Source: Candidatus Rokuibacteriota bacterium (GTDB lineage Bacteria > Methylomirabilota > Methylomirabilia > Rokubacteriales > CSP1-6). Taken from it: 59,716 bases of DNA. Both the position numbers and the translations under genes were made by a program. The stretch covers positions 1 through 59,716 of the forward strand of contig QHSL01000077.1 in NCBI GenBank assembly GCA_003220435.1, given 5' to 3'. Within the stretch, counting starts at the first letter, position 1, and the number at the start of each line of letters is the position of its first letter. A model generated the notes under the pieces. The model saw nothing but the letters and a program-made list of their open reading frames with translations, was not told where the DNA came from and made no database searches. Positions 1-59,716 of this stretch are shown piece after piece.

Positions 1-136
1 ACTCGCCCACGATCCCGAGCGTCCCGCCCTGGTCGAGGACCAGCGAGACGTCGTCCACCGCACGCGTGACGCGCGTGCCGCGCGCGCTCACGTAGTGCGT
101 GGAGAGATGCCGAAGCTCGAGGAGCGGGCCGGTCAC
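1..136 (-). CDS. ABC transporter ATP-binding protein, DppD/OppD type (partial, N-terminus only)
   Basis: Only the first 45 codons are inside the window; the gene runs off the left edge. The GTG start at 136 overlaps the TGA of the upstream permease gene as GTGA. The visible residues (LLELRHLSTHY, then RAVDDVSLVL and LGIVGE) are the usual N-terminal strand pattern of a peptide/nickel-family ABC ATPase, and the sequence stops exactly where the Walker A loop should begin. By family it would power import through the two permeases encoded just upstream. The substrate is unknown; oligopeptides, dipeptides, nickel or sugars are all possible. Confidence 0.75.
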   Translation of the reverse strand, partial: MTGPLLELRHLSTHYVSARGTRVTRAVDDVSLVLDQGGTLGIVGE

Positions 137-1035
137 AACTGACGGAGCTGTGGGTCGAGCTTTACCCGGAGCCAGTCGCCAAGAAGGTTTGCGGACAGGA
201 CCATCAGCCCGATGCAGGAGCCCGGCAGCACGGTCAGCCACCAGTAGCCGGCCATCATGCCCTTCTTGCCGTCGGCCAGCATCAGCCCCCACGCCGGCTG
301 GGGCGGCGGCACCCCGACGCCCAGGAACGACAGCGTGGCCTCGGCGATGATCACCACGCCGAGCTGCAGCGTGCCCAGCACGATGGCGGTGTTGACCACG
401 TTCGGCAGGATGTGCCGACGCATGATCGTCCACTTCGAGCAGCCGGCGACGACCGCCAGACGCACGAAGTCCCGCTCGCGGATGGAGAGCACCTCGCCAC
501 GGATGATCCGCGCATAGCGCGTCCAGAAGACGGCCGCGAGGATGATGATGATGTTCGAAACGCTCGGCCCCACGATGGCGGCCAGGAAGATCGCGAAGAC
601 GAGGACGGGCAAGGCGAGCCACGCGTCGGTGATGCGCATGATCACCTGATCCACCCAGCGGCCGAGATAGCCGGAGATGATGCCCAGGGTCGTGCCGAGG
701 ACCCCCGCGAAGATCACCGCGGTGAAGCCCACGATGATCGAGACGCGAGCGCCGAAGATGAGCCGCGACAGGACGTCACGCCCGAGGTGGTCGGTTCCCA
801 GAAGGTGGTCCGCGGTGCCGCCCGCCTGCCACGCCGGCGGTCGGAACCGGTCGCCCAGCACGCCGACCTCCGGATTGTGGGGCGCGATGACATTGGCGAA
901 GATCGCGACCAGCACCACCGTGAGGATGATCAGAACGGGGATGTGCGGGAATCCTTCGGTGCGGAAGGCGGCGAGCCGCCCGGCGAGGCTCAGGGTCGCC
1001 GCCACGGGCCGGCTGTGCGCAACGCTGCCGTTCAT
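133..1035 (-). CDS. ABC transporter permease, DppC/OppC type
   Basis: A 300-residue inner-membrane permease. The first membrane helix is at about residues 32-52. The conserved HLLGTDHLGRDVLSRL segment at 77-92 is typical of DppC-type subunits. The EAA-loop that docks to the ATPase (RDFVRLAVVAGCSKW, then HILPN) is at about 188-212, and the protein ends with the usual GDWLRVKLDP tail. It lies between dppB-like and dppD-like genes in one minus-strand operon, with 24 bases separating it from the former and a 4-base overlap with the latter. No substrate-binding protein gene is visible for this transporter; it could lie beyond the left edge. Confidence 0.9.
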   Translation of the reverse strand: MNGSVAHSRPVAATLSLAGRLAAFRTEGFPHIPVLIILTVVLVAIFANVIAPHNPEVGVLGDRFRPPAWQAGGTADHLLGTDHLGRDVLSRLIFGARVSIIVGFTAVIFAGVLGTTLGIISGYLGRWVDQVIMRITDAWLALPVLVFAIFLAAIVGPSVSNIIIILAAVFWTRYARIIRGEVLSIRERDFVRLAVVAGCSKWTIMRRHILPNVVNTAIVLGTLQLGVVIIAEATLSFLGVGVPPPQPAWGLMLADGKKGMMAGYWWLTVLPGSCIGLMVLSANLLGDWLRVKLDPQLRQL

Positions 1036-1059
1036 AGGGTCTCCTCGGACAGATTCGCG

Positions 1060-1980
1060 CTAGCGTTCAAATCTGATCCTCGGGTCGATGAAAGCATAGA
1101 GGATGTCGACCAGGAGATTGGTGACCACGATCATGGTGCCGGCCATCAGAATGTTCGCCTGGACGACCGGGAAGTCGCGGAAGGAGATGCCTTCGTAGAG
1201 CAGCCGGCCGACCCCCGGCCAGGCGAAGACGGTTTCCACGACGATCGCCGTGTTGACCATGATGACGAGATTTATCCCAGCCAGCGTGATCACCGGAATC
1301 AGCGCGTTCTTGAACGCGTGCTTGCCGATGACGAGCGCTTCCGGCAGCCCCTTGAGCCTCGCGAGCTTCACGTATTCCGATCCCAGCACCTCGAGCATCG
1401 ACGAGCGCGTGAGACGCATGTTGTAGGCGGCGAATACCCAGCCGAGCGCGATCGACGGCATCACCAGGTGGAGCATCGTTCCGGAGCCCGACGACGGGAG
1501 CCAGCCGAGGTAGACCGAGAAGAAGAGAATCATGATCAGCCCGACCCAGAACGAGGGCATCGAGAGCCCGAGCAGCGCGAACATCTTCCCGGCGCTGTCC
1601 CACCATTTGTTCACGCGCACCGCGGCGATGATCCCCGTTGGGATGCCGAGGAGCAGCGAGAACGCCATCGCCGCGGCGGCCAGCAGGAGCGACGCCGGCA
1701 GCCGCGACATATAGAGCTCGAAGACGTCCGTGCGGTAGTAGAACGACTGGCCGAAATCACCCCGGAGGGCGTGCGTGATGAAGCTCCAGTACTGGACCCA
1801 GAGCGGCCGATCGAGACCGAACTGCGTGCGGATCGCGTCGAGGTCCGCCTTGCTCGCACCCGGCTCCGCCAGCAGCACCGCGGGGTCGCCGGTGATGCGA
1901 ATGAGCAGGAAGATCGTCAGCGAGAGAAGAAAGAGCGAGAGCAGGGCGAGTCCGATCCGCTTGAGTACGAACCGCTTCAT
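1060..1980 (-). CDS. ABC transporter permease, DppB/OppB type
   Basis: A 306-residue permease with an N-terminal helix at about residues 9-29, the RGDFGQSF segment near 74, an EAA-type loop (SEYVKLARLKGLPEALV) and the characteristic C-terminal DPRIRFER. It is the first gene of the minus-strand dppB-C-D run and sits about 50 bases downstream of a near-consensus sigma-70 promoter. A GAGGG motif about 13 bases before the ATG may serve as a weak ribosome binding site. Family membership is secure; the substrate is not determined. Confidence 0.9.
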   Translation of the reverse strand: MKRFVLKRIGLALLSLFLLSLTIFLLIRITGDPAVLLAEPGASKADLDAIRTQFGLDRPLWVQYWSFITHALRGDFGQSFYYRTDVFELYMSRLPASLLLAAAAMAFSLLLGIPTGIIAAVRVNKWWDSAGKMFALLGLSMPSFWVGLIMILFFSVYLGWLPSSGSGTMLHLVMPSIALGWVFAAYNMRLTRSSMLEVLGSEYVKLARLKGLPEALVIGKHAFKNALIPVITLAGINLVIMVNTAIVVETVFAWPGVGRLLYEGISFRDFPVVQANILMAGTMIVVTNLLVDILYAFIDPRIRFER

Positions 1981-2037
1981 TGCGTCTTGTCCCTCACGTC
2001 CACTCCGGGGAGGTGTGACCGCCCGAAAAGTTAAAGG

Positions 2038-2065
2038 ATTATGACTGATTTTACTTCGCTGTCAA
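2038..2065 (-). promoter_or_regulatory. Sigma-70 promoter for the dppB-C-D operon
   Basis: On the minus strand TTGACA (2065-2060) and CATAAT (2043-2038) are separated by 16 bases. That is 6/6 and 5/6 to consensus, in an AT-rich patch of an otherwise very GC-rich region. Transcription would begin near 2031 and give a leader of about 50 bases before the dppB-like ATG at 1980. Confidence 0.7.
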
Positions 2066-2128
2066 TGGCCAGACGCGTCATCCCAGGCTCTTGAGACCGC
2101 CGCCCGCCCGAGGGAATATCGGACGTGG

Positions 2129-3499
2129 ATGGCGATCGGCTACGGCCTGGTCCGGACGCTCGCGCGGTGGGTCCTGGAGGTGTTCTACCGGCGCATCGAG
2201 ATCGTCGGAATCGAGCACCTTCCGGAAAGCGGCCCGCTGATCGTCGCGGCCAATCATCAGAACGCGCTGGTGGACCCCATGCTGCTCCTGGCCCTGGTGC
2301 CGCGGTCGATGGTCCCGGTCGCCAAAGCACCGCTGTTCCGCCATCCTGTCATCGGCCCATTCCTCCGGATGGTGGGAGCGTTGCCCGTCCTGCGACGCCA
2401 GGAGGGCAATGTCGACCCCGCCCGCAACCGGGAGACGTTCGCGGCCGCGTCCGCCCACCTCGGCGCCGGCGGCGCGGTGCTCATCTTCCCCGAGGGCACG
2501 AGCCAGCCCGAGCCGACGCTGATGCCGCTCCGCTCTGGCGCGGCCCGGATGCTGCTCGAAGCCGAAGCAGCGACCGACAGCACGCTCGGCATCGCTCTCG
2601 TCCCCATTGGGCTCGTCTATCACGAGCCGGGAACGTTTCGTGCCGGGCGTGCGTTACTCTCGGTCGGCGTGCCGGTCCCCACGGGAGACTGTCTCGCGCT
2701 CTACCGAAACGAGCCCGACGGCGCGGCCCATCGGCTGACCGATCGTCTCTCGGCGGCCCTCCGGCGTCAGATCGTCGAGGCCGACGACCGTGAGACCCTC
2801 CGCCTACTTCGCGCGCTCGAGTCGATCGCCCACGCCGGCGCGTCGCCGGACGCCCGCGCCGCCACGGCCCGCACGGCGTGGATGCAGGGCGCCATGCGAG
2901 CCTATCGACATTTTCGCGAGTACGAGCCGGCGAGAGTTGCGAGCTTCCGCGCCGGGGTCGAGCGCTATCTCTCCGACCTCGAGCGCGCCGGGCTCTCGGA
3001 CCGGGGCCTGACCCAGCCGTACTCGGCCGGCGACGTCGCGCGCTACGCCCTGCGCGCGGCGACGTCGCTCGTGCTGGCGTTGCCGCTGGCCGCCTGGGGG
3101 ATGGCCAGTCACCTGCTTCCGTACACGCTGACGGCGCTGACCCTGCGTCGGGTCAAGCCGGAGCCCGACGAGGAAGCGACGTACAAGATCATCGGCTCGG
3201 TCGTGATATACCCGCTCTGCTGGCTCCTCGAGGGATGGCTGGCCGGGAAGCTGGGGCGGGGACCGCTGCTGGCGCTCTTCGCCTTCCTGCTGGTACCGAC
3301 GGGATTCTTCACCATCGCGTGGCGCGACCGTCTCGAGCGAGTCGGTCGCGACGCGCGCGGCTTCTTCCGTCTGCTGGTGGAGCGTGATCTCCGGCGGCGG
3401 CTCGGCGCGCGTCGCCAGGCGCTGCTCGACGAGCTCGACGCGCTCGCGCGCCTCGTGCCCGACGCGGTGCGCGCGGCGCCGCCCGACGAGCGCGCGTGA
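2129..3499 (+). CDS. Lysophospholipid acyltransferase (PlsC family) with C-terminal membrane domain
   Basis: A 456-residue protein. Residues 1 to about 200 form a PlsC-type glycerolipid acyltransferase domain with the catalytic block NHQNALVD (42-49; His-Asp dyad) and the glycerol-phosphate-binding block FPEGTSQ (120-126). Enzymes of this fold move an acyl chain from acyl-CoA or acyl-ACP to a lysolipid at the inner membrane. The protein is about twice the length of a minimal PlsC: after a charged linker there are hydrophobic stretches at about 303-335 and 350-395, so it is probably membrane-anchored at the C-terminus. It stands alone on the plus strand, divergent from the transporter operon and convergent with the dehydrogenase. 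The exact acceptor lipid cannot be read from sequence. Confidence 0.85.
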   Translation: MAIGYGLVRTLARWVLEVFYRRIEIVGIEHLPESGPLIVAANHQNALVDPMLLLALVPRSMVPVAKAPLFRHPVIGPFLRMVGALPVLRRQEGNVDPARNRETFAAASAHLGAGGAVLIFPEGTSQPEPTLMPLRSGAARMLLEAEAATDSTLGIALVPIGLVYHEPGTFRAGRALLSVGVPVPTGDCLALYRNEPDGAAHRLTDRLSAALRRQIVEADDRETLRLLRALESIAHAGASPDARAATARTAWMQGAMRAYRHFREYEPARVASFRAGVERYLSDLERAGLSDRGLTQPYSAGDVARYALRAATSLVLALPLAAWGMASHLLPYTLTALTLRRVKPEPDEEATYKIIGSVVIYPLCWLLEGWLAGKLGRGPLLALFAFLLVPTGFFTIAWRDRLERVGRDARGFFRLLVERDLRRRLGARRQALLDELDALARLVPDAVRAAPPDERA

Positions 3500-3511
3500 G
3501 CCGGGCCGGCG

Positions 3512-4495
3512 CTAGCTCACCAGGCTCTGCAGCTCGGGGATGACCCAGAGCGGCTTGCGGCCGGCGGCGACGCGCTGGATGTTGTCGAACGCGTTCCGGA
3601 ACGCCTTGGACCAGTTCTCCCACGTCGGCCCGGCCGAGTGGGGCGTGATCGTGATGTTCTCGAGCGCGAACAGCGGATGGTTCGCCGCCGGCGGCTCCTC
3701 CACCATGACGTCGAGGCCGGCCGCGGCGATCTGGCCGGACGCCAGCGCGACCTGCAGCGCGCGCTCGTCCACCACCGGACCGCGACAGGTGTTGATCAGG
3801 ATCGCGCTCCGCTTCATCATCTCGAACTCGCGCGTGCTCATCATGTTGCGGGTCGCGTCGCTGAGCGGCACGTGCAGCGTGACCACGTCGGACGTGCGCA
3901 GGAGCTCCGGGAAGAGCGCGAAGCGGACACCGAGCGCGTCCTCGGCGTCCTCGGTGAGTCGGATGACGTCGTAGTACTGCACGTGCATGTCGAACGCCTG
4001 GGCCCGCCGCGCGACTTTCTTGCCGATGGTCCCGAGGCCGACGATGCCGAGCGTCTTTCCGGCCAGCTCGTAGACACGCGTCTGGGCGAAGTCCCCGACC
4101 CGCCACTTGCCGGCGATCACGTTGTTGTGATGCCACGCGAGCTTCTTGTAGACGGCCAGGATCAGCATCAGCGTGTGCTCGGCCACCGCGACCGAGTTCG
4201 AGCCGCCGTTGTTGGCGACCGGCACCCGCGCCTGGCGCGCCGCCTCGATGTCGAGCCGATCGTAGCCGGCGCTGATCAGCTGGATCAGCTTGAGCTTCGG
4301 CGACCCGCGATAGAAGTCCGGCCCCATGTTCGAGCGCGTGAACCCGGTAAAGTACTCAGCGTCCTTCATGGCCGCGTCGAATTCGGGCGTGCCCTGGTCG
4401 ACGACCTGAAGCTCGAACTCCGCCGGCAGGAGCGAGCGGGCGATCTCGACGAGCGGCGCGGGAAGCTTCGGGGAGAGCACGACCTTGATCGCCAT
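3512..4495 (-). CDS. D-isomer-specific 2-hydroxyacid dehydrogenase
   Basis: 327 residues, the normal length for this NAD(P)-dependent family, which interconverts 2-oxo acids and D-2-hydroxy acids. The Rossmann motif GLGTIG is at 153-158. The catalytic Arg-Glu-His set is present as Arg238 (in NTCRGPVVDE), Glu267 and His286 (in PHSAG). A very clear ribosome binding site, AAAGGAG at 4504-4510, fixes the ATG at 4495 and overlaps the stop codon of the preceding lipoprotein gene, so the two are probably co-transcribed. Neighbouring CaiB and crotonase-family genes suggest a CoA/hydroxyacid catabolic context. The substrate is unknown; phosphoglycerate, glyoxylate and other 2-oxo acids are all possible. 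Confidence 0.88.
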   Translation of the reverse strand: MAIKVVLSPKLPAPLVEIARSLLPAEFELQVVDQGTPEFDAAMKDAEYFTGFTRSNMGPDFYRGSPKLKLIQLISAGYDRLDIEAARQARVPVANNGGSNSVAVAEHTLMLILAVYKKLAWHHNNVIAGKWRVGDFAQTRVYELAGKTLGIVGLGTIGKKVARRAQAFDMHVQYYDVIRLTEDAEDALGVRFALFPELLRTSDVVTLHVPLSDATRNMMSTREFEMMKRSAILINTCRGPVVDERALQVALASGQIAAAGLDVMVEEPPAANHPLFALENITITPHSAGPTWENWSKAFRNAFDNIQRVAAGRKPLWVIPELQSLVS

Positions 4496-4508
4496 ACGAT
4501 GGTCTCCT

Positions 4509-4838
4509 TTACCTGAGCTTGCGGAAGTCCTCGGGGAAGTTCGAGGTGAACGAGTAGGACTTGACGGTGCCGTTGGCGTTGAAGCGCACGGTGAAGTCCT
4601 TGGTGCTCATGGTCGAGCCGCTGGGCTGAGCGTAGAACCAGCGCCACGTCAGGTCCCCGCTGTCGATCCCGATCTGGTAAGGCTCCCCGAAGAGCTGCAG
4701 CAGTGCGGTCTTGTCGGTGGTGTTGGCCTTGATCTGCGCCGCATCGGGTGACGGGAACTCTCGGCCGACGCGGAGGCCGGCGCAGGACGAGGTGGCGAGC
4801 GCGACGACCAGGAGCCCGAGCAGCCAGCCGCGGCTCAT
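4509..4838 (-). CDS. Small BamE/SmpA-like lipoprotein
   Basis: 109 residues from the ATG at 4838, chosen over an upstream in-frame start because GGAGG sits just before it and because it gives a clean lipoprotein signal. The hydrophobic segment GWLLGLLVVALATSSC ends in a Cys at residue 19 as lipid-anchor candidate. The rest (DKTALLQLFGEPYQIG, then LTWRWFY and a hydrophobic beta strand) resembles the small BamE/SmpA fold found in outer-membrane assembly lipoproteins. It is wedged between a CaiB remnant and the dehydrogenase, so its location says little about its role. The family assignment is by pattern only. Confidence 0.65.
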   Translation of the reverse strand: MSRGWLLGLLVVALATSSCAGLRVGREFPSPDAAQIKANTTDKTALLQLFGEPYQIGIDSGDLTWRWFYAQPSGSTMSTKDFTVRFNANGTVKSYSFTSNFPEDFRKLR

Positions 4839-4851
4839 ATGCCCTCCGGAG

Positions 4852-5241
4852 TCACGCCAGCGCGACGACGCCCGCACCGGCGAGGCGCTCGATCTCGGTC
4901 GCCGGTAGCCCGAGCTCGCCGAGGATCTCGGCGGTGTGCTGGCCGAGCAGCGGCGCCGGGCGCCGGATCGTCCCCGGCGTCACAGAGGCCCTGACCGGGA
5001 ACCCGAGCATCCGCGCCGATCCGTAGCCGGGCTGCTCGACGGTGGCCACGAGCCCGAGGTGTTTCACCTGCGGGTCCTCGAAGACCTCGTCGAACTCGTA
5101 GATGGGCCCGGCGGCGACCTGTGCCCGCTCGAACCGCGCGACCCACTCGGCAGTCGTCCCCGCGGCGCAGTATGGGCCCGCGATCACGCGCGAGAGGTCG
5201 AGCACGCGGATGCCGTCGAGCATGGTCGGCTGCTCAGCCAC
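4852..5241 (-). pseudogene. Internally deleted CaiB/BaiF CoA-transferase
   Basis: CaiB/BaiF family III CoA-transferases are normally about 380-420 residues; this reading frame has only 129. Residues 1-25 are a textbook family N-terminus (MLDGIRVLDLSRVIAGPYC). They join directly to what looks like the family's C-terminal quarter (AEWVARFERAQVAAGPIYEF and onward, DPQVKHLG). The middle, including the region that carries the catalytic Asp, is missing while the frame is kept. The start is GTG 5241 or ATG 5223. It overlaps the end of the crotonase-like gene. A non-functional remnant is most likely; a mis-assembly is the main alternative. Confidence 0.7.
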
Positions 5242-5962
5242 GGTCGAGGAAGCCTTCCGTCATCGCGTTGACCTCCGGAATGCCGGTGCGCGCGATGGCG
5301 TTGATCCGCGCTTTGACCTCGGCCAGTGCCTTGAACGGCTTGGCGGCGAGGGAGTCGGCGTAGGCACGGACCTCCTTGGCGAGCGACGCGCCGGGGACGA
5401 CGCGGTGAACGAGGCCCCACGCCTGGGCCTCTGCCGCCGAGTACCGGCGGCACTCCATGATGATCTCCTTGGCGCGCGCCGGGCCGACGAGCCGCACGAA
5501 GCGCGTCGTCGACGCGATCCCGAGCGGCACGCCCAGGTCCACTTCCGGAATCCAGAGCTGCGCCTCCGCCGCGGCCCACCGGAAGTCGCACGCGAGCGTG
5601 AGACCCCAGCCGCCGCCGACGGCGTGGCCGTTGATCATCGCGATCGTCGCCTGCTCGAGGTTCTCCAGCAGGGTGTTGGCGCGCTCGAAGAGCCGCCGGA
5701 ACTGGCTCTTGCGCTGGCCGAAGACCGCGCGCCGCTCGGCTTCCGACATCGAGGACTTGAGCCCGGCGTCGGCGCCGGCCGAGAACACCGGCGGCGCGCC
5801 GGTGACGACGACCACGCGCGTGGCGCTGTCGTCGCGCAGCTCGACGAACGCGGCCGCCAGCTCGGACAGCATGGGGTCGCTGAGGGAATTCCGACGGTCC
5901 GGACGGTTCAGCGTGACGGTCGCAATCACACCGTCGCGCGTCAGCGTGACGTTGTCGCCCAT
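5234..5962 (-). CDS. Enoyl-CoA hydratase/isomerase (crotonase) family protein
   Basis: A crotonase-fold protein of about 242 residues from the ATG at 5962; a GTG 18 bases upstream would add six residues, and the numbering here counts from that GTG. The fold motifs are present: LNRPDRRNSL at 24-33, the oxyanion-hole strand FSAGADA at 66-72 and INGHAVGGGWGL at 116-127. Of the two glutamates used by classical hydratases, the second is present (IPEVDLG, Glu146), but the first position holds Gly126 (GGGWG instead of GGGxE). True hydratase activity is therefore doubtful; isomerase, hydrolase or decarboxylase activity is possible. Its stop overlaps the CaiB remnant. Confidence 0.8.
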   Translation of the reverse strand: MGDNVTLTRDGVIATVTLNRPDRRNSLSDPMLSELAAAFVELRDDSATRVVVVTGAPPVFSAGADAGLKSSMSEAERRAVFGQRKSQFRRLFERANTLLENLEQATIAMINGHAVGGGWGLTLACDFRWAAAEAQLWIPEVDLGVPLGIASTTRFVRLVGPARAKEIIMECRRYSAAEAQAWGLVHRVVPGASLAKEVRAYADSLAAKPFKALAEVKARINAIARTGIPEVNAMTEGFLDRG

Positions 5963-6034
5963 GCGCGCGGACGGTATCACAGGGCGCGCGCCGCGCGCAA
6001 TTGGACGGGCCGCGCGCCGGCGGTGGACGAGCGC

Positions 6035-7264
6035 CTAGACGAACAGCCCGAGGGAGGGCTGGGTGGACTTGAAGCCCGGGAAAAGAGACGCGGTCGGCGC
6101 GCCGAGGTGGCGGGCGGCAACTTCGGCGAAGAGCGTACGGAAATCCGTCGTCACCGCCAGGTCGCGCCCCTCGAACAGCTGGTGACGTCCGAGCCCCGGC
6201 CAGCGTCCGTAGACGCGGCCGCCGCGGACGGCGCCGCCGAGGACGAGCATCGCCGTGGCGTGGCCGTGGTCGGTGCCGCGGTTGCCGTTCTCGGCGACGG
6301 TGCGGCCGAACTCCGACATGGTGAGCACGCAGACGTCCGCCATCCGGTCGCCGAGGTCGCGCGAGAAGGCGGCCAGCGTTCGCCCGAAGTCGCGCAGACG
6401 GAAAGCGAGCTGGCCCTCCTCGGCGCCCTGGCCGACGTGGGTGTCCCAGCCCTGCATGTCGGCGAAGGCGATCTCGAGGCCGATGTCGGCCTGGATGAGC
6501 TGCGCGATCTGGCGCATCGCGTCGCCGAACTGGCCCCGCGGATAATCGGCGCCGTTGGCCGGCGCAAGGCGCGAGGCGTTCGCGCTTCTCAACATTTTCA
6601 CGGCCTCGAACGTCTCCCGCCCAGTCCCGTGGAGGAGGTCGTGCACGCCCTGGTCGTAGAGCGCCTCGAACCCGCGCCCGGCGCTCGCGTCGGCGCCGCG
6701 GACGTCGAAGCGGTCGATCGATTGAATCGAGATCGCGCCGATGTCCCCGTGGAGCGTCCGCGGCAGCGCCGGGCCCAGCGCGACGGCGCGGAACGGCGCT
6801 GGCTTCGCCGGAAGCGTTCGGGCCGCCCGCGCGAGCCACCCGTCGGGCGTGCTCTTGACTCCCGGCGTGCCCGACTCCATGTAGTCCTGAGCGTCGAAGT
6901 GCGAGCGCGTGGTGTCCGGCGAGCCGCACGCGTGAACCACGGCGAGCGAGTGGTTGTCCCAGAGCGGTCCGAGCGTCGCCAGCGCGGGGTGGAACGCGAA
7001 GAAGCCGTCGAGATCGACGGCACGGTTGCTCTCACCCTGCCGCGGGGGCTGCAGCGCGATCGACGGGCGAGCGCCCGCATAGCCCGGGTCGCCGTGGGGC
7101 ATCACCATGCTGAGCCCGTCAACGGCGCCGCGCTGGAAGACCGCGACCAGCACCTTGCCGCGGGCCTCCGCCGCGCGAGCCGTCCGCATGAGGAAGCGCG
7201 GCGCGGCTGCGTACGCGACCAGCGCGCATCCTCCGGCCTTCAGGAACGTCCGTCGCGTCGGCAT
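6035..7264 (-). CDS. DUF1501 family protein, Tat-exported
   Basis: 409 residues starting with a twin-arginine signal (RRTFLKAG at 4-11 followed by a short hydrophobic stretch and ARA), so it is predicted to be exported folded. DUF1501 hallmarks are visible: GAVDGLSMVMPHGD near residue 46, GWDTHVGQG in the middle and SEFGRTVAENG with TDHGHATAML towards the C-terminus. The family belongs to the alkaline-phosphatase/sulfatase superfamily, but its substrate is not established. It is nearly always paired with a DUF1800 gene, as here (40 bases upstream). The pair probably forms the end of the sigma-factor operon. Confidence 0.9.
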   Translation of the reverse strand: MPTRRTFLKAGGCALVAYAAAPRFLMRTARAAEARGKVLVAVFQRGAVDGLSMVMPHGDPGYAGARPSIALQPPRQGESNRAVDLDGFFAFHPALATLGPLWDNHSLAVVHACGSPDTTRSHFDAQDYMESGTPGVKSTPDGWLARAARTLPAKPAPFRAVALGPALPRTLHGDIGAISIQSIDRFDVRGADASAGRGFEALYDQGVHDLLHGTGRETFEAVKMLRSANASRLAPANGADYPRGQFGDAMRQIAQLIQADIGLEIAFADMQGWDTHVGQGAEEGQLAFRLRDFGRTLAAFSRDLGDRMADVCVLTMSEFGRTVAENGNRGTDHGHATAMLVLGGAVRGGRVYGRWPGLGRHQLFEGRDLAVTTDFRTLFAEVAARHLGAPTASLFPGFKSTQPSLGLFV

Positions 7265-7304
7265 CGCCTCGTCTCCTCTGTCTCTGTTCTCGCCAGCGGC
7301 GGCG

Positions 7305-8969
7305 TCAGCGCCGCTGGAACTCCGGCGACCCGATCACGAGGGCGGCGAGCTTGGCGACGTCGGTGTTCGCCGGCCCCCGGTCGTCTGCGGTCAGTCGCGT
7401 GATCTGGGGATCGGCGAGGTGCTTCACCAGCACCGCGCGGGTCTCCGGGCTCGCCTGGTTCGTGAGGATCGCGGCCAGGAGGCGATCGAGCACCACCGTC
7501 GGGGCGCTCGTGTCGGCCCCGGCGACGAGCGTCGGCAGGTCGATGGTCACCCCCTGGTACCGGCCAGAGACGAGTCCCAGAGCGAAGTTCATGCGGGCCA
7601 GCAGCGCGCCGGCGTTGACCCAGACGTCGGCCCGATCGCCGTAGCCGGTGGGCGGCTGCGCTTCGTAGAGCGGCTCGCCGATCTCGGCGCTGGCCCGCGC
7701 GAGGGCCATGCCGCCGTTGGTGTCGGGGCGGCCGCCGAGCGCCCGTGTCGCGCTCGCGACGAACTCGAACGGCTTCTTGATCTTGGCCCGGTAGACGTCC
7801 TCGCCGCGGAACTCGCGCGCCTCGACGATCGCCCGGAGCATCGAGGGGATGTCGCCGCCCGTGCGCGAATAGGTCGCCGCGACGCGGTCGACGAGCGCGG
7901 GTGGGGGCACGTCCGCGACGAAGCGCCGGACGAGCTTCGTCGCGATGAACCGCGCGGTCGACGGATGGCCCGTCAGGATCTCGATGACGCGCTCGCCGTC
8001 CTCTTGCCCGCCGCCCGCCGGAATGCGTCGGCCGAGAACGATCTTCTCGCCGGTGTCGTGCATCGCGGCCCTGAACACGAAGCGCGCCTCGGCCCGGGGC
8101 CGCTCGATCGTCCAGCCGGTGAAGGCACGGGCGACCTCGGTCACGTCGTGTTGAGAGTAGCCTCCGTCCACGCCGAGCGTATGCAGCTCCATGAGCTCAC
8201 GGGCGTAGTTCTCGTTCAGGCCGGCCTTCCGTCCGCGATTGGGTCCGCCCGGAATCGTGAAATCGGGCTTCGCGCTGAGCCAGTTGTCGAGGTAATAGAG
8301 CATTGCCGGGTGGTGAGCGGTGGCCCGGACGAGGTCGGGGAACTTGCCCAGCGCGTGAGGCCGGATCGTTTCGCGCTCGTACACCGAAACGTACCAGCGC
8401 ACGTCGCCCTTGCCGGAGAAGACATTGAAGTGGTTGAACCAGAAGTCGACCATGACCTCCTGGAGCTGCCGCTCGCTCGTCACGGCGCGGACCATCTTGG
8501 CCGCCTGGAGCTCCGCCGTGATCCGGGCCGGCCGCTTGTCCATCGGGTAGCGCTCCTGCATCTCCTGACGCGACATCTCCCCGCTCGCCAGCTTCGCGCG
8601 GAGCTGCGGATCGGGACGGGGGTAGGCACGCAGGAGCTCGGACGAGGACATGCGCAGCGTCGCGAGCTCGGCGAGCGCTGCCTCGGTCGCGGAGTCCTCG
8701 ATCTTCTCGGGGTGGAGCTGGCGCTCGAGCCAAAGGTCCAGACCGAGCGCGCGCACGCGCTCGACGTCGCCGGGACGTGGGCCGTAGGTGAGCCGGCTCA
8801 GCGCGTGGAGGACCTCACGGTCGCCGGCGGCGCGCAGGTCCGACGACGCCGGGGCGGCCGACGAGGCTGGAGCGGGCGCCGACGCATCGCCAGGGGCGGT
8901 GACGCGCGGCGCGGGTGCGCTGCACCCGACGAGGACCGCCGCGGCCAGGATCGAGGCCCGCCACCTCAT
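7305..8969 (-). CDS. DUF1800 family lipoprotein
   Basis: 554 residues. The N-terminus (ILAAAVLVGCSAPAP) is a lipoprotein signal with the lipidated Cys at about residue 16, followed by an Ala/Pro/Ser-rich linker. The DUF1800 signature is clear: LSRLTYGPRPGDVERV near residue 57, and NYARELMELHTLGVDGGYSQ followed by VARAFTGWTI in the middle. The biochemical role of the family is not known; its constant DUF1501 partner lies immediately downstream. Its ATG overlaps the stop of the DUF3106 gene as ATGA, showing that both are in one operon. Confidence 0.9.
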   Translation of the reverse strand: MRWRASILAAAVLVGCSAPAPRVTAPGDASAPAPASSAAPASSDLRAAGDREVLHALSRLTYGPRPGDVERVRALGLDLWLERQLHPEKIEDSATEAALAELATLRMSSSELLRAYPRPDPQLRAKLASGEMSRQEMQERYPMDKRPARITAELQAAKMVRAVTSERQLQEVMVDFWFNHFNVFSGKGDVRWYVSVYERETIRPHALGKFPDLVRATAHHPAMLYYLDNWLSAKPDFTIPGGPNRGRKAGLNENYARELMELHTLGVDGGYSQHDVTEVARAFTGWTIERPRAEARFVFRAAMHDTGEKIVLGRRIPAGGGQEDGERVIEILTGHPSTARFIATKLVRRFVADVPPPALVDRVAATYSRTGGDIPSMLRAIVEAREFRGEDVYRAKIKKPFEFVASATRALGGRPDTNGGMALARASAEIGEPLYEAQPPTGYGDRADVWVNAGALLARMNFALGLVSGRYQGVTIDLPTLVAGADTSAPTVVLDRLLAAILTNQASPETRAVLVKHLADPQITRLTADDRGPANTDVAKLAALVIGSPEFQRR

Positions 8970-9598
8970 CGGAGGGCCCCCGGGGGCGTGGTGCCCTGCG
9001 GTGGGGGCTGGACGCTGCGATGCTGCTGTCGTTGCTCGCGCAGCCGCTCCCGCTCATCGGGAGGCATCTGGCGCCACCGCTCGCGGATTCGCTCGCGCTC
9101 CTCGGGGCTCATCTGACGCCAGCGATCCTGGTTGCGGAGCACACGGTCGCGCTCCTCGGGCGAGAGCGCCTCCCACTGCTGGTACCGCTGAATGATGCGA
9201 TCGCGGCGCTCCGGCGGCAGCTGCTGGAACCGCTCATATTCTTTCTGGAGGGTCTTGCGCCGCTCATCGGGCAGCTCGTTCCAGCGCTGGAAGTCCTGCA
9301 GGACTCGCGAGCGCTCCTCGGGCGACAGCTTGTGGAAGCGCTGATAATTCTCGCGCGCGGCTTCCCGCTCCTCCGGCGTCATGGACTTCCAGCGGCGGTA
9401 GTTTTCGAGCGCGCGCGCCCGCTGCTCCGGCGTGAGCTTCTGCCAGCGCTCGAGGTTCCGCTCGGCGAGGGCCCGCTCCTCGGGCGTGAGCTTCTCGAGC
9501 CCCGGGACCGGAGCCTTCTGTCCCCACGCGACCCCGAACGCGCCGAGCAGGAGCAGCGGGCTCAGCAGGAGCGATCGCCGCGCCACGCTCCCGCTCAT
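8966..9598 (-). CDS. DUF3106-type secreted repeat protein
   Basis: 210 residues from the ATG at 9598, selected because GGAG precedes it and a signal peptide follows (SLLLSPLLLLGAFGVAWGQ). The mature part is built of about eight consecutive 18-residue helical repeats of the form LTPEERxxxxxNxxRWQK, very rich in Glu, Arg and Gln. DUF3106 proteins are periplasmic and uncharacterised; the repeat suggests an extended helical or solenoid rod. Overlaps of 4 bases on both sides (ATGA) tie it to the upstream small protein and the downstream DUF1800 gene. The ECF sigma/anti-sigma pair at the head of the operon suggests envelope-stress control. Confidence 0.8.
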   Translation of the reverse strand: MSGSVARRSLLLSPLLLLGAFGVAWGQKAPVPGLEKLTPEERALAERNLERWQKLTPEQRARALENYRRWKSMTPEEREAARENYQRFHKLSPEERSRVLQDFQRWNELPDERRKTLQKEYERFQQLPPERRDRIIQRYQQWEALSPEERDRVLRNQDRWRQMSPEERERIRERWRQMPPDERERLREQRQQHRSVQPPPQGTTPPGALR

Positions 9599-9906
9599 CG
9601 CTCCTTCGCCTCCTTGGGCGCGGCGCCCGTCCGCGGCTCCAGCGTGGAGAGACGCTCGAGCAGGCGCATCCGTTCGAGGATCGGCAGGTGCGTCAAGAGG
9701 CCGGAGTCGCGGGCCAGGTCGACGTCCTTGAGGAGGTCCAGGTCGACCAGCATCTGCGCGTCGGGTTGCTGAGCCGCGTCGTCCGCGGCGCCGCCCGGAC
9801 GCGCCACGAGAAGCCCCGCTCCCAGCAGCCCGAGCACCAGCCACGCGGGCGCGCGGCGTGGGCGGTGCGGAGCGCCATCAGCCCTGACGCCCCGCGGCGA
9901 GCCCAT
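9595..9906 (-). CDS. Small secreted or membrane-anchored protein of sigma-factor operon
   Basis: 103 residues. After about 18 Arg/Pro-rich residues there is one hydrophobic segment (AWLVLGLLGAGLLVA) ending near ARPGGAADD, so it is either exported or anchored. The C-terminal half is acidic and leucine-rich (LVDLDLLKDVDLARDSGLL). A short LDLL/DLDL pattern also occurs in the C-terminal part of the anti-sigma factor encoded just upstream, which it overlaps by 29 bases. I recognise no family. The position between anti-sigma factor and DUF3106 gene suggests a role in signal sensing or in the envelope function controlled by the sigma factor. Confidence 0.6.
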   Translation of the reverse strand: MGSPRGVRADGAPHRPRRAPAWLVLGLLGAGLLVARPGGAADDAAQQPDAQMLVDLDLLKDVDLARDSGLLTHLPILERMRLLERLSTLEPRTGAAPKEAKER

Positions 9907-10363
9907 CGAGGTCGCTCATGAGGTCGAGATCTTCCTCGAGGAGATCGAGGCGCTCGACCACCTGGTACTGCTCCAGGAGCCCGAGGTTGCGGGCGATGGC
10001 CGCCTCCTCGAACGTGACCGGGTCCCCGGCCGTCGGGACCTGGCGCCCGCCCCACACCGCGATGAAGAGCAGGACGCCGGCCATGCTCGTCGCCAGGGCC
10101 AGCGGCAGGGGTCGCCACCACCACGCGCGTCGCTCACGGCGCGCGTCCAGCTTTTGGTGCAGCTCCGCGCGATAACGCGCCCAGTTCACCGCCGGCGGCG
10201 CGGCGACGGAGCGCGAGAGCTCGCCGAGCAGCTCACGGAGCTGGTCGGTGTCCTGCCGGCAGTCCGGGCACTCGTCGAGGTGGCGCGCGACACGCTCGCG
10301 CTCGGCGGGCGGGAGCTCGCCGCGCAGATAGGGAACGAGGTCGGTCTCGGGATGCTTCCTCAC
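9878..10363 (-). CDS. Zinc-finger anti-sigma factor
   Basis: 161 residues. The N-terminal cytoplasmic domain carries the ZAS zinc motif HxxxCxxC (His28, Cys32, Cys35 in HLDECPDC), which binds and holds an ECF sigma factor. A single membrane helix at about 84-105 (PLALATSMAGVLLFIAVWGG) is followed by a periplasmic tail of about 55 acidic, leucine-rich residues that could act as the sensor. The gene follows the sigma-factor gene with one base between them. Release of the sigma factor on envelope stress is the known logic of this family; the signal here is unknown. Confidence 0.85.
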   Translation of the reverse strand: MRKHPETDLVPYLRGELPPAERERVARHLDECPDCRQDTDQLRELLGELSRSVAAPPAVNWARYRAELHQKLDARRERRAWWWRPLPLALATSMAGVLLFIAVWGGRQVPTAGDPVTFEEAAIARNLGLLEQYQVVERLDLLEEDLDLMSDLDGLAAGRQG

Positions 10364-10364
10364 G

Positions 10365-10931
10365 TCAGCGCTTCTCCTTCATCGTCTTCCTGAGCGCGCT
10401 CAGCGCACGGTGCAGGTGAACACGCACGGTCGCCTCCGAGCACTTGAGCACCTCGGCGATCTCGTATGTCGCCATCTCCTCCTGAACCTGGAGCACGACC
10501 GCCGCCCGCTGCCTTGGCGCCAGCCGGTCGACGGCTGCCCAGAGGTCCTTCATTGTCCGGTCCCGGCCCAGCTTGTCCACCGGGTCAGTGACGGGAGCCG
10601 GCTGTCGCTCGAGGAACGACTCCCCCTGGTCGTCTCCCTCGTCGCCTCCCCACGGCCTCCACCACCGGCGCTTCCGCTTCTGATCCAGACACAGGTTGAC
10701 CACGATCCGGTAGAACCAGGTCGAGAATTTCGCGCGCCCGCCGAAGCTGCCGGCGCTTTCGTAGAGCCGGATGAAGGCCTCTTGCGACAGGTCACGGGCG
10801 TCCTCCGGGTTGCGCAAGATGGACCAGGCCAGGCGATAGGCTCGCCCCTGGTAGCGCTCGACGAGAAGTTCGAACGCCGCCTCGTCGCGCTTGGCCGCTC
10901 GCTGGCAGAGGGCCTCGTCGGATGGCTCCAC
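10365..10931 (-). CDS. ECF-family RNA polymerase sigma factor
   Basis: 188 residues with the two domains of group 4 sigma factors. Region 2 (FELLVERYQGRAYRLAW, then DLSQEAFIRLY and FSTWFYRIVVN) spans about 20-90. Region 4 (LAPRQRAAVVLQVQEEM, then the helix-turn-helix IAEVLKCSEATVRVHLHRA) spans about 135-185. A charged linker lies between them. The GTG at 10931 is the only in-frame start before an upstream stop. It heads a six-gene operon (anti-sigma, small secreted protein, DUF3106, DUF1800, DUF1501), and ECF factors usually activate their own operon. Confidence 0.88.
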   Translation of the reverse strand: MEPSDEALCQRAAKRDEAAFELLVERYQGRAYRLAWSILRNPEDARDLSQEAFIRLYESAGSFGGRAKFSTWFYRIVVNLCLDQKRKRRWWRPWGGDEGDDQGESFLERQPAPVTDPVDKLGRDRTMKDLWAAVDRLAPRQRAAVVLQVQEEMATYEIAEVLKCSEATVRVHLHRALSALRKTMKEKR

Positions 10932-11120
10932 TCGCCTGGGTCCCCTCGTCCATCACCTTGTCACTCCCTACTCCCCGGCTGCAAGGTCCCGCGCACGCTC
11001 AGGCCAGCGATCCTAGTAGGTTCGACGCCTCCGGGGAGGGGGGTGTTTACAGATCGGAGCGGAGAAAGGCTTTCGGGGAACGGCATTTGCGGAAGGTGCC
11101 GCGCTGGACGCCGTCGGCCG
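10932..11120. other. Intergenic region upstream of sigma-factor operon
   Basis: 189 bases between the end of the SDR gene and the start of the sigma-factor gene, both on the minus strand. It is less GC-rich than its surroundings and must contain the promoter of the ECF operon. I see no convincing sigma-70 hexamers and no open frame with coding character. The ECF-type promoter cannot be named without its regulon. Confidence 0.4.
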
Positions 11121-11828
11121 TCAGATCGCCAGAAGGGTACCCGTGATGTAGCCGGACGTCGGGCGCGCGAGGATGGCGATCGCGTCGGCGACGGCGTCGA
11201 CCGGGACCCAGCCCTTGCGGTCGCTGCTCGGCATCGCCGTACGGTTCGCCGGCGTGTCCATCGTGCTCGGCAGCACGGCGTTCACCGTGACGCCCTGCTC
11301 CCGAGTCTCCTGGGCAAGCGCCTGCGTGAGCGCGATCGCGCCGGCCTTGGCGACGGTATACGCAATGAAGCCGCCGGCGGGCGGCACGACCGCCCGCGAC
11401 GCGACCACGACGATGCGCCCGTACCGCACCCGGACCATGTGCGGCAGCACCGCCTTTGCGGCGCTGAACGCGCTCGTCAGGTTCAGGTCCAGCATCCGGG
11501 TCCACGTCTCGCGGTCGGTCTCGAGCAGGGAGCCCCCGGCGAAGCCGCCGACGCCGGCCACGAGGACGTCGATCCGGCCGCGGGCCTGGTTCACGTTCCG
11601 GGCGAAGGCGACCATCGACTCGAGATCGATCACGTCGACCGGCTCCGTGACGAGGCGCGGTCGGTCGGTGGCGGCGACCCGCTCGTGGAGCCGGTCGCGC
11701 TCCGCCTCGACGGCGTACGGCACCGCGACGACGGCGCCGTCGGTCAACAGACGCAGTGTCACCGCCTGGCCGAGGGCGCCGGTGCCGCCGGTGACGAGGG
11801 CGACCTGCCCGGCGAGGGGGAGGGTCAC
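11121..11828 (-). CDS. Short-chain dehydrogenase/reductase (SDR)
   Basis: 235 residues from the GTG at 11828, which overlaps the TGA of the ParB-like gene as GTGA. The cofactor loop TGGTGALGQA is near residues 12-21, the LNLTSAF strand supplies the structural Asn, and the catalytic Ser (VVASRAVV) and YTVAK (Tyr-xxx-Lys) are all present, so an active NAD(P)-dependent classical SDR is expected. Substrate unknown; many relatives reduce 3-oxoacyl or other carbonyl compounds. It is the last gene of a minus-strand run starting with DUF1054. Confidence 0.85.
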   Translation of the reverse strand: MTLPLAGQVALVTGGTGALGQAVTLRLLTDGAVVAVPYAVEAERDRLHERVAATDRPRLVTEPVDVIDLESMVAFARNVNQARGRIDVLVAGVGGFAGGSLLETDRETWTRMLDLNLTSAFSAAKAVLPHMVRVRYGRIVVVASRAVVPPAGGFIAYTVAKAGAIALTQALAQETREQGVTVNAVLPSTMDTPANRTAMPSSDRKGWVPVDAVADAIAILARPTSGYITGTLLAI

Positions 11829-12712
11829 TCTGCGGACCCCTGCATGATCGATGAGCGCTGGATGTCGTCGTAGCGGACCTTGGCCACGTCGAACTCCTCG
11901 AGGCTCTCGCGGAGCCTCTTGAAGGTCTGCTCGAACGACGGGAGCGTCTTGCGCGCGCGGGTGAGCGGCGTGGTGCGCGCCAGCACGTAGTTCTTCACGT
12001 ACGGATGGTTGATCCCGCGCTTCTTGATCTTCGCCACGACGACGCCGAGCGCCGCATCGGCCGCGCGGACCAGGTCGGTGCGCTCGACCCGCGCCGGCAA
12101 CCCCTTGGCGAGCGACTGCTTCAGGAACTTGTCGACGCGCCGGAGGATCGGCGCGAATGCGCCGCCGGCGAACCGCTTGTTCTCCTCGTACAGGAGCCCG
12201 AGCGTGATGAAGTGCGCGGACTCGAACTGGAACGTCCACTTCTCCTCGCTGGTATCCCCCTCCTCCTCGGCGAGCGCCCGGTACATGCGGATGACCTCGA
12301 GCGACTTCTCCTTGAGGTTGTGTGCCTTCTCGACGTTGAGCGGGAGGACCTCGAAGACCATCTCGGGCTCCACGACCAGGATCGCCGGGACGAAATCGGC
12401 CTTCAGCTTGTCGAGGACGGCGCGCCGGTGGTTGCCGTTGGGGGTCCAGTAGACGCCCGGCCGCGGCGAGATGATGACGATCGGATCGACGAATCGGTCG
12501 AGCCGCTTGATCGACTCGGTGAGTCGCTTGACGTGGGTCGGCGAGAGATCCCGCTGGTACGGGCTCGCCTCGCACTTGGCGCGGGGCAGCAGGCAGAAGA
12601 TCTGCCAGTGCTCGCCGATCGGTTCCTGGTAGAGCGCGAGGATCCGACCGCCGTCCCGCTCGACCTGCGCCGCGAGCTCCCGCGTCTCGCGGGAGGGCTC
12701 TTTCTCAGCCAT
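11825..12712 (-). CDS. ParB/Srx-domain protein, orphan
   Basis: 295 residues. About 35-115 match a ParB N-terminal/sulfiredoxin-type fold: the segment YQRDLSPTHVKRLTESIKR, then VDPIVIISPRPGVYW, and GNHRRAV at 93-99 corresponds to the nucleotide-binding GERRxRA block of ParB. The remainder is helical and charged and lacks an obvious KorB/ParB helix-turn-helix. There is no parA next to it and it sits in a metabolic run, so chromosome partitioning is unlikely. Orphan ParB-domain proteins can be CTP-binding switches, nucleases or kinases; the choice cannot be made here. Confidence 0.7.
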   Translation of the reverse strand: MAEKEPSRETRELAAQVERDGGRILALYQEPIGEHWQIFCLLPRAKCEASPYQRDLSPTHVKRLTESIKRLDRFVDPIVIISPRPGVYWTPNGNHRRAVLDKLKADFVPAILVVEPEMVFEVLPLNVEKAHNLKEKSLEVIRMYRALAEEEGDTSEEKWTFQFESAHFITLGLLYEENKRFAGGAFAPILRRVDKFLKQSLAKGLPARVERTDLVRAADAALGVVVAKIKKRGINHPYVKNYVLARTTPLTRARKTLPSFEQTFKRLRESLEEFDVAKVRYDDIQRSSIMQGSAE

Positions 12713-13307
12713 TGGTCCTCCTCAGGAGCACCATCCATTCCTGGCCTTGCCGCGCCCGCACCGACCGCGGCTCGTACGCGCGCTCGACGCGAAAGTGCGG
12801 CCCGAAGAGGCGGCGCACCTCGCCCGCGGAGACCGGGAAGGGGGGCCCGGCGGCCCGGCGCCGCATAGGGAAGAAGCACGCGAGCAGCCACCCGCCGGGC
12901 TTGATGATCGCCGCCATCGTCCGGACGTACTCGATGCGGCGTCGCGGATCGATGGCGCAGAAGCATTGGTACTCCCAGACGCCGTCGAATGCACGGCCGA
13001 AATCGCGCCCGAGGGTGAAGATGTCCTGCTGGACGAATTCGGCGGCGACGCCCTCGACCTTCGCGAGCGACCGCGCTTGGGCCACCGCCGTGGGCGAGAA
13101 GTCGAAGCCGCACGCGGCATAGCCGCGGCCGGCCAGGTACCGGACGTCGTGGCCGCGGCCGCAGCCCGGGACCGCGACGCGCCCCCGCGGCGGCGGCGTG
13201 CGCTCGACGAAGTCGACGAGAGGCGGCGCGGGCTGGCGGAGCTCCCACCCGTCGCCGCCGCGCGCGTAGAGGTCGGTCCAGAACTCGGACGCGCTCACGT
13301 CGGCCAT
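12705..13307 (-). CDS. TPMT-like class I SAM-dependent methyltransferase
   Basis: 200 residues from the ATG at 13307. The pattern FWTDLYARGGDGWELRQPAP at 9-28, the SAM motif VAVPGCGRGHD at 44-54 and FDFSPTAVAQA at 68-78 match the thiopurine S-methyltransferase-like family. Bacterial members methylate small thiols, halides, selenium or tellurium compounds. It overlaps the HAD gene by 13 bases and the ParB-like gene by 8, so it is co-transcribed with both. The natural acceptor is not predictable. Confidence 0.82.
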   Translation of the reverse strand: MADVSASEFWTDLYARGGDGWELRQPAPPLVDFVERTPPPRGRVAVPGCGRGHDVRYLAGRGYAACGFDFSPTAVAQARSLAKVEGVAAEFVQQDIFTLGRDFGRAFDGVWEYQCFCAIDPRRRIEYVRTMAAIIKPGGWLLACFFPMRRRAAGPPFPVSAGEVRRLFGPHFRVERAYEPRSVRARQGQEWMVLLRRTNG

Positions 13308-13939
13308 GTGACGCCCGCGAAGTCCTCCACGACGCGTTCGACGCCGGCCGCACGGAGCTCGGTCTCGCTGTGGGCGGTGGTCACGCCGATGACCCGCATG
13401 CCGGCCCGTCGCGCCGCCTGCACACCCGCCACCGAGTCCTCGAACACGAGGCAGTCCAGCGGCTCGATCCCGATGGCGCGAGCCGCCAGCAGGTACACCT
13501 CGGGATCCGGCTTGCCCCGGCGCACGTCGTCCGCGCTGACCACCGCCGCGAATCGATCGAGCAGTCCAAGCCGGCCCAGCAGACGGTCGGTGTCGAAGCG
13601 CGTGGCCGAGGTGGCGACGGCGCACGGCACACTCTGGCTCGCGAGCTCGTCGATGAAGCGGGCGACGCCGCGGACCGCCGGCAGCCCGTGACGCGCGAGC
13701 CGGCGATAGTGCTCGAGCTTGCGATCGGCGAGGCGGCGCGCCTCGGGCGCGTCCATCGCTCGGCCCAGGAGCAGCGGGACCGCCTCGGTGCTGGGCCGGC
13801 CGATGGTCAACCGCCAGAACTCCGGCGGCGCCGGTGCCACGCCCAGCTCGTCCAGCAGGGCCCGCCACGCGCCGCGATGATGTGCGTTGGAGTCCACCAG
13901 CACGCCGTCCATGTCGAAGATGACGGCGCGCGTCCCCAA
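13295..13939 (-). CDS. HAD-family hydrolase, beta-phosphoglucomutase-like
   Basis: 214 residues. Motif I is FDMDGVLVD at 8-16 with Asp9 as nucleophile and Asp11 as acid/base; VATSAT (motif II), GKPDPEVYL (motif III Lys) and LVFEDSVAGVQAARRAG (motif IV) follow in order. The helical cap between motifs I and II is of the beta-phosphoglucomutase/phosphatase type. The start is TTG at 13939, one base after the stop of the DUF1054 gene; no better start fits before motif I. Likely a sugar-phosphate phosphatase or mutase. Confidence 0.85.
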   Translation of the reverse strand: MGTRAVIFDMDGVLVDSNAHHRGAWRALLDELGVAPAPPEFWRLTIGRPSTEAVPLLLGRAMDAPEARRLADRKLEHYRRLARHGLPAVRGVARFIDELASQSVPCAVATSATRFDTDRLLGRLGLLDRFAAVVSADDVRRGKPDPEVYLLAARAIGIEPLDCLVFEDSVAGVQAARRAGMRVIGVTTAHSETELRAAGVERVVEDFAGVTWPT

Positions 13940-13940
13940 G

Positions 13941-14570
13941 CTAGCGCAGGCGATAGAGGGGGGCCAGCGCGCGGAAGGTCTCCAGCGCGGCCGCGCGGTA
14001 CTGCGCTTCCGTCCAGCGCGCCGCCTCCTCGGCCGGCACGGCGCGGCCCACGATCAGCTGACCGTCGCGCGTCCGCATCAGCTCGTCGGCGAACTCGGCG
14101 AGCGTCTCCGGCGTGAGGTCGGCGAGGGGCGCCGCCGGCTCCTCGTCGTGCTCGTTCTTGAACCAGGCGAGGTGCTTGACGCGGCGGAGGACGGGCGCGA
14201 GCTTCGGCGCGTTCTTTCGCCACGCGGTCGCCCACCGTCGTTTCTCGGAATGCTCGGGGCCGACCTCGAACAGGAAGCGCACGTGGCCGCGCGAGACGGC
14301 CACCTTGAAGTGGCAGTGCTTCTTGTAGCCGCGCGCGTCGGGTCCGAAAGCGACCCAGGTGTCGCTGGGCGGGTTCACGGTGCGCCGCGCATGCTTGGCG
14401 ACGTGCGCGAAGACGTCGCCGGCGACCGAGCGGCTGATCGAGGGAGCCAGGCTTCCGCCGAGCGCGTCGAGCTTCGGGCGGACCCGAGCGCGAATCTCGT
14501 CCATGCGCGGCTTGAATCCCTTCACGTCGAACACCCTGAAGTCAGCTGCGACGAACGCTGGAGACGGCAT
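13941..14570 (-). CDS. DUF1054/UPF0637 (YktB-like) family protein
   Basis: 209 residues. The long conserved block VAKHARRTVNPPSDTWVAF at about 57-75 is the signature of the UPF0637 family known from Bacillus YktB, preceded by FKPRMDEIRARVRPKLDALG as in that family. The function of these proteins is unknown. It is the first gene of a minus-strand run and lies about 170 bases downstream of a good sigma-70 promoter. Confidence 0.88.
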   Translation of the reverse strand: MPSPAFVAADFRVFDVKGFKPRMDEIRARVRPKLDALGGSLAPSISRSVAGDVFAHVAKHARRTVNPPSDTWVAFGPDARGYKKHCHFKVAVSRGHVRFLFEVGPEHSEKRRWATAWRKNAPKLAPVLRRVKHLAWFKNEHDEEPAAPLADLTPETLAEFADELMRTRDGQLIVGRAVPAEEAARWTEAQYRAAALETFRALAPLYRLR

Positions 14571-14740
14571 CGGTGTTCTCCCCGGGCTCAGAGGTCGGCG
14601 GATCCGTCGAGACTGGAGTCGCTCGGGTTCATCGCGAAGCCGAGGGGATGATCGACCGTCGGCGCGCGAACGTCAACCGGTTTTGCGTACGGCTCCTCCT
14701 TGACGCGCTCTACCGAGCGCCGGCGGAACGGCAGGGAGTT

Positions 14741-14769
14741 ACTATAGGGGCTCGAATGGCCACTGTAAA
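14741..14769 (-). promoter_or_regulatory. Sigma-70 promoter for the DUF1054-to-SDR run
   Basis: On the minus strand TTTACA (14769-14764) and TATAGT (14746-14741) are separated by exactly 17 bases (5/6 and 5/6 to consensus). It faces the DUF1054 gene, leaving a leader of about 165 bases in which I see no open frame. Confidence 0.6.
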
Positions 14770-14817
14770 CGAGACGCGCGGAGTCGATGAGGGCCAAGCA
14801 GTGCTCCGGGCCGCGGG

Positions 14818-15954
14818 TTGATCCGAGTCCTCCAGCTTCTCACCGCCACCACACTCGGCGGCGGTCCGCGGCAGGTCTATCACCTCGTTCGGCGTCTTCC
14901 CCGCGACGAGTTCACCGTCTGCGTCGGCGGCCCCGAGAACCGTCGGTATCGCGAGCAGCTCGCGGTGATGGGCGTCGAGCTCGCCCCGCTTGACGTCGAT
15001 CGACTCGGCCGCTTCTGGCGGACGGTCTTCCGTACGCTTCGGTTGATCCGCGAGTCGCGCGCCGAGGTCGTCCACACGCACGGCAAGGGCGCGGGCTTCT
15101 ACGGCCGTGTCGCGGCGCTCGTTGCTGGCGTGCCCGTCGTCCACACCTTTCACGGCATCCACTACGAGAGCTACCCCTGCGCCGGACGGCGTCTCTACCT
15201 CGCGCTCGAGCGGTGTCTGGCGCATCTCACGCACACGGTGATCAACGTTTCAGCCAGCCAGGACACCGAGGCGCTCGCGCTCGGCGTGAGCCGACCTGGC
15301 CGAAGCGCGGTCGTGGTGAACGGGATCGACGCCGAGGAGCTGGACACCCTCTCTCCGTGGGGTCGGAGCTCGTTGTTGACGTTCGAGCGCGAGGACGTGA
15401 CGGTGCTCGGCTGCGTGGCGCGCTTCGATCCCGTCAAGCGTCACGAGGTGCTCCTGCGCGCGCTGAGTCGAATCGTTCCGCGGCATCCGCGCGTGCGACT
15501 GCTGCTGGTTGGCGGCGGGCCGGAAGAAGACCGCATCAAGCGCCTCGCGGTGGCGCTCTCGATTCCTCCTGGAAGCATCGTGTTTCCGGGCGCACTCGAC
15601 TGGCGGACGAACCCTTACACCGCGATGGACATCTACGTGACCGCGTCGGCCAAGGAGGGACTGCCGCTGGCGCCGCTGGAGGCGATGGCGTCGAGGCTGC
15701 CGGTGATCGCGAGCGACGTTCCCGGCCACCGCGAGGTCGTCGCCCACGGCGAGACCGGACTGCTGGTGGCCCCCGAGGACGACAAGGCGTTGGCCGAGGC
15801 GATCGAGTCCTTGCTGGACGATAGCGAGCGGCGCGCACGGATGGGACGCGCCGGCCGCGAGCGGGTGCTGCGCGACTTCGCGATCGGCCCGATGGTCGAG
15901 AAGACGGCGGCGATCTATCGCGCGGCGGTCGTCACGCCGGGGCGTCGGCGCTGA
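14818..15954 (+). CDS. Glycosyltransferase family 4 (GT-B)
   Basis: 378 residues. The N-terminal acceptor domain begins TATTLGGGPRQVYHLVRRL (9-27) and contains VVHTHGKGAG near 85. The C-terminal donor domain has LGCVARFDPVKRHEVLLRA and the GT4 E-x7-E element in KEGLPLAPLEAM (Glu280, Glu288), followed by PVIASDVPGHREVV. Such enzymes transfer a sugar from an NDP donor to a lipid-linked or polysaccharide acceptor on the cytoplasmic side. The start is TTG at 14818. It is the first glycan gene on the left and overlaps the convergent ferredoxin gene by 23 bases. Confidence 0.88.
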   Translation: MIRVLQLLTATTLGGGPRQVYHLVRRLPRDEFTVCVGGPENRRYREQLAVMGVELAPLDVDRLGRFWRTVFRTLRLIRESRAEVVHTHGKGAGFYGRVAALVAGVPVVHTFHGIHYESYPCAGRRLYLALERCLAHLTHTVINVSASQDTEALALGVSRPGRSAVVVNGIDAEELDTLSPWGRSSLLTFEREDVTVLGCVARFDPVKRHEVLLRALSRIVPRHPRVRLLLVGGGPEEDRIKRLAVALSIPPGSIVFPGALDWRTNPYTAMDIYVTASAKEGLPLAPLEAMASRLPVIASDVPGHREVVAHGETGLLVAPEDDKALAEAIESLLDDSERRARMGRAGRERVLRDFAIGPMVEKTAAIYRAAVVTPGRRR

Positions 15955-16099
15955 AGCGGCGCAGGCAGTAGAGCAGGTCGCCGAGACAACCGGTGCAGAG
16001 CTTGCCCGTTCGCTCCTTGTTCGCCAGCGGCCACCGGCCGTCCCGGCACGCCTCGCGCAGCTCGCCGACGGTCAGGTTGGTGCAGTAGCACAGGAGCAT
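15932..16099 (-). CDS. BFD-like [2Fe-2S] protein
   Basis: 55 residues from the ATG at 16099. It has the bacterioferritin-associated ferredoxin pattern: CYC near the N-terminus (Cys4, Cys6), a helical linker (TVGELREACRDGRW) and CTGC at 35-38, giving four cluster ligands. BFD proteins pass electrons to ferritin-bound iron or act as iron-sulphur modules of larger enzymes. No bacterioferritin gene is nearby. Earlier in-frame starts exist but add residues without family character. Confidence 0.75.
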   Translation of the reverse strand: MLLCYCTNLTVGELREACRDGRWPLANKERTGKLCTGCLGDLLYCLRRFSADAPA

Positions 16100-16143
16100 C
16101 GAATCCACGACCTCGGGGACCGGCGCCTTCGCCTCGATGCGCC

Positions 16144-16173
16144 ACCCTACCGTGCGCGTTTCCAGAGTGTCAA
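16144..16173 (-). promoter_or_regulatory. Possible promoter for the BFD-like gene
   Basis: A perfect TTGACA (16173-16168) is followed after 18 bases by TAGGGT (16149-16144), a poor -10 box. The position, about 45 bases upstream of the ATG at 16099, is reasonable; the -10 match is the weak point. Confidence 0.35.
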
Positions 16174-16208
16174 GCCGCCGGCGGGACGCTGGGGCGCCGC
16201 GAGCGCGA

Positions 16209-16217
16209 TGATACAAT
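16209..16217 (+). promoter_or_regulatory. Extended -10 promoter, probable leaderless start of the epimerase gene
   Basis: TGATACAAT carries the TG extension and a 5/6 match to the -10 box (TACAAT at 16212-16217). The GTG start codon of the epimerase is at 16224, seven bases after the box, which is where transcription itself should begin. No ribosome binding site lies before the GTG, in keeping with a leaderless mRNA. Confidence 0.5.
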
Positions 16218-16223
16218 CGCCGC

Positions 16224-17177
16224 GTGAAGGCCGTGGTTCTCGTGACGGGCGGCGCCGGCTTCATCGGCTCGCACCTCGTAGAACGGCTCCTGGCCGACGG
16301 CGACCGCGTGCGAGTCCTCGACAACTTCTCGAGCGGCACGCGCCGAAACCTCGCCTTCGCCGCGCCCCTGCGCCGCCGGCTCACGATCCTCCGGGGGGAC
16401 GTCCGCAACCTGTCGACGGTGATCCGCGCGGCCCGCGGTGTCAGCGTGATCTTTCACCAGGCGGCGATGCGCTCGGTGCCGCGCTCGGTGAAAGATCCGC
16501 TGGGCGCGAACGCGAACAACGTGAACGGCACGCTCAACGTGCTCGAGGCGGCGCGGCGCTGCCGGGTTCCCAGGGTGGTCTACGCCTCGTCGTCGGCGGT
16601 CTACGGCGACCGACCGGACCTGCCCAAGCGTGAGGACCAGCCGCCGGCGCCGATCTCACCCTACGCCGCTTCCAAGGCGGCCGGCGAGCAATACGCCGCG
16701 GTGTGGACGCGGCTCTACGGCGTGGAGACGGTCGGGCTGCGCTACTTCAACGTGTTCGGGCCGCGGCAGGACCCGAAGTCCGAGTATGCCGCGGTGATCC
16801 CCCGCTTCATCCTGTGGGGGCTCGGCGGCCGTCCGCTCGAGGTCCACGGCGACGGCAATCAATCCCGAGACTTCACCTACGTCGACAACGTCGTCGAGGC
16901 CAATCTCCTGGCGGCCAGGGCACGCGACGCGGCCGGCGAGGCGTTCAACGTCGGATGCGGCAGCCGGGTGAGCCTGCTCGAGATCGTCGCGCGGCTCGAG
17001 GCGATCCTGGGACGGAGGCTGGAGCGCAGACACACTCCGCCGCGCTCCGGCGACGTGCCGCACACGCTCGCCGACATCTCGAAGGCAAAGCGGCTGCTCG
17101 GCTACGAGCCGCTGGTGGATTTCGACGAGGGGTTCCGGCGGACGATCGCGTACTTCCGGTCGTCGCTCGAGAGCTAG
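16224..17177 (+). CDS. NAD-dependent sugar epimerase/dehydratase (extended SDR)
   Basis: 317 residues. The NAD loop TGGAGFIG is at 8-15, the SSSAVYGD strand at 122-129 and the catalytic Tyr147-xxx-Lys151 in SPYAASK. GVETVGLRYFNVFGPRQ, then HGDGNQSRDFTYVDNVV, match the UDP-glucose/UDP-GlcNAc 4-epimerase and UDP-glucuronate epimerase group. The product is an NDP-sugar for glycan assembly. It starts at GTG 16224 and is followed after 12 bases by the transporter operon, whose first gene has its ribosome binding site (AGGAGGG, 17176-17182) overlapping this gene's stop codon. Confidence 0.87.
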   Translation: MKAVVLVTGGAGFIGSHLVERLLADGDRVRVLDNFSSGTRRNLAFAAPLRRRLTILRGDVRNLSTVIRAARGVSVIFHQAAMRSVPRSVKDPLGANANNVNGTLNVLEAARRCRVPRVVYASSSAVYGDRPDLPKREDQPPAPISPYAASKAAGEQYAAVWTRLYGVETVGLRYFNVFGPRQDPKSEYAAVIPRFILWGLGGRPLEVHGDGNQSRDFTYVDNVVEANLLAARARDAAGEAFNVGCGSRVSLLEIVARLEAILGRRLERRHTPPRSGDVPHTLADISKAKRLLGYEPLVDFDEGFRRTIAYFRSSLES

Positions 17178-17189
17178 GAGGGTTTCCCA

Positions 17190-18674
17190 ATGCGCCGCGT
17201 CGTGGGGCTGCTGCTCGTCGTGCTCGCCGCGTGCTCCGTCGCGTTTCCCGCGGCGGCGCCGGCGCAGAACCTCGTGGTGCAAGTCGCGACCGAGCCGCCG
17301 GGGCTGGACCTGACCGCGACGCCGGCGTCCGCGACGGCGGCGGTGGTTTTCTACAACGTGCAGGAAGCCCTGGTGAAGGTGGACCGGCACGGCAAGATCG
17401 TGCCGTGGCTGGCGGAGCGCTGGCACACCGCGGACAACAAGAACTACACGTTCTTCCTCAAGCGCGGCGTGCGCTTCCACAACGGCCGCGAGCTGAAGGC
17501 CACCGACGTGAAGTTCGTCATCGATCGGGCCATGAATCCCGAGACGAAGCATCCCTATCCCGGCTACTACGAGGCGATCGGCGACATCATCGTGAAGGAC
17601 GACTACACGATCACCTTCACGCTCAAGAGCACGACCGCCAATTTCCTGCTCAACATGGCGCGCCAGGGCTCCGTCATGTACCCGCGCGAGGGTGTCGAGA
17701 CGCTGAAGAGCGAGCCGATCGGCACCGGGCCGTACAAGGTCGCCGAGTGGGTGCGGGGCGACCGCATCGTGCTGGTGAAGAATCCGGAGTATCACGTCAA
17801 GGGGCTCCCCAAGCTGGACCGGGTGACGTACCGCTTCATCCCCGACCCGAACGCCGCGCTGGCCGCGCTCAAGGCGGGCGACATCGACGCGGCAATGTTC
17901 GGCATCGGCCCCGAGCACGTGCCGGATCTCCAGAAGGACGGGCGGTTCCAGGTCATCATCGGCGAGACGACCAACGACGTGATCATGTCGATGAACAACT
18001 CGCGCAAGCCGTACACCGACGTCCGAGTGCGACGGGCCATCACCCACGGGATCAACAAGCCCGAGGTGGTGAAGGGCGCGATGTTCGGTCTCGGGCGCGT
18101 GCTCGGCACCAACGTCGATCCGCTCAACCCGTACTTCGTTGACATGTCCGGCGCGATGCCCCACGACGCCGCGAAGGCCAAGAAGCTGCTCGCCGAGGCC
18201 GGTTACCCGAACGGGTTCGAGACCGTGCTGAAGGTCGCGCCCCAGTACTACTACACCGTGCGGACCGGCGAGGTGATCGCCGACCAGCTCGGGAAGATCG
18301 GCGTGAAGGTCAAGATCGAGCAGATCGAGTGGGGCCAGTGGTTGTCGCGCGTGTGGAAGGACGCCGAGTACGACCTGACCATCATCGGCCACGCCGAGGC
18401 GTGGGACATCGCCAACTACGCGAAGCCCACCTACTACTTCCGCTACGACAGCGCCGAGTTCCAGAAGCTCTTCAAGGAGTCGGAGGTGACGGTCGACGAC
18501 AAGGCGCGCCGCGAGCTCTACGTGCGGATGCAGAAGAAGCTCGTCGAGGATGCACCGGTGGTGTGGCTCTACATCCACCCGCGGCTGGCCGTCACCAAGA
18601 AGGGGTTGCAGGGGCTCTGGAAGGATCTGCCGCTGCCGGCGTTCGATCTCTCCGAGGTCGCGTGGGCGAAATAG
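17190..18674 (+). CDS. ABC transporter substrate-binding protein, family 5
   Basis: 494 residues with an N-terminal signal peptide (VVGLLLVVLAACSVAFPAAAPAQ; the Cys could be lipidated). Family 5 solute-binding features are clear: VATEPPGLDLT, then FFLKRGVRFHNGRELKATDV near residue 90, and PIGTGPYKVAEW near 178. It captures peptides or other solutes in the periplasm and delivers them to the two permeases encoded downstream. A strong AGGAGGG eight bases before the ATG predicts high translation, as expected for a binding protein made in excess. Confidence 0.92.
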   Translation: MRRVVGLLLVVLAACSVAFPAAAPAQNLVVQVATEPPGLDLTATPASATAAVVFYNVQEALVKVDRHGKIVPWLAERWHTADNKNYTFFLKRGVRFHNGRELKATDVKFVIDRAMNPETKHPYPGYYEAIGDIIVKDDYTITFTLKSTTANFLLNMARQGSVMYPREGVETLKSEPIGTGPYKVAEWVRGDRIVLVKNPEYHVKGLPKLDRVTYRFIPDPNAALAALKAGDIDAAMFGIGPEHVPDLQKDGRFQVIIGETTNDVIMSMNNSRKPYTDVRVRRAITHGINKPEVVKGAMFGLGRVLGTNVDPLNPYFVDMSGAMPHDAAKAKKLLAEAGYPNGFETVLKVAPQYYYTVRTGEVIADQLGKIGVKVKIEQIEWGQWLSRVWKDAEYDLTIIGHAEAWDIANYAKPTYYFRYDSAEFQKLFKESEVTVDDKARRELYVRMQKKLVEDAPVVWLYIHPRLAVTKKGLQGLWKDLPLPAFDLSEVAWAK

Positions 18675-18694
18675 CCCCGATCCGATCTTAGAAC

Positions 18695-19639
18695 GTGCGG
18701 GGGTACATTGCGAGGCGGGCCGCGGCCTTCGTGGTGACCCTTCTCGTCGTCTCGCTGCTGGTGTTCGTGGTCGTCCGCGTGCTTCCCGGCGACCCCGCGC
18801 TGGTGATCATCGGGCCCGACGGGAGCCCCGAAGCGGCGGCGCGGCTGCGCGAGGCGATGGGGCTGAACCGTCCGATTCCCGTCCAGTACGCCGAGTGGCT
18901 CGGCGGCGCGCTACGCGGCGATCTCGGAAAGTCGTTGCAGTACGACGTACCGGTGGGGCGGCTCATCGTGAGCCGGCTGCCGGTGACGCTGCCGCTCGCG
19001 CTCATGGCGGCCACCCTCATGGTGGTCACGGCGCTTCCGCTCGGTCTCTTCGCCGCCCGGCATCACCGTCGCGTCGGCGACTACCTGGCGATGGTCGTGT
19101 CGCAGATCGGCATCGCCGTCCCGGGATTCTGGGCCGGCTTGCTCCTGATCTTATTGTTCTCCGTGCACCTGGGCTGGGTGCAGTCGGGCGGGTTCGCCGG
19201 CTGGTCGACCGGGCTCTGGCCCGGCATCCGATCGCTCCTGCTCCCGGCGGTGGCGCTCGGGCTCTTCCAGGCGGCGGTGCTCGTGCGCGCCACCCGCTCG
19301 TCGGTGCTGGACGTCCTGCGCGAGGACTACGTGCGCACCGCGCGCGCCAAGGGGGTGAGCGAGCTCTCGGCGCTCGGCAAGCACACGCTTCGCAATGCGC
19401 TGATCCCGATCGTGACAGTGGCCGGCCTGCAGCTCGGCCAGCTCGCGGCGGGCGCCATCATTCTAGAATCCGTGTTCGCGCTGCCGGGCCTGGGACGCCT
19501 GGCGCTCGGCGCCATCACCGCGCGTGACCTGCCGGTCGTCCAGGGCGTGACGCTCTTCGTCGCGTCGTCGATCGTGTTCATCAACTTCGCGGTGGATCTA
19601 CTCTATGTGGTCCTGGATCCCCGGATTCGCTATGACTGA
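18695..19639 (+). CDS. ABC transporter permease, DppB/OppB type
   Basis: 314 residues, GTG start. The N-terminal helix (AAFVVTLLVVSLLVFVVVRV), the LRGDLGKSL segment, the EAA-type loop (EDYVRTARAKGVSELSALGK, then LRNALIPIVTV) and the C-terminal DPRIRYD are all standard for this subunit. It follows the substrate-binding gene by 20 bases. Its stop codon overlaps an ATG (19632) that opens the frame running through the 87-bp repeats. No ATPase gene follows dppC here, so an ATPase from elsewhere must energise the transporter. Confidence 0.92.
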   Translation: MRGYIARRAAAFVVTLLVVSLLVFVVVRVLPGDPALVIIGPDGSPEAAARLREAMGLNRPIPVQYAEWLGGALRGDLGKSLQYDVPVGRLIVSRLPVTLPLALMAATLMVVTALPLGLFAARHHRRVGDYLAMVVSQIGIAVPGFWAGLLLILLFSVHLGWVQSGGFAGWSTGLWPGIRSLLLPAVALGLFQAAVLVRATRSSVLDVLREDYVRTARAKGVSELSALGKHTLRNALIPIVTVAGLQLGQLAAGAIILESVFALPGLGRLALGAITARDLPVVQGVTLFVASSIVFINFAVDLLYVVLDPRIRYD

Positions 19640-19943
19640 GTTTCTTGTGAAGCCCGGCGAGGCCTCGGAGACGGCCGGCGTTGTCGAGGAGCGCGCCGGC
19701 TTCGCCGGGGCGCTTCCGAGCGTCGGGGGGTTTGGGGGGCCCGGCGAGGTCCCGGAGACGGCCGGCGTTGTCGAGGAGCGCGCCGGCTTCGCCGGGGCGC
19801 TTCCGAGCGTCGGGGGGTTTGGGGGGCCCGGCGAGGCCCCGGAGACGGCCGGCGTTGTCGAGGAGCGCGCCGGCTTCGCCGGGGCGCTTCCGAGCGTCGG
19901 GGGGTTTGGGGGGCCCGGCGAGGCCCCCCAATCAGGATATTGA
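19632..19943 (+). CDS. Repeat-encoded reading frame linking dppB and dppC (hypothetical)
   Basis: 103 codons. The ATG overlaps the end of the dppB-like gene (ATGACTGA), and the TGA at 19941-19943 overlaps the TTG start of the dppC-like gene as TTGA. Between them three 29-residue repeats of the form ETAGVVEERAGFAGALPSVG plus GFGGPGEAP are encoded. There is no membrane segment or known domain. It may be only a by-product of repeats whose length (87) is a multiple of three. However, overlap at both ends is what a coupling or relay frame would need to carry ribosomes from one permease gene to the next. Confidence 0.35.
   Translation: MTEFLVKPGEASETAGVVEERAGFAGALPSVGGFGGPGEVPETAGVVEERAGFAGALPSVGGFGGPGEAPETAGVVEERAGFAGALPSVGGFGGPGEAPQSGY
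19652..19927. repeat. Three 87-bp direct tandem repeats between permease genes
   Basis: Units start at 19652, 19739 and 19826, with a 15-base partial fourth copy at 19913. The copies look identical except at unit positions 12 and 14. Each contains a strong hairpin (19691-19713, 19778-19800, 19865-19887): arm GCGCGCCGGC, loop TTC, arm GCCGGGGCGC, pairing over nine bases with one G-G mismatch. Because 87 is a multiple of three and no stop occurs in any frame, the block is open in all six frames. It resembles a REP-like intergenic element that has multiplied. Confidence 0.95.
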
Positions 19944-20758
19944 GGGCGCGACCGCTGACGCACGTGACGTTTGCGACGGGGGTGGCGATCACGGCGCTGC
20001 TGATCGGAACCGCCGTGCTGAGCCTCGTCTACACGCCGAGCGATCCGCTGCAGATGTCGATCACCGGGCGTCTCCAGGGGCCGTCCGGCCCGCATCCCTT
20101 CGGGACCGACCAGTACGGCCGCGACGTGCTCTCGCGCGTGATGCGTGGCACCATCACCTCCATCGCCGTCGGCGTGATCGCGGTCGGGATCGGCGCGGTG
20201 CTGGGAATGTTGATCGGGATCCTCAGCGGCTACGCCGGCGGTGTGCTCGACGAGGGATTCATGCGGCTGGTCGACGCGATCCAGGGCTTCCCGGCGATCC
20301 TCTCGGCGTTGCTCTTCGCGGCCGTCTTCACGCCGGGGATCGCGCTCAGCATGGTCGCCATCGGCATCGCCTTCGTGCCGGCCTTCGCGCGGCTGACGCG
20401 CGCCGGGTTCCTCGAGCTGCGCGAGCGCGAGTTCGTCGTGGCCGCCCGGGCGCTCGGCGCCGCCGACCGCCGGCTCATCACGCGGCACATTCTGCCGAAC
20501 ACGCTGCCCCCGCTGATCGTCCAGGCGACGACGAGTTTCCCCGTCGCCATCCTCGCCGAGGCGGGCCTCGCATACCTCGGCCTCGGCACCCAGCCGCCGC
20601 ACCCGTCCTGGGGGCTCATGCTCCGGGAGGCGCAGAATTTCCTCTCGATGAACCCGTGGTTCGCCGTCTTCCCCGGCGGCGCGATCGCGCTGACGGTGCT
20701 GGGGCTGAATCTCCTGGGCGACGGACTACGCGATCTGCTCGACCCGAAGACGGCGTGA
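19940..20758 (+). CDS. ABC transporter permease, DppC/OppC type
   Basis: 272 residues, at the short end of the family, from a TTG at 19940. No alternative in-frame start exists between the dppB stop and this codon. The features are standard: first helix at about 10-32, HPFGTDQYGRDVLSRVMRG near 52-70, the EAA-type loop (EREFVVAARALGAADRRLIT, then HILPNTLPP) and the LLGDGLRDLLDPKTA tail. The usual cytoplasmic N-terminal extension of DppC is missing, perhaps replaced by the repeat block. Confidence 0.88.
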   Translation: MRARPLTHVTFATGVAITALLIGTAVLSLVYTPSDPLQMSITGRLQGPSGPHPFGTDQYGRDVLSRVMRGTITSIAVGVIAVGIGAVLGMLIGILSGYAGGVLDEGFMRLVDAIQGFPAILSALLFAAVFTPGIALSMVAIGIAFVPAFARLTRAGFLELREREFVVAARALGAADRRLITRHILPNTLPPLIVQATTSFPVAILAEAGLAYLGLGTQPPHPSWGLMLREAQNFLSMNPWFAVFPGGAIALTVLGLNLLGDGLRDLLDPKTA

Positions 20759-20832
20759 GCGACGGCGCGGCCGCAAATGCGCGAATCGGATCACCAAATC
20801 GTCCGATGTGTCGCGGCAGACGCAGCTACAAT

Positions 20833-20862
20833 TTGACTATTCTGGAATCATATCGGTATCGT
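20833..20862 (+). promoter_or_regulatory. Possible promoter for the YjbQ-family gene
   Basis: TTGACT (20833-20838) and TATCGT (20857-20862) are separated by 18 bases inside a conspicuously AT-rich 60-base patch (about 20810-20870), about 75 bases before the ATG at 20937. The match is moderate. Confidence 0.4.
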
Positions 20863-20936
20863 TACGTCTGATTTGGCGCAGCCACGCCGGCCGGGGGCCA
20901 GCGAATCCAGAATGGTGCGCTGCGGAGAGCACGACC

Positions 20937-21365
20937 ATGAAGGTGTACAGTACCTGCTTCACGCTGTCGACCGAGGACCGGACCGAGATCGCCGACATCA
21001 CCAAGCTGGTCCGGGACGCCGTCCAGCAGTTCGCGGTCACGACGGGCGTCGCGCTGGTCAACACGCTCCACACGACGTGCGCGCTGTTCGTGAACGAATT
21101 CCAGAGCGCGCTCATCGACGACCTCAGGGCCCTCATCGAGCGGCTCGTGCCGGAGCGTGACGGCTACCGTCACGACGATCCACGGGTGTCGGACTGCGAG
21201 CGCGGCAACGCCCACTCGCACCTCCGCGCCGCGCTGCTCGGCCGCAACATCGCGGTCGGCGTGAACAACGGCGAGCTGACGCTCGGTCGGTTCCAATCAG
21301 TGATCTTCGCCGAGCTCGACGGCCCGAGGAAGCGCGAGATCAGCATCCAGGTGATCGGGGAGTAG
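20937..21365 (+). CDS. YjbQ/UPF0047 family protein
   Basis: 142 residues from the ATG at 20937, preceded by GGAGAG. The UPF0047 pattern is complete: HTTCALFVNE near residue 42, the second His pair in NAHSHLRAALLG near 93, and a C-terminal GRFQSVIFAELDGPRKREIS. Members form trimers; E. coli YjbQ has been linked to thiamine-phosphate synthase activity, but the in vivo role is unsettled. It stands alone after the transporter operon. Confidence 0.88.
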   Translation: MKVYSTCFTLSTEDRTEIADITKLVRDAVQQFAVTTGVALVNTLHTTCALFVNEFQSALIDDLRALIERLVPERDGYRHDDPRVSDCERGNAHSHLRAALLGRNIAVGVNNGELTLGRFQSVIFAELDGPRKREISIQVIGE

Positions 21366-21426
21366 CGGCGACGAGCCTCTCAGGCGGATCGCCGGCCCCG
21401 CGTGAGGCTCTCCGAGACACGCCGAC

Positions 21427-21540
21427 CTACCAGCACCACAGGCAGAGATCTGCGCCCGTCATCGCGTAAGCGATGAACGTGACGATCACGGCCAACGTCA
21501 CGAGCGCCACGCACAGCGCAAGATCTGGACGGTCTGCCAT
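21427..21540 (-). CDS. Possible 37-residue single-helix membrane protein
   Basis: A short minus-strand frame in the gap between the YjbQ-family gene and the first GT39 gene. It begins MADRPDLALCVALVTLAVIV and ends in a Cys/Trp tail (DLCLWCW). One membrane helix of about 20 residues is predicted. A GAGGA lies rather far (about 20 bases) upstream of the ATG. The composition (helix plus short aromatic tail) looks protein-like, but no conservation can be tested here. Confidence 0.3.
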   Translation of the reverse strand: MADRPDLALCVALVTLAVIVTFIAYAMTGADLCLWCW

Positions 21541-21578
21541 CGGGCTCGGGTTCGGCGGATTCCTCGCAACAATATACC

Positions 21579-21592
21579 GGGGCCGCGGCCCC
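21579..21592. repeat. 14-bp perfect palindrome upstream of GT39 gene
   Basis: GGGGCCGCGGCCCC is self-complementary and ends nine bases before the GTG start at 21602. It could be an operator or a structure masking the start codon, or a chance product of GC richness. Confidence 0.35.
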
Positions 21593-21601
21593 ACGCCATA
21601 A

Positions 21602-23197
21602 GTGAGGAGTCGCCCCGGGCTGCTGGCAATCCTCCTCGTGGCCTTCGGCCTCGTGGCGGGAGTCTCGGGCTGGCTGCTCGCGAACCACGACTACGAGACC
21701 GAGTATCTGGCGCTCGGCAATCTCGTCGTGCGCGGCGAGCTCAACCTCTATCAGCCGGAGATGAGCGGTCAGTGGGTGCCGCTGCCCTTCGTCGTCTTCG
21801 GCTTCACCCAGGCGATCGTCGGCCCGAGTCTGCTGGCGGCGCGGCTCCTGGCGGTCGTACTCGGCCTCGGAGTCGTCTGGCTCGTCTTCGCGATCGGCAG
21901 TCGGTGGGGCGGGCCCGTCGGCGGCGCGATCGGGGCCGGGTTATTCTGCACCAACGGGCTCGTCGTGGGGTACTTCGCGACGGCGCACTTCTCGCCGCTC
22001 GCCGCGATCATTCATCTGCTGGGCATCTATGTGCTGTTCTGCACCGACTGGCGATGGCGCGATCTCGTCGCCACCGCGGTGTTTTCGCTCCTGTTCCTGG
22101 TGAAGCCACACTACTGGCCCACGATCCCGTTCGTCCTCGCGTACCTGGTCGCGAGGCCGTCGTCGCACGCGCGCCGAGGGGCGGTCGTTGCGCTGAGCCT
22201 CGCGGTGCCACTGCTGTTCTTCGCGTCGGACGTCCGCCACTGGAAGCTGTTCGCCTACATGCCGATCATCCGCGACTGGACCGCGTCCTTGGGCTACAGC
22301 TCCTGGCACTCCCTGATGGAGGATTCCGAGAGCATCTGGTCGTCGGACTACGTCACCGTCGCCTACTCCACCTCCATCGGCGGCCGGCTCGTCGCGATCG
22401 CGCAGTCGTTCGGGTTCTTTCTGAAGCGCTACGCGATCTGGTGTCTGGCGCTCGGCGGGCTCGCGGTCCTGAATCTCTGGACGGCCCGACGCGAACCGCG
22501 GCCCTCGAACCGATACGGGACGGGGTTCTGGTTCACCCTTGCGCTCTTCTGGTACCTCGTGGCCTGCCAGTTCATCATCGTCGGTCCCTACGTGAAGCAA
22601 GGCTTCGCCTACGTGGGCGCGATCGCGCCGCTCCTGGCCATCGTGCTCGGGTGCCTGTTCGCTCGAGTGTCGACGTCGCCCGTTCGGATCGTTCGGGCGG
22701 CGGCGCTCGCGGGGATCGTCGGCGCTCTCGTCCTGTCGCCGTGGGTTCACCGGTCGCACGACATGCCGCGGAGCGTCTCACTGAGCCGCGCGACCATTCC
22801 CCGGCTCGATCTCCTCGCCCGAGAGCTGGCACGGGTGATACCGGCTGACGCGAAGGAGATCTTCCTGCTGGGCGACGCGATGCCCTTGTATCTGGCCGGC
22901 CGGCGCCCGTACCTGCAACAGTTCCACGAGCACCTCATGATGTTCACGAGCGTTCGAGACCCGCGGCGCTACGAGCGGTCCGGCCTGTGGGGCTACCGCG
23001 AGATCGACGCGTGGCTGGGCTCCGCCGCCCGCTACGCCGTCATCGAGCCGCAGACGCTCGAGTTCTATCGAGGCCGCGCTCCGTACCGGGAGCATGTCGA
23101 GCGTATCGAGACCCTTCTGCGGACGAACTTCGGTCTCCTGGCGACGGTATCGGCGCCTCCCGCGTCTGTGTTCCTCGTGTATCGGAGGACGTCGTGA
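21602..23197 (+). CDS. GT39/ArnT-like membrane glycosyltransferase (paralogue 1)
   Basis: 531 residues with about ten hydrophobic segments and a first periplasmic loop HDYETEYLALG, the acidic/aromatic site typical of PMT/ArnT-type GT-C enzymes that use polyprenyl-phosphate sugars. The motif VVRGELNLYQPE after it recurs in the two paralogues at 25977 and 27533. The start is GTG 21602, without a clear ribosome binding site. Its TGA overlaps the GTG of the CDP-paratose epimerase homologue as GTGA. Donor and acceptor are unknown. Confidence 0.8.
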   Translation: MRSRPGLLAILLVAFGLVAGVSGWLLANHDYETEYLALGNLVVRGELNLYQPEMSGQWVPLPFVVFGFTQAIVGPSLLAARLLAVVLGLGVVWLVFAIGSRWGGPVGGAIGAGLFCTNGLVVGYFATAHFSPLAAIIHLLGIYVLFCTDWRWRDLVATAVFSLLFLVKPHYWPTIPFVLAYLVARPSSHARRGAVVALSLAVPLLFFASDVRHWKLFAYMPIIRDWTASLGYSSWHSLMEDSESIWSSDYVTVAYSTSIGGRLVAIAQSFGFFLKRYAIWCLALGGLAVLNLWTARREPRPSNRYGTGFWFTLALFWYLVACQFIIVGPYVKQGFAYVGAIAPLLAIVLGCLFARVSTSPVRIVRAAALAGIVGALVLSPWVHRSHDMPRSVSLSRATIPRLDLLARELARVIPADAKEIFLLGDAMPLYLAGRRPYLQQFHEHLMMFTSVRDPRRYERSGLWGYREIDAWLGSAARYAVIEPQTLEFYRGRAPYREHVERIETLLRTNFGLLATVSAPPASVFLVYRRTS

Positions 23198-24267
23198 CCA
23201 CGCCAAGATCGGTCCTCGCCATTGGCGGTGCGGGCTTCATCGGCTCGAATCTCGCGGACGCCTTTCTCCGCTCGGGCGCGCGCGTCACGGTGTACGACAA
23301 CTTCTCGCGCCCCGGCGCGCTGGCGAACGCCGGTTGGCTGCGCCGTCGACACGCGCGATCCCTGCGTATCGTTCGTGGCGACATCCGCCGGGCGCGCGGG
23401 CGGCTGGGACGCCTGGTCGACGACGCGGACCTCGTGATCCACAACGCCGGCCAGGTGGCGGTGACGACGTCGGTCGAAGACCCTCGCGCCGACTTCGAGA
23501 TCAATGCCGCCGGCACTCTGGAGATCCTCGAAGCCATCCGCGCCTCGCGGCGACGGCCGCCGCTGATCTTCTCGTCCACGAACAAGGTCTACGGTGCGCT
23601 CGACGGCGTCGCGACGAGACGCGTCGGGCCGCGGTACGCCTTCACGAACGCCAAGCACGGGATCGCCGAGGATTCCCCGCTCGACTTCCACTCGCCCTAC
23701 GGGTGCTCGAAGGGCGCCGCCGACCAGTACGTCCTCGACTACGCGCGCATCTACGGGCTGCGGACCGTGGTGTTCCGGAAGTCCTGCATCTACGGCCCGC
23801 GTCAGTTTGGCGTCGAGGATCAGGGGTGGGTCGCGTGGTTCACCATCGCCGCGGTGCACCGCTATCCGATCACGATCTACGGCGACGGCCGCCAGGTGCG
23901 GGACGTGCTCTTCATCGAGGACCTGGTGCAAGCCTACCTGGCGGCGTGGCGCCGGATCGACACCGCCGCCGGCCAGGCGTTCAATATCGGCGGCGGGGCG
24001 CGCAATACTCTGTCGCTGCTCGAGCTTCTCCAGCTGCTACGCGAGCTGACCGGCAACCCGGTGCCGGTGAAGCACGAGGACTGGCGCCCGGGCGATCAGA
24101 AGATCTTCGTGAGCGGGATCGCCAAGGCCCGGAAGCTGCTCCATTGGCAGCCGGTCATCGCGCCGGCCGACGGCGTCAGCCGACTCCTCGCCTGGGTCCG
24201 GGCGAACGCCGATCTCTTCCGCGACTTCGGGAAGCCGCGGCGTCGCCGGGCTACGGCTTCAGGCTGA
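23194..24267 (+). CDS. CDP-paratose 2-epimerase (Tyv/RfbE) homologue
   Basis: 357 residues from the GTG at 23194, with GGAGG before it. Motifs are GGAGFIG (11-17), SSTNKVYG (127-134) and Tyr169-xxx-Lys173 in SPYGCSK. The blocks EDSPLDFHSPYGCSKGAADQ, RKSCIYGPRQFGVEDQGWVA and YGDGRQVRDVLFIEDLVQAY follow the CDP-tyvelose/CDP-paratose epimerase family more closely than other extended SDRs. That enzyme converts CDP-paratose to CDP-tyvelose. No CDP-glucose pathway genes (rfbF, G, S) are in the window, so the true substrate may be another NDP-sugar. Confidence 0.82.
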   Translation: MTTPRSVLAIGGAGFIGSNLADAFLRSGARVTVYDNFSRPGALANAGWLRRRHARSLRIVRGDIRRARGRLGRLVDDADLVIHNAGQVAVTTSVEDPRADFEINAAGTLEILEAIRASRRRPPLIFSSTNKVYGALDGVATRRVGPRYAFTNAKHGIAEDSPLDFHSPYGCSKGAADQYVLDYARIYGLRTVVFRKSCIYGPRQFGVEDQGWVAWFTIAAVHRYPITIYGDGRQVRDVLFIEDLVQAYLAAWRRIDTAAGQAFNIGGGARNTLSLLELLQLLRELTGNPVPVKHEDWRPGDQKIFVSGIAKARKLLHWQPVIAPADGVSRLLAWVRANADLFRDFGKPRRRRATASG

Positions 24268-24997
24268 CTGGCCGGAACGCATCACGGACGAAGAACTTCA
24301 GGTACTCGGTCAGATTCCGCCACACCCGCATCTTGCTCTGGGACCGCTTCTTGCCGTAGCGGTAGACGTGCGGCGTCTCGGCCGCGACGAGTGGCCCCAG
24401 TCGGCTCAGCTTGACCAGCATCTCGATGTTCGAGAAGAACCCGTGCGCCTCGATGAACCGGTCACCGTACCGCCGGAACGCCGTCTTGAGGACCTCGGCC
24501 CGATAGCCGCGATAGAAGATCGTGTAGTCCTTCACGCCTTCGAGTCCGCAGTACCACCGCATCACGAAATTCGCGCCGAGACTGAAGATCTTCCGATCGA
24601 TCGGGAACCCTTCGTACCGGCCGCCCGGCGCGTAGCGCGAGGCGATCGCGACGTGACGGCCCGCCCGCAGGAGGTCGATCATGGGCTCGAGCACGGCCGG
24701 GTCGCTGGTTCCGTCGCCTTCCATCGTGATCACGAGGTCCGACGGAGTCGAGACGGCCGCGGCGTGGCGCAGCCCCGTGTCGAAGGCGGCGGCCACACCC
24801 CGATTCCGCGCGTGGCGCAAGAGCGTGAGCGACATCGTCTCCTTCATCTCCTGGACGACCAGCACGGTCCCGTCGGTGCTGCCGTCGTCGACCACGATGA
24901 CCTCGACGTCCCGGAGCGGGAGCCCGCGGATGGTGGCCAGGAGGGCGCCGATGGCGGCTTGCTCGTTGAACGCGAGCAGGACGAGGCGGGTCGTCAC
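24251..24997 (-). CDS. Glycosyltransferase family 2 (DPM-like)
   Basis: 248 residues from the GTG at 24997. The GT-A fold is marked by VVDDGSTDGT near residue 36 and the metal site EGDGTSDP near 93. GVAAAFDTGLRHA and a C-terminal RNLTEYLKFF follow, with no strong membrane helices. This type usually transfers a hexose to polyprenyl phosphate, which would supply the donors used by the neighbouring GT39 enzymes. Its start overlaps the methyltransferase stop (GTGA), and its end overlaps the epimerase gene by 17 bases in convergent orientation. Confidence 0.85.
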   Translation of the reverse strand: MTTRLVLLAFNEQAAIGALLATIRGLPLRDVEVIVVDDGSTDGTVLVVQEMKETMSLTLLRHARNRGVAAAFDTGLRHAAAVSTPSDLVITMEGDGTSDPAVLEPMIDLLRAGRHVAIASRYAPGGRYEGFPIDRKIFSLGANFVMRWYCGLEGVKDYTIFYRGYRAEVLKTAFRRYGDRFIEAHGFFSNIEMLVKLSRLGPLVAAETPHVYRYGKKRSQSKMRVWRNLTEYLKFFVRDAFRPVSLKP

Positions 24998-25947
24998 GCC
25001 GTCGCCTTCCGGGCGTAGGCGGTGACGAAATCGCCCATGTCCACGGCGATGGTGCGATCCGAGAGGCCGAGTCGGCGGAAGGCCGCGCGGAGGGCGGCGC
25101 TGGTGCGGGGCAGGTAGCGACCGAGCTTGAGGAGGAGATAGTCGCAGGTCACGACGTGGGCGTAACCGCCCAGGGAGACCACGCGCCAGCCGGCGAGCTC
25201 GAGCGCGCGGGTCAGTGTCGGCGGGCTGAAGTAAGAGAGATGCATGCGCATGTACCACGGCCAGCGCTTCCCCAGCAGGCGGACCAGCCCACAGTCGACG
25301 TTGACCGTGGAGAGGACGAGATACCCGTCGTCGCGGGTGAGGGCGCTGGCGCGGCGCAGCTCCCGCAGCGGGTCTACGTAGTGCTCGAGCGCGTCCCACA
25401 TCGTCACGACCGCGAACGAATTCCACTCCGGCGGAATCGTGTCCAGCGTGCCGTTGTGGACCCGATGTCCCCGGCGGCGCGCCGCCGCGGCCGCCCAGCG
25501 ACTGGGCTCGACCCCCGTCACCGGCCAGCCGCGCGCGGCGGCGACGTCGAGAAAGACGCCGGTGTAGCACCCGACGTCGAGGAGCGGACCGCGGCTCGGC
25601 ACGCGCGCTTCGAGCTGGTCAAGCGCGCGCGTGAAGGTCAGCACGCGTCCGCGCTCGTTCTCGAGGTAGACGGCGTCCTCGACTCCCTCGTAGAGGCCGA
25701 GGATCGTGGCGTCGTCCTCCCGGGGACTCCGGAAGCGGATCGAGCAAGCGACGCACTCGACGATCTGGCCAAACGTGCCGTGGTCGAGGCTCGTGCACGC
25801 CATCAGCGCCGGCCGGTCGGCGCCGATTCGCGTTGCGTCCTGGAAGATCGTCACGACTCGCCGGCCGCCGCACAGAGGACACGGAACGTCGTGAAGGCGT
25901 TGGTCGGGAGGCACGGGTAAGACTACCTGATCCAGGACGCCTGTCAC
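24994..25947 (-). CDS. Zinc-ribbon class I methyltransferase (paralogue 1)
   Basis: 317 residues from the GTG at 25947, chosen because it is the nearest start before the zinc ribbon. An N-terminal ribbon has CPLC and, about 40 residues later, CVAC. The SAM-binding motif LLDVGCYTGVFLDVA, then TGVEPS, and WDALEHYVDPLREL follow. Similar enzymes in glycan clusters C- or O-methylate NDP-sugars. It is co-transcribed with the GT2 gene and divergent from the second GT39 gene, with only 29 bases between the starts. Confidence 0.82.
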   Translation of the reverse strand: MTGVLDQVVLPVPPDQRLHDVPCPLCGGRRVVTIFQDATRIGADRPALMACTSLDHGTFGQIVECVACSIRFRSPREDDATILGLYEGVEDAVYLENERGRVLTFTRALDQLEARVPSRGPLLDVGCYTGVFLDVAAARGWPVTGVEPSRWAAAAARRRGHRVHNGTLDTIPPEWNSFAVVTMWDALEHYVDPLRELRRASALTRDDGYLVLSTVNVDCGLVRLLGKRWPWYMRMHLSYFSPPTLTRALELAGWRVVSLGGYAHVVTCDYLLLKLGRYLPRTSAALRAAFRRLGLSDRTIAVDMGDFVTAYARKATA

Positions 25948-25976
25948 AAATGTTCTGCTAGCATGGTACCGCGTCC

Positions 25977-27536
25977 ATGAGCGATCACGACGTCGGCCGG
26001 ACGTCCTCTCGGCGTTTCTGGTTCGTCCTGGTCCTGATCGGCGCACTGTTCGTCGCGCAGGGGCTCTACTACGCGCGGACGCTGGTCCCGGTGCACGACG
26101 GAGTGCAGTACCTTCTCATCGGCGCCAAGGTGCTCCGCGGCGAGCTTTCGATCTTCGACGACCGTCTCACCGGCAATCGCCTGCCACTGCCGTTCTACGT
26201 CCTCGGTATGACCCAGCTGGCCGGACCGAATCTGCTCGCCGCGCGATGGCTCAACGTCGGCTTCGGCGTGCTGATCCTCGTGCTGACCGCGCTCCTCGCC
26301 CGGCGTCTCGCCGGAACAACCGCGGGGATCCTGGCCGCGTTGTTCCTCGCGACGCAGGGCGTGGTCGTCGCGTACTACTCGTACGAGAGCTATCCGGCGT
26401 TCGCGGCGCTGTGCCTGATGCTGTGTCTCGTCGTGCTGATGGGTGGCGACTCGACCGCGCATCGGCTCGGCGGGACCGCGCTGGTCGGCCTGCTGTTCCT
26501 GGTCCGGTCCAATCTCTGGCCGGTCGTCCCGTGTCTGCTGGCCTACGCCCTCTGGCGCGCCCGCTCGCTGGCCGAGCGCGCCGCGCTGGTCGGCGCCGTC
26601 GTCGTCCCGCCCTTGATCTTCCTGGCGTGGGATCCGAGCCACCTGAAGGTGCTCGCGTACGTCCCGCTGCTCCGCCGGCTGGTCGCGCCGCTCGGCTACG
26701 TGTCGGTGTTCATCATCGATGCTCGCGAAACGCTCCGTCCGGCGGCGCAGCTCTGGGAAGTCGCGCGGCTGGCGCGGCGCTACGAGTTCTGGGTCCTAGC
26801 CGGTGCCCTGCTCGCGCTGGTGACGGCGTGGCGAGCGGCGAGGGGGCACCGGGCCGACTGGACGCGCGGCACCGCGGGAGCGCTGGCCGTGATCTTCCTC
26901 TGCTCGCTCGGCGCGCTGTTCACGATGTACTCGTGGAACTTCCGCTGGATCGGTCTCTACTTCCTTCCCTACGCGCCGGTGGTCGCCCTGCTGCTCGGCA
27001 TCGGGTACGCCGAGCTCGTCACGAGCGCTCGGCGCCGCTGGATCGTCGGCGCGCTTCTGATCGGCTTGCTCGTCCCGCCGTTGTACTTCGTGCGGAACCC
27101 GCTCTTGCCCATCGGCGAGGCGCGCGCGGCGGATCCGTTCGGCGCCGACCACCGCGCGGCCGCGCGCCTTCGGACGATGGTGCCGTCCGACGCCCGCGTC
27201 TTCTTCTACGGGCTCAACGTCATCTACTATCTCGCCCAGCTGCCGCAGACGTACGTCCAGCAGGTCTACATCCCCAACCAGTTCGCGCGCATGCCGATGG
27301 ACGACGAGGTGCTCCGGCGTTCGGGGATCGTCACGGCGGCGGAGATGCGGTACTGGCTCTCGCATGACGCCGACTACGTCGTCATCGACACGACGTTCCT
27401 CGAGGGCGAGCTGCCCCACTTCGGCGAGACCGAGAAGGAGATGATGGTGCTCATCGAGCGCCACTTCGAGGTCGTCGGGCGGGTGACCGACGCGCCGGGC
27501 GGCGTGCACACGGTCTACAAGCGCCGCGGCCGATGA
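25977..27536 (+). CDS. GT39/ArnT-like membrane glycosyltransferase (paralogue 2)
   Basis: 519 residues with multiple membrane helices, the first at about 14-34. The first periplasmic loop reads HDGVQYLLIG, followed by LRGELSIFDDRLTGNRLPLP and TQLAGPNLLAARWLN. It is closely similar along its length to the next gene (27533) and more distantly to 21602. The C-terminal soluble domain of about 90 residues holds FYGLNVIYYLAQLPQTYVQQ. Its end overlaps the next gene as ATGA. Confidence 0.82.
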   Translation: MSDHDVGRTSSRRFWFVLVLIGALFVAQGLYYARTLVPVHDGVQYLLIGAKVLRGELSIFDDRLTGNRLPLPFYVLGMTQLAGPNLLAARWLNVGFGVLILVLTALLARRLAGTTAGILAALFLATQGVVVAYYSYESYPAFAALCLMLCLVVLMGGDSTAHRLGGTALVGLLFLVRSNLWPVVPCLLAYALWRARSLAERAALVGAVVVPPLIFLAWDPSHLKVLAYVPLLRRLVAPLGYVSVFIIDARETLRPAAQLWEVARLARRYEFWVLAGALLALVTAWRAARGHRADWTRGTAGALAVIFLCSLGALFTMYSWNFRWIGLYFLPYAPVVALLLGIGYAELVTSARRRWIVGALLIGLLVPPLYFVRNPLLPIGEARAADPFGADHRAAARLRTMVPSDARVFFYGLNVIYYLAQLPQTYVQQVYIPNQFARMPMDDEVLRRSGIVTAAEMRYWLSHDADYVVIDTTFLEGELPHFGETEKEMMVLIERHFEVVGRVTDAPGGVHTVYKRRGR

Positions 27537-29122
27537 CGGCGAGCCACGACGCCGCGCCCGCGGCGGACGCGCCGCGCCTGCGTCGTCGCGCCGTGTGGGC
27601 GCTGGTTCTGATCGCCGCGTGCTACGTGGGGCAGGGGCTCTTCTTCGCCCGGACGCTTCTGCCCAGCGGCGACATGGTGCAGTACCTGGTCGCCGGACGG
27701 CTCGCCGTCCGCGGTGAGATCAGCCTCTTCGACGACCGACTGCCCGGGAACCGGCCGCCCCTGCCCTTTTACGTCCTCGGCGTGACTCAGCTCGCGGGGC
27801 CGAACCTGGCCGCGGCCCGCCACGCGAACATCGTCTGGGGCGTCGCGACGCTGTGCCTCACGGCGCTGCTGGCGTGGCGCCTCGCCGGGCCGCGCGCGGG
27901 CGTGCTGGCGGCGGCGTTCCTCGCCTCGCAGGGCGTCGTGGTCGCCTACTACTCGAACGAGGGCTATCCGGCGTTCTCGGCTTGCTGTCTCGCGGCGGGC
28001 CTTCTGCTCCTCCTGGGATGGGACACGCCGCGGTGCCGGCTCATCGGCATGGCGGTCGTCGGCGCGCTGTTCTTCGTCCGCGGCAACCTCTGGCCGGCGG
28101 TGCCGTTGCTCCTCGTCTGGGCGCTCGCCGGCGCCGCGTCGCCGGCGAGCCGCGTCGCGCTCGTTGCGGTCGTGGCGATGCAGCCGCTCGTCTTCTTCGC
28201 GAGCGACCCGCGTCACCTGAAGATCCTCGCCTACGTCCCGCTGCTGAACCGCCTCGTCGCGCCGCTCGGCTACAGCTCGGCGCTCGTGCTCGACGACCGA
28301 GTCCCGTTGACGCTGACCGAGAATCTGTGGGAGGCGGCTCGCCTCGTGCGGCGCTACGAGTTCTGGGTGCTGGCCCTGGTCCTGCTGCTGGCGATCGACG
28401 TCGCGCGGTGGCTGGCCCGTCGATCGACGGCGTCACCGCGCGAGGGGCGAGTCGGCCTCCTCTGGGCGCTTCTGGCGTTCATGCTGGTCGTCCATCTGTG
28501 GATGTTCCAGCTCAACTGGAAGTGGATCGGCGTGTACTTCCTGTCGTTCGCGCCGATCGTTCCCGTGCTGCTCGGAGTCGGATACTCACGGCTGTGGAGT
28601 CTGACTGGTCCGCGGTCCTGGTCACGGCGACTTGTCGTCGTCACGCTCGCGGTCCTGCTCCTCCCGCCGCTCTACTTCGTTCGCCATCCGCTGCTGCCGG
28701 TCGGCGAGGCGCGGCAGCGCGACCCGCTCGGTCGGATCCATACCACCGCCGCGCGGCTCCGAGAGCTCGTGCCGGCCGACGCGCAGGTCTTCCTGTACGC
28801 GTGGAACGTCGGCTACTACCTGTCGGGCCTCCCCCCGACCTATCTCCAGCAGGCGTACAGTGATTGGACCCTGCCCAGCGTCCGCGTCGACGATAACGTC
28901 GTGCGCCGGTCCGGGCTCGTGCCCCTGAGCGATCTCGAGCGCTGGCTCTCGCGGGAGGCCGGCTACGCGGTGATCAACCCGACGTATCTGGCCGCCCACG
29001 ACCAGGAGTTCCTGGGCGCGACTCGCGTGATGCGCGAGCTGCTCGATCGCCACTTCGACAGGATCGCGACGGTGGCCGATTACCCGCCGGCCGTGTACGA
29101 CGTATACCGGCGAAAACGCTAG
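27533..29122 (+). CDS. GT39/ArnT-like membrane glycosyltransferase (paralogue 3)
   Basis: 529 residues, a tandem duplicate of the previous gene: GDMVQYLVAGRLAVRGEISL, then FDDRLPGNRPPLPFYVLGVT, then TQLAGPNLAAARHAN. Like its neighbour it should place a sugar from a polyprenyl-phosphate donor onto a lipid, glycan or protein on the outer face of the inner membrane. Duplication with divergence suggests different acceptors or linkages. Confidence 0.82.
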   Translation: MTASHDAAPAADAPRLRRRAVWALVLIAACYVGQGLFFARTLLPSGDMVQYLVAGRLAVRGEISLFDDRLPGNRPPLPFYVLGVTQLAGPNLAAARHANIVWGVATLCLTALLAWRLAGPRAGVLAAAFLASQGVVVAYYSNEGYPAFSACCLAAGLLLLLGWDTPRCRLIGMAVVGALFFVRGNLWPAVPLLLVWALAGAASPASRVALVAVVAMQPLVFFASDPRHLKILAYVPLLNRLVAPLGYSSALVLDDRVPLTLTENLWEAARLVRRYEFWVLALVLLLAIDVARWLARRSTASPREGRVGLLWALLAFMLVVHLWMFQLNWKWIGVYFLSFAPIVPVLLGVGYSRLWSLTGPRSWSRRLVVVTLAVLLLPPLYFVRHPLLPVGEARQRDPLGRIHTTAARLRELVPADAQVFLYAWNVGYYLSGLPPTYLQQAYSDWTLPSVRVDDNVVRRSGLVPLSDLERWLSREAGYAVINPTYLAAHDQEFLGATRVMRELLDRHFDRIATVADYPPAVYDVYRRKR

Positions 29123-29139
29123 GCCTGACAATGAATTGC

Positions 29140-29169
29140 TTGACTCGCTACGGCCAGCGGACCTAACAT
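29140..29169 (+). promoter_or_regulatory. Possible promoter for the radical SAM/methyltransferase pair
   Basis: TTGACT (29140-29145) and TAACAT (29164-29169) are 18 bases apart in the 68-base gap before the radical SAM gene, with GAGGCGG after them as a possible ribosome binding site. The match is 5/6 and 4/6. Confidence 0.4.
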
Positions 29170-29190
29170 CGTGAGGCGGTTGCGCCACTT

Positions 29191-30873
29191 ATGCTGCTGA
29201 TCAATCCGGCTCAGGAGAAGTTCGGCGGATTTCTCTCCCGGTTCATCCCGGTGGGCATCCCCGTCGCCATCGGGTGCCTCGCCGCCTATCTGAAGAAGCA
29301 CGGCGTCAAGGTCAGGGTGGTGGACGAGGAGCTCGTCGATATCACCCCCTCCGTCCTGCGCGAGATGGTGCAGGGGCTCGAGCGGCCCTACATGTTCGGC
29401 CTGTCGTGCCTGACCGCGCACGTCGTGCGCGCCTACGAGCTGGCCGTCATGATCAAGGCCGAGTTCCCCGACTCGATCGTGATCGCCGGCGGGCTGCATC
29501 CGACGGCGGAGCCCGAGGAAGCGCTGGCCACCGGGAACATCGACTACGTCGTGCGGGGCGAGGGCGAGGAGGTCCTGCTCCAGCTCCACAACGCGCTGCG
29601 GGGCGGGAAGGACCCGTCGAAGCTGATGGGCATCTCGTTCATCCGCGACGGTAAGGTCGTGAACAACCCCGAAGCGCCGCTGATCCCGGAGCTCGACGAC
29701 ATCCCGATGTTCCCGTACGAGCTCTTCGAGCATCCGAAGTACGACATGGGCTTCATCACCTCGTCCCGGGGCTGCCCGTACAAGTGCACGTACTGCAGCC
29801 AGCGGATGCTGACGGGAACGACGTACCGGTACAAGTCGGCGGGGCGCATCGTCGAGGAGCTCGATCTCCTGATCAACAAGTACAAGCAGACGCAGATCGT
29901 GTTCTACGACGACAACTTCTGCTTCAAGGCCAAGCGTGTCGTCGACGTGTGCAACGAGATCCGGGCGGCCGGGCTCCACGAGAAGTGCGCGTTCTCGGTC
30001 CAGACCCGCGCCGACAACTTTCCGCCGGACCTCGTGCCGGTGCTCGCCTCCGCCGGTTTCAAGCACGCCGGCTTCGGGATGGAGACGGGCACGAACCGGC
30101 TGGCGAAGCTCATCGGCAAGGGCGAGACCGTCGAGCAGCACCTGGAAGCCGCCGAGCTCGGCAAGAAGCACGGCTTCGGCATCTCGCTGTTCATGATCTT
30201 CGGGTTGCCCACCGAGACGCGTGAAGACCGCGAGACCAGCTTCCGGGTCGTGCAGGGCGCGCGGGTCCAGTCCTCCAAGTACAACAACCTCATTCCGTAC
30301 CCGGGCACCCCGATCTACACCGATCTGAAGAAGACGAACCGCATCCACATCGAGCCCGGGTGGTCGAACTTCAACAGCACCCTCTCGGTCACGCGCTCCA
30401 TCTTCGACCGAACGCCGCTGCCCTACGTCCCGGAGACCACGTCGGAGTTCGAGCTGAAGCGCGACATCATCCGCTACAACCTCAAGACGTACGTGACCGC
30501 CGAGGCGCTGAAGGGCATCCTGCTCCGGAAGAAGGGGATCGGCTGGTACCAGCTTCCCCCTCGCTGGTACTTCAAGCCCCGCGAGCTGTACCACGTGGCC
30601 AAGATCGGCGTGAACATCGCCGTCAACATGGCCGTCGCGCTCCTGCCACTGGCGATCACCGAGCCGATCATGAACGCCCTCAATCCGGCCATGAAGGGTC
30701 GGCCTCGGGTGCCCGGCTACAGTCCGGACGGGTTCCACGCTTCCCAGTGGGACAAGGACACCGCCAAGCAGAAGACGGTGATCCTGAAGACCGCGCAGGA
30801 ACAGCGCCGGACCACCGGCAAGATCTCGATCGAGCTGCCGGTCCTGGAGCAATCGGAGTCCAGCCCCCGCTGA
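29191..30873 (+). CDS. B12-binding-type radical SAM protein (1)
   Basis: 560 residues. The N-terminal 130 form a cobalamin-binding-like domain (VAIGCLAAYLKKHGVKVRVV, then GGLHPTAEPEEALATG and VVRGEGEE). The radical SAM core starts at SSRGCPYKCTYC with cluster ligands Cys195, Cys199 and Cys202. The C-terminal region of about 200 residues is unique and basic, with a hydrophobic stretch near 470-490 (VNIAVNMAVALLPLAI). Family members methylate unreactive carbons or rearrange substrates; several modify sugars, lipids or hopanoids. It is translationally coupled to a methyltransferase gene. Confidence 0.85.
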   Translation: MLLINPAQEKFGGFLSRFIPVGIPVAIGCLAAYLKKHGVKVRVVDEELVDITPSVLREMVQGLERPYMFGLSCLTAHVVRAYELAVMIKAEFPDSIVIAGGLHPTAEPEEALATGNIDYVVRGEGEEVLLQLHNALRGGKDPSKLMGISFIRDGKVVNNPEAPLIPELDDIPMFPYELFEHPKYDMGFITSSRGCPYKCTYCSQRMLTGTTYRYKSAGRIVEELDLLINKYKQTQIVFYDDNFCFKAKRVVDVCNEIRAAGLHEKCAFSVQTRADNFPPDLVPVLASAGFKHAGFGMETGTNRLAKLIGKGETVEQHLEAAELGKKHGFGISLFMIFGLPTETREDRETSFRVVQGARVQSSKYNNLIPYPGTPIYTDLKKTNRIHIEPGWSNFNSTLSVTRSIFDRTPLPYVPETTSEFELKRDIIRYNLKTYVTAEALKGILLRKKGIGWYQLPPRWYFKPRELYHVAKIGVNIAVNMAVALLPLAITEPIMNALNPAMKGRPRVPGYSPDGFHASQWDKDTAKQKTVILKTAQEQRRTTGKISIELPVLEQSESSPR

Positions 30874-31763
30874 CACCGAGCCTGGCGGATCGCGCCGGCG
30901 GCGGCTCGATCAATCGTGCCTGCCCTGTTTGTGCCGATCCGCGAGTCCGAATCAAGGAAACGATCCGGCATTTCGAAGTGTGGGCCTGCGGACAGTGCGG
31001 GCTCTATTGGGTTCCCAACGTCACTGACGACGAGTTGGTCCGTTTCTATGTGGGATCGTACTTCCGTGGCGGCCACGAATTTGGATACATCGACTATACG
31101 CGAAGCGAGCAAATCCACCGGCTGAACGCCCGCTCCCTGCTCCGTGAAGTGGCCTCGTTCCTCCCGAAGCCGGGTGTTCTCTCGGGGCAGAACCTTTGCG
31201 ACGTGGGATGTGCCTATGGCTTCCTGGTCGATGAAGCCTCGCGCGCCGGGATGCGCGCGGAAGGGGTCGACTATTCCGCAGAGACGTGCGACTACGCGCG
31301 CACAACTCTCGGATGTCGTGTGTTCCACGGGGCGCTCAAGGACGCGGGCTATCCGGCCAATCATTTTGACGTCGTGACCGTCATTGGCTCGATCGAGCAC
31401 TTCGCCGACCCCGTTGGGACGGTGGCGGAGATTCAACGCATCTGCAAGCCGGGCGGGCTGATGGTGATCACCACCGTGGACACCCGGGCCTTTTTCGGAG
31501 TATTCCGATTCAAGCCTCCGGAGCACCTGTTCTATTTCTCACGCTCGAACTTGCCCCTCCTTGTCCGCAAGATGGGATTCGACGTCGTGAAGCTGACGGG
31601 CTACATGGCCCGTCACAACTTGGGAGAAGCGCTCGGTCTCCTGTCGAAGGCCCTCTTCGGGCCGCGCTTGCCGATCGAAGACTTCATCCGGCGCAGTCCG
31701 CTCGGATCTGCCTGGCTGAAGCTTCCGAACAACGAAATGCTGTTGATCGCGAGAAGGCGCTAG
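30870..31763 (+). CDS. Zinc-ribbon class I methyltransferase (paralogue 2), apparent CTG start
   Basis: About 297 residues. An N-terminal zinc ribbon (CPVC, then CGQCGL 23 residues on) precedes the SAM motif CDVGCAYGFLVDEA and IGSIEHFADPVGTVAEIQRI. It resembles the methyltransferase at 24994. No ATG, GTG or TTG lies in frame before the ribbon; a CTG at 30870 overlaps the upstream TGA as CTGA, which mimics the ATGA/GTGA couplings elsewhere. Base composition is lower in GC than the surroundings (33 of 60 bases at 31021-31080), with many A/T-ending codons, suggesting later acquisition. Confidence 0.8.
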   Translation: MTPSLADRAGGGSINRACPVCADPRVRIKETIRHFEVWACGQCGLYWVPNVTDDELVRFYVGSYFRGGHEFGYIDYTRSEQIHRLNARSLLREVASFLPKPGVLSGQNLCDVGCAYGFLVDEASRAGMRAEGVDYSAETCDYARTTLGCRVFHGALKDAGYPANHFDVVTVIGSIEHFADPVGTVAEIQRICKPGGLMVITTVDTRAFFGVFRFKPPEHLFYFSRSNLPLLVRKMGFDVVKLTGYMARHNLGEALGLLSKALFGPRLPIEDFIRRSPLGSAWLKLPNNEMLLIARRR

Positions 31764-31782
31764 TCCGCGGAGGGAATGAGCG

Positions 31783-32346
31783 TCACCTCGGCGCCGGCCT
31801 CTCGCTCGGCGTCGGCGCGCTGAGTTCGCTCCGGGAACCGAGGTAGGCGATCTTCAGCCACACGAGCAGGCGCGCCGCCGCCAGCATGATGCGCGCCCTC
31901 GTGTAGTAGACGCCGTCCTGCTGGCGGACCTGGCCTCCGGTGATCATGCGGTGCAGCCGAACGTCGACGATCATCCGGGCATTGTAGGTGCTGAGGATCT
32001 CCTCGAGTGACAGACCTCGTCGACCGGCCTGGTGCAAGTCGATGAGCAGCCGGATCCGTCGCGCCGATTCTCCGAGGTTGAAGAAGCCGATGACGTAGCA
32101 GTACGCCAGCAAGACATAGGTCAGGAGCCATACCGCCGCCAGCTCCGGCGGGCCGACCGCGGCCGGGAGACGGTCGGCCGGGCCGAACAGGGCCACGCCG
32201 ACCACCCCGACGCCGGCGACGCCCACGCTCAACAGGATTCCCAGCGGCCGCGCGAGCCCGGGAAAGGCACGCGAGAGGATCACATGCACGACGATGCAGG
32301 TGCCGAGCGCGACGAACGGCGTGAGCGTCAGGACGGCCCGCGTCAC
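31783..32346 (-). CDS. Small membrane protein with C-terminal winged-helix-like domain (A)
   Basis: 187 residues. Three hydrophobic segments occupy about 5-26, 33-53 and 68-90. The cytoplasmic C-terminal part (LIDLHQAGRRGLSLEEILST, then RMIVDVRLHRMITGGQVRQQ and DGVYYTRARIMLAAARLLV) has the helix-helix-wing look of a small winged-helix domain. It is related to the neighbouring gene at 32351. I recognise no named family. It is the last gene of the 11-gene leftward operon, four bases after its paralogue. Confidence 0.6.
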   Translation of the reverse strand: MTRAVLTLTPFVALGTCIVVHVILSRAFPGLARPLGILLSVGVAGVGVVGVALFGPADRLPAAVGPPELAAVWLLTYVLLAYCYVIGFFNLGESARRIRLLIDLHQAGRRGLSLEEILSTYNARMIVDVRLHRMITGGQVRQQDGVYYTRARIMLAAARLLVWLKIAYLGSRSELSAPTPSERPAPR

Positions 32347-32350
32347 CCGC

Positions 32351-32869
32351 TCACCCCCCCTTCTCCATCTTGAGGAGCGCGCGATAGGCGATGTAGATCC
32401 GTGCCAGAAACGATCCGCTGGGAGTCACGGTGTAGCGCCCGCTCTCGAAGAGGGCCAGCCGACCCACCAAGAGGTCGTTGAGCCGCGGCACCACGAGCAC
32501 CTGGTCGTTCAGCGTACTCATGAGCTCGGTGGCGACGACCCCCCGAGCTCCGGCCTGATCGATCAGCAGGAGAATCGACATCGACGGACTGTCGGCCTGG
32601 ACGGCGGAGTACGTGATCATGTACGCGAGGGTCAAGGCGACGTACAGCATCATGAAGTTCCAGTAGTCCCACGCGCTCTGCGGGAGGAAGCGGAGGGCGC
32701 CGGCGGTGACGGTCTGGAGCGCCTGAAACGTCGCCACCGAAAGCATCAGCACCACGAGCGATAGAACCGAGAGCGCCGTGTAGTGTCCGGCCCGCCGTAT
32801 GCGCCAGACGACGAGCTGGGCCATGATCAGGAAGGCGAAGGCGAGCAGCGCGCCGCCGATCGGGCGCAT
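32351..32869 (-). CDS. Small membrane protein with C-terminal winged-helix-like domain (B)
   Basis: 172 residues from the ATG at 32869, which shares one base with the GT2 stop (TGATG). Three hydrophobic segments lie in the first 95 residues. The tail (LLLIDQAGARGVVATELMST, then VPRLNDLLVGRLALFESGRY and ARIYIAYRALLKMEKGG) aligns by eye with the paralogue at 31783. The pair follows a GT2 gene, so the proteins may be membrane partners or sensors of that glycosyltransferase. Confidence 0.6.
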   Translation of the reverse strand: MRPIGGALLAFAFLIMAQLVVWRIRRAGHYTALSVLSLVVLMLSVATFQALQTVTAGALRFLPQSAWDYWNFMMLYVALTLAYMITYSAVQADSPSMSILLLIDQAGARGVVATELMSTLNDQVLVVPRLNDLLVGRLALFESGRYTVTPSGSFLARIYIAYRALLKMEKGG

Positions 32870-33606
32870 CAGAACTTGCCCAGCATCCGCCCCAGACGCC
32901 GATAGCGGCGGCGCTCGGTGACCTTGACTTCCCACCAGAGACGCAGGAGCGCGTCCAGCACGATCCTGAGGTTCCGCAGGGTCAGCGCTTTCGACTCCCC
33001 GGACTCGCGCGGCTTGATCTCGATGCCGACCTGGACGAAGTCCAGCCCCGACCACACCGCTTTCACGACCGCTTCCGTCTGATACGAGAACCCGTTCGTG
33101 TGGATCAGGATCTTGCGGACGACGTCGGTCTTGAAGACGTTCGTGCCGTTGGTGTACGAGAAGCGAGTGCCGAACATCAGGTTGACGCCGGCGGCGTAGA
33201 GCCGCGACAGTCGCCGCCGCCACCAGGAGCGGACGCGCACGTTCGTCACGTAGAAGACGACGAGGTCCGCCCGGTCGATGTACTTGATCCCCCGCGCGAT
33301 CTCCTCCAGCCGCATCTCGTTGTCGCCCGGCACCAGGAGCACGTAGTCGCCCTGCGCCGCCTGGACGCCCGCCTTGTAGATGCCACCGATGTTCAGCTGC
33401 GCGGTGTTGTGGACGACGCGCACGTGCGCGTCCCGCTGGGCCAGCTCGTCGGCGACGGCGCCCGTGCCGTCGGTCGACGCGTCGTCGTACACGAGGACCT
33501 CGAGCGAGGTCGCCAGGGGCTTCATCTGCGTGAGGATCGCTTCCACCGCCGGACCGAGGTTCTTCTCCTCGTTGAGCGCCGGAACGATGACCGTGAGGCT
33601 GGGCAT
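32869..33606 (-). CDS. Glycosyltransferase family 2
   Basis: 245 residues, GT-A fold: LTVIVPALNEEKNLGPAVEA at 4-23, VLVYDDASTDGTG near 37 and the metal-site region LLVPGDNEMRLEEI near 92. It has no membrane helices of its own and resembles dolichol-phosphate mannose synthase-type enzymes. It probably loads a sugar on polyprenyl phosphate or extends a lipid-linked chain. It lies in the leftward operon upstream of two small membrane proteins that could anchor it. Confidence 0.85.
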   Translation of the reverse strand: MPSLTVIVPALNEEKNLGPAVEAILTQMKPLATSLEVLVYDDASTDGTGAVADELAQRDAHVRVVHNTAQLNIGGIYKAGVQAAQGDYVLLVPGDNEMRLEEIARGIKYIDRADLVVFYVTNVRVRSWWRRRLSRLYAAGVNLMFGTRFSYTNGTNVFKTDVVRKILIHTNGFSYQTEAVVKAVWSGLDFVQVGIEIKPRESGESKALTLRNLRIVLDALLRLWWEVKVTERRRYRRLGRMLGKF

Positions 33607-33615
33607 GGCGTCGAC

Positions 33616-34152
33616 CTAGGAGGACGAGGACCGCGAGGACAGGAGCGGCGCCGGCTCGGGCCGCGTGACGCCCATCGCCACGAGGACCTCCTCGTACACG
33701 AGGTCGGGATCGAGCCCGCGGTCGCGCATGCGGCGGCGTCGGATCGCGTACTCGATCAGCGAGAGCGCCCGGCAGAACACGGCCCGGTGCCACGCGAGCC
33801 ACATCACGTCGAGGAGGAGGTGGAAGCACATGCCCCAGAAGACCGCCCACAGCACGCTGGACCTGAGAACCGCCGCCGCCACGTACACGAACGTGAAGAA
33901 CTCGACCGTGTGACAGAGGTTCAGCGCCAGGAAGTCCGGGCGCCGGATCTGGGGAAACACCCGCGCGTGGAACTCGAACATCCGCCGCGGGCTCCAGTCG
34001 CGGAAGCCGTTGCGCTGCAGATAGTCGCCGTAGTGGTCGGCGTCGATCAGGACCGAGGCCACCCAGAAGATCGCGCTGCCCTGCACGCCGAGAACGGGGC
34101 TGAGTGCCCACGCCACCCCGCCGCCCAGGACGACGTGCTCGGGGAGGTTCAC
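33616..34152 (-). CDS. Membrane protein resembling DUF457/YdjM metal-dependent hydrolases
   Basis: 178 residues, GTG start overlapping the radical SAM stop as GTGA. Hydrophobic helices alternate with conserved-looking His/Asp sites: VASVLIDADHYGDYL at 31-45, FEFHARVFP, LALNLCHTVEFF and FHLLLDVMWLAWHRA. That spacing of His and Asp in membrane segments recalls the DUF457 (YdjM) putative membrane metal hydrolases. The C-terminal tail is polar and Ser-rich. The link is weak and the function unknown. Confidence 0.55.
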   Translation of the reverse strand: MNLPEHVVLGGGVAWALSPVLGVQGSAIFWVASVLIDADHYGDYLQRNGFRDWSPRRMFEFHARVFPQIRRPDFLALNLCHTVEFFTFVYVAAAVLRSSVLWAVFWGMCFHLLLDVMWLAWHRAVFCRALSLIEYAIRRRRMRDRGLDPDLVYEEVLVAMGVTRPEPAPLLSSRSSSS

Positions 34153-35819
34153 CGGCCCGGGTCCGGCGGCGGACCGCCGAGGGTCTGCGTCGTCGGCCGA
34201 TCGAGGTGCGTGCGCTTGTGATAGAGAAGCTTGTTGGGCGAGCGCTTACTCCATTCCCGCTTGATGCTGTAGACGACGTTGCGCACGAGGCTCGGCAGGG
34301 ACAGCTGCAGCGGGTAGAGACGGAAGACGTTCAGATAGCCCTTCGCCAGGTACCACGGCAGGAAGTAGAGCTTGGTCAGCGGCAGCTTCATCAGCACGTT
34401 CACGGTGAGGTTCCGGAGCCAGCGGGCCCGCGGGAACATCACGCAGACCGGCCCGAGCAGCGAGAGGTTCTTCTGCATCAGGGCCTCACGGGCCGTGAAG
34501 GACGTGAACGGGCTCTCGGCCTGGTAGCTGTAGAAGAGCCGGTCGAAATCCCCGTCGAAGAACCCGTTCCGCACCGCGTAGTCGGTCAGCTCGCAGCCCG
34601 GGTACGGATGGAGCACCGGGAACTCGGCGTAGGTGACCCGGCAGCGGATGTTGATGTCGAGGTTCTCGATGTCGTAGTCGATCGCCGTCCGGCCGTGCTG
34701 CGCCATGACCTCGGGGCGCAGCGGGACGCCCAGGATCGTGTTCGCGAAGGTGACGACGCCTTCCCGGTAGCAGAGATCGTAGGCGTCGTGGATCTGTTGC
34801 TGCTTCATGTGCCGCTTCACGATCGTGTTCCGCACGTACTCGTTCCCGGCCTCGATCGACATCGTGAGCGAGTGGAGTCCCGCCCGCTTGAGCGCCGCCA
34901 GGTTCTCGCGGGTGAGGACGTTGCACCGGGTGAGGCAGAAGAACGGCAGCCCTACTTCGCGCGGGTAGACCTCGGCGAACTCCTCGAGCCAGGCGTCGAC
35001 CTTCCGGTCGAGGATGAACATGTCGTCGTAGAACTTGATGAACTGGGTGGGCCAGCGTTCCTTGAGCTCCTTCAGCTCGGCGCAGAGGCGCGCCACGCTG
35101 TAGCGGTTGAAGATCGGCCCCTTGCCCGCGTACATGACGTTGAACTTCGGCTCGAAGCAGTACGTGCACTGGTACGGGCAGCCGCGGGAGGACATGAAGG
35201 AACGCAGCGGGAAGCGCGCCAGATGGGTCTTGCGGTAGATCAGCTCGCGATCGTAGAAGGGCAGGTCGTCGAGCACCGTCCGGCGCGGCCGGAGGAACGT
35301 CGGGTCGACCTCCAGGTCGTACTCCGGGCGGGCGGACGCGGCGGCGCCGGCGAGCTGGACCATCTCGGGCGCCTTGCCCTTGGCTCTGAGCACTTTCGTC
35401 GCGTTTTCTTTGGTGACGATATTGGGGATCGCGTCGATCGAACGCCCCGCCGCCAGCCCGTCCAGCAGCTCCTGCCAGCCGTCGTCGCACTCGCCGACGC
35501 CGATCGCGTCGAACGGGCGGGTCAGCACGAGGCCAGGAAAGAACGTGGGGTGGGGGCCGCCCATGACCGTGAAGATGGAGGACGCGTAGGCCTTCACCGC
35601 CTCCGCCGCGCGGAAGTAGGTCGTGTGCTCTCCCGTCTTCGCGCTGAACGCGACGACGTCGGGCCCGATACGGCGCAGATCTTCCTGCAGGTCGTCCTGC
35701 GCGAGGATGGTGACGAACGTCGAGTGGCCGCGACGCTTCGCCAGCGCCGACAGCAGCTGGACGTTCATCGGGTCGATGTACTCGACGTCCCGTTCGACGA
35801 ACAACACCTTCATTCGCAT
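34149..35819 (-). CDS. B12-binding-type radical SAM protein (2)
   Basis: 556 residues. The N-terminal cobalamin-type domain is at about 1-125 (KRRGHSTFVTILAQDDLQED, then FTVMGGPHPTFFPGLVL and VGECDDGWQELLDGL), and the radical SAM core starts at SSRGCPYQCTYC with Cys214, Cys218 and Cys221. The C-terminal region is long and includes RWLRNLTVNVLMKLPLTKLY. Its general plan is like that of the protein at 29191, but the two are not close copies. It lies in the leftward operon just downstream of the E1-beta gene. Confidence 0.85.
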   Translation of the reverse strand: MRMKVLFVERDVEYIDPMNVQLLSALAKRRGHSTFVTILAQDDLQEDLRRIGPDVVAFSAKTGEHTTYFRAAEAVKAYASSIFTVMGGPHPTFFPGLVLTRPFDAIGVGECDDGWQELLDGLAAGRSIDAIPNIVTKENATKVLRAKGKAPEMVQLAGAAASARPEYDLEVDPTFLRPRRTVLDDLPFYDRELIYRKTHLARFPLRSFMSSRGCPYQCTYCFEPKFNVMYAGKGPIFNRYSVARLCAELKELKERWPTQFIKFYDDMFILDRKVDAWLEEFAEVYPREVGLPFFCLTRCNVLTRENLAALKRAGLHSLTMSIEAGNEYVRNTIVKRHMKQQQIHDAYDLCYREGVVTFANTILGVPLRPEVMAQHGRTAIDYDIENLDINIRCRVTYAEFPVLHPYPGCELTDYAVRNGFFDGDFDRLFYSYQAESPFTSFTAREALMQKNLSLLGPVCVMFPRARWLRNLTVNVLMKLPLTKLYFLPWYLAKGYLNVFRLYPLQLSLPSLVRNVVYSIKREWSKRSPNKLLYHKRTHLDRPTTQTLGGPPPDPGR

Positions 35820-35846
35820 CTCCCATTCATCGTCGCGCCTCGGCCG

Positions 35847-35864
35847 GCGGGGCCCCAGCCCCGC
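35847..35864 (-). terminator. GC-rich hairpin between E1-beta and radical SAM genes
   Basis: GCGGGGC-CCCA-GCCCCGC forms a 7-bp stem with a 4-base loop in the only sizeable gap (84 bases) inside the leftward operon. No T-run follows on either strand, so intrinsic termination is doubtful; partial attenuation or mRNA protection is possible. Confidence 0.35.
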
Positions 35865-35903
35865 GACGGCCTGCGGCGCGAACCCCCCGGGCCCGGCGCC
35901 CGA

Positions 35904-36971
35904 TCAGAAGGGCCCGCTGAACTCTTTACCACGGGCGGCGGCGTTTGGAGCAGTCTCCGGAGCGGGCCCTCGCCCGCGGCCGGAGAGCGTCGCGCGGACG
36001 GCGGCGGCGATCTCGGCGGGGCCGGGATAGTAGATCTTCTCCAGCGCCGAGCTGGCGGGCGTCGGCACGTCGGGAAGGGCGACGCGTCCGATCGGCGCCC
36101 GGAGCTCGCCGAAGCACTGCTCGCCGACCCGCGCGGCCAGCTCCGCGCTCACGCCGAAGCTCCGCCAGCCCGTGTCGGCGATGACGAGGCGGCCGGTCTT
36201 GACGACCGAGGCGCACACCGTCTCGGAGTCGAGGGGCCGCGCCGTGCGCAGATCGACGACCTCGAGGGAGATCCCCTCGGCGGCCAGCGCCTTCGCCGCC
36301 TCGAGCGCCTCGCCGACCATGAGCGAGAGGCCGGCGACGGTCACGTCGCGGCCCTCGTGGACGACGGCGGCGTGCCCGAGGGGCGTGTAGTACGGCTCCT
36401 CCCCCACCGGGCCGCTCCGCTCGTAGAGCCAGCGATGCTCGAGGCAGACGACCGGGGTCTCTGTCGTCAGCGCGGTCATCAGGAGCCCCTTCGCGTCGGC
36501 GGGCGTCGCCGGCATCACGACCTGGAGCCCCGGGACGTGGGCGAACATCGCCTGGAGGCTCTGCGAGTGCTGCGCGGCCTGGCCCCAGCCGCGGCCGATG
36601 ATCGCGCGGATCGTGAAGGGCACCCGCATGGTCCCGCCCGACATGTAACGCCACTTCGCCGCGTTGTTGACGAGCTGATCCATCGTCAGCATGAGGAAGT
36701 CGTTCCGCGCGTGCACGAGCAGGGGATGGAGCCCGCGAAGGGCCGCGCCGATCGCGACGCCGGTCAGCGTCGCCTCCGAGAGCGGGGTCTCGAGCACGCG
36801 CTTGCCGCCGAACTCGAGGGCCGGGCCCCGGGTGGTCCCGAAGATCCCCTTCGCGTCGTCGACGCCCACCCCGAGGACGAAGATCCGGTCGTCCTTCGCC
36901 ATCGCCTGGCGGGTGGCCTCGTCGATCGCTTCCCGGTACTTGAGCTCGCGCACGCGTACTCCCTCAGTCAA
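35904..36971 (-). CDS. Thiamine-diphosphate E1 component, beta subunit
   Basis: 355 residues with the transketolase-type pyrimidine domain (YREAIDEATRQAMAKDDRIF, then ETPLSEATLTGVAIGAAL carrying the catalytic Glu) and the C-terminal transketolase domain (VAGLSLMVGEALEAAKAL, then LEVVDLRTARPLD). It pairs with the alpha subunit encoded just upstream (8-base overlap). In 2-oxoacid dehydrogenase complexes E1 hands the acyl group to a lipoyl-E2, but no E2 or E3 gene is in the window. Within a sugar operon the pair could instead transfer a ketol or acyl unit onto a sugar. Confidence 0.85.
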   Translation of the reverse strand: MTEGVRVRELKYREAIDEATRQAMAKDDRIFVLGVGVDDAKGIFGTTRGPALEFGGKRVLETPLSEATLTGVAIGAALRGLHPLLVHARNDFLMLTMDQLVNNAAKWRYMSGGTMRVPFTIRAIIGRGWGQAAQHSQSLQAMFAHVPGLQVVMPATPADAKGLLMTALTTETPVVCLEHRWLYERSGPVGEEPYYTPLGHAAVVHEGRDVTVAGLSLMVGEALEAAKALAAEGISLEVVDLRTARPLDSETVCASVVKTGRLVIADTGWRSFGVSAELAARVGEQCFGELRAPIGRVALPDVPTPASSALEKIYYPGPAEIAAAVRATLSGRGRGPAPETAPNAAARGKEFSGPF

Positions 36972-37935
36972 CGTCGGTACGGAGCATCGCCGGCTCCGGG
37001 AACGGGCTCGCCTTCGCGAAGCTGACGGCGTCCGCTACCTCCGCCTCCAGCACGGCGTCGATCGATGCGCGCTCGGTGGCCGTCAGGATCCCCCGGGCCT
37101 CGAGCGTGCGGGCGAGCGAGGCGACGGGGTCCCGCGCCATCCAGCCGTCGAGCTCGGCCTGGGTCCGGGAGCCCACGTCGGTATCGAAGTTCGGTCCCAC
37201 GTGCTCGCGCCAGCGGTAGGTCTTGGCCTCGATGAAGGTCGGTCCCTCGCCGCGCCGCGCGCGAGCCACCGCCGCCGCGCCCGCCTCGTACACGGCGACC
37301 ACGTCGTTGCCGTCCACGCCGACCGCCGCCAGCCCGTGCGCGGCGGCGCGCGGCCAGATGTCGGCGCTGACCTGGCGCTGCGAGATTGGCGTCAGCGTCG
37401 CGTACAGGTTGTTCTCGCACACGAACACCACCGGCAGCGAGCGAAGCGCCGCGAAGGCCAGGCTCTCGTGCATCACGCCCTGCTCGACGGCCGCGTCGCC
37501 GAAGAAGGCGACCGACACGTCGTCGCTGGCGCGCAGCGTGGCCGCGAGCGCCGCGCCCACCGCCATCGGCACGGTGCCGGCGACGATCGCCGAGGCGCCC
37601 AGCATGCCCGTCTCCGGCGAGGCCAGATGCATCGAGCCGCCCTTGCCGCCGCAGCAGCCGGTCGCCTTGCCGTAGAGCTCGGCGAACATTCCGCGCGTGC
37701 TGCCGCCTTTCGCGAGATAGTGCGCGTGGCAGCGGTGCCCGCTCAGCACCGTGTCGCCGTCGCGCAGCGCTTGGCAGACGCCGACCGCCACCGCCTCCTG
37801 GCCGATCGCCAGATGGGTGGGACAGCGGATCTCCTGCTCGGGATAGAGGGCGACGATCGCTTCCTCCGCGCGACGGATGCGCGCCATCTGGACGTAGAAG
37901 GCCTTCAGGCGCTCGGGTGGGATCGACGTCGTCAT
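36964..37935 (-). CDS. Thiamine-diphosphate E1 component, alpha subunit
   Basis: 323 residues. The family block GKGGSMHLASPETGMLG is near 102-118. The thiamine-diphosphate/Mg motif GDx26NN is present as GDAAVEQGVMHE, then VFVCENNLYA, with Ala at the third position where Gly is usual. VGVDGNDVVAVYEA and EAKTYRWREHVGPN follow. It is closest in plan to acetoin/pyruvate dehydrogenase E1-alpha. It lies 7 bases downstream of a radical SAM gene and overlaps the beta-subunit gene. Confidence 0.87.
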   Translation of the reverse strand: MTTSIPPERLKAFYVQMARIRRAEEAIVALYPEQEIRCPTHLAIGQEAVAVGVCQALRDGDTVLSGHRCHAHYLAKGGSTRGMFAELYGKATGCCGGKGGSMHLASPETGMLGASAIVAGTVPMAVGAALAATLRASDDVSVAFFGDAAVEQGVMHESLAFAALRSLPVVFVCENNLYATLTPISQRQVSADIWPRAAAHGLAAVGVDGNDVVAVYEAGAAAVARARRGEGPTFIEAKTYRWREHVGPNFDTDVGSRTQAELDGWMARDPVASLARTLEARGILTATERASIDAVLEAEVADAVSFAKASPFPEPAMLRTDVD

Positions 37936-37942
37936 CGGTCGA

Positions 37943-39013
37943 TCAGATGAAGTTGACGTGGGTCCCGGGATGCTTGAGCTCCCAGAGATAGCGATTCACT
38001 TCGTCCATGCGGCAGTTCTTGCGGCACTCCGAGATGTCGAGCTGCTGCTCGACGTATTCCTGGCTCTTGCGCCTGAGCTCGCCCGTCCAGATCTGCTCGA
38101 ACGTCTGCTTGAGAATATTCCCGTACAGGAAGCGCTCGTCGAGCAGGTACGCGCTGCAGCCGTAGAGGTCGCCGTGGGCCATGATGTACGCCCAGAAGTG
38201 AGGCGTGGCCATGCACTTCGCGTAGTGGCGGTCCTGGTCCGCGAGCTTCTCCATCGTGTGACGGCGGAAGACCACGTGGAACCGGTCGTCGTTGAGCTTC
38301 TCGAGCTGGTCGGCGAGGTGGAGATGCGGCCGGTAGTCGATCCCCTCGTACTCGTGGGTCAGGCTCATCAGGTGCTGCGAGTACGGCTTGACCACGAGGT
38401 AGTCGAGGCCGGTGTCCCGGCAGCGCTGGGCCAGGTCGACGGCCGAGTCGACCGTCTCGGGCAAGAGCAGCATCTGGGCGCCGAGCGTGCAGCTGGCCTT
38501 GAGCGTCGACCGGAGATCGACGGCGCGGGCGAGATTCTGCCAGACCCGGTCCCAGTCCTTCTCGTCGGTCTGGTGGACCTTCGCGTACGTCTCGCGCGTG
38601 CCCGCGTTGATGCTGGCCTTGATCCAGGTGGTGGCGGGTAAGGCCTGACCTGCGAACTTTTCGGTCAGGGCCACGGCGTTGGTGGTGATGGCGTTGTCGA
38701 CGCCGGCGGACTTGGCGTGGACGATGATCTCGGCGAGTCGCTTGTGCAGAAGCGGCTCGCCCTCGCCGGCGTACATGACGCTCCTCACGCCGAGACGCCC
38801 CATCTCGCTGAGCCGATCCTTCAGGATGTCGGCGTCGAGGAAGCGCACGACATAGCCGATGTAGTCGACCGCGCAGAACGTGCAGCGGTGGTTGCACGCG
38901 CCCGCCGGCGCGATCTCGACGTAGAGGGGGTAGACGAGCTTTCCCTGCGCCCAGTCCGCGACCCGCTCCGGGTGGAAGTGGAGCTTGTGGCTGTCGATCC
39001 GGTGGGCATCCAT
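37943..39013 (-). CDS. Radical SAM protein with SPASM-like C-terminal cysteines
   Basis: 356 residues. The cluster motif CNHRCTFC (Cys40, Cys44, Cys47) is followed by YAGEGEPLLHK and by a TIM-barrel-like core. The C-terminal third has further cysteines (AKCMATPHF, DLYGCSAYL, SECRKNCRMDEVNRYLWEL), as in SPASM/twitch proteins that bind auxiliary iron-sulphur clusters. There is no B12 domain, unlike the other radical SAM proteins here. It is placed between the SIS isomerase and the E1 pair, suggesting a sugar or small-molecule substrate; SPASM peptide modifiers are the alternative, but no precursor peptide gene is visible. Confidence 0.8.
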   Translation of the reverse strand: MDAHRIDSHKLHFHPERVADWAQGKLVYPLYVEIAPAGACNHRCTFCAVDYIGYVVRFLDADILKDRLSEMGRLGVRSVMYAGEGEPLLHKRLAEIIVHAKSAGVDNAITTNAVALTEKFAGQALPATTWIKASINAGTRETYAKVHQTDEKDWDRVWQNLARAVDLRSTLKASCTLGAQMLLLPETVDSAVDLAQRCRDTGLDYLVVKPYSQHLMSLTHEYEGIDYRPHLHLADQLEKLNDDRFHVVFRRHTMEKLADQDRHYAKCMATPHFWAYIMAHGDLYGCSAYLLDERFLYGNILKQTFEQIWTGELRRKSQEYVEQQLDISECRKNCRMDEVNRYLWELKHPGTHVNFI

Positions 39014-39026
39014 GCGTCGCCTTCCC

Positions 39027-39668
39027 TTACCGCCCGGCGTCGGCCCCGCCGGTAGCGGAGAGGCGGCCGTGGATCGCGACGATCGTATCCAGCAGACAGT
39101 GCGAGAGGCTCAGATGCGTGACCTCGACGTGGCCGTACGATTTCGACGCGACGTAGAAGTTGAGGTCGCCCAGGCGCCCCAGCGGGTTCTCGCGGTCGAA
39201 GCCGGACATGGTGATGACCCGGCACCCCCTCTGGCGCGCCGCGCGGGCGGCGCGGACGATGTTCTCGGAGCGCCCGGAGCTCGACACCGCCACCAGCACG
39301 TCCCCCGCGTCGGCGAACATCTCGATCGGCTTCTCGAAGACCTGGGGATAGCCGAAGTCGTTGCTGATGCACGTCAGCAGCGCCGGATCGTTGAACGCGA
39401 GCGCGCGCATCCCACCGGTCTTCCAGTAGTCGACCGCCTGGTGGCTGGAGATGGCGGCGCTGGCGCCGTTGCCGATGAACATGATCTTGCGCCCGCACTT
39501 CGACTGCGATACGAGGATGTCGATCGCGCGGCTCATCCCGTCGGCGAAGTCCACGGACGCGCCCGAGCCATCGAAGACCGTCACGCTCTTCTGGGCGCGG
39601 GCCAGATCGTCGAAGAAGACGGCGACCGCCTGCCTGGCCTGAGCGCTCGGCGCCGGCCGGTCCGTCAT
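39027..39668 (-). CDS. SIS-domain sugar-phosphate isomerase, GmhA-like
   Basis: 213 residues from the ATG at 39668 (ATGA overlap with the preceding gene). The SIS fold is marked by KIMFIGNGASAAISSHQAVD, FNDPALLTCISNDFGYPQVF and VLVAVSSSGRSENIVRAARA. GmhA converts sedoheptulose 7-phosphate to heptose 7-phosphate and normally works beside the HldE kinase/nucleotidyltransferase, exactly the partner encoded upstream. The role is therefore probably ketose-to-aldose phosphate isomerisation; the sugar may be a heptose or a less common one. Confidence 0.82.
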   Translation of the reverse strand: MTDRPAPSAQARQAVAVFFDDLARAQKSVTVFDGSGASVDFADGMSRAIDILVSQSKCGRKIMFIGNGASAAISSHQAVDYWKTGGMRALAFNDPALLTCISNDFGYPQVFEKPIEMFADAGDVLVAVSSSGRSENIVRAARAARQRGCRVITMSGFDRENPLGRLGDLNFYVASKSYGHVEVTHLSLSHCLLDTIVAIHGRLSATGGADAGR

Positions 39669-41203
39669 TTCAGCAGCGCCGTGAGGAACTTGTAGAGGGG
39701 AACCGGCTCCACGGAGGATCGGTTGCCGACGATGCGGACGGCGAGGGCGCCCACCGCGTTGCCGATGACGCCGACCTCGTCCATCGGCGTGGCGGCGGCG
39801 ACACACGGCGCGGTCAGCGAGAGATACGCGTCGCCGGCGCCCACCCGGTCGACGATCTCTCGCGAGAACACCGGCACCTCGAACTGGGTGCCGTCCTCGC
39901 CGGCGGTCAGCGACCCCAGGTGGCCGCGCGTCACCGCGACCGCTCGCGCGCCCAGCAGCCCCTTGACCTTGTCGGCCAGCTCGGAGACCGGGCTCCAGCG
40001 ATCGTGCATCGCCAGCCGCATCTCCGGCTCGTCGATGCAGACGTAGTCGGCCCGCGGGTATTTGGTGATCAAGTTGTAGCCGAGGTTGGCGCTGTTCGCC
40101 TGGGTGTTCACGGCCAGAAACTGCGATCCCTCGCAGAGGGTCGTCACCACCCGGGGGCTCAGGAAGCCGTGGCCGTAGTCGACGGCGATCACGAGGTCGT
40201 AGCGCGCCAGCTCGCTTGTGAGGTGGTCCACGACCTGGTCCTCGAGCGCCGGCGGGATGTCGGAGTCGTCCATGAAGACGATCTCGAACATCTTGACCAG
40301 GAACGGCTCCCAGATGTACCGGCGCTTGATGATGGTCGAGGCGCCTGGGCGACGGAAGAAGACGGGCGTCACGTTGGGCTTCACGTGCTGCCTGATGAAG
40401 TCCTCGCGCGAGTCCCGCTCGCCGACGCTCGTGACCAGGTGCACCTCGTTGCAGAAGCCCGCCACGTGGTTGGCGCACGCGAGCGCGCCACCCGCGAAGG
40501 CCTCCTCGCGCAGGTAGCGCGTGGCGACGATCGTCTCCTTGGGCGACTTCCCCATCGGCTGGCAGTAGTGGTACTCGTCGATGATCGCCTCGCCGATGAC
40601 CAGCACGCGCATGTCCCGCAGCCCGTTCAGCCGCCCGATGACGTCCTCAGGGCTGTGCCGGGTCTTGAACTCCTCGAGGAACCGCCGCGCTTCCTCCGGA
40701 TAGACGCCGTAGTACTGGTTCAGCAGCTCGCTCGAGCTGAACGTGATGTCCGCGGTGAACTCGATGCGGCCGCCCACCTTCCTGACGGCGTCTTCCTCGG
40801 CCTGGATGCCCCGCGTGATGTCGCTCTCGCGGTCTGCGTAGTCGCTGCCCTTGCAGTACACCCCGGGCCGCAGGAGCGCGATGGCCTCGGTCGCGGTGGG
40901 CCACGCGTTGATCGCGACGAAATCCACGCACTCCAGCGCCGCGATCGACTCCGCCCGAAGCCGCTCGTTGAAGACGGGCCGGCCCGGACCCTTGTGCACG
41001 AAGCGGTCCGGCGTGACCGTCACCACGAGCACGTCGCCGAACCGCCGGGCCGACTCGAAGTGCCGGATGTGGCCGAAGTGCAGGAGGTCGAAGACGCCGT
41101 GGCACTGGACGACGGACTTGCCCTCGTCGCGGAGCGAGCCCAGAACCTCGGCCAGCTCTTCGAGAGGACGGATCTTGCCGCCGGGCCGCGCGACGCTGGA
41201 CAT
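39665..41203 (-). CDS. Nucleotidyltransferase-PfkB kinase fusion (HldE-like, reversed domain order)
   Basis: 512 residues from the ATG at 41203; an in-frame TTG lies 15 bases upstream. Residues of about 25-155 are a cytidylyltransferase-like domain with HFGH at 42-45 in GVFDLLHFGHIRHF and NERLRAESIAALECVD. Residues of about 175-512 are a PfkB/ribokinase-like sugar kinase (IKRRYIWEPFLVKMFE, then the catalytic GAGD in DRVGAGDAYLSL). HldE makes ADP-heptose with the kinase first and the nucleotidyltransferase second; here the order is reversed. It probably phosphorylates and nucleotide-activates a sugar phosphate made by the neighbouring isomerase. Confidence 0.85.
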   Translation of the reverse strand: MSSVARPGGKIRPLEELAEVLGSLRDEGKSVVQCHGVFDLLHFGHIRHFESARRFGDVLVVTVTPDRFVHKGPGRPVFNERLRAESIAALECVDFVAINAWPTATEAIALLRPGVYCKGSDYADRESDITRGIQAEEDAVRKVGGRIEFTADITFSSSELLNQYYGVYPEEARRFLEEFKTRHSPEDVIGRLNGLRDMRVLVIGEAIIDEYHYCQPMGKSPKETIVATRYLREEAFAGGALACANHVAGFCNEVHLVTSVGERDSREDFIRQHVKPNVTPVFFRRPGASTIIKRRYIWEPFLVKMFEIVFMDDSDIPPALEDQVVDHLTSELARYDLVIAVDYGHGFLSPRVVTTLCEGSQFLAVNTQANSANLGYNLITKYPRADYVCIDEPEMRLAMHDRWSPVSELADKVKGLLGARAVAVTRGHLGSLTAGEDGTQFEVPVFSREIVDRVGAGDAYLSLTAPCVAAATPMDEVGVIGNAVGALAVRIVGNRSSVEPVPLYKFLTALLK

Positions 41204-41204
41204 C

Positions 41205-42194
41205 CTAGCGCTTGCCAAGGTGCGCGAACCACTCGCGGGTCGCGTCGTGGATCCGCTCCGGTGTCCACACCGGCGCGTCCTTCCAGTCGTCGAGGTGCTC
41301 GAGCATCACCGCCACACCCTCCTCGAACTTCACCTTCGGCGACCATCCGAGGACGCGACGGATCTTCGTGATGTCGCCGTGCGTGATGTCTGGCTCGCCC
41401 GGTCGCTTCGGGAGATAGGTGACAGGACCGCCGATGAGACCAGCCAACGACTTCACGCTCTGCGGCGCTCCGGACGCTACGTTGAACACTTCCCGATCGA
41501 TGTCCGAGACGGCGGCCGCGACGAAGGCCTCCACGACATCGGAGACGAAGACGAAGTCACGCTGCTGGCTCCCGTCGCCGACGATCGTGAGGGGAGCACC
41601 GTGTGCGCGCTGGGCGAGGAAGACTCCGAAGACGGCGCCGTAGGCGCCGGTCGTGCGTGAACGCGGGCCGTAGACGTTGAAGAGGCGAAGAGAAGCGGCT
41701 GAAATCCCATAAACTTCGGCCCAGTGTAGCACAGCCTGCTCACCCGCCCATTTTGCGAACGAGTACGGATACAAGAGCCGCGGCGACGTCGTCTCCGGCG
41801 TTGGATACACGTCGGGAATCCCGTAGCACGAGGAGGACGCCGCGTACACCACGCGCGCCACCCGAGCCTGTCGCGCCGCTTCCAGGACCGCCACGGTACC
41901 CCCGACGTTGGCTCGGTGATAGCGCAGCGGTGACGAGATCGAGGGGACGATGTCCGCGAGCCCGGCCAGGTGAAACACCACGTCGACCCCGTGGAAGCTC
42001 GGGACGATGGCGTCGTACTCGGCCACGTCCACGAGGGTCAGGGTGACGGGCGCACCGGACGGCAGGTCGCGGAGGTTCTCGCGCCGTCCGGTCGCCAGAT
42101 TGTCCAGGACCACGACGCTATGGCCGTCGGCGACCAGGCGGCCGACCAGATGGCTGCCGATGAAGCCGCAACCGCCGGTGACGAGCGCTCTCAC
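41205..42194 (-). CDS. NAD-dependent sugar epimerase/dehydratase
   Basis: 329 residues, extended SDR: TGGCGFIG at 6-13, VVYAASSSCYGIPDVYPTPE and the catalytic YPYSFAKWAGE. RLFNVYGPRSRTTGAYGAVF, then VGDGSQQRDFVFVSDVVEAF, place it with UDP-sugar 4-epimerases and related enzymes. It is the first gene of the leftward operon and diverges from the MarR-EPS regulator across a 97-base gap. Several stretches (for example 41690-41760) are less GC-rich than neighbouring genes. Confidence 0.87.
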   Translation of the reverse strand: MRALVTGGCGFIGSHLVGRLVADGHSVVVLDNLATGRRENLRDLPSGAPVTLTLVDVAEYDAIVPSFHGVDVVFHLAGLADIVPSISSPLRYHRANVGGTVAVLEAARQARVARVVYAASSSCYGIPDVYPTPETTSPRLLYPYSFAKWAGEQAVLHWAEVYGISAASLRLFNVYGPRSRTTGAYGAVFGVFLAQRAHGAPLTIVGDGSQQRDFVFVSDVVEAFVAAAVSDIDREVFNVASGAPQSVKSLAGLIGGPVTYLPKRPGEPDITHGDITKIRRVLGWSPKVKFEEGVAVMLEHLDDWKDAPVWTPERIHDATREWFAHLGKR

Positions 42195-42232
42195 CGCGTC
42201 CCTTTCGCTCCCTCCGCGCGAACCTTATCACA

Positions 42233-42248
42233 GGCGGTCGTGACCGCC
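42233..42248. promoter_or_regulatory. Inverted repeat in the divergent control region (candidate operator)
   Basis: GGCGGTC-GT-GACCGCC is a perfect 7+7 inverted repeat close to the centre of the 97-base gap between the two divergent operons. Size and symmetry suit a MarR-family dimer, and a MarR-type gene starts 44 bases away. No convincing sigma-70 hexamers are visible on either strand of this gap. Confidence 0.5.
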
Positions 42249-42291
42249 CACACGAGGAGTTCCTTGACCCCGGGCCGGGCTCTATGTTCAC

Positions 42292-42938
42292 ATGTTGAAC
42301 ACCGAAGATCCAATGGAAAGATCGGGCGAGCGCGAGCTGGAGATCCTGACGGCGATCGGCGAGGGGAGGCCCCTGACTCAGCGGGTCCTGGCCCAGCGTC
42401 TGGGTATCGCGCTCGGCCTGACCAATCTCTATCTCAAGCGCCTGGCCAAGAAGGGGTCCATCAAGATCGCCGAGTTCCCGCGGAAGCCCGCGGCGCGCAA
42501 GCGGCTGCGCTACCTGCTCACGGCCAGGGGAATCAGCGAGAAGACGCGCCTCACCTACGAGCACATCGCCTACGCCCTCAATCTCTATCGACGCGCCCGC
42601 GAGACGCTGCGCGGCGAGCTCTCCCGTCTTCCGGAGAGCGGGATGAAGCGGGTCGCGCTCTACGGCACCGACGAGGCCGCCGAGCTTGCCTACCTGACGC
42701 TGAAGGAGGCTGGCGTCGAGCCCATCGCGGTGTTCGCCGCGGCGGCCGGCGGGCAGTTCCTCGGCTTCAAGGTGCGCGCCCTCGCGGACCTGGTCGCGGA
42801 CGAGTGCGACGCCGTGGTCGTGGCGACGTTCGATCGGCCCGAGGCGCGGGTAGCCGAGCTGGCCCGGGTCGGCGTCGCGCCCGACCGGATCTTGACGCTC
42901 CGGCGCATCGAGCGCGGACGGGGCGACGGCGTCTCGGC

Positions 42939-42942
<4 letters not shown>
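42292..42942 (+). CDS. MarR-EPS-type winged-helix regulator with C-terminal Rossmann-like domain
   Basis: 216 residues from the ATG at 42292 (an internal ATG at 42313 is also possible). About 12-85 form a winged-helix domain (ELEILTAIGEGRPLTQRVLA, then GIALGLTNLYLKRLAKKGSI) like the MarR-type regulators found in exopolysaccharide loci. About 116-205 look like a small nucleotide-binding Rossmann fold (MKRVALYGTDEAAELAYLTL, then VFAAAAGGQFLGFKV). It heads the rightward operon and probably controls both divergent operons, perhaps sensing a nucleotide-sugar. Confidence 0.75.
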
Positions 42943-44785
<1,843 letters not shown>

Positions 44786-44789
<4 letters not shown>

Positions 44790-44965
44790 GCGAATTCCTC
44801 AAGGGCAACTACGAGCTGAAGGTCGAGATCGAGGAGAAGAAGGAGGACGCCGAGCACACCGCGACGGACGAGTTCGAGCGCAAGGCGCTCTCGCGGCTCG
44901 GCGGATCCATCTGCTTCGTGAGCAAGAAGGGCTTCCTCTGGACCGGAGACGCCCCGAAGTCGTGA
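44786..44965 (+). CDS. 59-residue acidic hypothetical protein
   Basis: The ATG overlaps the exporter stop as ATGA, and the TGA overlaps the next start, so it fits tightly into the operon. The sequence begins MSEFLKGNYELKVEIEEKKE and ends GFLWTGDAPKS; it is rich in Glu and Lys in the first half with a more hydrophobic end (GGSICFVSKKGFLW). There is no signal peptide or membrane helix. I recognise no family. The operon fit and codon use support a real gene. Confidence 0.65.
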
Positions 44966-45957
44966 TGGAGCTGGGACGGAGGATCGCGAGCCGGCTGCGC
45001 GACGCGACGTTCGATCGGATCGCGCACGTCGGCCTCGCCAACGCCGCGAGGCACCGGCCGCATATCCGTCGCTCGGTCCTCGAGCTGGCCACGCTGCCGC
45101 TCGGCGCCGGCGACACCGCGCTGGTCGTCGCCGCCGGCCCGAGCCTGCACCGGCGCCGGAGCCTCGAGCGGCTCGCGGCGCGCGGCTTCAGGGGCACGAT
45201 CGTCGCGGTGGACAGCGCGCTGGCCGCCTGCCTTCGCAACGGCATCGTGCCCCACGTCGTCGTCACGGTCGATCCCCACGACCGCATCGTCCGCTGGTTC
45301 GGCGAGCCGGCGCTCGCGGCGCCGTCGGCGGACGACTACTTCCGGCGCCAGGAAATGGATCCCGTCCACGCGGCCGATGAAGTATCGGCCAACCGCTCCG
45401 TCGTCGCGCTCGTGGACCGCCACGGCTCGCGGCTACGCGTCGCCGCGGCGACGTCGGCGGCGTTCTCGGCGGTGAGTCGCTGCCGAGCGGCGGGCATGGA
45501 GCTCTTCTGGTGGAACCCGATGTACGACGACTACGAGCGACCCGACAGCGTGTCGCGAAAGCTCCACGGGGAGAACGGCCTGCCGTGCCTCAACGGCGGC
45601 GGCAACGTCGGCACCGCGTCGTGGGTGCTGGCCCACGCAGTGCTTGGAAAATCCCGGGTCGGGATCATCGGGATGGACTTCGGCTACCCGCCGGACACGC
45701 CGTACGAGAAGACGCAGTACTACCCGGAGCTGCGGGAGATGCTGGGCGAGCGCCTCGGCGAGGCGTTCGTCCACATCGAGAACCCTGTGCTCGGGGAGAA
45801 GTGGTTCACCGACCCCGCCTACTGCTGGTTCCGCGACGTCTTCCTCGAGATGGCGCGCGAGGCTCGGTGCGAGACGTTCAACTGCACGGAGGGCGGCGTG
45901 CTCTTCGGGCCCGAGATCAAGACGTCGACGCTCGAGGAGTTCCTGGACCATGGCTAA
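44965..45957 (+). CDS. DUF115/MptE-like protein (Maf-related)
   Basis: 330 residues from the ATG at 44965 (a GTG three bases earlier is possible). The DUF115 core is clear: ALVVAAGPSLHRRRSLERLA, then IVAVDSALAACLRNGIVPHV and VTVDPHDRIVRWF, later GNVGTASWVLAHAVLGKSRV and GIIGMDFGYPPDTPYE. The family includes archaeal MptE and the flagellin Maf proteins that attach nonulosonic acids. Because this operon also encodes a nonulosonic-acid pathway, a sugar-transfer role is attractive. The protein is much shorter than Maf (over 600 residues). Confidence 0.8.
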   Translation: MELGRRIASRLRDATFDRIAHVGLANAARHRPHIRRSVLELATLPLGAGDTALVVAAGPSLHRRRSLERLAARGFRGTIVAVDSALAACLRNGIVPHVVVTVDPHDRIVRWFGEPALAAPSADDYFRRQEMDPVHAADEVSANRSVVALVDRHGSRLRVAAATSAAFSAVSRCRAAGMELFWWNPMYDDYERPDSVSRKLHGENGLPCLNGGGNVGTASWVLAHAVLGKSRVGIIGMDFGYPPDTPYEKTQYYPELREMLGERLGEAFVHIENPVLGEKWFTDPAYCWFRDVFLEMAREARCETFNCTEGGVLFGPEIKTSTLEEFLDHG

Positions 45958-47530
45958 AGTCCTGTTCGTCAACCCGGTCATCCGCGAAGAGGACGATCCG
46001 CGTCACGTGCCCTACGGGATGGCGCTGCTGGCCGCGATCATCATGCGCGAGGGCCACCTCGTGCAGGTCTTCGACGCCAACGCGTGGCGGGCGTCCGACG
46101 CGGTGTTGACCCAGGTGCTGGCGGCCGACCGCTGGGACGTGGTCGGGCTCGGCGGCATCACGACCGCCTATCGCTCGATCAAACACATCGTGAGCCGCGC
46201 CAAGGAAGTCGCGCCCGGGGCGCTGGTGGTGGCGGGCGGCGGGTTCCTCACCAGCATGCCGCACGACATCATGCGCTTCCTGCCGCAGGTGGACGTCGGT
46301 GTCGTCGGGGAGGCGTTCGTGTCGTTCCCCGAGGTGCTCCGTCGCCTGGACGCGGACAACCGTGACTGGGCGTCCGTGAAGGGGCTCGTGTGGCGGGGCG
46401 CGGACGGCGTGTCACACCTGAACCCCGAGCAGCCGCTGCTTCAAGACATCGACCAGCTCCCGTATCCGGCCTGGGAGCTCTTTCCGCTCGACGTCTACTT
46501 CAAGAACAGCATGGCGCTCTACTCCGAGGAAGGCATGGGGGCCCGGCGGCGGCTCGACATCAACGCCAGCTACGGGTGCTCGCTGATCTGTCGCTTCTGC
46601 TTCCATCTCGGCATCGCCGGCGACATGGAGCAGGTCGAGCAGAACGGCGAGCGCGACGTCGCCTTCGGCTACAAGCGGTTGATCCGCTACCACAGCCCGC
46701 GCTACGTGGTGAGCCTGGTCAAATACGCGCGCGAGAAGTTCGGCGTCGACTTCATCGGCTTCCTCGACGAGAACCTCATGACCATGCACCAGTCGTCCGG
46801 CAAGAAGTGGCTGACCGACATTGCCGATCTCTGGATCGCCGAGGGGCTCCAGCCGCAGTGCGTCCGCGACGGCGTGCCGCACGACCCCGAGCGGTGCACC
46901 GGCGTGCACTGGGGCGGGACGAGCCACGCCACGCTGTGCTCGCCGGAGGTGCTGAAGGCCATCAAGCGCGCCGGCTGCTCGCATCTCGTCTACGGCTACG
47001 AGACCTTCTCGCCGCGCGTGATGAAGACGATCGGTAAGGGCGCCACGCCGGAGGCCAACGAGCGGTCGCTCCGCTGGACGCTCGAGGCCGGGATCCGGCC
47101 GATCCCGAACCAGATGATCGGCTTCCCGGACGAAGATTTCGACAGCCTGCGCGACAACGTGCTGGCCTGGAATCGGCTGGGTCTTCAAGTCAAGCCGTTC
47201 TTCGCGACGCCGTACCCGGGCACCGAGTGGTACCAGAAGTACAAGAGCCGGATCCTCGAGCAGTACGACGGGGACCTGGAAGCGTTCCTGCTCGACCTCG
47301 GCGATGCGACGCGCCTCACCGCGGTCATCTCCAAGAAGTTCAACGCCGTCGAGATCTACGGGCTGCGCGAGCTGATGGTCCAGCGCGACCTCAAGCGGCT
47401 GGCCGAGTACGAAGCGGAGTGGAACCGGCTCCATCCGGTCGACCCGCTTGCCGAGGAGAAAGCCGCCTGGGCCCGGCGCTTCGGCGGCGCGAAACCCTCG
47501 CTGACGGCCCGCCCCGCGCTCATATCGTGA
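45950..47530 (+). CDS. B12-binding-type radical SAM protein (3)
   Basis: 526 residues from the ATG at 45950. The cobalamin-type N-terminal domain (about 1-135) contains GMALLAAIIMREGHLVQVFD and AGGGFLTSMPHDIMRFLPQV. The radical SAM cluster site is GCSLICRFC with Cys210, Cys214 and Cys217. About 70 residues after it lies an unusual insert with ECxxxVP-like spacing (LQPQCVRDGVPHDPERC). It overlaps the DUF115 gene by 8 bases. Its place between a possible nonulosonic transferase and the nonulosonic-acid genes suggests sugar or lipid modification. Confidence 0.85.
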   Translation: MAKVLFVNPVIREEDDPRHVPYGMALLAAIIMREGHLVQVFDANAWRASDAVLTQVLAADRWDVVGLGGITTAYRSIKHIVSRAKEVAPGALVVAGGGFLTSMPHDIMRFLPQVDVGVVGEAFVSFPEVLRRLDADNRDWASVKGLVWRGADGVSHLNPEQPLLQDIDQLPYPAWELFPLDVYFKNSMALYSEEGMGARRRLDINASYGCSLICRFCFHLGIAGDMEQVEQNGERDVAFGYKRLIRYHSPRYVVSLVKYAREKFGVDFIGFLDENLMTMHQSSGKKWLTDIADLWIAEGLQPQCVRDGVPHDPERCTGVHWGGTSHATLCSPEVLKAIKRAGCSHLVYGYETFSPRVMKTIGKGATPEANERSLRWTLEAGIRPIPNQMIGFPDEDFDSLRDNVLAWNRLGLQVKPFFATPYPGTEWYQKYKSRILEQYDGDLEAFLLDLGDATRLTAVISKKFNAVEIYGLRELMVQRDLKRLAEYEAEWNRLHPVDPLAEEKAAWARRFGGAKPSLTARPALIS

Positions 47531-47552
47531 GACAGGGAAGGAAAGCTCAACG

Positions 47553-48536
47553 GTGAAGATCGCGATCGTCGGTCTGGGTTCGATCGGCCGCCGCCACCTC
47601 GGCAACTTCCACACCGTCGGCGTGGAGACGCTCGCCGCCTACGACGCCATGCCCGCGCAGCGCGCCGCGGCCGCCGCGCAGTTTCCGTTCGCCACGGTGA
47701 CGTCCACGCTCGAGTCGGCGCTCGAGGGCGCCGCCGGCGTCGTGATTTGCACGCCGCCCGACTCGCATCTGGAGCTCGGCCGCCGCGCCGCCGAGCGCGG
47801 CGCCCATCTCATGGTCGAGAAGCCGTTCGCGCTCTCGGTCGACGGAGTCACCGACCTGCTCCGCTTCTGCGACGCCAGGAGTCTCCGCGTGCTCACCGCG
47901 TACAACTGGCGGTACTGGCCGCCCATGCTCCTCGTCGAGCAGATGCTCAACGAGGGTCGGATCGGCGCCGTGCGCGCGGCGCGGACCGAGTACGCGTACC
48001 ACCTGTCGATCCGCTATCCCGGCAAGGACTATCGGGACTTCTACATGGCCGACGCCAAGCAGGGCGGCGGCTGCCTGCTGGACGAGAGCCACGCGATCGA
48101 CTACATGCGCTGGCTCCTCGGCGACATCGTCGAAGTGAGCGCGGTCGTCGACCGCGTGTCGAGCCTCGAGATCACCGCCGACGACGTCGCCGATCTCACG
48201 GTGCGGTTCGGCTCGGGGACCATCGGCAACATCCACATGGACCTCTTCGCCTGGAACATGCACAGCCACTTCGAGCTGCTCGGCGAGAACGGCGTGATCC
48301 AGTGGCGGCGCTTCGAGAACGAGATCCGCCTCTTCGATCCGAAGGCGGGCCGCTGGGAGATCTATCCGTTCTCGTGCCAGCTCAACGAGATGTACGTGGA
48401 CGAAGCGCGCCACTTCCTGGCGTGCATCCGCGGCGAGGCGCGCCCGGCCTGCGACGGGTGGGACGGGCTCAAGACCATGCAGGTCATCGACGCGGCCAAG
48501 CGCGCGTCCAGCGAGCGCCGCTGGGTACGGGTCTGA
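47553..48536 (+). CDS. Gfo/Idh/MocA-family oxidoreductase
   Basis: 327 residues, GTG start with GGAAGGAAAG upstream. The N-terminal Rossmann loop GLGSIGRRHL is at 7-16 and the conserved EKPFALS near 92. The C-terminal sheet domain contains GGGCLLDESHAIDYMRWLLG, with the catalytic-type His. Such enzymes oxidise or reduce sugars and NDP-sugars with NAD(P). Homologues recur next to CMP-nonulosonate synthetase genes, as here (3 bases apart); the exact step is not known. Confidence 0.87.
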   Translation: MKIAIVGLGSIGRRHLGNFHTVGVETLAAYDAMPAQRAAAAAQFPFATVTSTLESALEGAAGVVICTPPDSHLELGRRAAERGAHLMVEKPFALSVDGVTDLLRFCDARSLRVLTAYNWRYWPPMLLVEQMLNEGRIGAVRAARTEYAYHLSIRYPGKDYRDFYMADAKQGGGCLLDESHAIDYMRWLLGDIVEVSAVVDRVSSLEITADDVADLTVRFGSGTIGNIHMDLFAWNMHSHFELLGENGVIQWRRFENEIRLFDPKAGRWEIYPFSCQLNEMYVDEARHFLACIRGEARPACDGWDGLKTMQVIDAAKRASSERRWVRV

Positions 48537-48539
48537 GGC

Positions 48540-49265
48540 TTGGCCGGCGAGCCCTACGTCTTCGGTGTCATCCCCGCGCGCGGCGGCTCGAAGGGGCTGC
48601 CCGGCAAGAACCTCCGCACGCTCGGGCGCCTCTCGCTGCTCGGCCACGCCGTCGCCTCCGCGCGCGAGTCCGCGACGCTGACCCGGTTCATCGTCTCGAC
48701 CGACAGCCCCGCGATCGCCGACGAGGCGCGACGGCACGGCGCCGAGGTGCCGTTCGTCCGACCGGCCGCACTCGCCACCGACGAGGCGGGCATGGTGCCG
48801 GTCCTGCAGCACGCAGTGCGCTGGCTGGAGTCGTCAGCGGGTGTGCGGCCGGACATGGTCGTCACGCTGCAGCCGACCTCGCCGTTTCGGACGGGTCAGG
48901 ACATCGACCGCACCGTGGCCAAGTTGCTGGCGACCGGCGCCGACTCGGCCCAGACGGTGGTCGAAGCGAGCTACCACCCGTTCTTCATGAAGACGCTCGA
49001 CGGCGACCGCACGACCCCGCTGTTCGCCGACGGCCACAAGTACGTCCGCCGTCAGGACGCGCCGCCGGTCTATCAGCCGTCCGGCGCCGTCTACGTCACC
49101 CGGGCGCCCGTCCTCATGGACCAGGGGCGCGTCCTCGGCGACGACAACCGCGCGATCGTCGTGGACTTCGAGGCGGCGGTGAACATCGACACCGAGTGGG
49201 ATTTCCTGCTGGCCGAGCTCGTGCTGGCGCGCGGGCGCGCGCCGATTCCGCCGGAACGCCGGTGA
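48540..49265 (+). CDS. neuA: CMP-nonulosonate cytidylyltransferase (NeuA/LegF type)
   Basis: 241 residues from a TTG at 48540. The nucleotide-binding motif IPARGGSKGLPGKN at 11-24 and IVSTDSPAIADEARRHGAEV, then LQPTSPFRTGQDID, are those of acylneuraminate/legionaminate cytidylyltransferases. The reaction is nonulosonic acid plus CTP to CMP-nonulosonic acid, the donor for glycosyl transfer. The symbol reflects the family; sialic, legionaminic or a related acid could be the substrate. Confidence 0.85.
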   Translation: MAGEPYVFGVIPARGGSKGLPGKNLRTLGRLSLLGHAVASARESATLTRFIVSTDSPAIADEARRHGAEVPFVRPAALATDEAGMVPVLQHAVRWLESSAGVRPDMVVTLQPTSPFRTGQDIDRTVAKLLATGADSAQTVVEASYHPFFMKTLDGDRTTPLFADGHKYVRRQDAPPVYQPSGAVYVTRAPVLMDQGRVLGDDNRAIVVDFEAAVNIDTEWDFLLAELVLARGRAPIPPERR

Positions 49266-49891
49266 GTCATCGGCTCCTGATCCTGGGTGCCGGGGCGCAC
49301 AGCCGCGCGGTGGCGGATCTGGCGGGCGAAGCCGGCTGGACCGTGGCGGGGTTCACCGACCGGAGCGACGGGGCGCGGGCCCAGGTCCTCGGCACCGACC
49401 GGGACATCGGCGCGCTGGCAAGGGCGGGTACGATCGACGCTGGCGTCGTCGGCGTCGGCAACAGCGCGCTGGCGCGCCGGGCCGAGCTCTGGGCGCTGCT
49501 GCGCGAGTGCGGTCTGACGACCCCGACCCTCGTGCACCCGCGCGCGATCGTCTCGCGGAGCGCGCGCGTGGGCGACGGCTCTGTCGTCTTCGGCGGCTGC
49601 GTTCTCGGTGCCGGGACCGTGGTCGGCGTGAACGGCGTGTGCTACAGCGGCGTGATCGTGGAGCACGATTGCCGCATCGGCGACCACTGCTATCTCTCGC
49701 CCGGTGTCGTCCTCTCCGGGGACGTCACGATCGAGCGAGGCACGTTCCTCGGCGCGGGGGCGGTGGTTGTTCCGGGCGTGAGAATCGGCGCGGGCGCGGT
49801 CGTCGCCGCGGGGGCGGTCGTCGTCGACGACGTTCCGCCGGGGACGACCGTGATCGGCGTGCCGGCGCGCGCGCGCGAGGTGCGCCGGTGA
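49262..49891 (+). CDS. neuD: NeuD-family sugar O/N-acyltransferase
   Basis: 209 residues from the GTG at 49262 (GTGA overlap). The N-terminal part is PglD/NeuD-like (LLILGAGAHSRAVADLAGEA). The C-terminal part is a left-handed beta-helix of hexapeptide repeats (VGDGSVVFGGCVLGAGTVVG, then IGDHCYLSPGVVLSGDVTIE) with the active-site His in VEHDCRIGDH. It acetylates sialic acid in E. coli K1; in a legionaminic pathway the same fold (LegH, PglD) acetylates the 4-amino group made by LegC. Confidence 0.83.
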   Translation: MSHRLLILGAGAHSRAVADLAGEAGWTVAGFTDRSDGARAQVLGTDRDIGALARAGTIDAGVVGVGNSALARRAELWALLRECGLTTPTLVHPRAIVSRSARVGDGSVVFGGCVLGAGTVVGVNGVCYSGVIVEHDCRIGDHCYLSPGVVLSGDVTIERGTFLGAGAVVVPGVRIGAGAVVAAGAVVVDDVPPGTTVIGVPARAREVRR

Positions 49892-51882
49892 GCCGCGTCC
49901 TCGTCGTCACCGAGACGTCCCGAAGCCATGGTGAGTTTCGGCGACCGTGGGTACGCGCGCTCTACGGCCTGCACGTGCGGCGGTACCGCCGCGCCGTCGC
50001 GGCGGCCCTCTCGCGGCTGGCGCCCGGCGACGACGTCACGCTGCTTGCGGGCCGCGAGCTCGTTGACCGCGCGGCGCTGCCGGGCGGCGTGCGCCTGCGC
50101 CTGTACGACGAAGAATCGTTCAAGACCGAGGCCGATCCGCTGGCCGACCTCGGGTCGCGGCTCGTCGCCGCGTGGTGGCCGCGACGCTCGGCCGAGCCGG
50201 CGCTCTCGGTGCACGGGGTCTGGCTCCCCGATCTCCTGCCCGTCGCCAAGGGCATCCTGCTCCGGCTCGAGGTGTTCGAATCGCTCGCGGCGATCGAGCG
50301 GGTGATGGACGAGGTCAAGCCGCAGCGCCTCGTGCTCCTGACCGGCGCGTCGACCGCCGAGCGCGTGGCGCGGGCCTTCGGTGAGGATCGCGGGATCGCC
50401 GTGAGCCCGGCGGCGCCCATGGCCTCGGCATTCGCACTGGCCGCGCTCGGCCGCGCGCTCCGCATCCGCGAAGAGCGACGCGTGCTCCGCCAGCTTCTGC
50501 ATCAGGCGCGACGCTCGCCGCCGGCGCCGGCGGGCCGCCCGCGGATCGTGTTCACGGCGTGCCAGACACGCCACTTCGAGATGGTCGAGCCGCTCGCCGT
50601 GAGCCTGCACCAGGCCCGGGTTGGCGCGACCGTGCTGGCCGCGTCGGTCGACGCCGCGATGGACGCGAGGCTGGCGCGCGTCGGGGCCGCCGGCGTGCCG
50701 TGCGCCTACTTCATGGATTACGTGCCGCGCCCTGACGCGCGCCGGATCGTCCGAGAGCTGCGACCGCTGCGGCGGCGCCTGCTCCAACGCCTCGACGCGG
50801 ATCCCGAGTACGAGGCGCTTTCGCGTCACGGCTCGGTGCGGCTCGCGCGCATCCTGCGCCCCTTCGCGGTCGACGCGCTGAGCCGGAGCATCGTGATCGC
50901 GCGCCTTTACCTCGAAGGCGCGGTGCGTTTCCTCGATGCCCGGGCGCCCGACGCCGTCGTGATCGCCAGCGACCGGCGCTACGCCGAGCGTGCGCTGGCC
51001 CTGGCCGCGCGGGCTCGCGGCATCCCGACCCTGCTGTTCTGGGGCGCTTCGCTGCTGAGCCGCGATCGAACCAACACGTTCGAGGTCGCCGACCGGCTCC
51101 TGCTGATCGGTGACGACGTGCGTGCCGCCCTGGTGACGCAGGGGATTGAGCCGCGCCGCCTCACGGTCGTCGGCGACCCGCGCTCGAACGCCGCCAGGCT
51201 CGAGGACCGGGCCGCGCTCCGCGAGCGGGTCTTCTCCGAGCTCGCGTTGGCGTCGGGCCGCCCGCTGGTGGTCCTCGTGTCCAAGTACGCCTCGGTGCTC
51301 TTCTCGTCCGAGGAGAAGGAAGCGTTCTACCGGACCGTCGCGGGCGCGGTCGAGCGGCTCGGTCAGCCGCATGTGATGCGGCTCGCTCAGCCGCACGTGG
51401 TGATCAAGGTTCACCCGAACGAGCACCTGCCGCTGCTGCGCGAGCAGGTGCGCGAGTGGGGATGGCGCGACGCGGTGCTGACCCAGTCGTACGACATCCA
51501 TCGGCTGTTCCGCGCCGCCGACGTCGCGGTGATGGTGACGTCGATGGCCGGCGTCGAGGCGATGGCGATGGACTGTCCGGTGGTCGCGGTCCAGACGCGG
51601 GGCAAGGACTTCGAGGGCGACTACATGCCGGCCTACGTGAGCGAGGGCGCGGTCGCCCGGGTCGACATGGGCGACGCCGACGGCCTCGCCGCGGCGCTCG
51701 CCGGGCTCGTGAGCGAAGGACCGACCCGCGACGCGCTGTTGGCGCGCGGACGAGCGTTCGCGGCGCGATACCTCCATCCCGTCGACGGCCGACTCACCGA
51801 CCGGCTCGTCGGCGTGGTGGCGGAGGTCGAGGCCGAGCTCACCGCGCGCGGTGCCGGGCGCGCGCCGGCGGGACGCTTGTGA
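49888..51882 (+). CDS. Capsule/polysialyltransferase-like GT-B glycosyltransferase
   Basis: 664 residues from the GTG at 49888. The first 200 or so residues form an Arg-rich alpha/beta domain of unknown type. About 210-640 resemble capsule polysaccharide and CDP-glycerol-type GT-B enzymes: IVFTACQTRHFEMVEPLAVS, then LLFWGASLLSRDRTNTFEVA, and the donor-site region HVVIKVHPNEHLPLLREQV followed by ADVAVMVTSMAGVEAMAMDC. Its position between neuD and neuB with 4-base overlaps on both sides suggests that it transfers the CMP-activated nonulosonic acid. No named family fits the whole length. Confidence 0.7.
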   Translation: MSRVLVVTETSRSHGEFRRPWVRALYGLHVRRYRRAVAAALSRLAPGDDVTLLAGRELVDRAALPGGVRLRLYDEESFKTEADPLADLGSRLVAAWWPRRSAEPALSVHGVWLPDLLPVAKGILLRLEVFESLAAIERVMDEVKPQRLVLLTGASTAERVARAFGEDRGIAVSPAAPMASAFALAALGRALRIREERRVLRQLLHQARRSPPAPAGRPRIVFTACQTRHFEMVEPLAVSLHQARVGATVLAASVDAAMDARLARVGAAGVPCAYFMDYVPRPDARRIVRELRPLRRRLLQRLDADPEYEALSRHGSVRLARILRPFAVDALSRSIVIARLYLEGAVRFLDARAPDAVVIASDRRYAERALALAARARGIPTLLFWGASLLSRDRTNTFEVADRLLLIGDDVRAALVTQGIEPRRLTVVGDPRSNAARLEDRAALRERVFSELALASGRPLVVLVSKYASVLFSSEEKEAFYRTVAGAVERLGQPHVMRLAQPHVVIKVHPNEHLPLLREQVREWGWRDAVLTQSYDIHRLFRAADVAVMVTSMAGVEAMAMDCPVVAVQTRGKDFEGDYMPAYVSEGAVARVDMGDADGLAAALAGLVSEGPTRDALLARGRAFAARYLHPVDGRLTDRLVGVVAEVEAELTARGAGRAPAGRL

Positions 51883-52940
51883 GCCCGGCGACCCTTCGCG
51901 TCGGCGACCGCCTGATCGGCGTGGGCGCTCCCGTGTTCGTGATCGCGGAGGCCGGCGTCAACCACAACGGCGATCCCGAGCTGGCGCGGAAGCTGGTTGC
52001 CGCGGCCGCCGCGGCGGGCGCCGACGCGGTGAAGTTCCAGACGTTTCGCACGGAGGCGCTGGTGGCGCGCACGGCGCCGAAGGCCGCATACCAGGTGGAG
52101 ACCACCGGCGGCGGCGAAAGCCAGCTGGAGATGCTGCGCAAGCTGGAGCTCGGGCCCGCGGCGCACGCCACGCTCCGCGACGAGAGCGCCAAGCGCGGGA
52201 TCCTCTTCTTCTCGTCGCCGTTCGACGAGGCGAGCGCCGACGCGCTCGAGGCGCTGGGCGTGGCGCTCTTCAAGGTCCCGTCGGGAGAGATCACGAATCT
52301 GCCGTTCCTCCGTCACCTCGCGGGCAAGCGTCGCCCGCTGATCGTGTCGACCGGGATGTCGACGCTCGACGAGGTCGCGGCCGCGGTCACGGCGATCCGC
52401 GAGGCCGGCGATCCGCCGATCGCGCTCCTGCACTGTTTGAGCTCCTACCCGGCCCCCGTCGAGGAGACGAACCTGCGCGCGATGGACACGCTGAGCGCGC
52501 GCTTCGGCTGTCCGGTTGGGCTGTCGGATCACACGACCGGCATCGACATCGCGATCGCCGCGGTGGCCCGGGGCGCCACGATCGTCGAGAAGCATCTGAC
52601 CCTCGACAAGGGACTGCTGGGCCCCGACCATCGCGCCTCGCTCGATCCGGACGAGCTGGCCAGCCTCATCGGCGCGATCCGGCGGGTCGAGTCGGCGCTG
52701 GGGGACGGGGACAAGCGGCCGAAGCCGTCGGAGGCCGACACGCGCCGGGTCGCCCGCAAGAGCCTGGTCGCCGCGCGGCCCATCCGTGCCGGCGAGCGGC
52801 TCACGCGCGACCTGATCGCGATCAAGCGGCCGGGCACCGGCATCTCGCCGGCCGAGCTCGATCGCGCGCTCGGCCGCGTGGTCGTGCGCGCGCTCGCCGG
52901 CGACGACGTCATCGACTGGGCTGCGCTGGGGGACGCGTGA
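51879..52940 (+). CDS. neuB: N-acetylneuraminate/legionaminate synthase (NeuB family)
   Basis: 353 residues, the normal length. The TIM barrel contains IAEAGVNHNGDPELA, DAVKFQTFRTEALV, KVPSGEITNLPFLRHLA and PVGLSDHT. The C-terminal antifreeze-like SAF domain is at about 290-353 (SLVAARPIRAGERLTRDLIA, then KRPGTGISP). The enzyme condenses phosphoenolpyruvate with ManNAc or its 4-amino-deoxy analogue. GTGA overlaps tie it to both neighbours. Sequence alone does not separate NeuB from LegI. Confidence 0.9.
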   Translation: MSPATLRVGDRLIGVGAPVFVIAEAGVNHNGDPELARKLVAAAAAAGADAVKFQTFRTEALVARTAPKAAYQVETTGGGESQLEMLRKLELGPAAHATLRDESAKRGILFFSSPFDEASADALEALGVALFKVPSGEITNLPFLRHLAGKRRPLIVSTGMSTLDEVAAAVTAIREAGDPPIALLHCLSSYPAPVEETNLRAMDTLSARFGCPVGLSDHTTGIDIAIAAVARGATIVEKHLTLDKGLLGPDHRASLDPDELASLIGAIRRVESALGDGDKRPKPSEADTRRVARKSLVAARPIRAGERLTRDLIAIKRPGTGISPAELDRALGRVVVRALAGDDVIDWAALGDA

Positions 52941-54115
52941 GCACCCGACAGCGCGTGATCGGCGTGGTCACGGTGAGCCGCTCCGACTACGGGCATCTCG
53001 TCCCCGTCCTCGAGGCGATCCGCGACGCTCCTGATCTCGAGCTCCGGTTGCTGGCGGCCGGCATGCACCTGTCCGCCAACTTCGGCCGTACCGTGGACGT
53101 GATCAGCGCCGACGGCTGGCCGATCGCCGAGCAGGTGCCGATGCTGGAGGACTCCGATACTCCTGAGGCGGTCGCGGCGTCCACCGGGCGGGGAGTCGCC
53201 CGCTTCGCGCACGCCTACGCGCGGCAGCGTCTCGATCTCGTCGTGGTGCTGGGCGACCGGTTCGAGATGCTCTCCGCCGCCGTGGCCGCGTTGCCGTTCG
53301 CGCTCCCGGTGGCTCACATCCACGGCGGCGAGGCGTCGGAAGGCGCGATGGACAACCAGATCCGCCATGCGATCACCAAGCTGGCGCATCTGCACTTCGC
53401 CTCGGCGCCGGAGCACGCGCGGCGGATCGCCGCGATGGGCGAGGAGAGCTGGCGGATCCACAACGTCGGTGCGCCCGGCTTGGATCGGATTTGTGGATTT
53501 ACGCCGCTGTCGCGCGCCGAGGTGGCGAGCGCGCTGCGGCTGCCGCCCGCCGGGCCGTGGCTGATCGTGACGTTCCACCCGGTCACGCTCGAGTACGGCG
53601 ACACTGCCGCGCACGTCGACGAGCTGCTCGCCGCGCTCGAGAAGGTGGACGACGCCACGCTGATCGTGACCTATCCGAACGCCGACACCGCGGGCCGTAT
53701 CGTCATCGACCGGATCGAGGAGCTGGCCGCCCGCTCGCCCCGGGTGCGGCTCGCGCGGAGCCTCGGCGACCGGCTCTACCTCTCGCTGCTCGCGCACGCC
53801 GACGCGATGGTCGGCAACTCCTCGAGCGGGCTCATCGAGGCGCCCTCGTTCGCGCTGCCGGTCGTGAACGTCGGCAGCCGGCAGCGCGGCCGCCTGCGCG
53901 GCGCCAACGTCGTCGACGTCGAGCCGGGGCGTGACGAGATCCTCCAGGCGATCCACACGGCGCTGGCGCCCGCCTTCCGCCAGCGGCTCGAAGGGCTGGC
54001 CAGCCCCTACGGCGACGGCCATGCCTCCGCGCGCATCGTGAAGGTGTTGCGCGAGGCGGTGCTGGACGCGCGGATGATCCAGAAGCGCGAGCGAGACGAT
54101 GACCCGGCTCGTTGA
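52937..54115 (+). CDS. neuC: Hydrolysing NDP-GlcNAc-type 2-epimerase (NeuC/LegG family)
   Basis: 392 residues from the GTG at 52937. Family marks are VTVSRSDYGHLVPVLEAI, VVLGDRFEMLSAAVAALPFA, AHIHGGEASEGAMDNQIRH and VGNSSSGLIEAPSF, all of the hydrolysing 2-epimerases that release ManNAc (NeuC) or 2,4-diacetamido-trideoxymannose (LegG) from the NDP-sugar. It feeds NeuB, whose gene lies immediately upstream. Confidence 0.88.
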   Translation: MSTRQRVIGVVTVSRSDYGHLVPVLEAIRDAPDLELRLLAAGMHLSANFGRTVDVISADGWPIAEQVPMLEDSDTPEAVAASTGRGVARFAHAYARQRLDLVVVLGDRFEMLSAAVAALPFALPVAHIHGGEASEGAMDNQIRHAITKLAHLHFASAPEHARRIAAMGEESWRIHNVGAPGLDRICGFTPLSRAEVASALRLPPAGPWLIVTFHPVTLEYGDTAAHVDELLAALEKVDDATLIVTYPNADTAGRIVIDRIEELAARSPRVRLARSLGDRLYLSLLAHADAMVGNSSSGLIEAPSFALPVVNVGSRQRGRLRGANVVDVEPGRDEILQAIHTALAPAFRQRLEGLASPYGDGHASARIVKVLREAVLDARMIQKRERDDDPAR

Positions 54116-55157
54116 CGTCCTCGTGGCCGAGGGCTCGACCCTCCGCGGCGCCCTCGAGCTGATGACCCGGAGCGGCCGACAGATCGCGCTCGTCGTGGAC
54201 GGCGAGCGGCGCCTCCTCGGCCTCGTCACCGACGGCGACGTCCGCAAGGCGATCCTGCGCGGGACCACCCTCGAGGCCAAGGTCGACGAGGTCATGAACC
54301 GCACGCCAGTCGTGGTGCAGGCCGGACTCTCGCGCGACGAGACGCTCGCGCTGATGCGGAGCCGCGCGATCCGTCACGTCCCGGTGCTCGACGCGCGGCG
54401 CGCCGTCGTGGACGTGCTCCGGCTCGAGGACTTGCTGGCGCCGGCAGCGCCGCTGGCGAACCGCGCGGTCATCATGGCGGGCGGTGAGGGCCGACGGCTT
54501 CGCCCCCTCACGGAAGCGACGCCGAAGCCGATGCTTCGCGTCGGCGGCCGGCCGATCCTCGAATTGCTGATCGAGCGGCTTCATCAGTCGGGGATCGTGG
54601 ACGTGCTGATCACGCTGCGCCACAAGTCGGAGATGATCCGCGACCATCTGGGCGACGGCGGCCGGCTCGGCGTGCGCATCGAGTACGTCGAAGAGTCGGA
54701 GCCGCTCGGCACGATGGGAGCCCTGACCCTGGTGCGCGGCGCCCGGCAGCTGCCGATCCTCGTGGTGAACGGTGACATCCTCACGAAGTGCGACTTCCGC
54801 GCGATGCTCGAGTTCCACGGCAGCCGAGGCGGCGCGGCCATGACCGTGGGTGTCTCGCTCTACCAGGTCGACATCCCGTACGGCGAGTTCGTGCTCCGGG
54901 GCGAGCGCATCGAGCGCGTCGAGGAGAAACCGCGGAAGGAATTCCCGATCAACGCCGGCATCTACGTGATCGAGCCGTCGGTCGTGGACATGATGCCGCA
55001 TGGGCAGTACGTCGACGCGCCGGAGCTGATCCGGCTGCTCATCGGTCGGGGCGCGCACGTCGCCGCGTACGCGATCCGCGAGTACTGGCTCGACGTGGGG
55101 CGTCACCCGGACCTCGAGAAGGCCAATCGCGACGTGGCCGAAGGGCTCCTGGATTGA
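54099..55157 (+). CDS. CBS-domain sugar nucleotidyltransferase (PtmE-like)
   Basis: 352 residues. A pair of CBS domains occupies about 1-115 (LVTDGDVRKAILRGTTLEAK, then MRSRAIRHVPVLDARRAVVD). A nucleotidyltransferase domain follows from about 124 (IMAGGEGRRLRPLTEATPKP, later VVNGDILTKCDFRAML). The architecture is that of Campylobacter PtmE, which makes GDP-GlcNAc for legionaminic acid. This is one reason to favour a legionaminic-type product. CBS domains often bind adenine nucleotides as energy sensors. It overlaps neuC by 17 bases. Confidence 0.83.
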   Translation: MTRLVDVLVAEGSTLRGALELMTRSGRQIALVVDGERRLLGLVTDGDVRKAILRGTTLEAKVDEVMNRTPVVVQAGLSRDETLALMRSRAIRHVPVLDARRAVVDVLRLEDLLAPAAPLANRAVIMAGGEGRRLRPLTEATPKPMLRVGGRPILELLIERLHQSGIVDVLITLRHKSEMIRDHLGDGGRLGVRIEYVEESEPLGTMGALTLVRGARQLPILVVNGDILTKCDFRAMLEFHGSRGGAAMTVGVSLYQVDIPYGEFVLRGERIERVEEKPRKEFPINAGIYVIEPSVVDMMPHGQYVDAPELIRLLIGRGAHVAAYAIREYWLDVGRHPDLEKANRDVAEGLLD

Positions 55158-56449
55158 CCCGTGTCGCGGTCGTCGGTCTCGGCTACGTCGGGCTCACGCT
55201 CGCGGTGGCGCTCGCGCGCCGCGGCGTCGCGGTCGTGGGCTACGACCGCGAGCCGAGCGTCGTCGCGGCGCTCCAGGCCGGCCGGGCGCATCTCTACGAG
55301 CCGGGCATCGCGGACGAGCTCGGCGCGCTCCTCGGCGCCCGCCTGCGCATCGTCTCGACGCTCCCCGCCGAGCCGGTGGACGCCGCGGTGCTCTGCGTGT
55401 CGACACCGGTGGACGCGGCGACCCACGCGCCGGTGCTGGAGCCGCTGCGGGCCGCCGCGCGCTCCGTCGCGACGGCGCTTGGGCCCGAGACGCTGGTGAT
55501 CGTGCGCTCCACGGTTCCGGTGGGGGCCAGCCGCACGGTCGTGTTGCCCGAGCTCGTCGCCCGCTGGGGCCGGGCGCGCCTGGCGTTCTGTCCCGAGCGG
55601 ACGATCCAGGGCCAGGCGCTGCGCGAGCTCGAGGAGCTGCCCCAGGTCGTCGGCGGGCTCGACGAGCCGAGCCGCGCCGCCGCCGAGGCACTGTTTCGAC
55701 GGCTGACGACCCGGACGGTTCCCGTCTCGTCCCTCGAAGCCGCGGAGATGGTCAAGCTCATCAACAACTGCCACACGGATCTGATCTACTCGTACGGCAA
55801 CGAGGTGGCGCTGATGGCCGAGCGGATGCGGCTCGACCCGCTCGAGCTGATCCGCGCCGCGAACCTCGACTATCCGCGGCCAGATCTGGCGAAGCCCGGC
55901 TTCGTCGGCGGCGGCTGCCTGTCGAAGGATCCCTATATTCTGATCGAGAGCGCGCGCGCCGTGGGCCACACGCCGTGGCTCGTCGGCGAGTCCCGCGCGC
56001 TGAACGAGCACCTGCCCGGCCACGTCGCGCGTCGCTTCCTCGAGCTCTTGCGCGAGACGCGCGGTGAGGTGAAGGGCGCGCGCGTGCTCCTGCTCGGCTT
56101 CGCGTACAAGGGGTGGCCGCCGACCGACGACATGCGGGGCGCGCCGGTCCTGCCGATGCTGCAGGTGCTGAACGGCTCCGGCGTCACGCTGCGCGGTCAC
56201 GATTTCCTCGTGGCGCCGAAGATCCTGGAAGGCCTCGGCGTGGGCGTGACGAGCGTCGGCGACGGATTCGCGGGCGCCGACGGCGTGCTCGTGATCACGA
56301 ATCACCCGGAGTACGCCAAGCTCGACCTGCCGCCGCTGCTCGCCTCGCTGCGAAAGCCGGCGCTGGTGTACGACTGCTGGCGCATCCTCGACGAGGAGAC
56401 GGTCCGCGCCGAGCCGCACGTTCGCTACGCGGGGATCGGCTATGGCTAG
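55154..56449 (+). CDS. UDP-sugar 6-dehydrogenase (UGDH/WecC family)
   Basis: 431 residues from a TTG at 55154 (TTGA overlap). The NAD site VVGLGYVGLTLAVALARRG is at 6-24. The middle domain has AEMVKLINNCHTDLIYSYGN with the catalytic Lys, and the nucleophile is the Cys in GFVGGGCLSKDPYIL. The C-terminal UDP-binding domain has LLGFAYKGWPPTDDMRG. The enzyme oxidises a UDP-hexose or UDP-HexNAc to the uronic acid, so the glycan probably contains an acidic sugar as well as the nonulosonic acid. Confidence 0.87.
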   Translation: MTRVAVVGLGYVGLTLAVALARRGVAVVGYDREPSVVAALQAGRAHLYEPGIADELGALLGARLRIVSTLPAEPVDAAVLCVSTPVDAATHAPVLEPLRAAARSVATALGPETLVIVRSTVPVGASRTVVLPELVARWGRARLAFCPERTIQGQALRELEELPQVVGGLDEPSRAAAEALFRRLTTRTVPVSSLEAAEMVKLINNCHTDLIYSYGNEVALMAERMRLDPLELIRAANLDYPRPDLAKPGFVGGGCLSKDPYILIESARAVGHTPWLVGESRALNEHLPGHVARRFLELLRETRGEVKGARVLLLGFAYKGWPPTDDMRGAPVLPMLQVLNGSGVTLRGHDFLVAPKILEGLGVGVTSVGDGFAGADGVLVITNHPEYAKLDLPPLLASLRKPALVYDCWRILDEETVRAEPHVRYAGIGYG

Positions 56450-57425
56450 GATCCTGATCCTGGGCGGCGCGGGCTTCGTCGGCTATCACCTGGCCCGGCG
56501 CCTGGCCGAGACGCCGAGCAACCGCATCACGCTCGTCGACGATCTCTCCCGCGGCCGCGCCGACACCGAGCTCACCGCGCTGCTCGCACGCCCGTCGGTG
56601 GAGCTCGTGCGGGCGGATCTGACGGACCCCGCCGCGCTCGCGCCGCTGCCGCGCCAGTGGGACCAGGTCCTGGCACTCGCGGCCGTCGTCGGCGTGCGCC
56701 CAGTCACCGACGACCCGGCGCGCGTGATCCGTGTGAACACGCTGGCCACGCTGAACGTGCTGGAGTGGGCGACGCCCGACGCGGGGGTCCTCTTCTTCTC
56801 GTCGACGAGCGAGACGTACGCGGGCGGCGTCAGCCGCGGCGCCGTGCCGGTGCCCACGCCGGAGACGGTCCCACTCTCGGTGGACGACGTCGCCAGCCCG
56901 CGGCTCGCCTACGCGGCGAGCAAGATCCTGGGCGAGGCGGCGGTGATCCACTACGCCGCGGCGAAGAAGCTTCGCTTCGTGATCGGCCGCCTGCACAACG
57001 TGTACGGGCCTCGGATGGGCGCCGATCACGTCATCCCCGAGCTCAGCCTGCGCGCGCTCGATCGGGAGGACCCGTTCCGGGTCTACGGCGCCGAGCAGCG
57101 GCGCGCGTTCTGCCACGTGGACGACGCGGTCGACGCGATCCTGCGCCTCATCGACAGCGAGCGCGCGTGGGGCGAGATCGTGAACATCGGCAACGACACG
57201 GAAGAGACCACGATCGCCGACCTCCTGGCTCTCGTGCTCCGGACCGCGAACTTCGCGCCGCGCGTGCAGACCCTGCCGGCGCCGGCGGGATCGGTTCCGC
57301 GCCGCTGTCCGGATCTCACGAAGCTCCGGGCGCTCACGGGCTACATGCCGAAGGTGGGCCTCGAGGCCGGAGTGCGCGACACGTTCGGGTGGTATCGCGC
57401 GTGGCGCGAGCGAGGGCGGCGGTGA
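56442..57425 (+). CDS. NAD-dependent sugar epimerase/dehydratase
   Basis: 327 residues. LGGAGFVGYHLARRLAE is at 7-23, FFSSTSETYAGG near 125 and the catalytic LAYAASKILGE near 165, with HNVYGPRMGADHVIPELSLR after it. It occupies the slot directly before the LegC aminotransferase where LegB (4,6-dehydratase) is usually found, but it does not look like typical LegB. It resembles UDP-glucuronate decarboxylase/epimerase-type SDRs, which would fit its UDP-sugar dehydrogenase neighbour (8-base overlap). Confidence 0.8.
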   Translation: MARILILGGAGFVGYHLARRLAETPSNRITLVDDLSRGRADTELTALLARPSVELVRADLTDPAALAPLPRQWDQVLALAAVVGVRPVTDDPARVIRVNTLATLNVLEWATPDAGVLFFSSTSETYAGGVSRGAVPVPTPETVPLSVDDVASPRLAYAASKILGEAAVIHYAAAKKLRFVIGRLHNVYGPRMGADHVIPELSLRALDREDPFRVYGAEQRRAFCHVDDAVDAILRLIDSERAWGEIVNIGNDTEETTIADLLALVLRTANFAPRVQTLPAPAGSVPRRCPDLTKLRALTGYMPKVGLEAGVRDTFGWYRAWRERGRR

Positions 57426-58582
57426 GCCAGCCTATCCCGAACGCGGTGCCGTGCCTGCGAGGCAACGAGTGGCTCTATCTCAAGGAGTGCCTCGACAGCA
57501 ACTGGGTGTCGTCGGTCGGTCCGTTCGTGGAGCGGTTCGAGCGAGCGCTGGCCTCGTGGGTCGGCGTGCGGCACGGCGTCGCCACCGTCAACGGCACCGC
57601 GGCGCTCCACGTGGCGCTCCTCGTCGCGGGCGTCGAGTCGGGCGACGAAGTCATCGTGCCGACGCTCACGTTCGCCGCCACCGCGAACGCCGTGCGCTAC
57701 TGTGGCGCCGTGCCCGTCTTCGTGGATTCGGAGCCGCGAACGTGGACGGTGGACCCCCAAAAGGTCGCGGACTTCCTCGCCCGCGAGTGCGACGTGCGCG
57801 GCGATCGCGTGGTGAACCGCGCGACCGGACGTCGCGTCCGCGCGATTCTGCCCGTCCACCTCTACGGCCACCCGGTCGACCTCGACCCGTTTCTCGAGCT
57901 CGCCGCGCGGCTTCCGCTGGCGCTGGTCGAGGACTCCGCGGAGGCGCTGGGCGCCCTCTACAAGGGGCGCCGCGTGGGCGCCCACGGTCTCACCGGCTGC
58001 CTGTCGTTCAACGGCAACAAGGTCATCACGTCAGGCGGCGGCGGGATGATCCTGACGAACGACGACGCGTTCGCGCGACGCGCGCACCACCTGACGCAGC
58101 AGGCCCGCGACCCGGGGCCGGAGTGGATCCACCGCGAGGTCGGCTTCAACTACCGGCTGACCAACATCCAGGCCGCCCTCGGCCTCGCGCAGGTCGAGCA
58201 GCTCGAGGGCTTCCTCGCCTCCAAGCGGGAAACCGCTCGCGCGTACGACGCGGCGCTCGCCGGGCTGGGCGGCGCCGAGCCTCTCGGGGAGGCGCCGTGG
58301 GCCAGCTCGAGCTTCTGGATGTACTCGACGCTCCTCGAGCCGGCCGACTACGGCGACGTCAGGGCGCTGATCGCGCGCGGCAACGCGGCCGGGATCCAGC
58401 TGCGCCCGCTCTGGCACCCGCTCCATCGACAGCCCGCCTTCGCGGAGCACCAGGTCTACCGGATCGAGGTCGCCGACCACCTCTACGCACGCGGGATTTC
58501 CTTGCCGTGCTCGGCGGGGATCACGGCTGAGGAGCGCGAGCGGGTGATCGCGTTCCTCGCCGGAGCGCGGGATCACCGTTGA
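57422..58582 (+). CDS. legC: PLP-dependent sugar aminotransferase, LegC type
   Basis: 386 residues from the GTG at 57422 (GTGA overlap). It follows the LegC family closely: LKECLDSNWVSSVGPFVERF, then VATVNGTAALHVALLVAGV, GDEVIVPTLTFAATANAVRY and LPVHLYGHPVDLDPFLEL; the PLP lysine is in LSFNGNKVITSGGGGMIL. LegC aminates C4 of an NDP-4-keto-6-deoxy sugar on the way to legionaminic acid. It is the last gene of the rightward operon and its end overlaps a convergent gene by 10 bases. Confidence 0.87.
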   Translation: MSQPIPNAVPCLRGNEWLYLKECLDSNWVSSVGPFVERFERALASWVGVRHGVATVNGTAALHVALLVAGVESGDEVIVPTLTFAATANAVRYCGAVPVFVDSEPRTWTVDPQKVADFLARECDVRGDRVVNRATGRRVRAILPVHLYGHPVDLDPFLELAARLPLALVEDSAEALGALYKGRRVGAHGLTGCLSFNGNKVITSGGGGMILTNDDAFARRAHHLTQQARDPGPEWIHREVGFNYRLTNIQAALGLAQVEQLEGFLASKRETARAYDAALAGLGGAEPLGEAPWASSSFWMYSTLLEPADYGDVRALIARGNAAGIQLRPLWHPLHRQPAFAEHQVYRIEVADHLYARGISLPCSAGITAEERERVIAFLAGARDHR

Positions 58583-59283
58583 TACGAGAAGAGGTGATCG
58601 AACAGCACGAGCTCGCCAGAGTCGGCGCGGCGTCCGACGACGTAGCTCGCGAGGCGGAAGAGCGCCTTGACCTCAACGCGCTGCAGATGCTCACCCGCGT
58701 GCTGGGCGGCGAGCTCCACCTCGACGTGGGTCTTCGGCGGCAGCGCGACCACTTGCGACGCGCGTCCGGTGGCGTAGTACGCGGTCACCTGGGCTTCGGC
58801 GGTCGAGAACCGCGCCGGGTTGCCGAGGAGCACCGAGTAGCGCTCGGCGAAGGCCCGCCGCAGGAAGATGTACGTCTCGAGGGTGTTGAGGCCCGTCGCG
58901 CCGATGCGATCGGGCACCCCGCCGAGGACCGCGTTGACGGCGTAGTAGAGCGCCGGTGCCGTCGAGCCCCGGCGGTGCAGAAACCCGTAGTGGTGGGGCC
59001 GGTACGGGAAGATCCGCTCGTCGTACCGCGCGTCGAGCAGTACCATCACGCGCGGCAGCGCGCCGGCCACCGAGCCGACCAGCGCGCCGAGGTTGAGAAT
59101 CTCCTGATGGGTGTCCATCGGGACGGCAACGAGGTGCTTGCCCTCGGGATCGTAGACCGCCAGGTCCAGGGAGGCGAGCCGGCGGCGCGCCCTCCGGTCT
59201 TGTTGATGGACCAGCTCGACCCGGTGCTCGTCGCCCGCCTCGTAGAACGTCGCCGAGAGCAGGGCCGAGAGGTTACTTGACAT
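58573..59283 (-). CDS. Hypothetical protein
   Basis: 236 residues, no family recognised. It has no signal peptide or long membrane helix. The N-terminal half is beta-rich (RVELVHQQDRRARRRLASLD, then LVAVPMDTHQEILNLGALV). The middle has VMVLLDARYDERIFPYRPHH and AVLGGVPDRIGATGLNTLET, which may shape an alpha/beta fold. It starts at ATG 59283, overlapping the preceding gene by 11 bases, so both are co-transcribed. It converges with the LegC gene. Confidence 0.6.
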   Translation of the reverse strand: MSSNLSALLSATFYEAGDEHRVELVHQQDRRARRRLASLDLAVYDPEGKHLVAVPMDTHQEILNLGALVGSVAGALPRVMVLLDARYDERIFPYRPHHYGFLHRRGSTAPALYYAVNAVLGGVPDRIGATGLNTLETYIFLRRAFAERYSVLLGNPARFSTAEAQVTAYYATGRASQVVALPPKTHVEVELAAQHAGEHLQRVEVKALFRLASYVVGRRADSGELVLFDHLFSYQR

Positions 59284-59716
59284 GCATCAGGGAGAGCAGC
59301 CCGGCGAGATCGCGGGGACCCGCGCCGACCAGATAGAGGTTGAACCAGGCGTTGCCCTCGAGGCGCAGCGCGAGTGGCGTCAGCGCCTCGGCGGCGGGTA
59401 CCAGCGTGCCGACGTCGAGGAGCCGCGCGCCTCGCGGCGGCACGGCCACCAGCCGCGCCGCGCCGGGCGAGCCGTCCCAGTGGGCGACCACGCGGATGCG
59501 GTTCGTGACGTTCGAGAGGTTGAGGAGCAGCACGTGCGAGCGGCCGTCGCGCCCGGAGTACGCGTACTGGTCCCGAACGAACGCCGGGACCGTGCGGCCG
59601 AACGGCGCCAGCAGCCGGCCGAGGACGGCGAACAGGATGCGCACCCTGAGGGGATAGGTCTCGACGAACTCGAAGCGCCCGTGGGTCGCCGTGTAGCTCC
59701 CGCCATCCGAGACCGT
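59273..59716 (-). CDS. Hypothetical protein (partial, N-terminus beyond window)
   Basis: The frame is open to the right edge, so only the C-terminal 147 residues are visible. They include GSYTATHGRFEFVETYPLRV, a short hydrophobic stretch (RILFAVLGRLLAPFG) and a beta-rich end (SHVLLLNLSNVTNRIRVVAH, then GNAWFNLYLVGAGPRDLAGL). An internal GTG at 59644 could also start a shorter product. No family recognised; it pairs with the next gene. Confidence 0.55.
   Translation of the reverse strand, partial: TVSDGGSYTATHGRFEFVETYPLRVRILFAVLGRLLAPFGRTVPAFVRDQYAYSGRDGRSHVLLLNLSNVTNRIRVVAHWDGSPGAARLVAVPPRGARLLDVGTLVPAAEALTPLALRLEGNAWFNLYLVGAGPRDLAGLLSLMHVK

Follow-up and report, generated by a model that had tools for sequence, protein, structure and literature searches.

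A pair of small membrane protein genes and its surroundings

The window, i.e. the whole stretch of 59,716 nucleotides analysed here, carries on its minus strand two adjacent open reading frames, M1 (32351-32869, ATG start, 172 aa, ending in Lys-Gly-Gly) and its paralogue M2 (31783-32346, GTG start, 187 aa), separated by 4 bases. The start of M1 overlaps by one base the end of the gene for a DPM1/ArnC-like GT2 of 245 aa (32869-33606, minus strand; PF00535, 1.4e-24), which we propose as catalytic partner. An earlier note, made from the sequence alone, had described a pair of related proteins placed after a GT2 gene: both reading frames and their position agree with it, and the tail motifs it quoted (LIDLHQAGRRG against LIDQAGARG, then RLHRMI against RLNDLL) are found. 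As to the kinship, M1 and M2 each retrieve the other in a genome search (E 3e-5 to 4e-5); their local alignment scores 97, while none of 2000 shuffles exceeds 59; and the profile-profile comparison, over 138 columns that take in the membrane part, gives a probability of 97.4 and an E of 9e-12. The three kinds of test agree, and judged from these sequence comparisons M1 and M2 are distant paralogues whose likeness goes beyond chance.

A small YdjM-like membrane protein (33616-34152, minus; weak match, E 0.2) belongs to the same operon, between the GT2 gene and that of a B12-binding radical SAM protein (34149-35819, minus; PF04055 and PF02310); its BLAST cluster is present in 4 of 53 loci. Farther along the minus strand, family searches point to TPP-dependent E1-beta-like (35904-36971) and E1-alpha-like (36964-37935) subunits and to a radical SAM/SPASM protein (37943-39013), the latter corresponding to recurrent neighbour cluster 2. 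Then come, still on the minus strand, a reading frame (39027-40478) whose aa 312-425 match a GmhA-like SIS domain (PF13580, 1.3e-14) and whose true start is probably internal, and an HldE-like protein (39665-41218) sharing a BLAST cluster with L126:14238-15776 (CTP_transf then PfkB). On the plus strand, positions 25977-29122 encode two adjacent PMT-like membrane proteins of 519 and 529 aa that cluster together by BLAST and seem to stem from a tandem duplication.

The neighbours were tallied over 53 loci, within 7 kb of the pair (9 kb in the window), with Pfam names for ten representatives and the other labels assigned by reading sequences. GT2 is found in 30 loci, B12-radical SAM in 25, radical SAM/SPASM in 23, E1-beta in 20, HldE-like (CTP_transf then PfkB) in 17, a methyltransferase in 16, an epimerase in 15 and E1-alpha in 14, all these counts being lower bounds because the simple gene caller misses genes, chiefly near the ends of contigs and in loci of low GC content (L156, L157). 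The common gene order is HldE, SIS, radical SAM/SPASM, E1-alpha, E1-beta, GT2, radical SAM, M1, M2. In L159-L167 the pair is isolated, and the same GT2 is found with most of the gene set at another place in the genome; in two loci of Elusimicrobia (L130, L131) the pair adjoins clpB, no glycan genes being called nearby, and the genomes encode the GT2. The gene set (32351-42194 in the window, plus the related loci) looks like an undescribed activated-sugar pathway recurring across phyla, and none of the papers listed by our literature searches describes a pair or a gene set of this kind.

Fold, topology and conservation of M1 and M2

AlphaFold models, each based on 17 sequences, have a mean pLDDT of 85.0 for M1 and 83.6 for M2. 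Both display three N-terminal helices (residues 2-24, 30-54 and 66-91 in M1; 2-27, 33-54 and 66-110 in M2) followed by a tail in the order helix-helix-helix-strand-strand-helix, as in a winged helix; this domain covers aa 95-165 of M1 (32375-32587, minus) and aa 94-167 of M2 (31846-32067, minus). Foldseek matches of the models are weak (best E 0.017 and 0.09). In VIA-align comparisons with MarR, MexR, HxlR, PadR and SmtB, Z is 10-12, and about 75-85 residues are superposed, in most cases at an rmsd of about 2-3. The earlier note had read in each protein three membrane segments and a winged-helix-like tail; the models recover both, and for the tails the structure comparison does so too.

The note had also stated that the two proteins match no named family, which holds: alone, M1 and M2 belong to no family of Pfam (E<=1) or NCBIfam, with one NCBIfam match at E 0.27. 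When 17 relatives of M1 (Pfam, NCBIfam) and 17 of M2 (Pfam) are searched, the best match is DUF4199, for a single member (E 8e-4), and the remaining ones are weak, several being to winged-helix families. An early alignment of 19 members gave, in Pfam, winged-helix families as top matches (HVO_A0261_N, 2e-5; EutK_C, 9e-5; HemN_C, 1e-4; HTH_45, 0.006). A sequence search of the PDB with query P0001 returned nothing usable, the sole match being at E 1.5.

Lys and Arg are frequent in the loop between helices 1 and 2 (2.8 per sequence in M1, 1.8 in M2) and rare between helices 2 and 3 (0.5-0.6). With a basic first loop the winged-helix tails should be cytosolic, therefore on the same side as the GT2.

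Conservation is not evenly distributed. Over 49 sequences the mean entropy is 1.77 (M1) and 1.60 (M2) for the end of the third helix and the juxtamembrane block, and 1.59 and 1.52 for the C-terminus; it reaches 2.2 in the recognition-helix region and 2.1-2.9 in helix 2 and the wing. The block YSAxxxDSP of M1 (aa 87-95, 32585-32611, minus), at the cytosolic end of the third helix, has low entropy and is invariant or nearly so in alignment A4. The C-terminal Gly-Gly of M1 (32354-32359, minus) was tallied over the first members of the pairs (window and loci L018-L136): the final Gly is present in 49 of 53 and Gly-Gly in 35 of 53. A ubiquitin-like reading of this terminus was rejected, no E1-type (ThiF) or protease gene being recognised among the recurrent neighbour families. 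In one subfamily both members have a C-terminal GPGG.

In the recognition-helix region some arginines are almost fixed: R129 of M1 (98%), R130 (100%) and R133 (94%) of M2. The other positions of helices 2-3 and of the wing are variable, and most of those exposed are not basic. Since the winged-helix tails are net positive (median +4 and +6) and carry these near-invariant arginines, a contact with DNA or with acidic lipids is possible.

Spread of the pair and its relation to the GT2

In the phylum of the window, the pair is present in 10 of 95 genomes (G000, G002, G004, G006, G047, G056, G066, G088, G089 and G090); the window genome and G047 are of the same family. The search, with a mixed profile, had given 13 genomes at E<=0.01 before sorting; the match in G003, an HxlR-like regulator, was discarded, those in G029 and G039, being weak, were set aside. 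Weak matches in G085 and G063 were attributed to chance, the locus having no such gene. A scan of named genomes yielded 16 loci, from Rokubacteria, Deltaproteobacteria, Nitrospirae, Nitrospinota, Elusimicrobia, Verrucomicrobia and a record labelled Gemmatimonadetes (AG14), with M2 after M1 in all 16. Outside the phylum, M1 profiles with a cut-off of E<=1e-6 were positive in 6 of 297 genomes in the phylum of a Desulfobacterales genome, in 12 of 295 in that of a Nitrospirae genome, in 2 of 337 in that of a Verrucomicrobiaceae genome and in 12 of 247 in that of an Elusimicrobia genome. These low counts over several phyla indicate a pair that is rare and patchy, yet broadly distributed. No match was obtained by tblastn on plasmids with M1 and a second member of the Gly-Gly type as queries.

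M1 and M2 are adjacent genes at 51 of the 53 loci. The exceptions are L114, where a single cluster holds both at a distance of 3.4 kb, and L134, where M1 alone was detected. As the searches outside the phylum used M1 profiles, the neighbouring M2 is there an independent observation. Among these loci, L045 and L046, where the profiles missed one member, have coordinates set by hand; L136, weak and in reversed order, is counted in the 53 and excluded from counts over 52; L017 was removed, being the same locus as L049. On L132, a contig of the Elusimicrobia phylum, two copies of the pair (1081-2852 and 15299-16411) lie about 13 kb apart.

The GT2 of the window has no segment above the hydrophobic/TM threshold. 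Its nearest solved relatives include ArnC and the Pyrococcus DPM synthase, the closest being 9hwj. Aligned with the archaeal DPM synthase 5mlz, whose residue numbers were fitted to the motifs named in PMC5526996, its D95, R130, S134, R200 and K206 correspond to D91, R131, S135, R202 and K208; D95 thus takes the position of the metal Asp, and R200 and K206 those of the A-loop. D95, R130 and S134 are invariant in the 22 GT2s aligned. According to PMC5526996, S135, R117 and R131 of PfDPMS bind the acceptor phosphate and R202 and K208 make the A-loop contacts; R117, the third phosphate ligand, has no Arg counterpart in our GT2. The same article describes the human type-II enzyme as a TM-less DPM1 associated with two small membrane proteins, DPM2 and DPM3. 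The GT2 is of a DPM1/ArnC-like subfamily devoid of membrane helices, with most of the polyprenyl-phosphate-binding residues of the archaeal enzyme kept.

Does this GT2 go with the pair? A profile of the GT2 subfamily at E<=1e-60 is positive in nine of the 95 genomes of the phylum: 7 have GT2 and pair, 3 the pair only, 2 the GT2 only and 83 neither, a co-occurrence (Fisher p 3.7e-7) to be read knowing that these genomes are related by descent and that the gene set may travel as one. The three pairs without GT2 are all on broken contigs (G066, 4.3 kb; G089, 15 kb; G004, contig start). The two genomes with GT2 alone are G067 and G068; the match to the subfamily (L140 and L139 respectively) holds one in-frame TGA in each, possibly the mark of a decaying gene. 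Outside the phylum, among 40 genomes chosen as bearing the pair, the GT2 is detected in 36 at 1e-30 and in 35 at 1e-60; 20 of these genomes fed the GT2 profile, and of the other 20, 15 match at 1e-60. Counted by hand, 24 of the 40 genomes have the GT2 less than 10 kb from the pair, 1 has it at about 29 kb and 10 have it on another contig; the match is weak in 1, and there is none in 4.

The earlier note had suggested looking for such pairs next to GT2 genes. A GT2 is in the neighbourhood at the 30 of 53 loci given above; directly upstream of the pair it stands at no more than 9 of 52, to which L048, at the edge of a contig, may be added. An occurrence of the pair independent of glycan genes, which the note held to count against its proposal, is seen in part at the level of the locus: at 13 of 52 loci the 7 kb around the pair yielded no call of a glycan-type family—the calls being lower bounds—and 8 of the 13 genomes encode the GT2 subfamily, while a ninth locus, L048, has a cut GT2 reading frame at the contig edge. 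The distance matrices of M1 and M2 correlate with r 0.72 (48 loci); those of M1 and its neighbours give (Mantel) 0.29 for GT2 (n=22), 0.43 for HldE-like (n=15) and 0.08 for E1-beta (n=20). Tree similarity ties M1 to M2 and does not single out the GT2 as partner.

Readings of the pair and comparison with known systems

The earlier note had offered two roles for the pair, membrane partners of the GT2 or membrane-tethered regulators. We favour the first because the GT2 has no TM helices and is of a subfamily found with the pair in the same genomes even without linkage, and over the second because conservation is comparatively low at the DNA-facing residues. As the pair is mostly found in genomes with an anchor-free GT2, it is probably its missing membrane part. 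That M1 and M2 form together a heteromeric membrane module of a soluble polyprenyl-phosphate glycosyltransferase has, in our judgement, about an even chance of being right; this is the best reading of fold, pairing, topology, co-occurrence and conservation taken together. The GT2 encoded just upstream would be the soluble catalytic subunit, making a polyprenyl-phosphate-linked sugar from a nucleotide sugar that the HldE, SIS, radical SAM and E1 genes of the cluster could supply. M1 and M2 would form an obligate heteromer anchored by the three TM helices of each subunit; these helices may give its shape to the site where the lipid enters on the cytosolic side, which is also where the conserved residues sit, and the winged helices may be protein-protein docking domains that receive the GT2 or bind one another.

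Other readings share part of this evidence. The fold is closest to DNA-binding proteins of the MarR/HxlR/PadR type, the tails are net positive, and M1 R129 and M2 R130 and R133 are fixed or nearly so in the recognition-helix region, all of which would suit transcription regulators tethered to the membrane, with winged helices binding DNA to report a lipid-linked intermediate sensed there. We nevertheless consider this unlikely: helices 2-3 and the wing are otherwise variable with mostly non-basic exposed positions, conservation peaks at the juxtamembrane region and at the C-terminal tip, and strictly paired, non-identical subunits in a biosynthetic operon would be unusual for a regulator. Just as improbable to us is a heterodimeric flippase for the polyprenyl-phosphate sugar of the GT2, acting as ArnE/ArnF after ArnC. 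A pair of small membrane proteins beside an ArnC-like GT2 (closest to 9hwj), providing six TM helices if they dimerize, speaks for such a flippase; but each protein has three helices, not four, neither matches EamA/SMR in Pfam, the conserved residues are at the cytosolic face, and the GT2 would be left with its missing anchor unexplained.

M1 and M2 might also be a membrane scaffold for the radical SAM, E1 or HldE-like enzymes rather than for the GT2 specifically. Their trees fit HldE-like better than GT2, and a B12-radical SAM or radical SAM/SPASM gene is immediately upstream in 8 of 52 loci. On the other hand these enzymes would have no clear need for a membrane, and several of them are absent from loci that keep the pair, so that we give this scaffold the same small chance as the regulator and the flippase.

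Returning to the module of the soluble GT2, a more detailed version of it can be put forward tentatively, with a likelihood somewhat below even: M1 and M2 would be an independently evolved bacterial counterpart of DPM2/DPM3, an obligate heteromer that does not bind DNA, anchors and activates a TM-less GT2 in the service of an undescribed pathway found across phyla (HldE-like, SIS, radical SAM/SPASM, E1-alpha/beta) for a lipid-linked sugar, and has the Gly tail of M1 in the active complex. Two families without Pfam or NCBIfam entry, present in several phyla, hereby gain a testable set of partners. This suggests for bacteria a DPM-like synthase made of several subunits, in which winged helices act as assembly domains, and the same genes point to an uncharacterised sugar pathway.

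Among known systems, M1 and M2 share with the MarR/HxlR/PadR/ArsR regulators a C-terminal winged-helix fold (Z 10-12), but are attached to the membrane by three TM helices and, apart from one (M1) or two (M2) near-invariant arginines, conserve weakly their DNA-facing surface. DUF2304 proteins are small membrane proteins often near GT2 genes, to our knowledge without winged helix; one of 17 M1 members matches them at E 0.089, which is chance level and not significant. ArnC with ArnE/ArnF resembles our set by an ArnC-like GT2 accompanied by a small membrane protein pair. ArnC has its own TM helices, and ArnE/ArnF are EamA-type proteins with four TM helices and no known winged helix, whereas M1 and M2 have three TM helices, a winged helix and no Pfam match. 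Another parallel is human type-II DPM synthase, in which a TM-less GT2 of the DPM1 type is likewise combined with two separately encoded small membrane proteins; of the three acceptor-phosphate residues of PfDPMS, an Arg (R131) and the Ser (S135) are kept in our GT2. Each of DPM2 and DPM3 has two TM helices and no known winged helix, while M1 and M2, paralogues of each other, have three plus a winged helix and no match in Pfam. On the best reading of this analogy, M1 and M2, which differ from DPM2 and DPM3 in sequence and in number of helices, would be unrelated to them and yet work like them.
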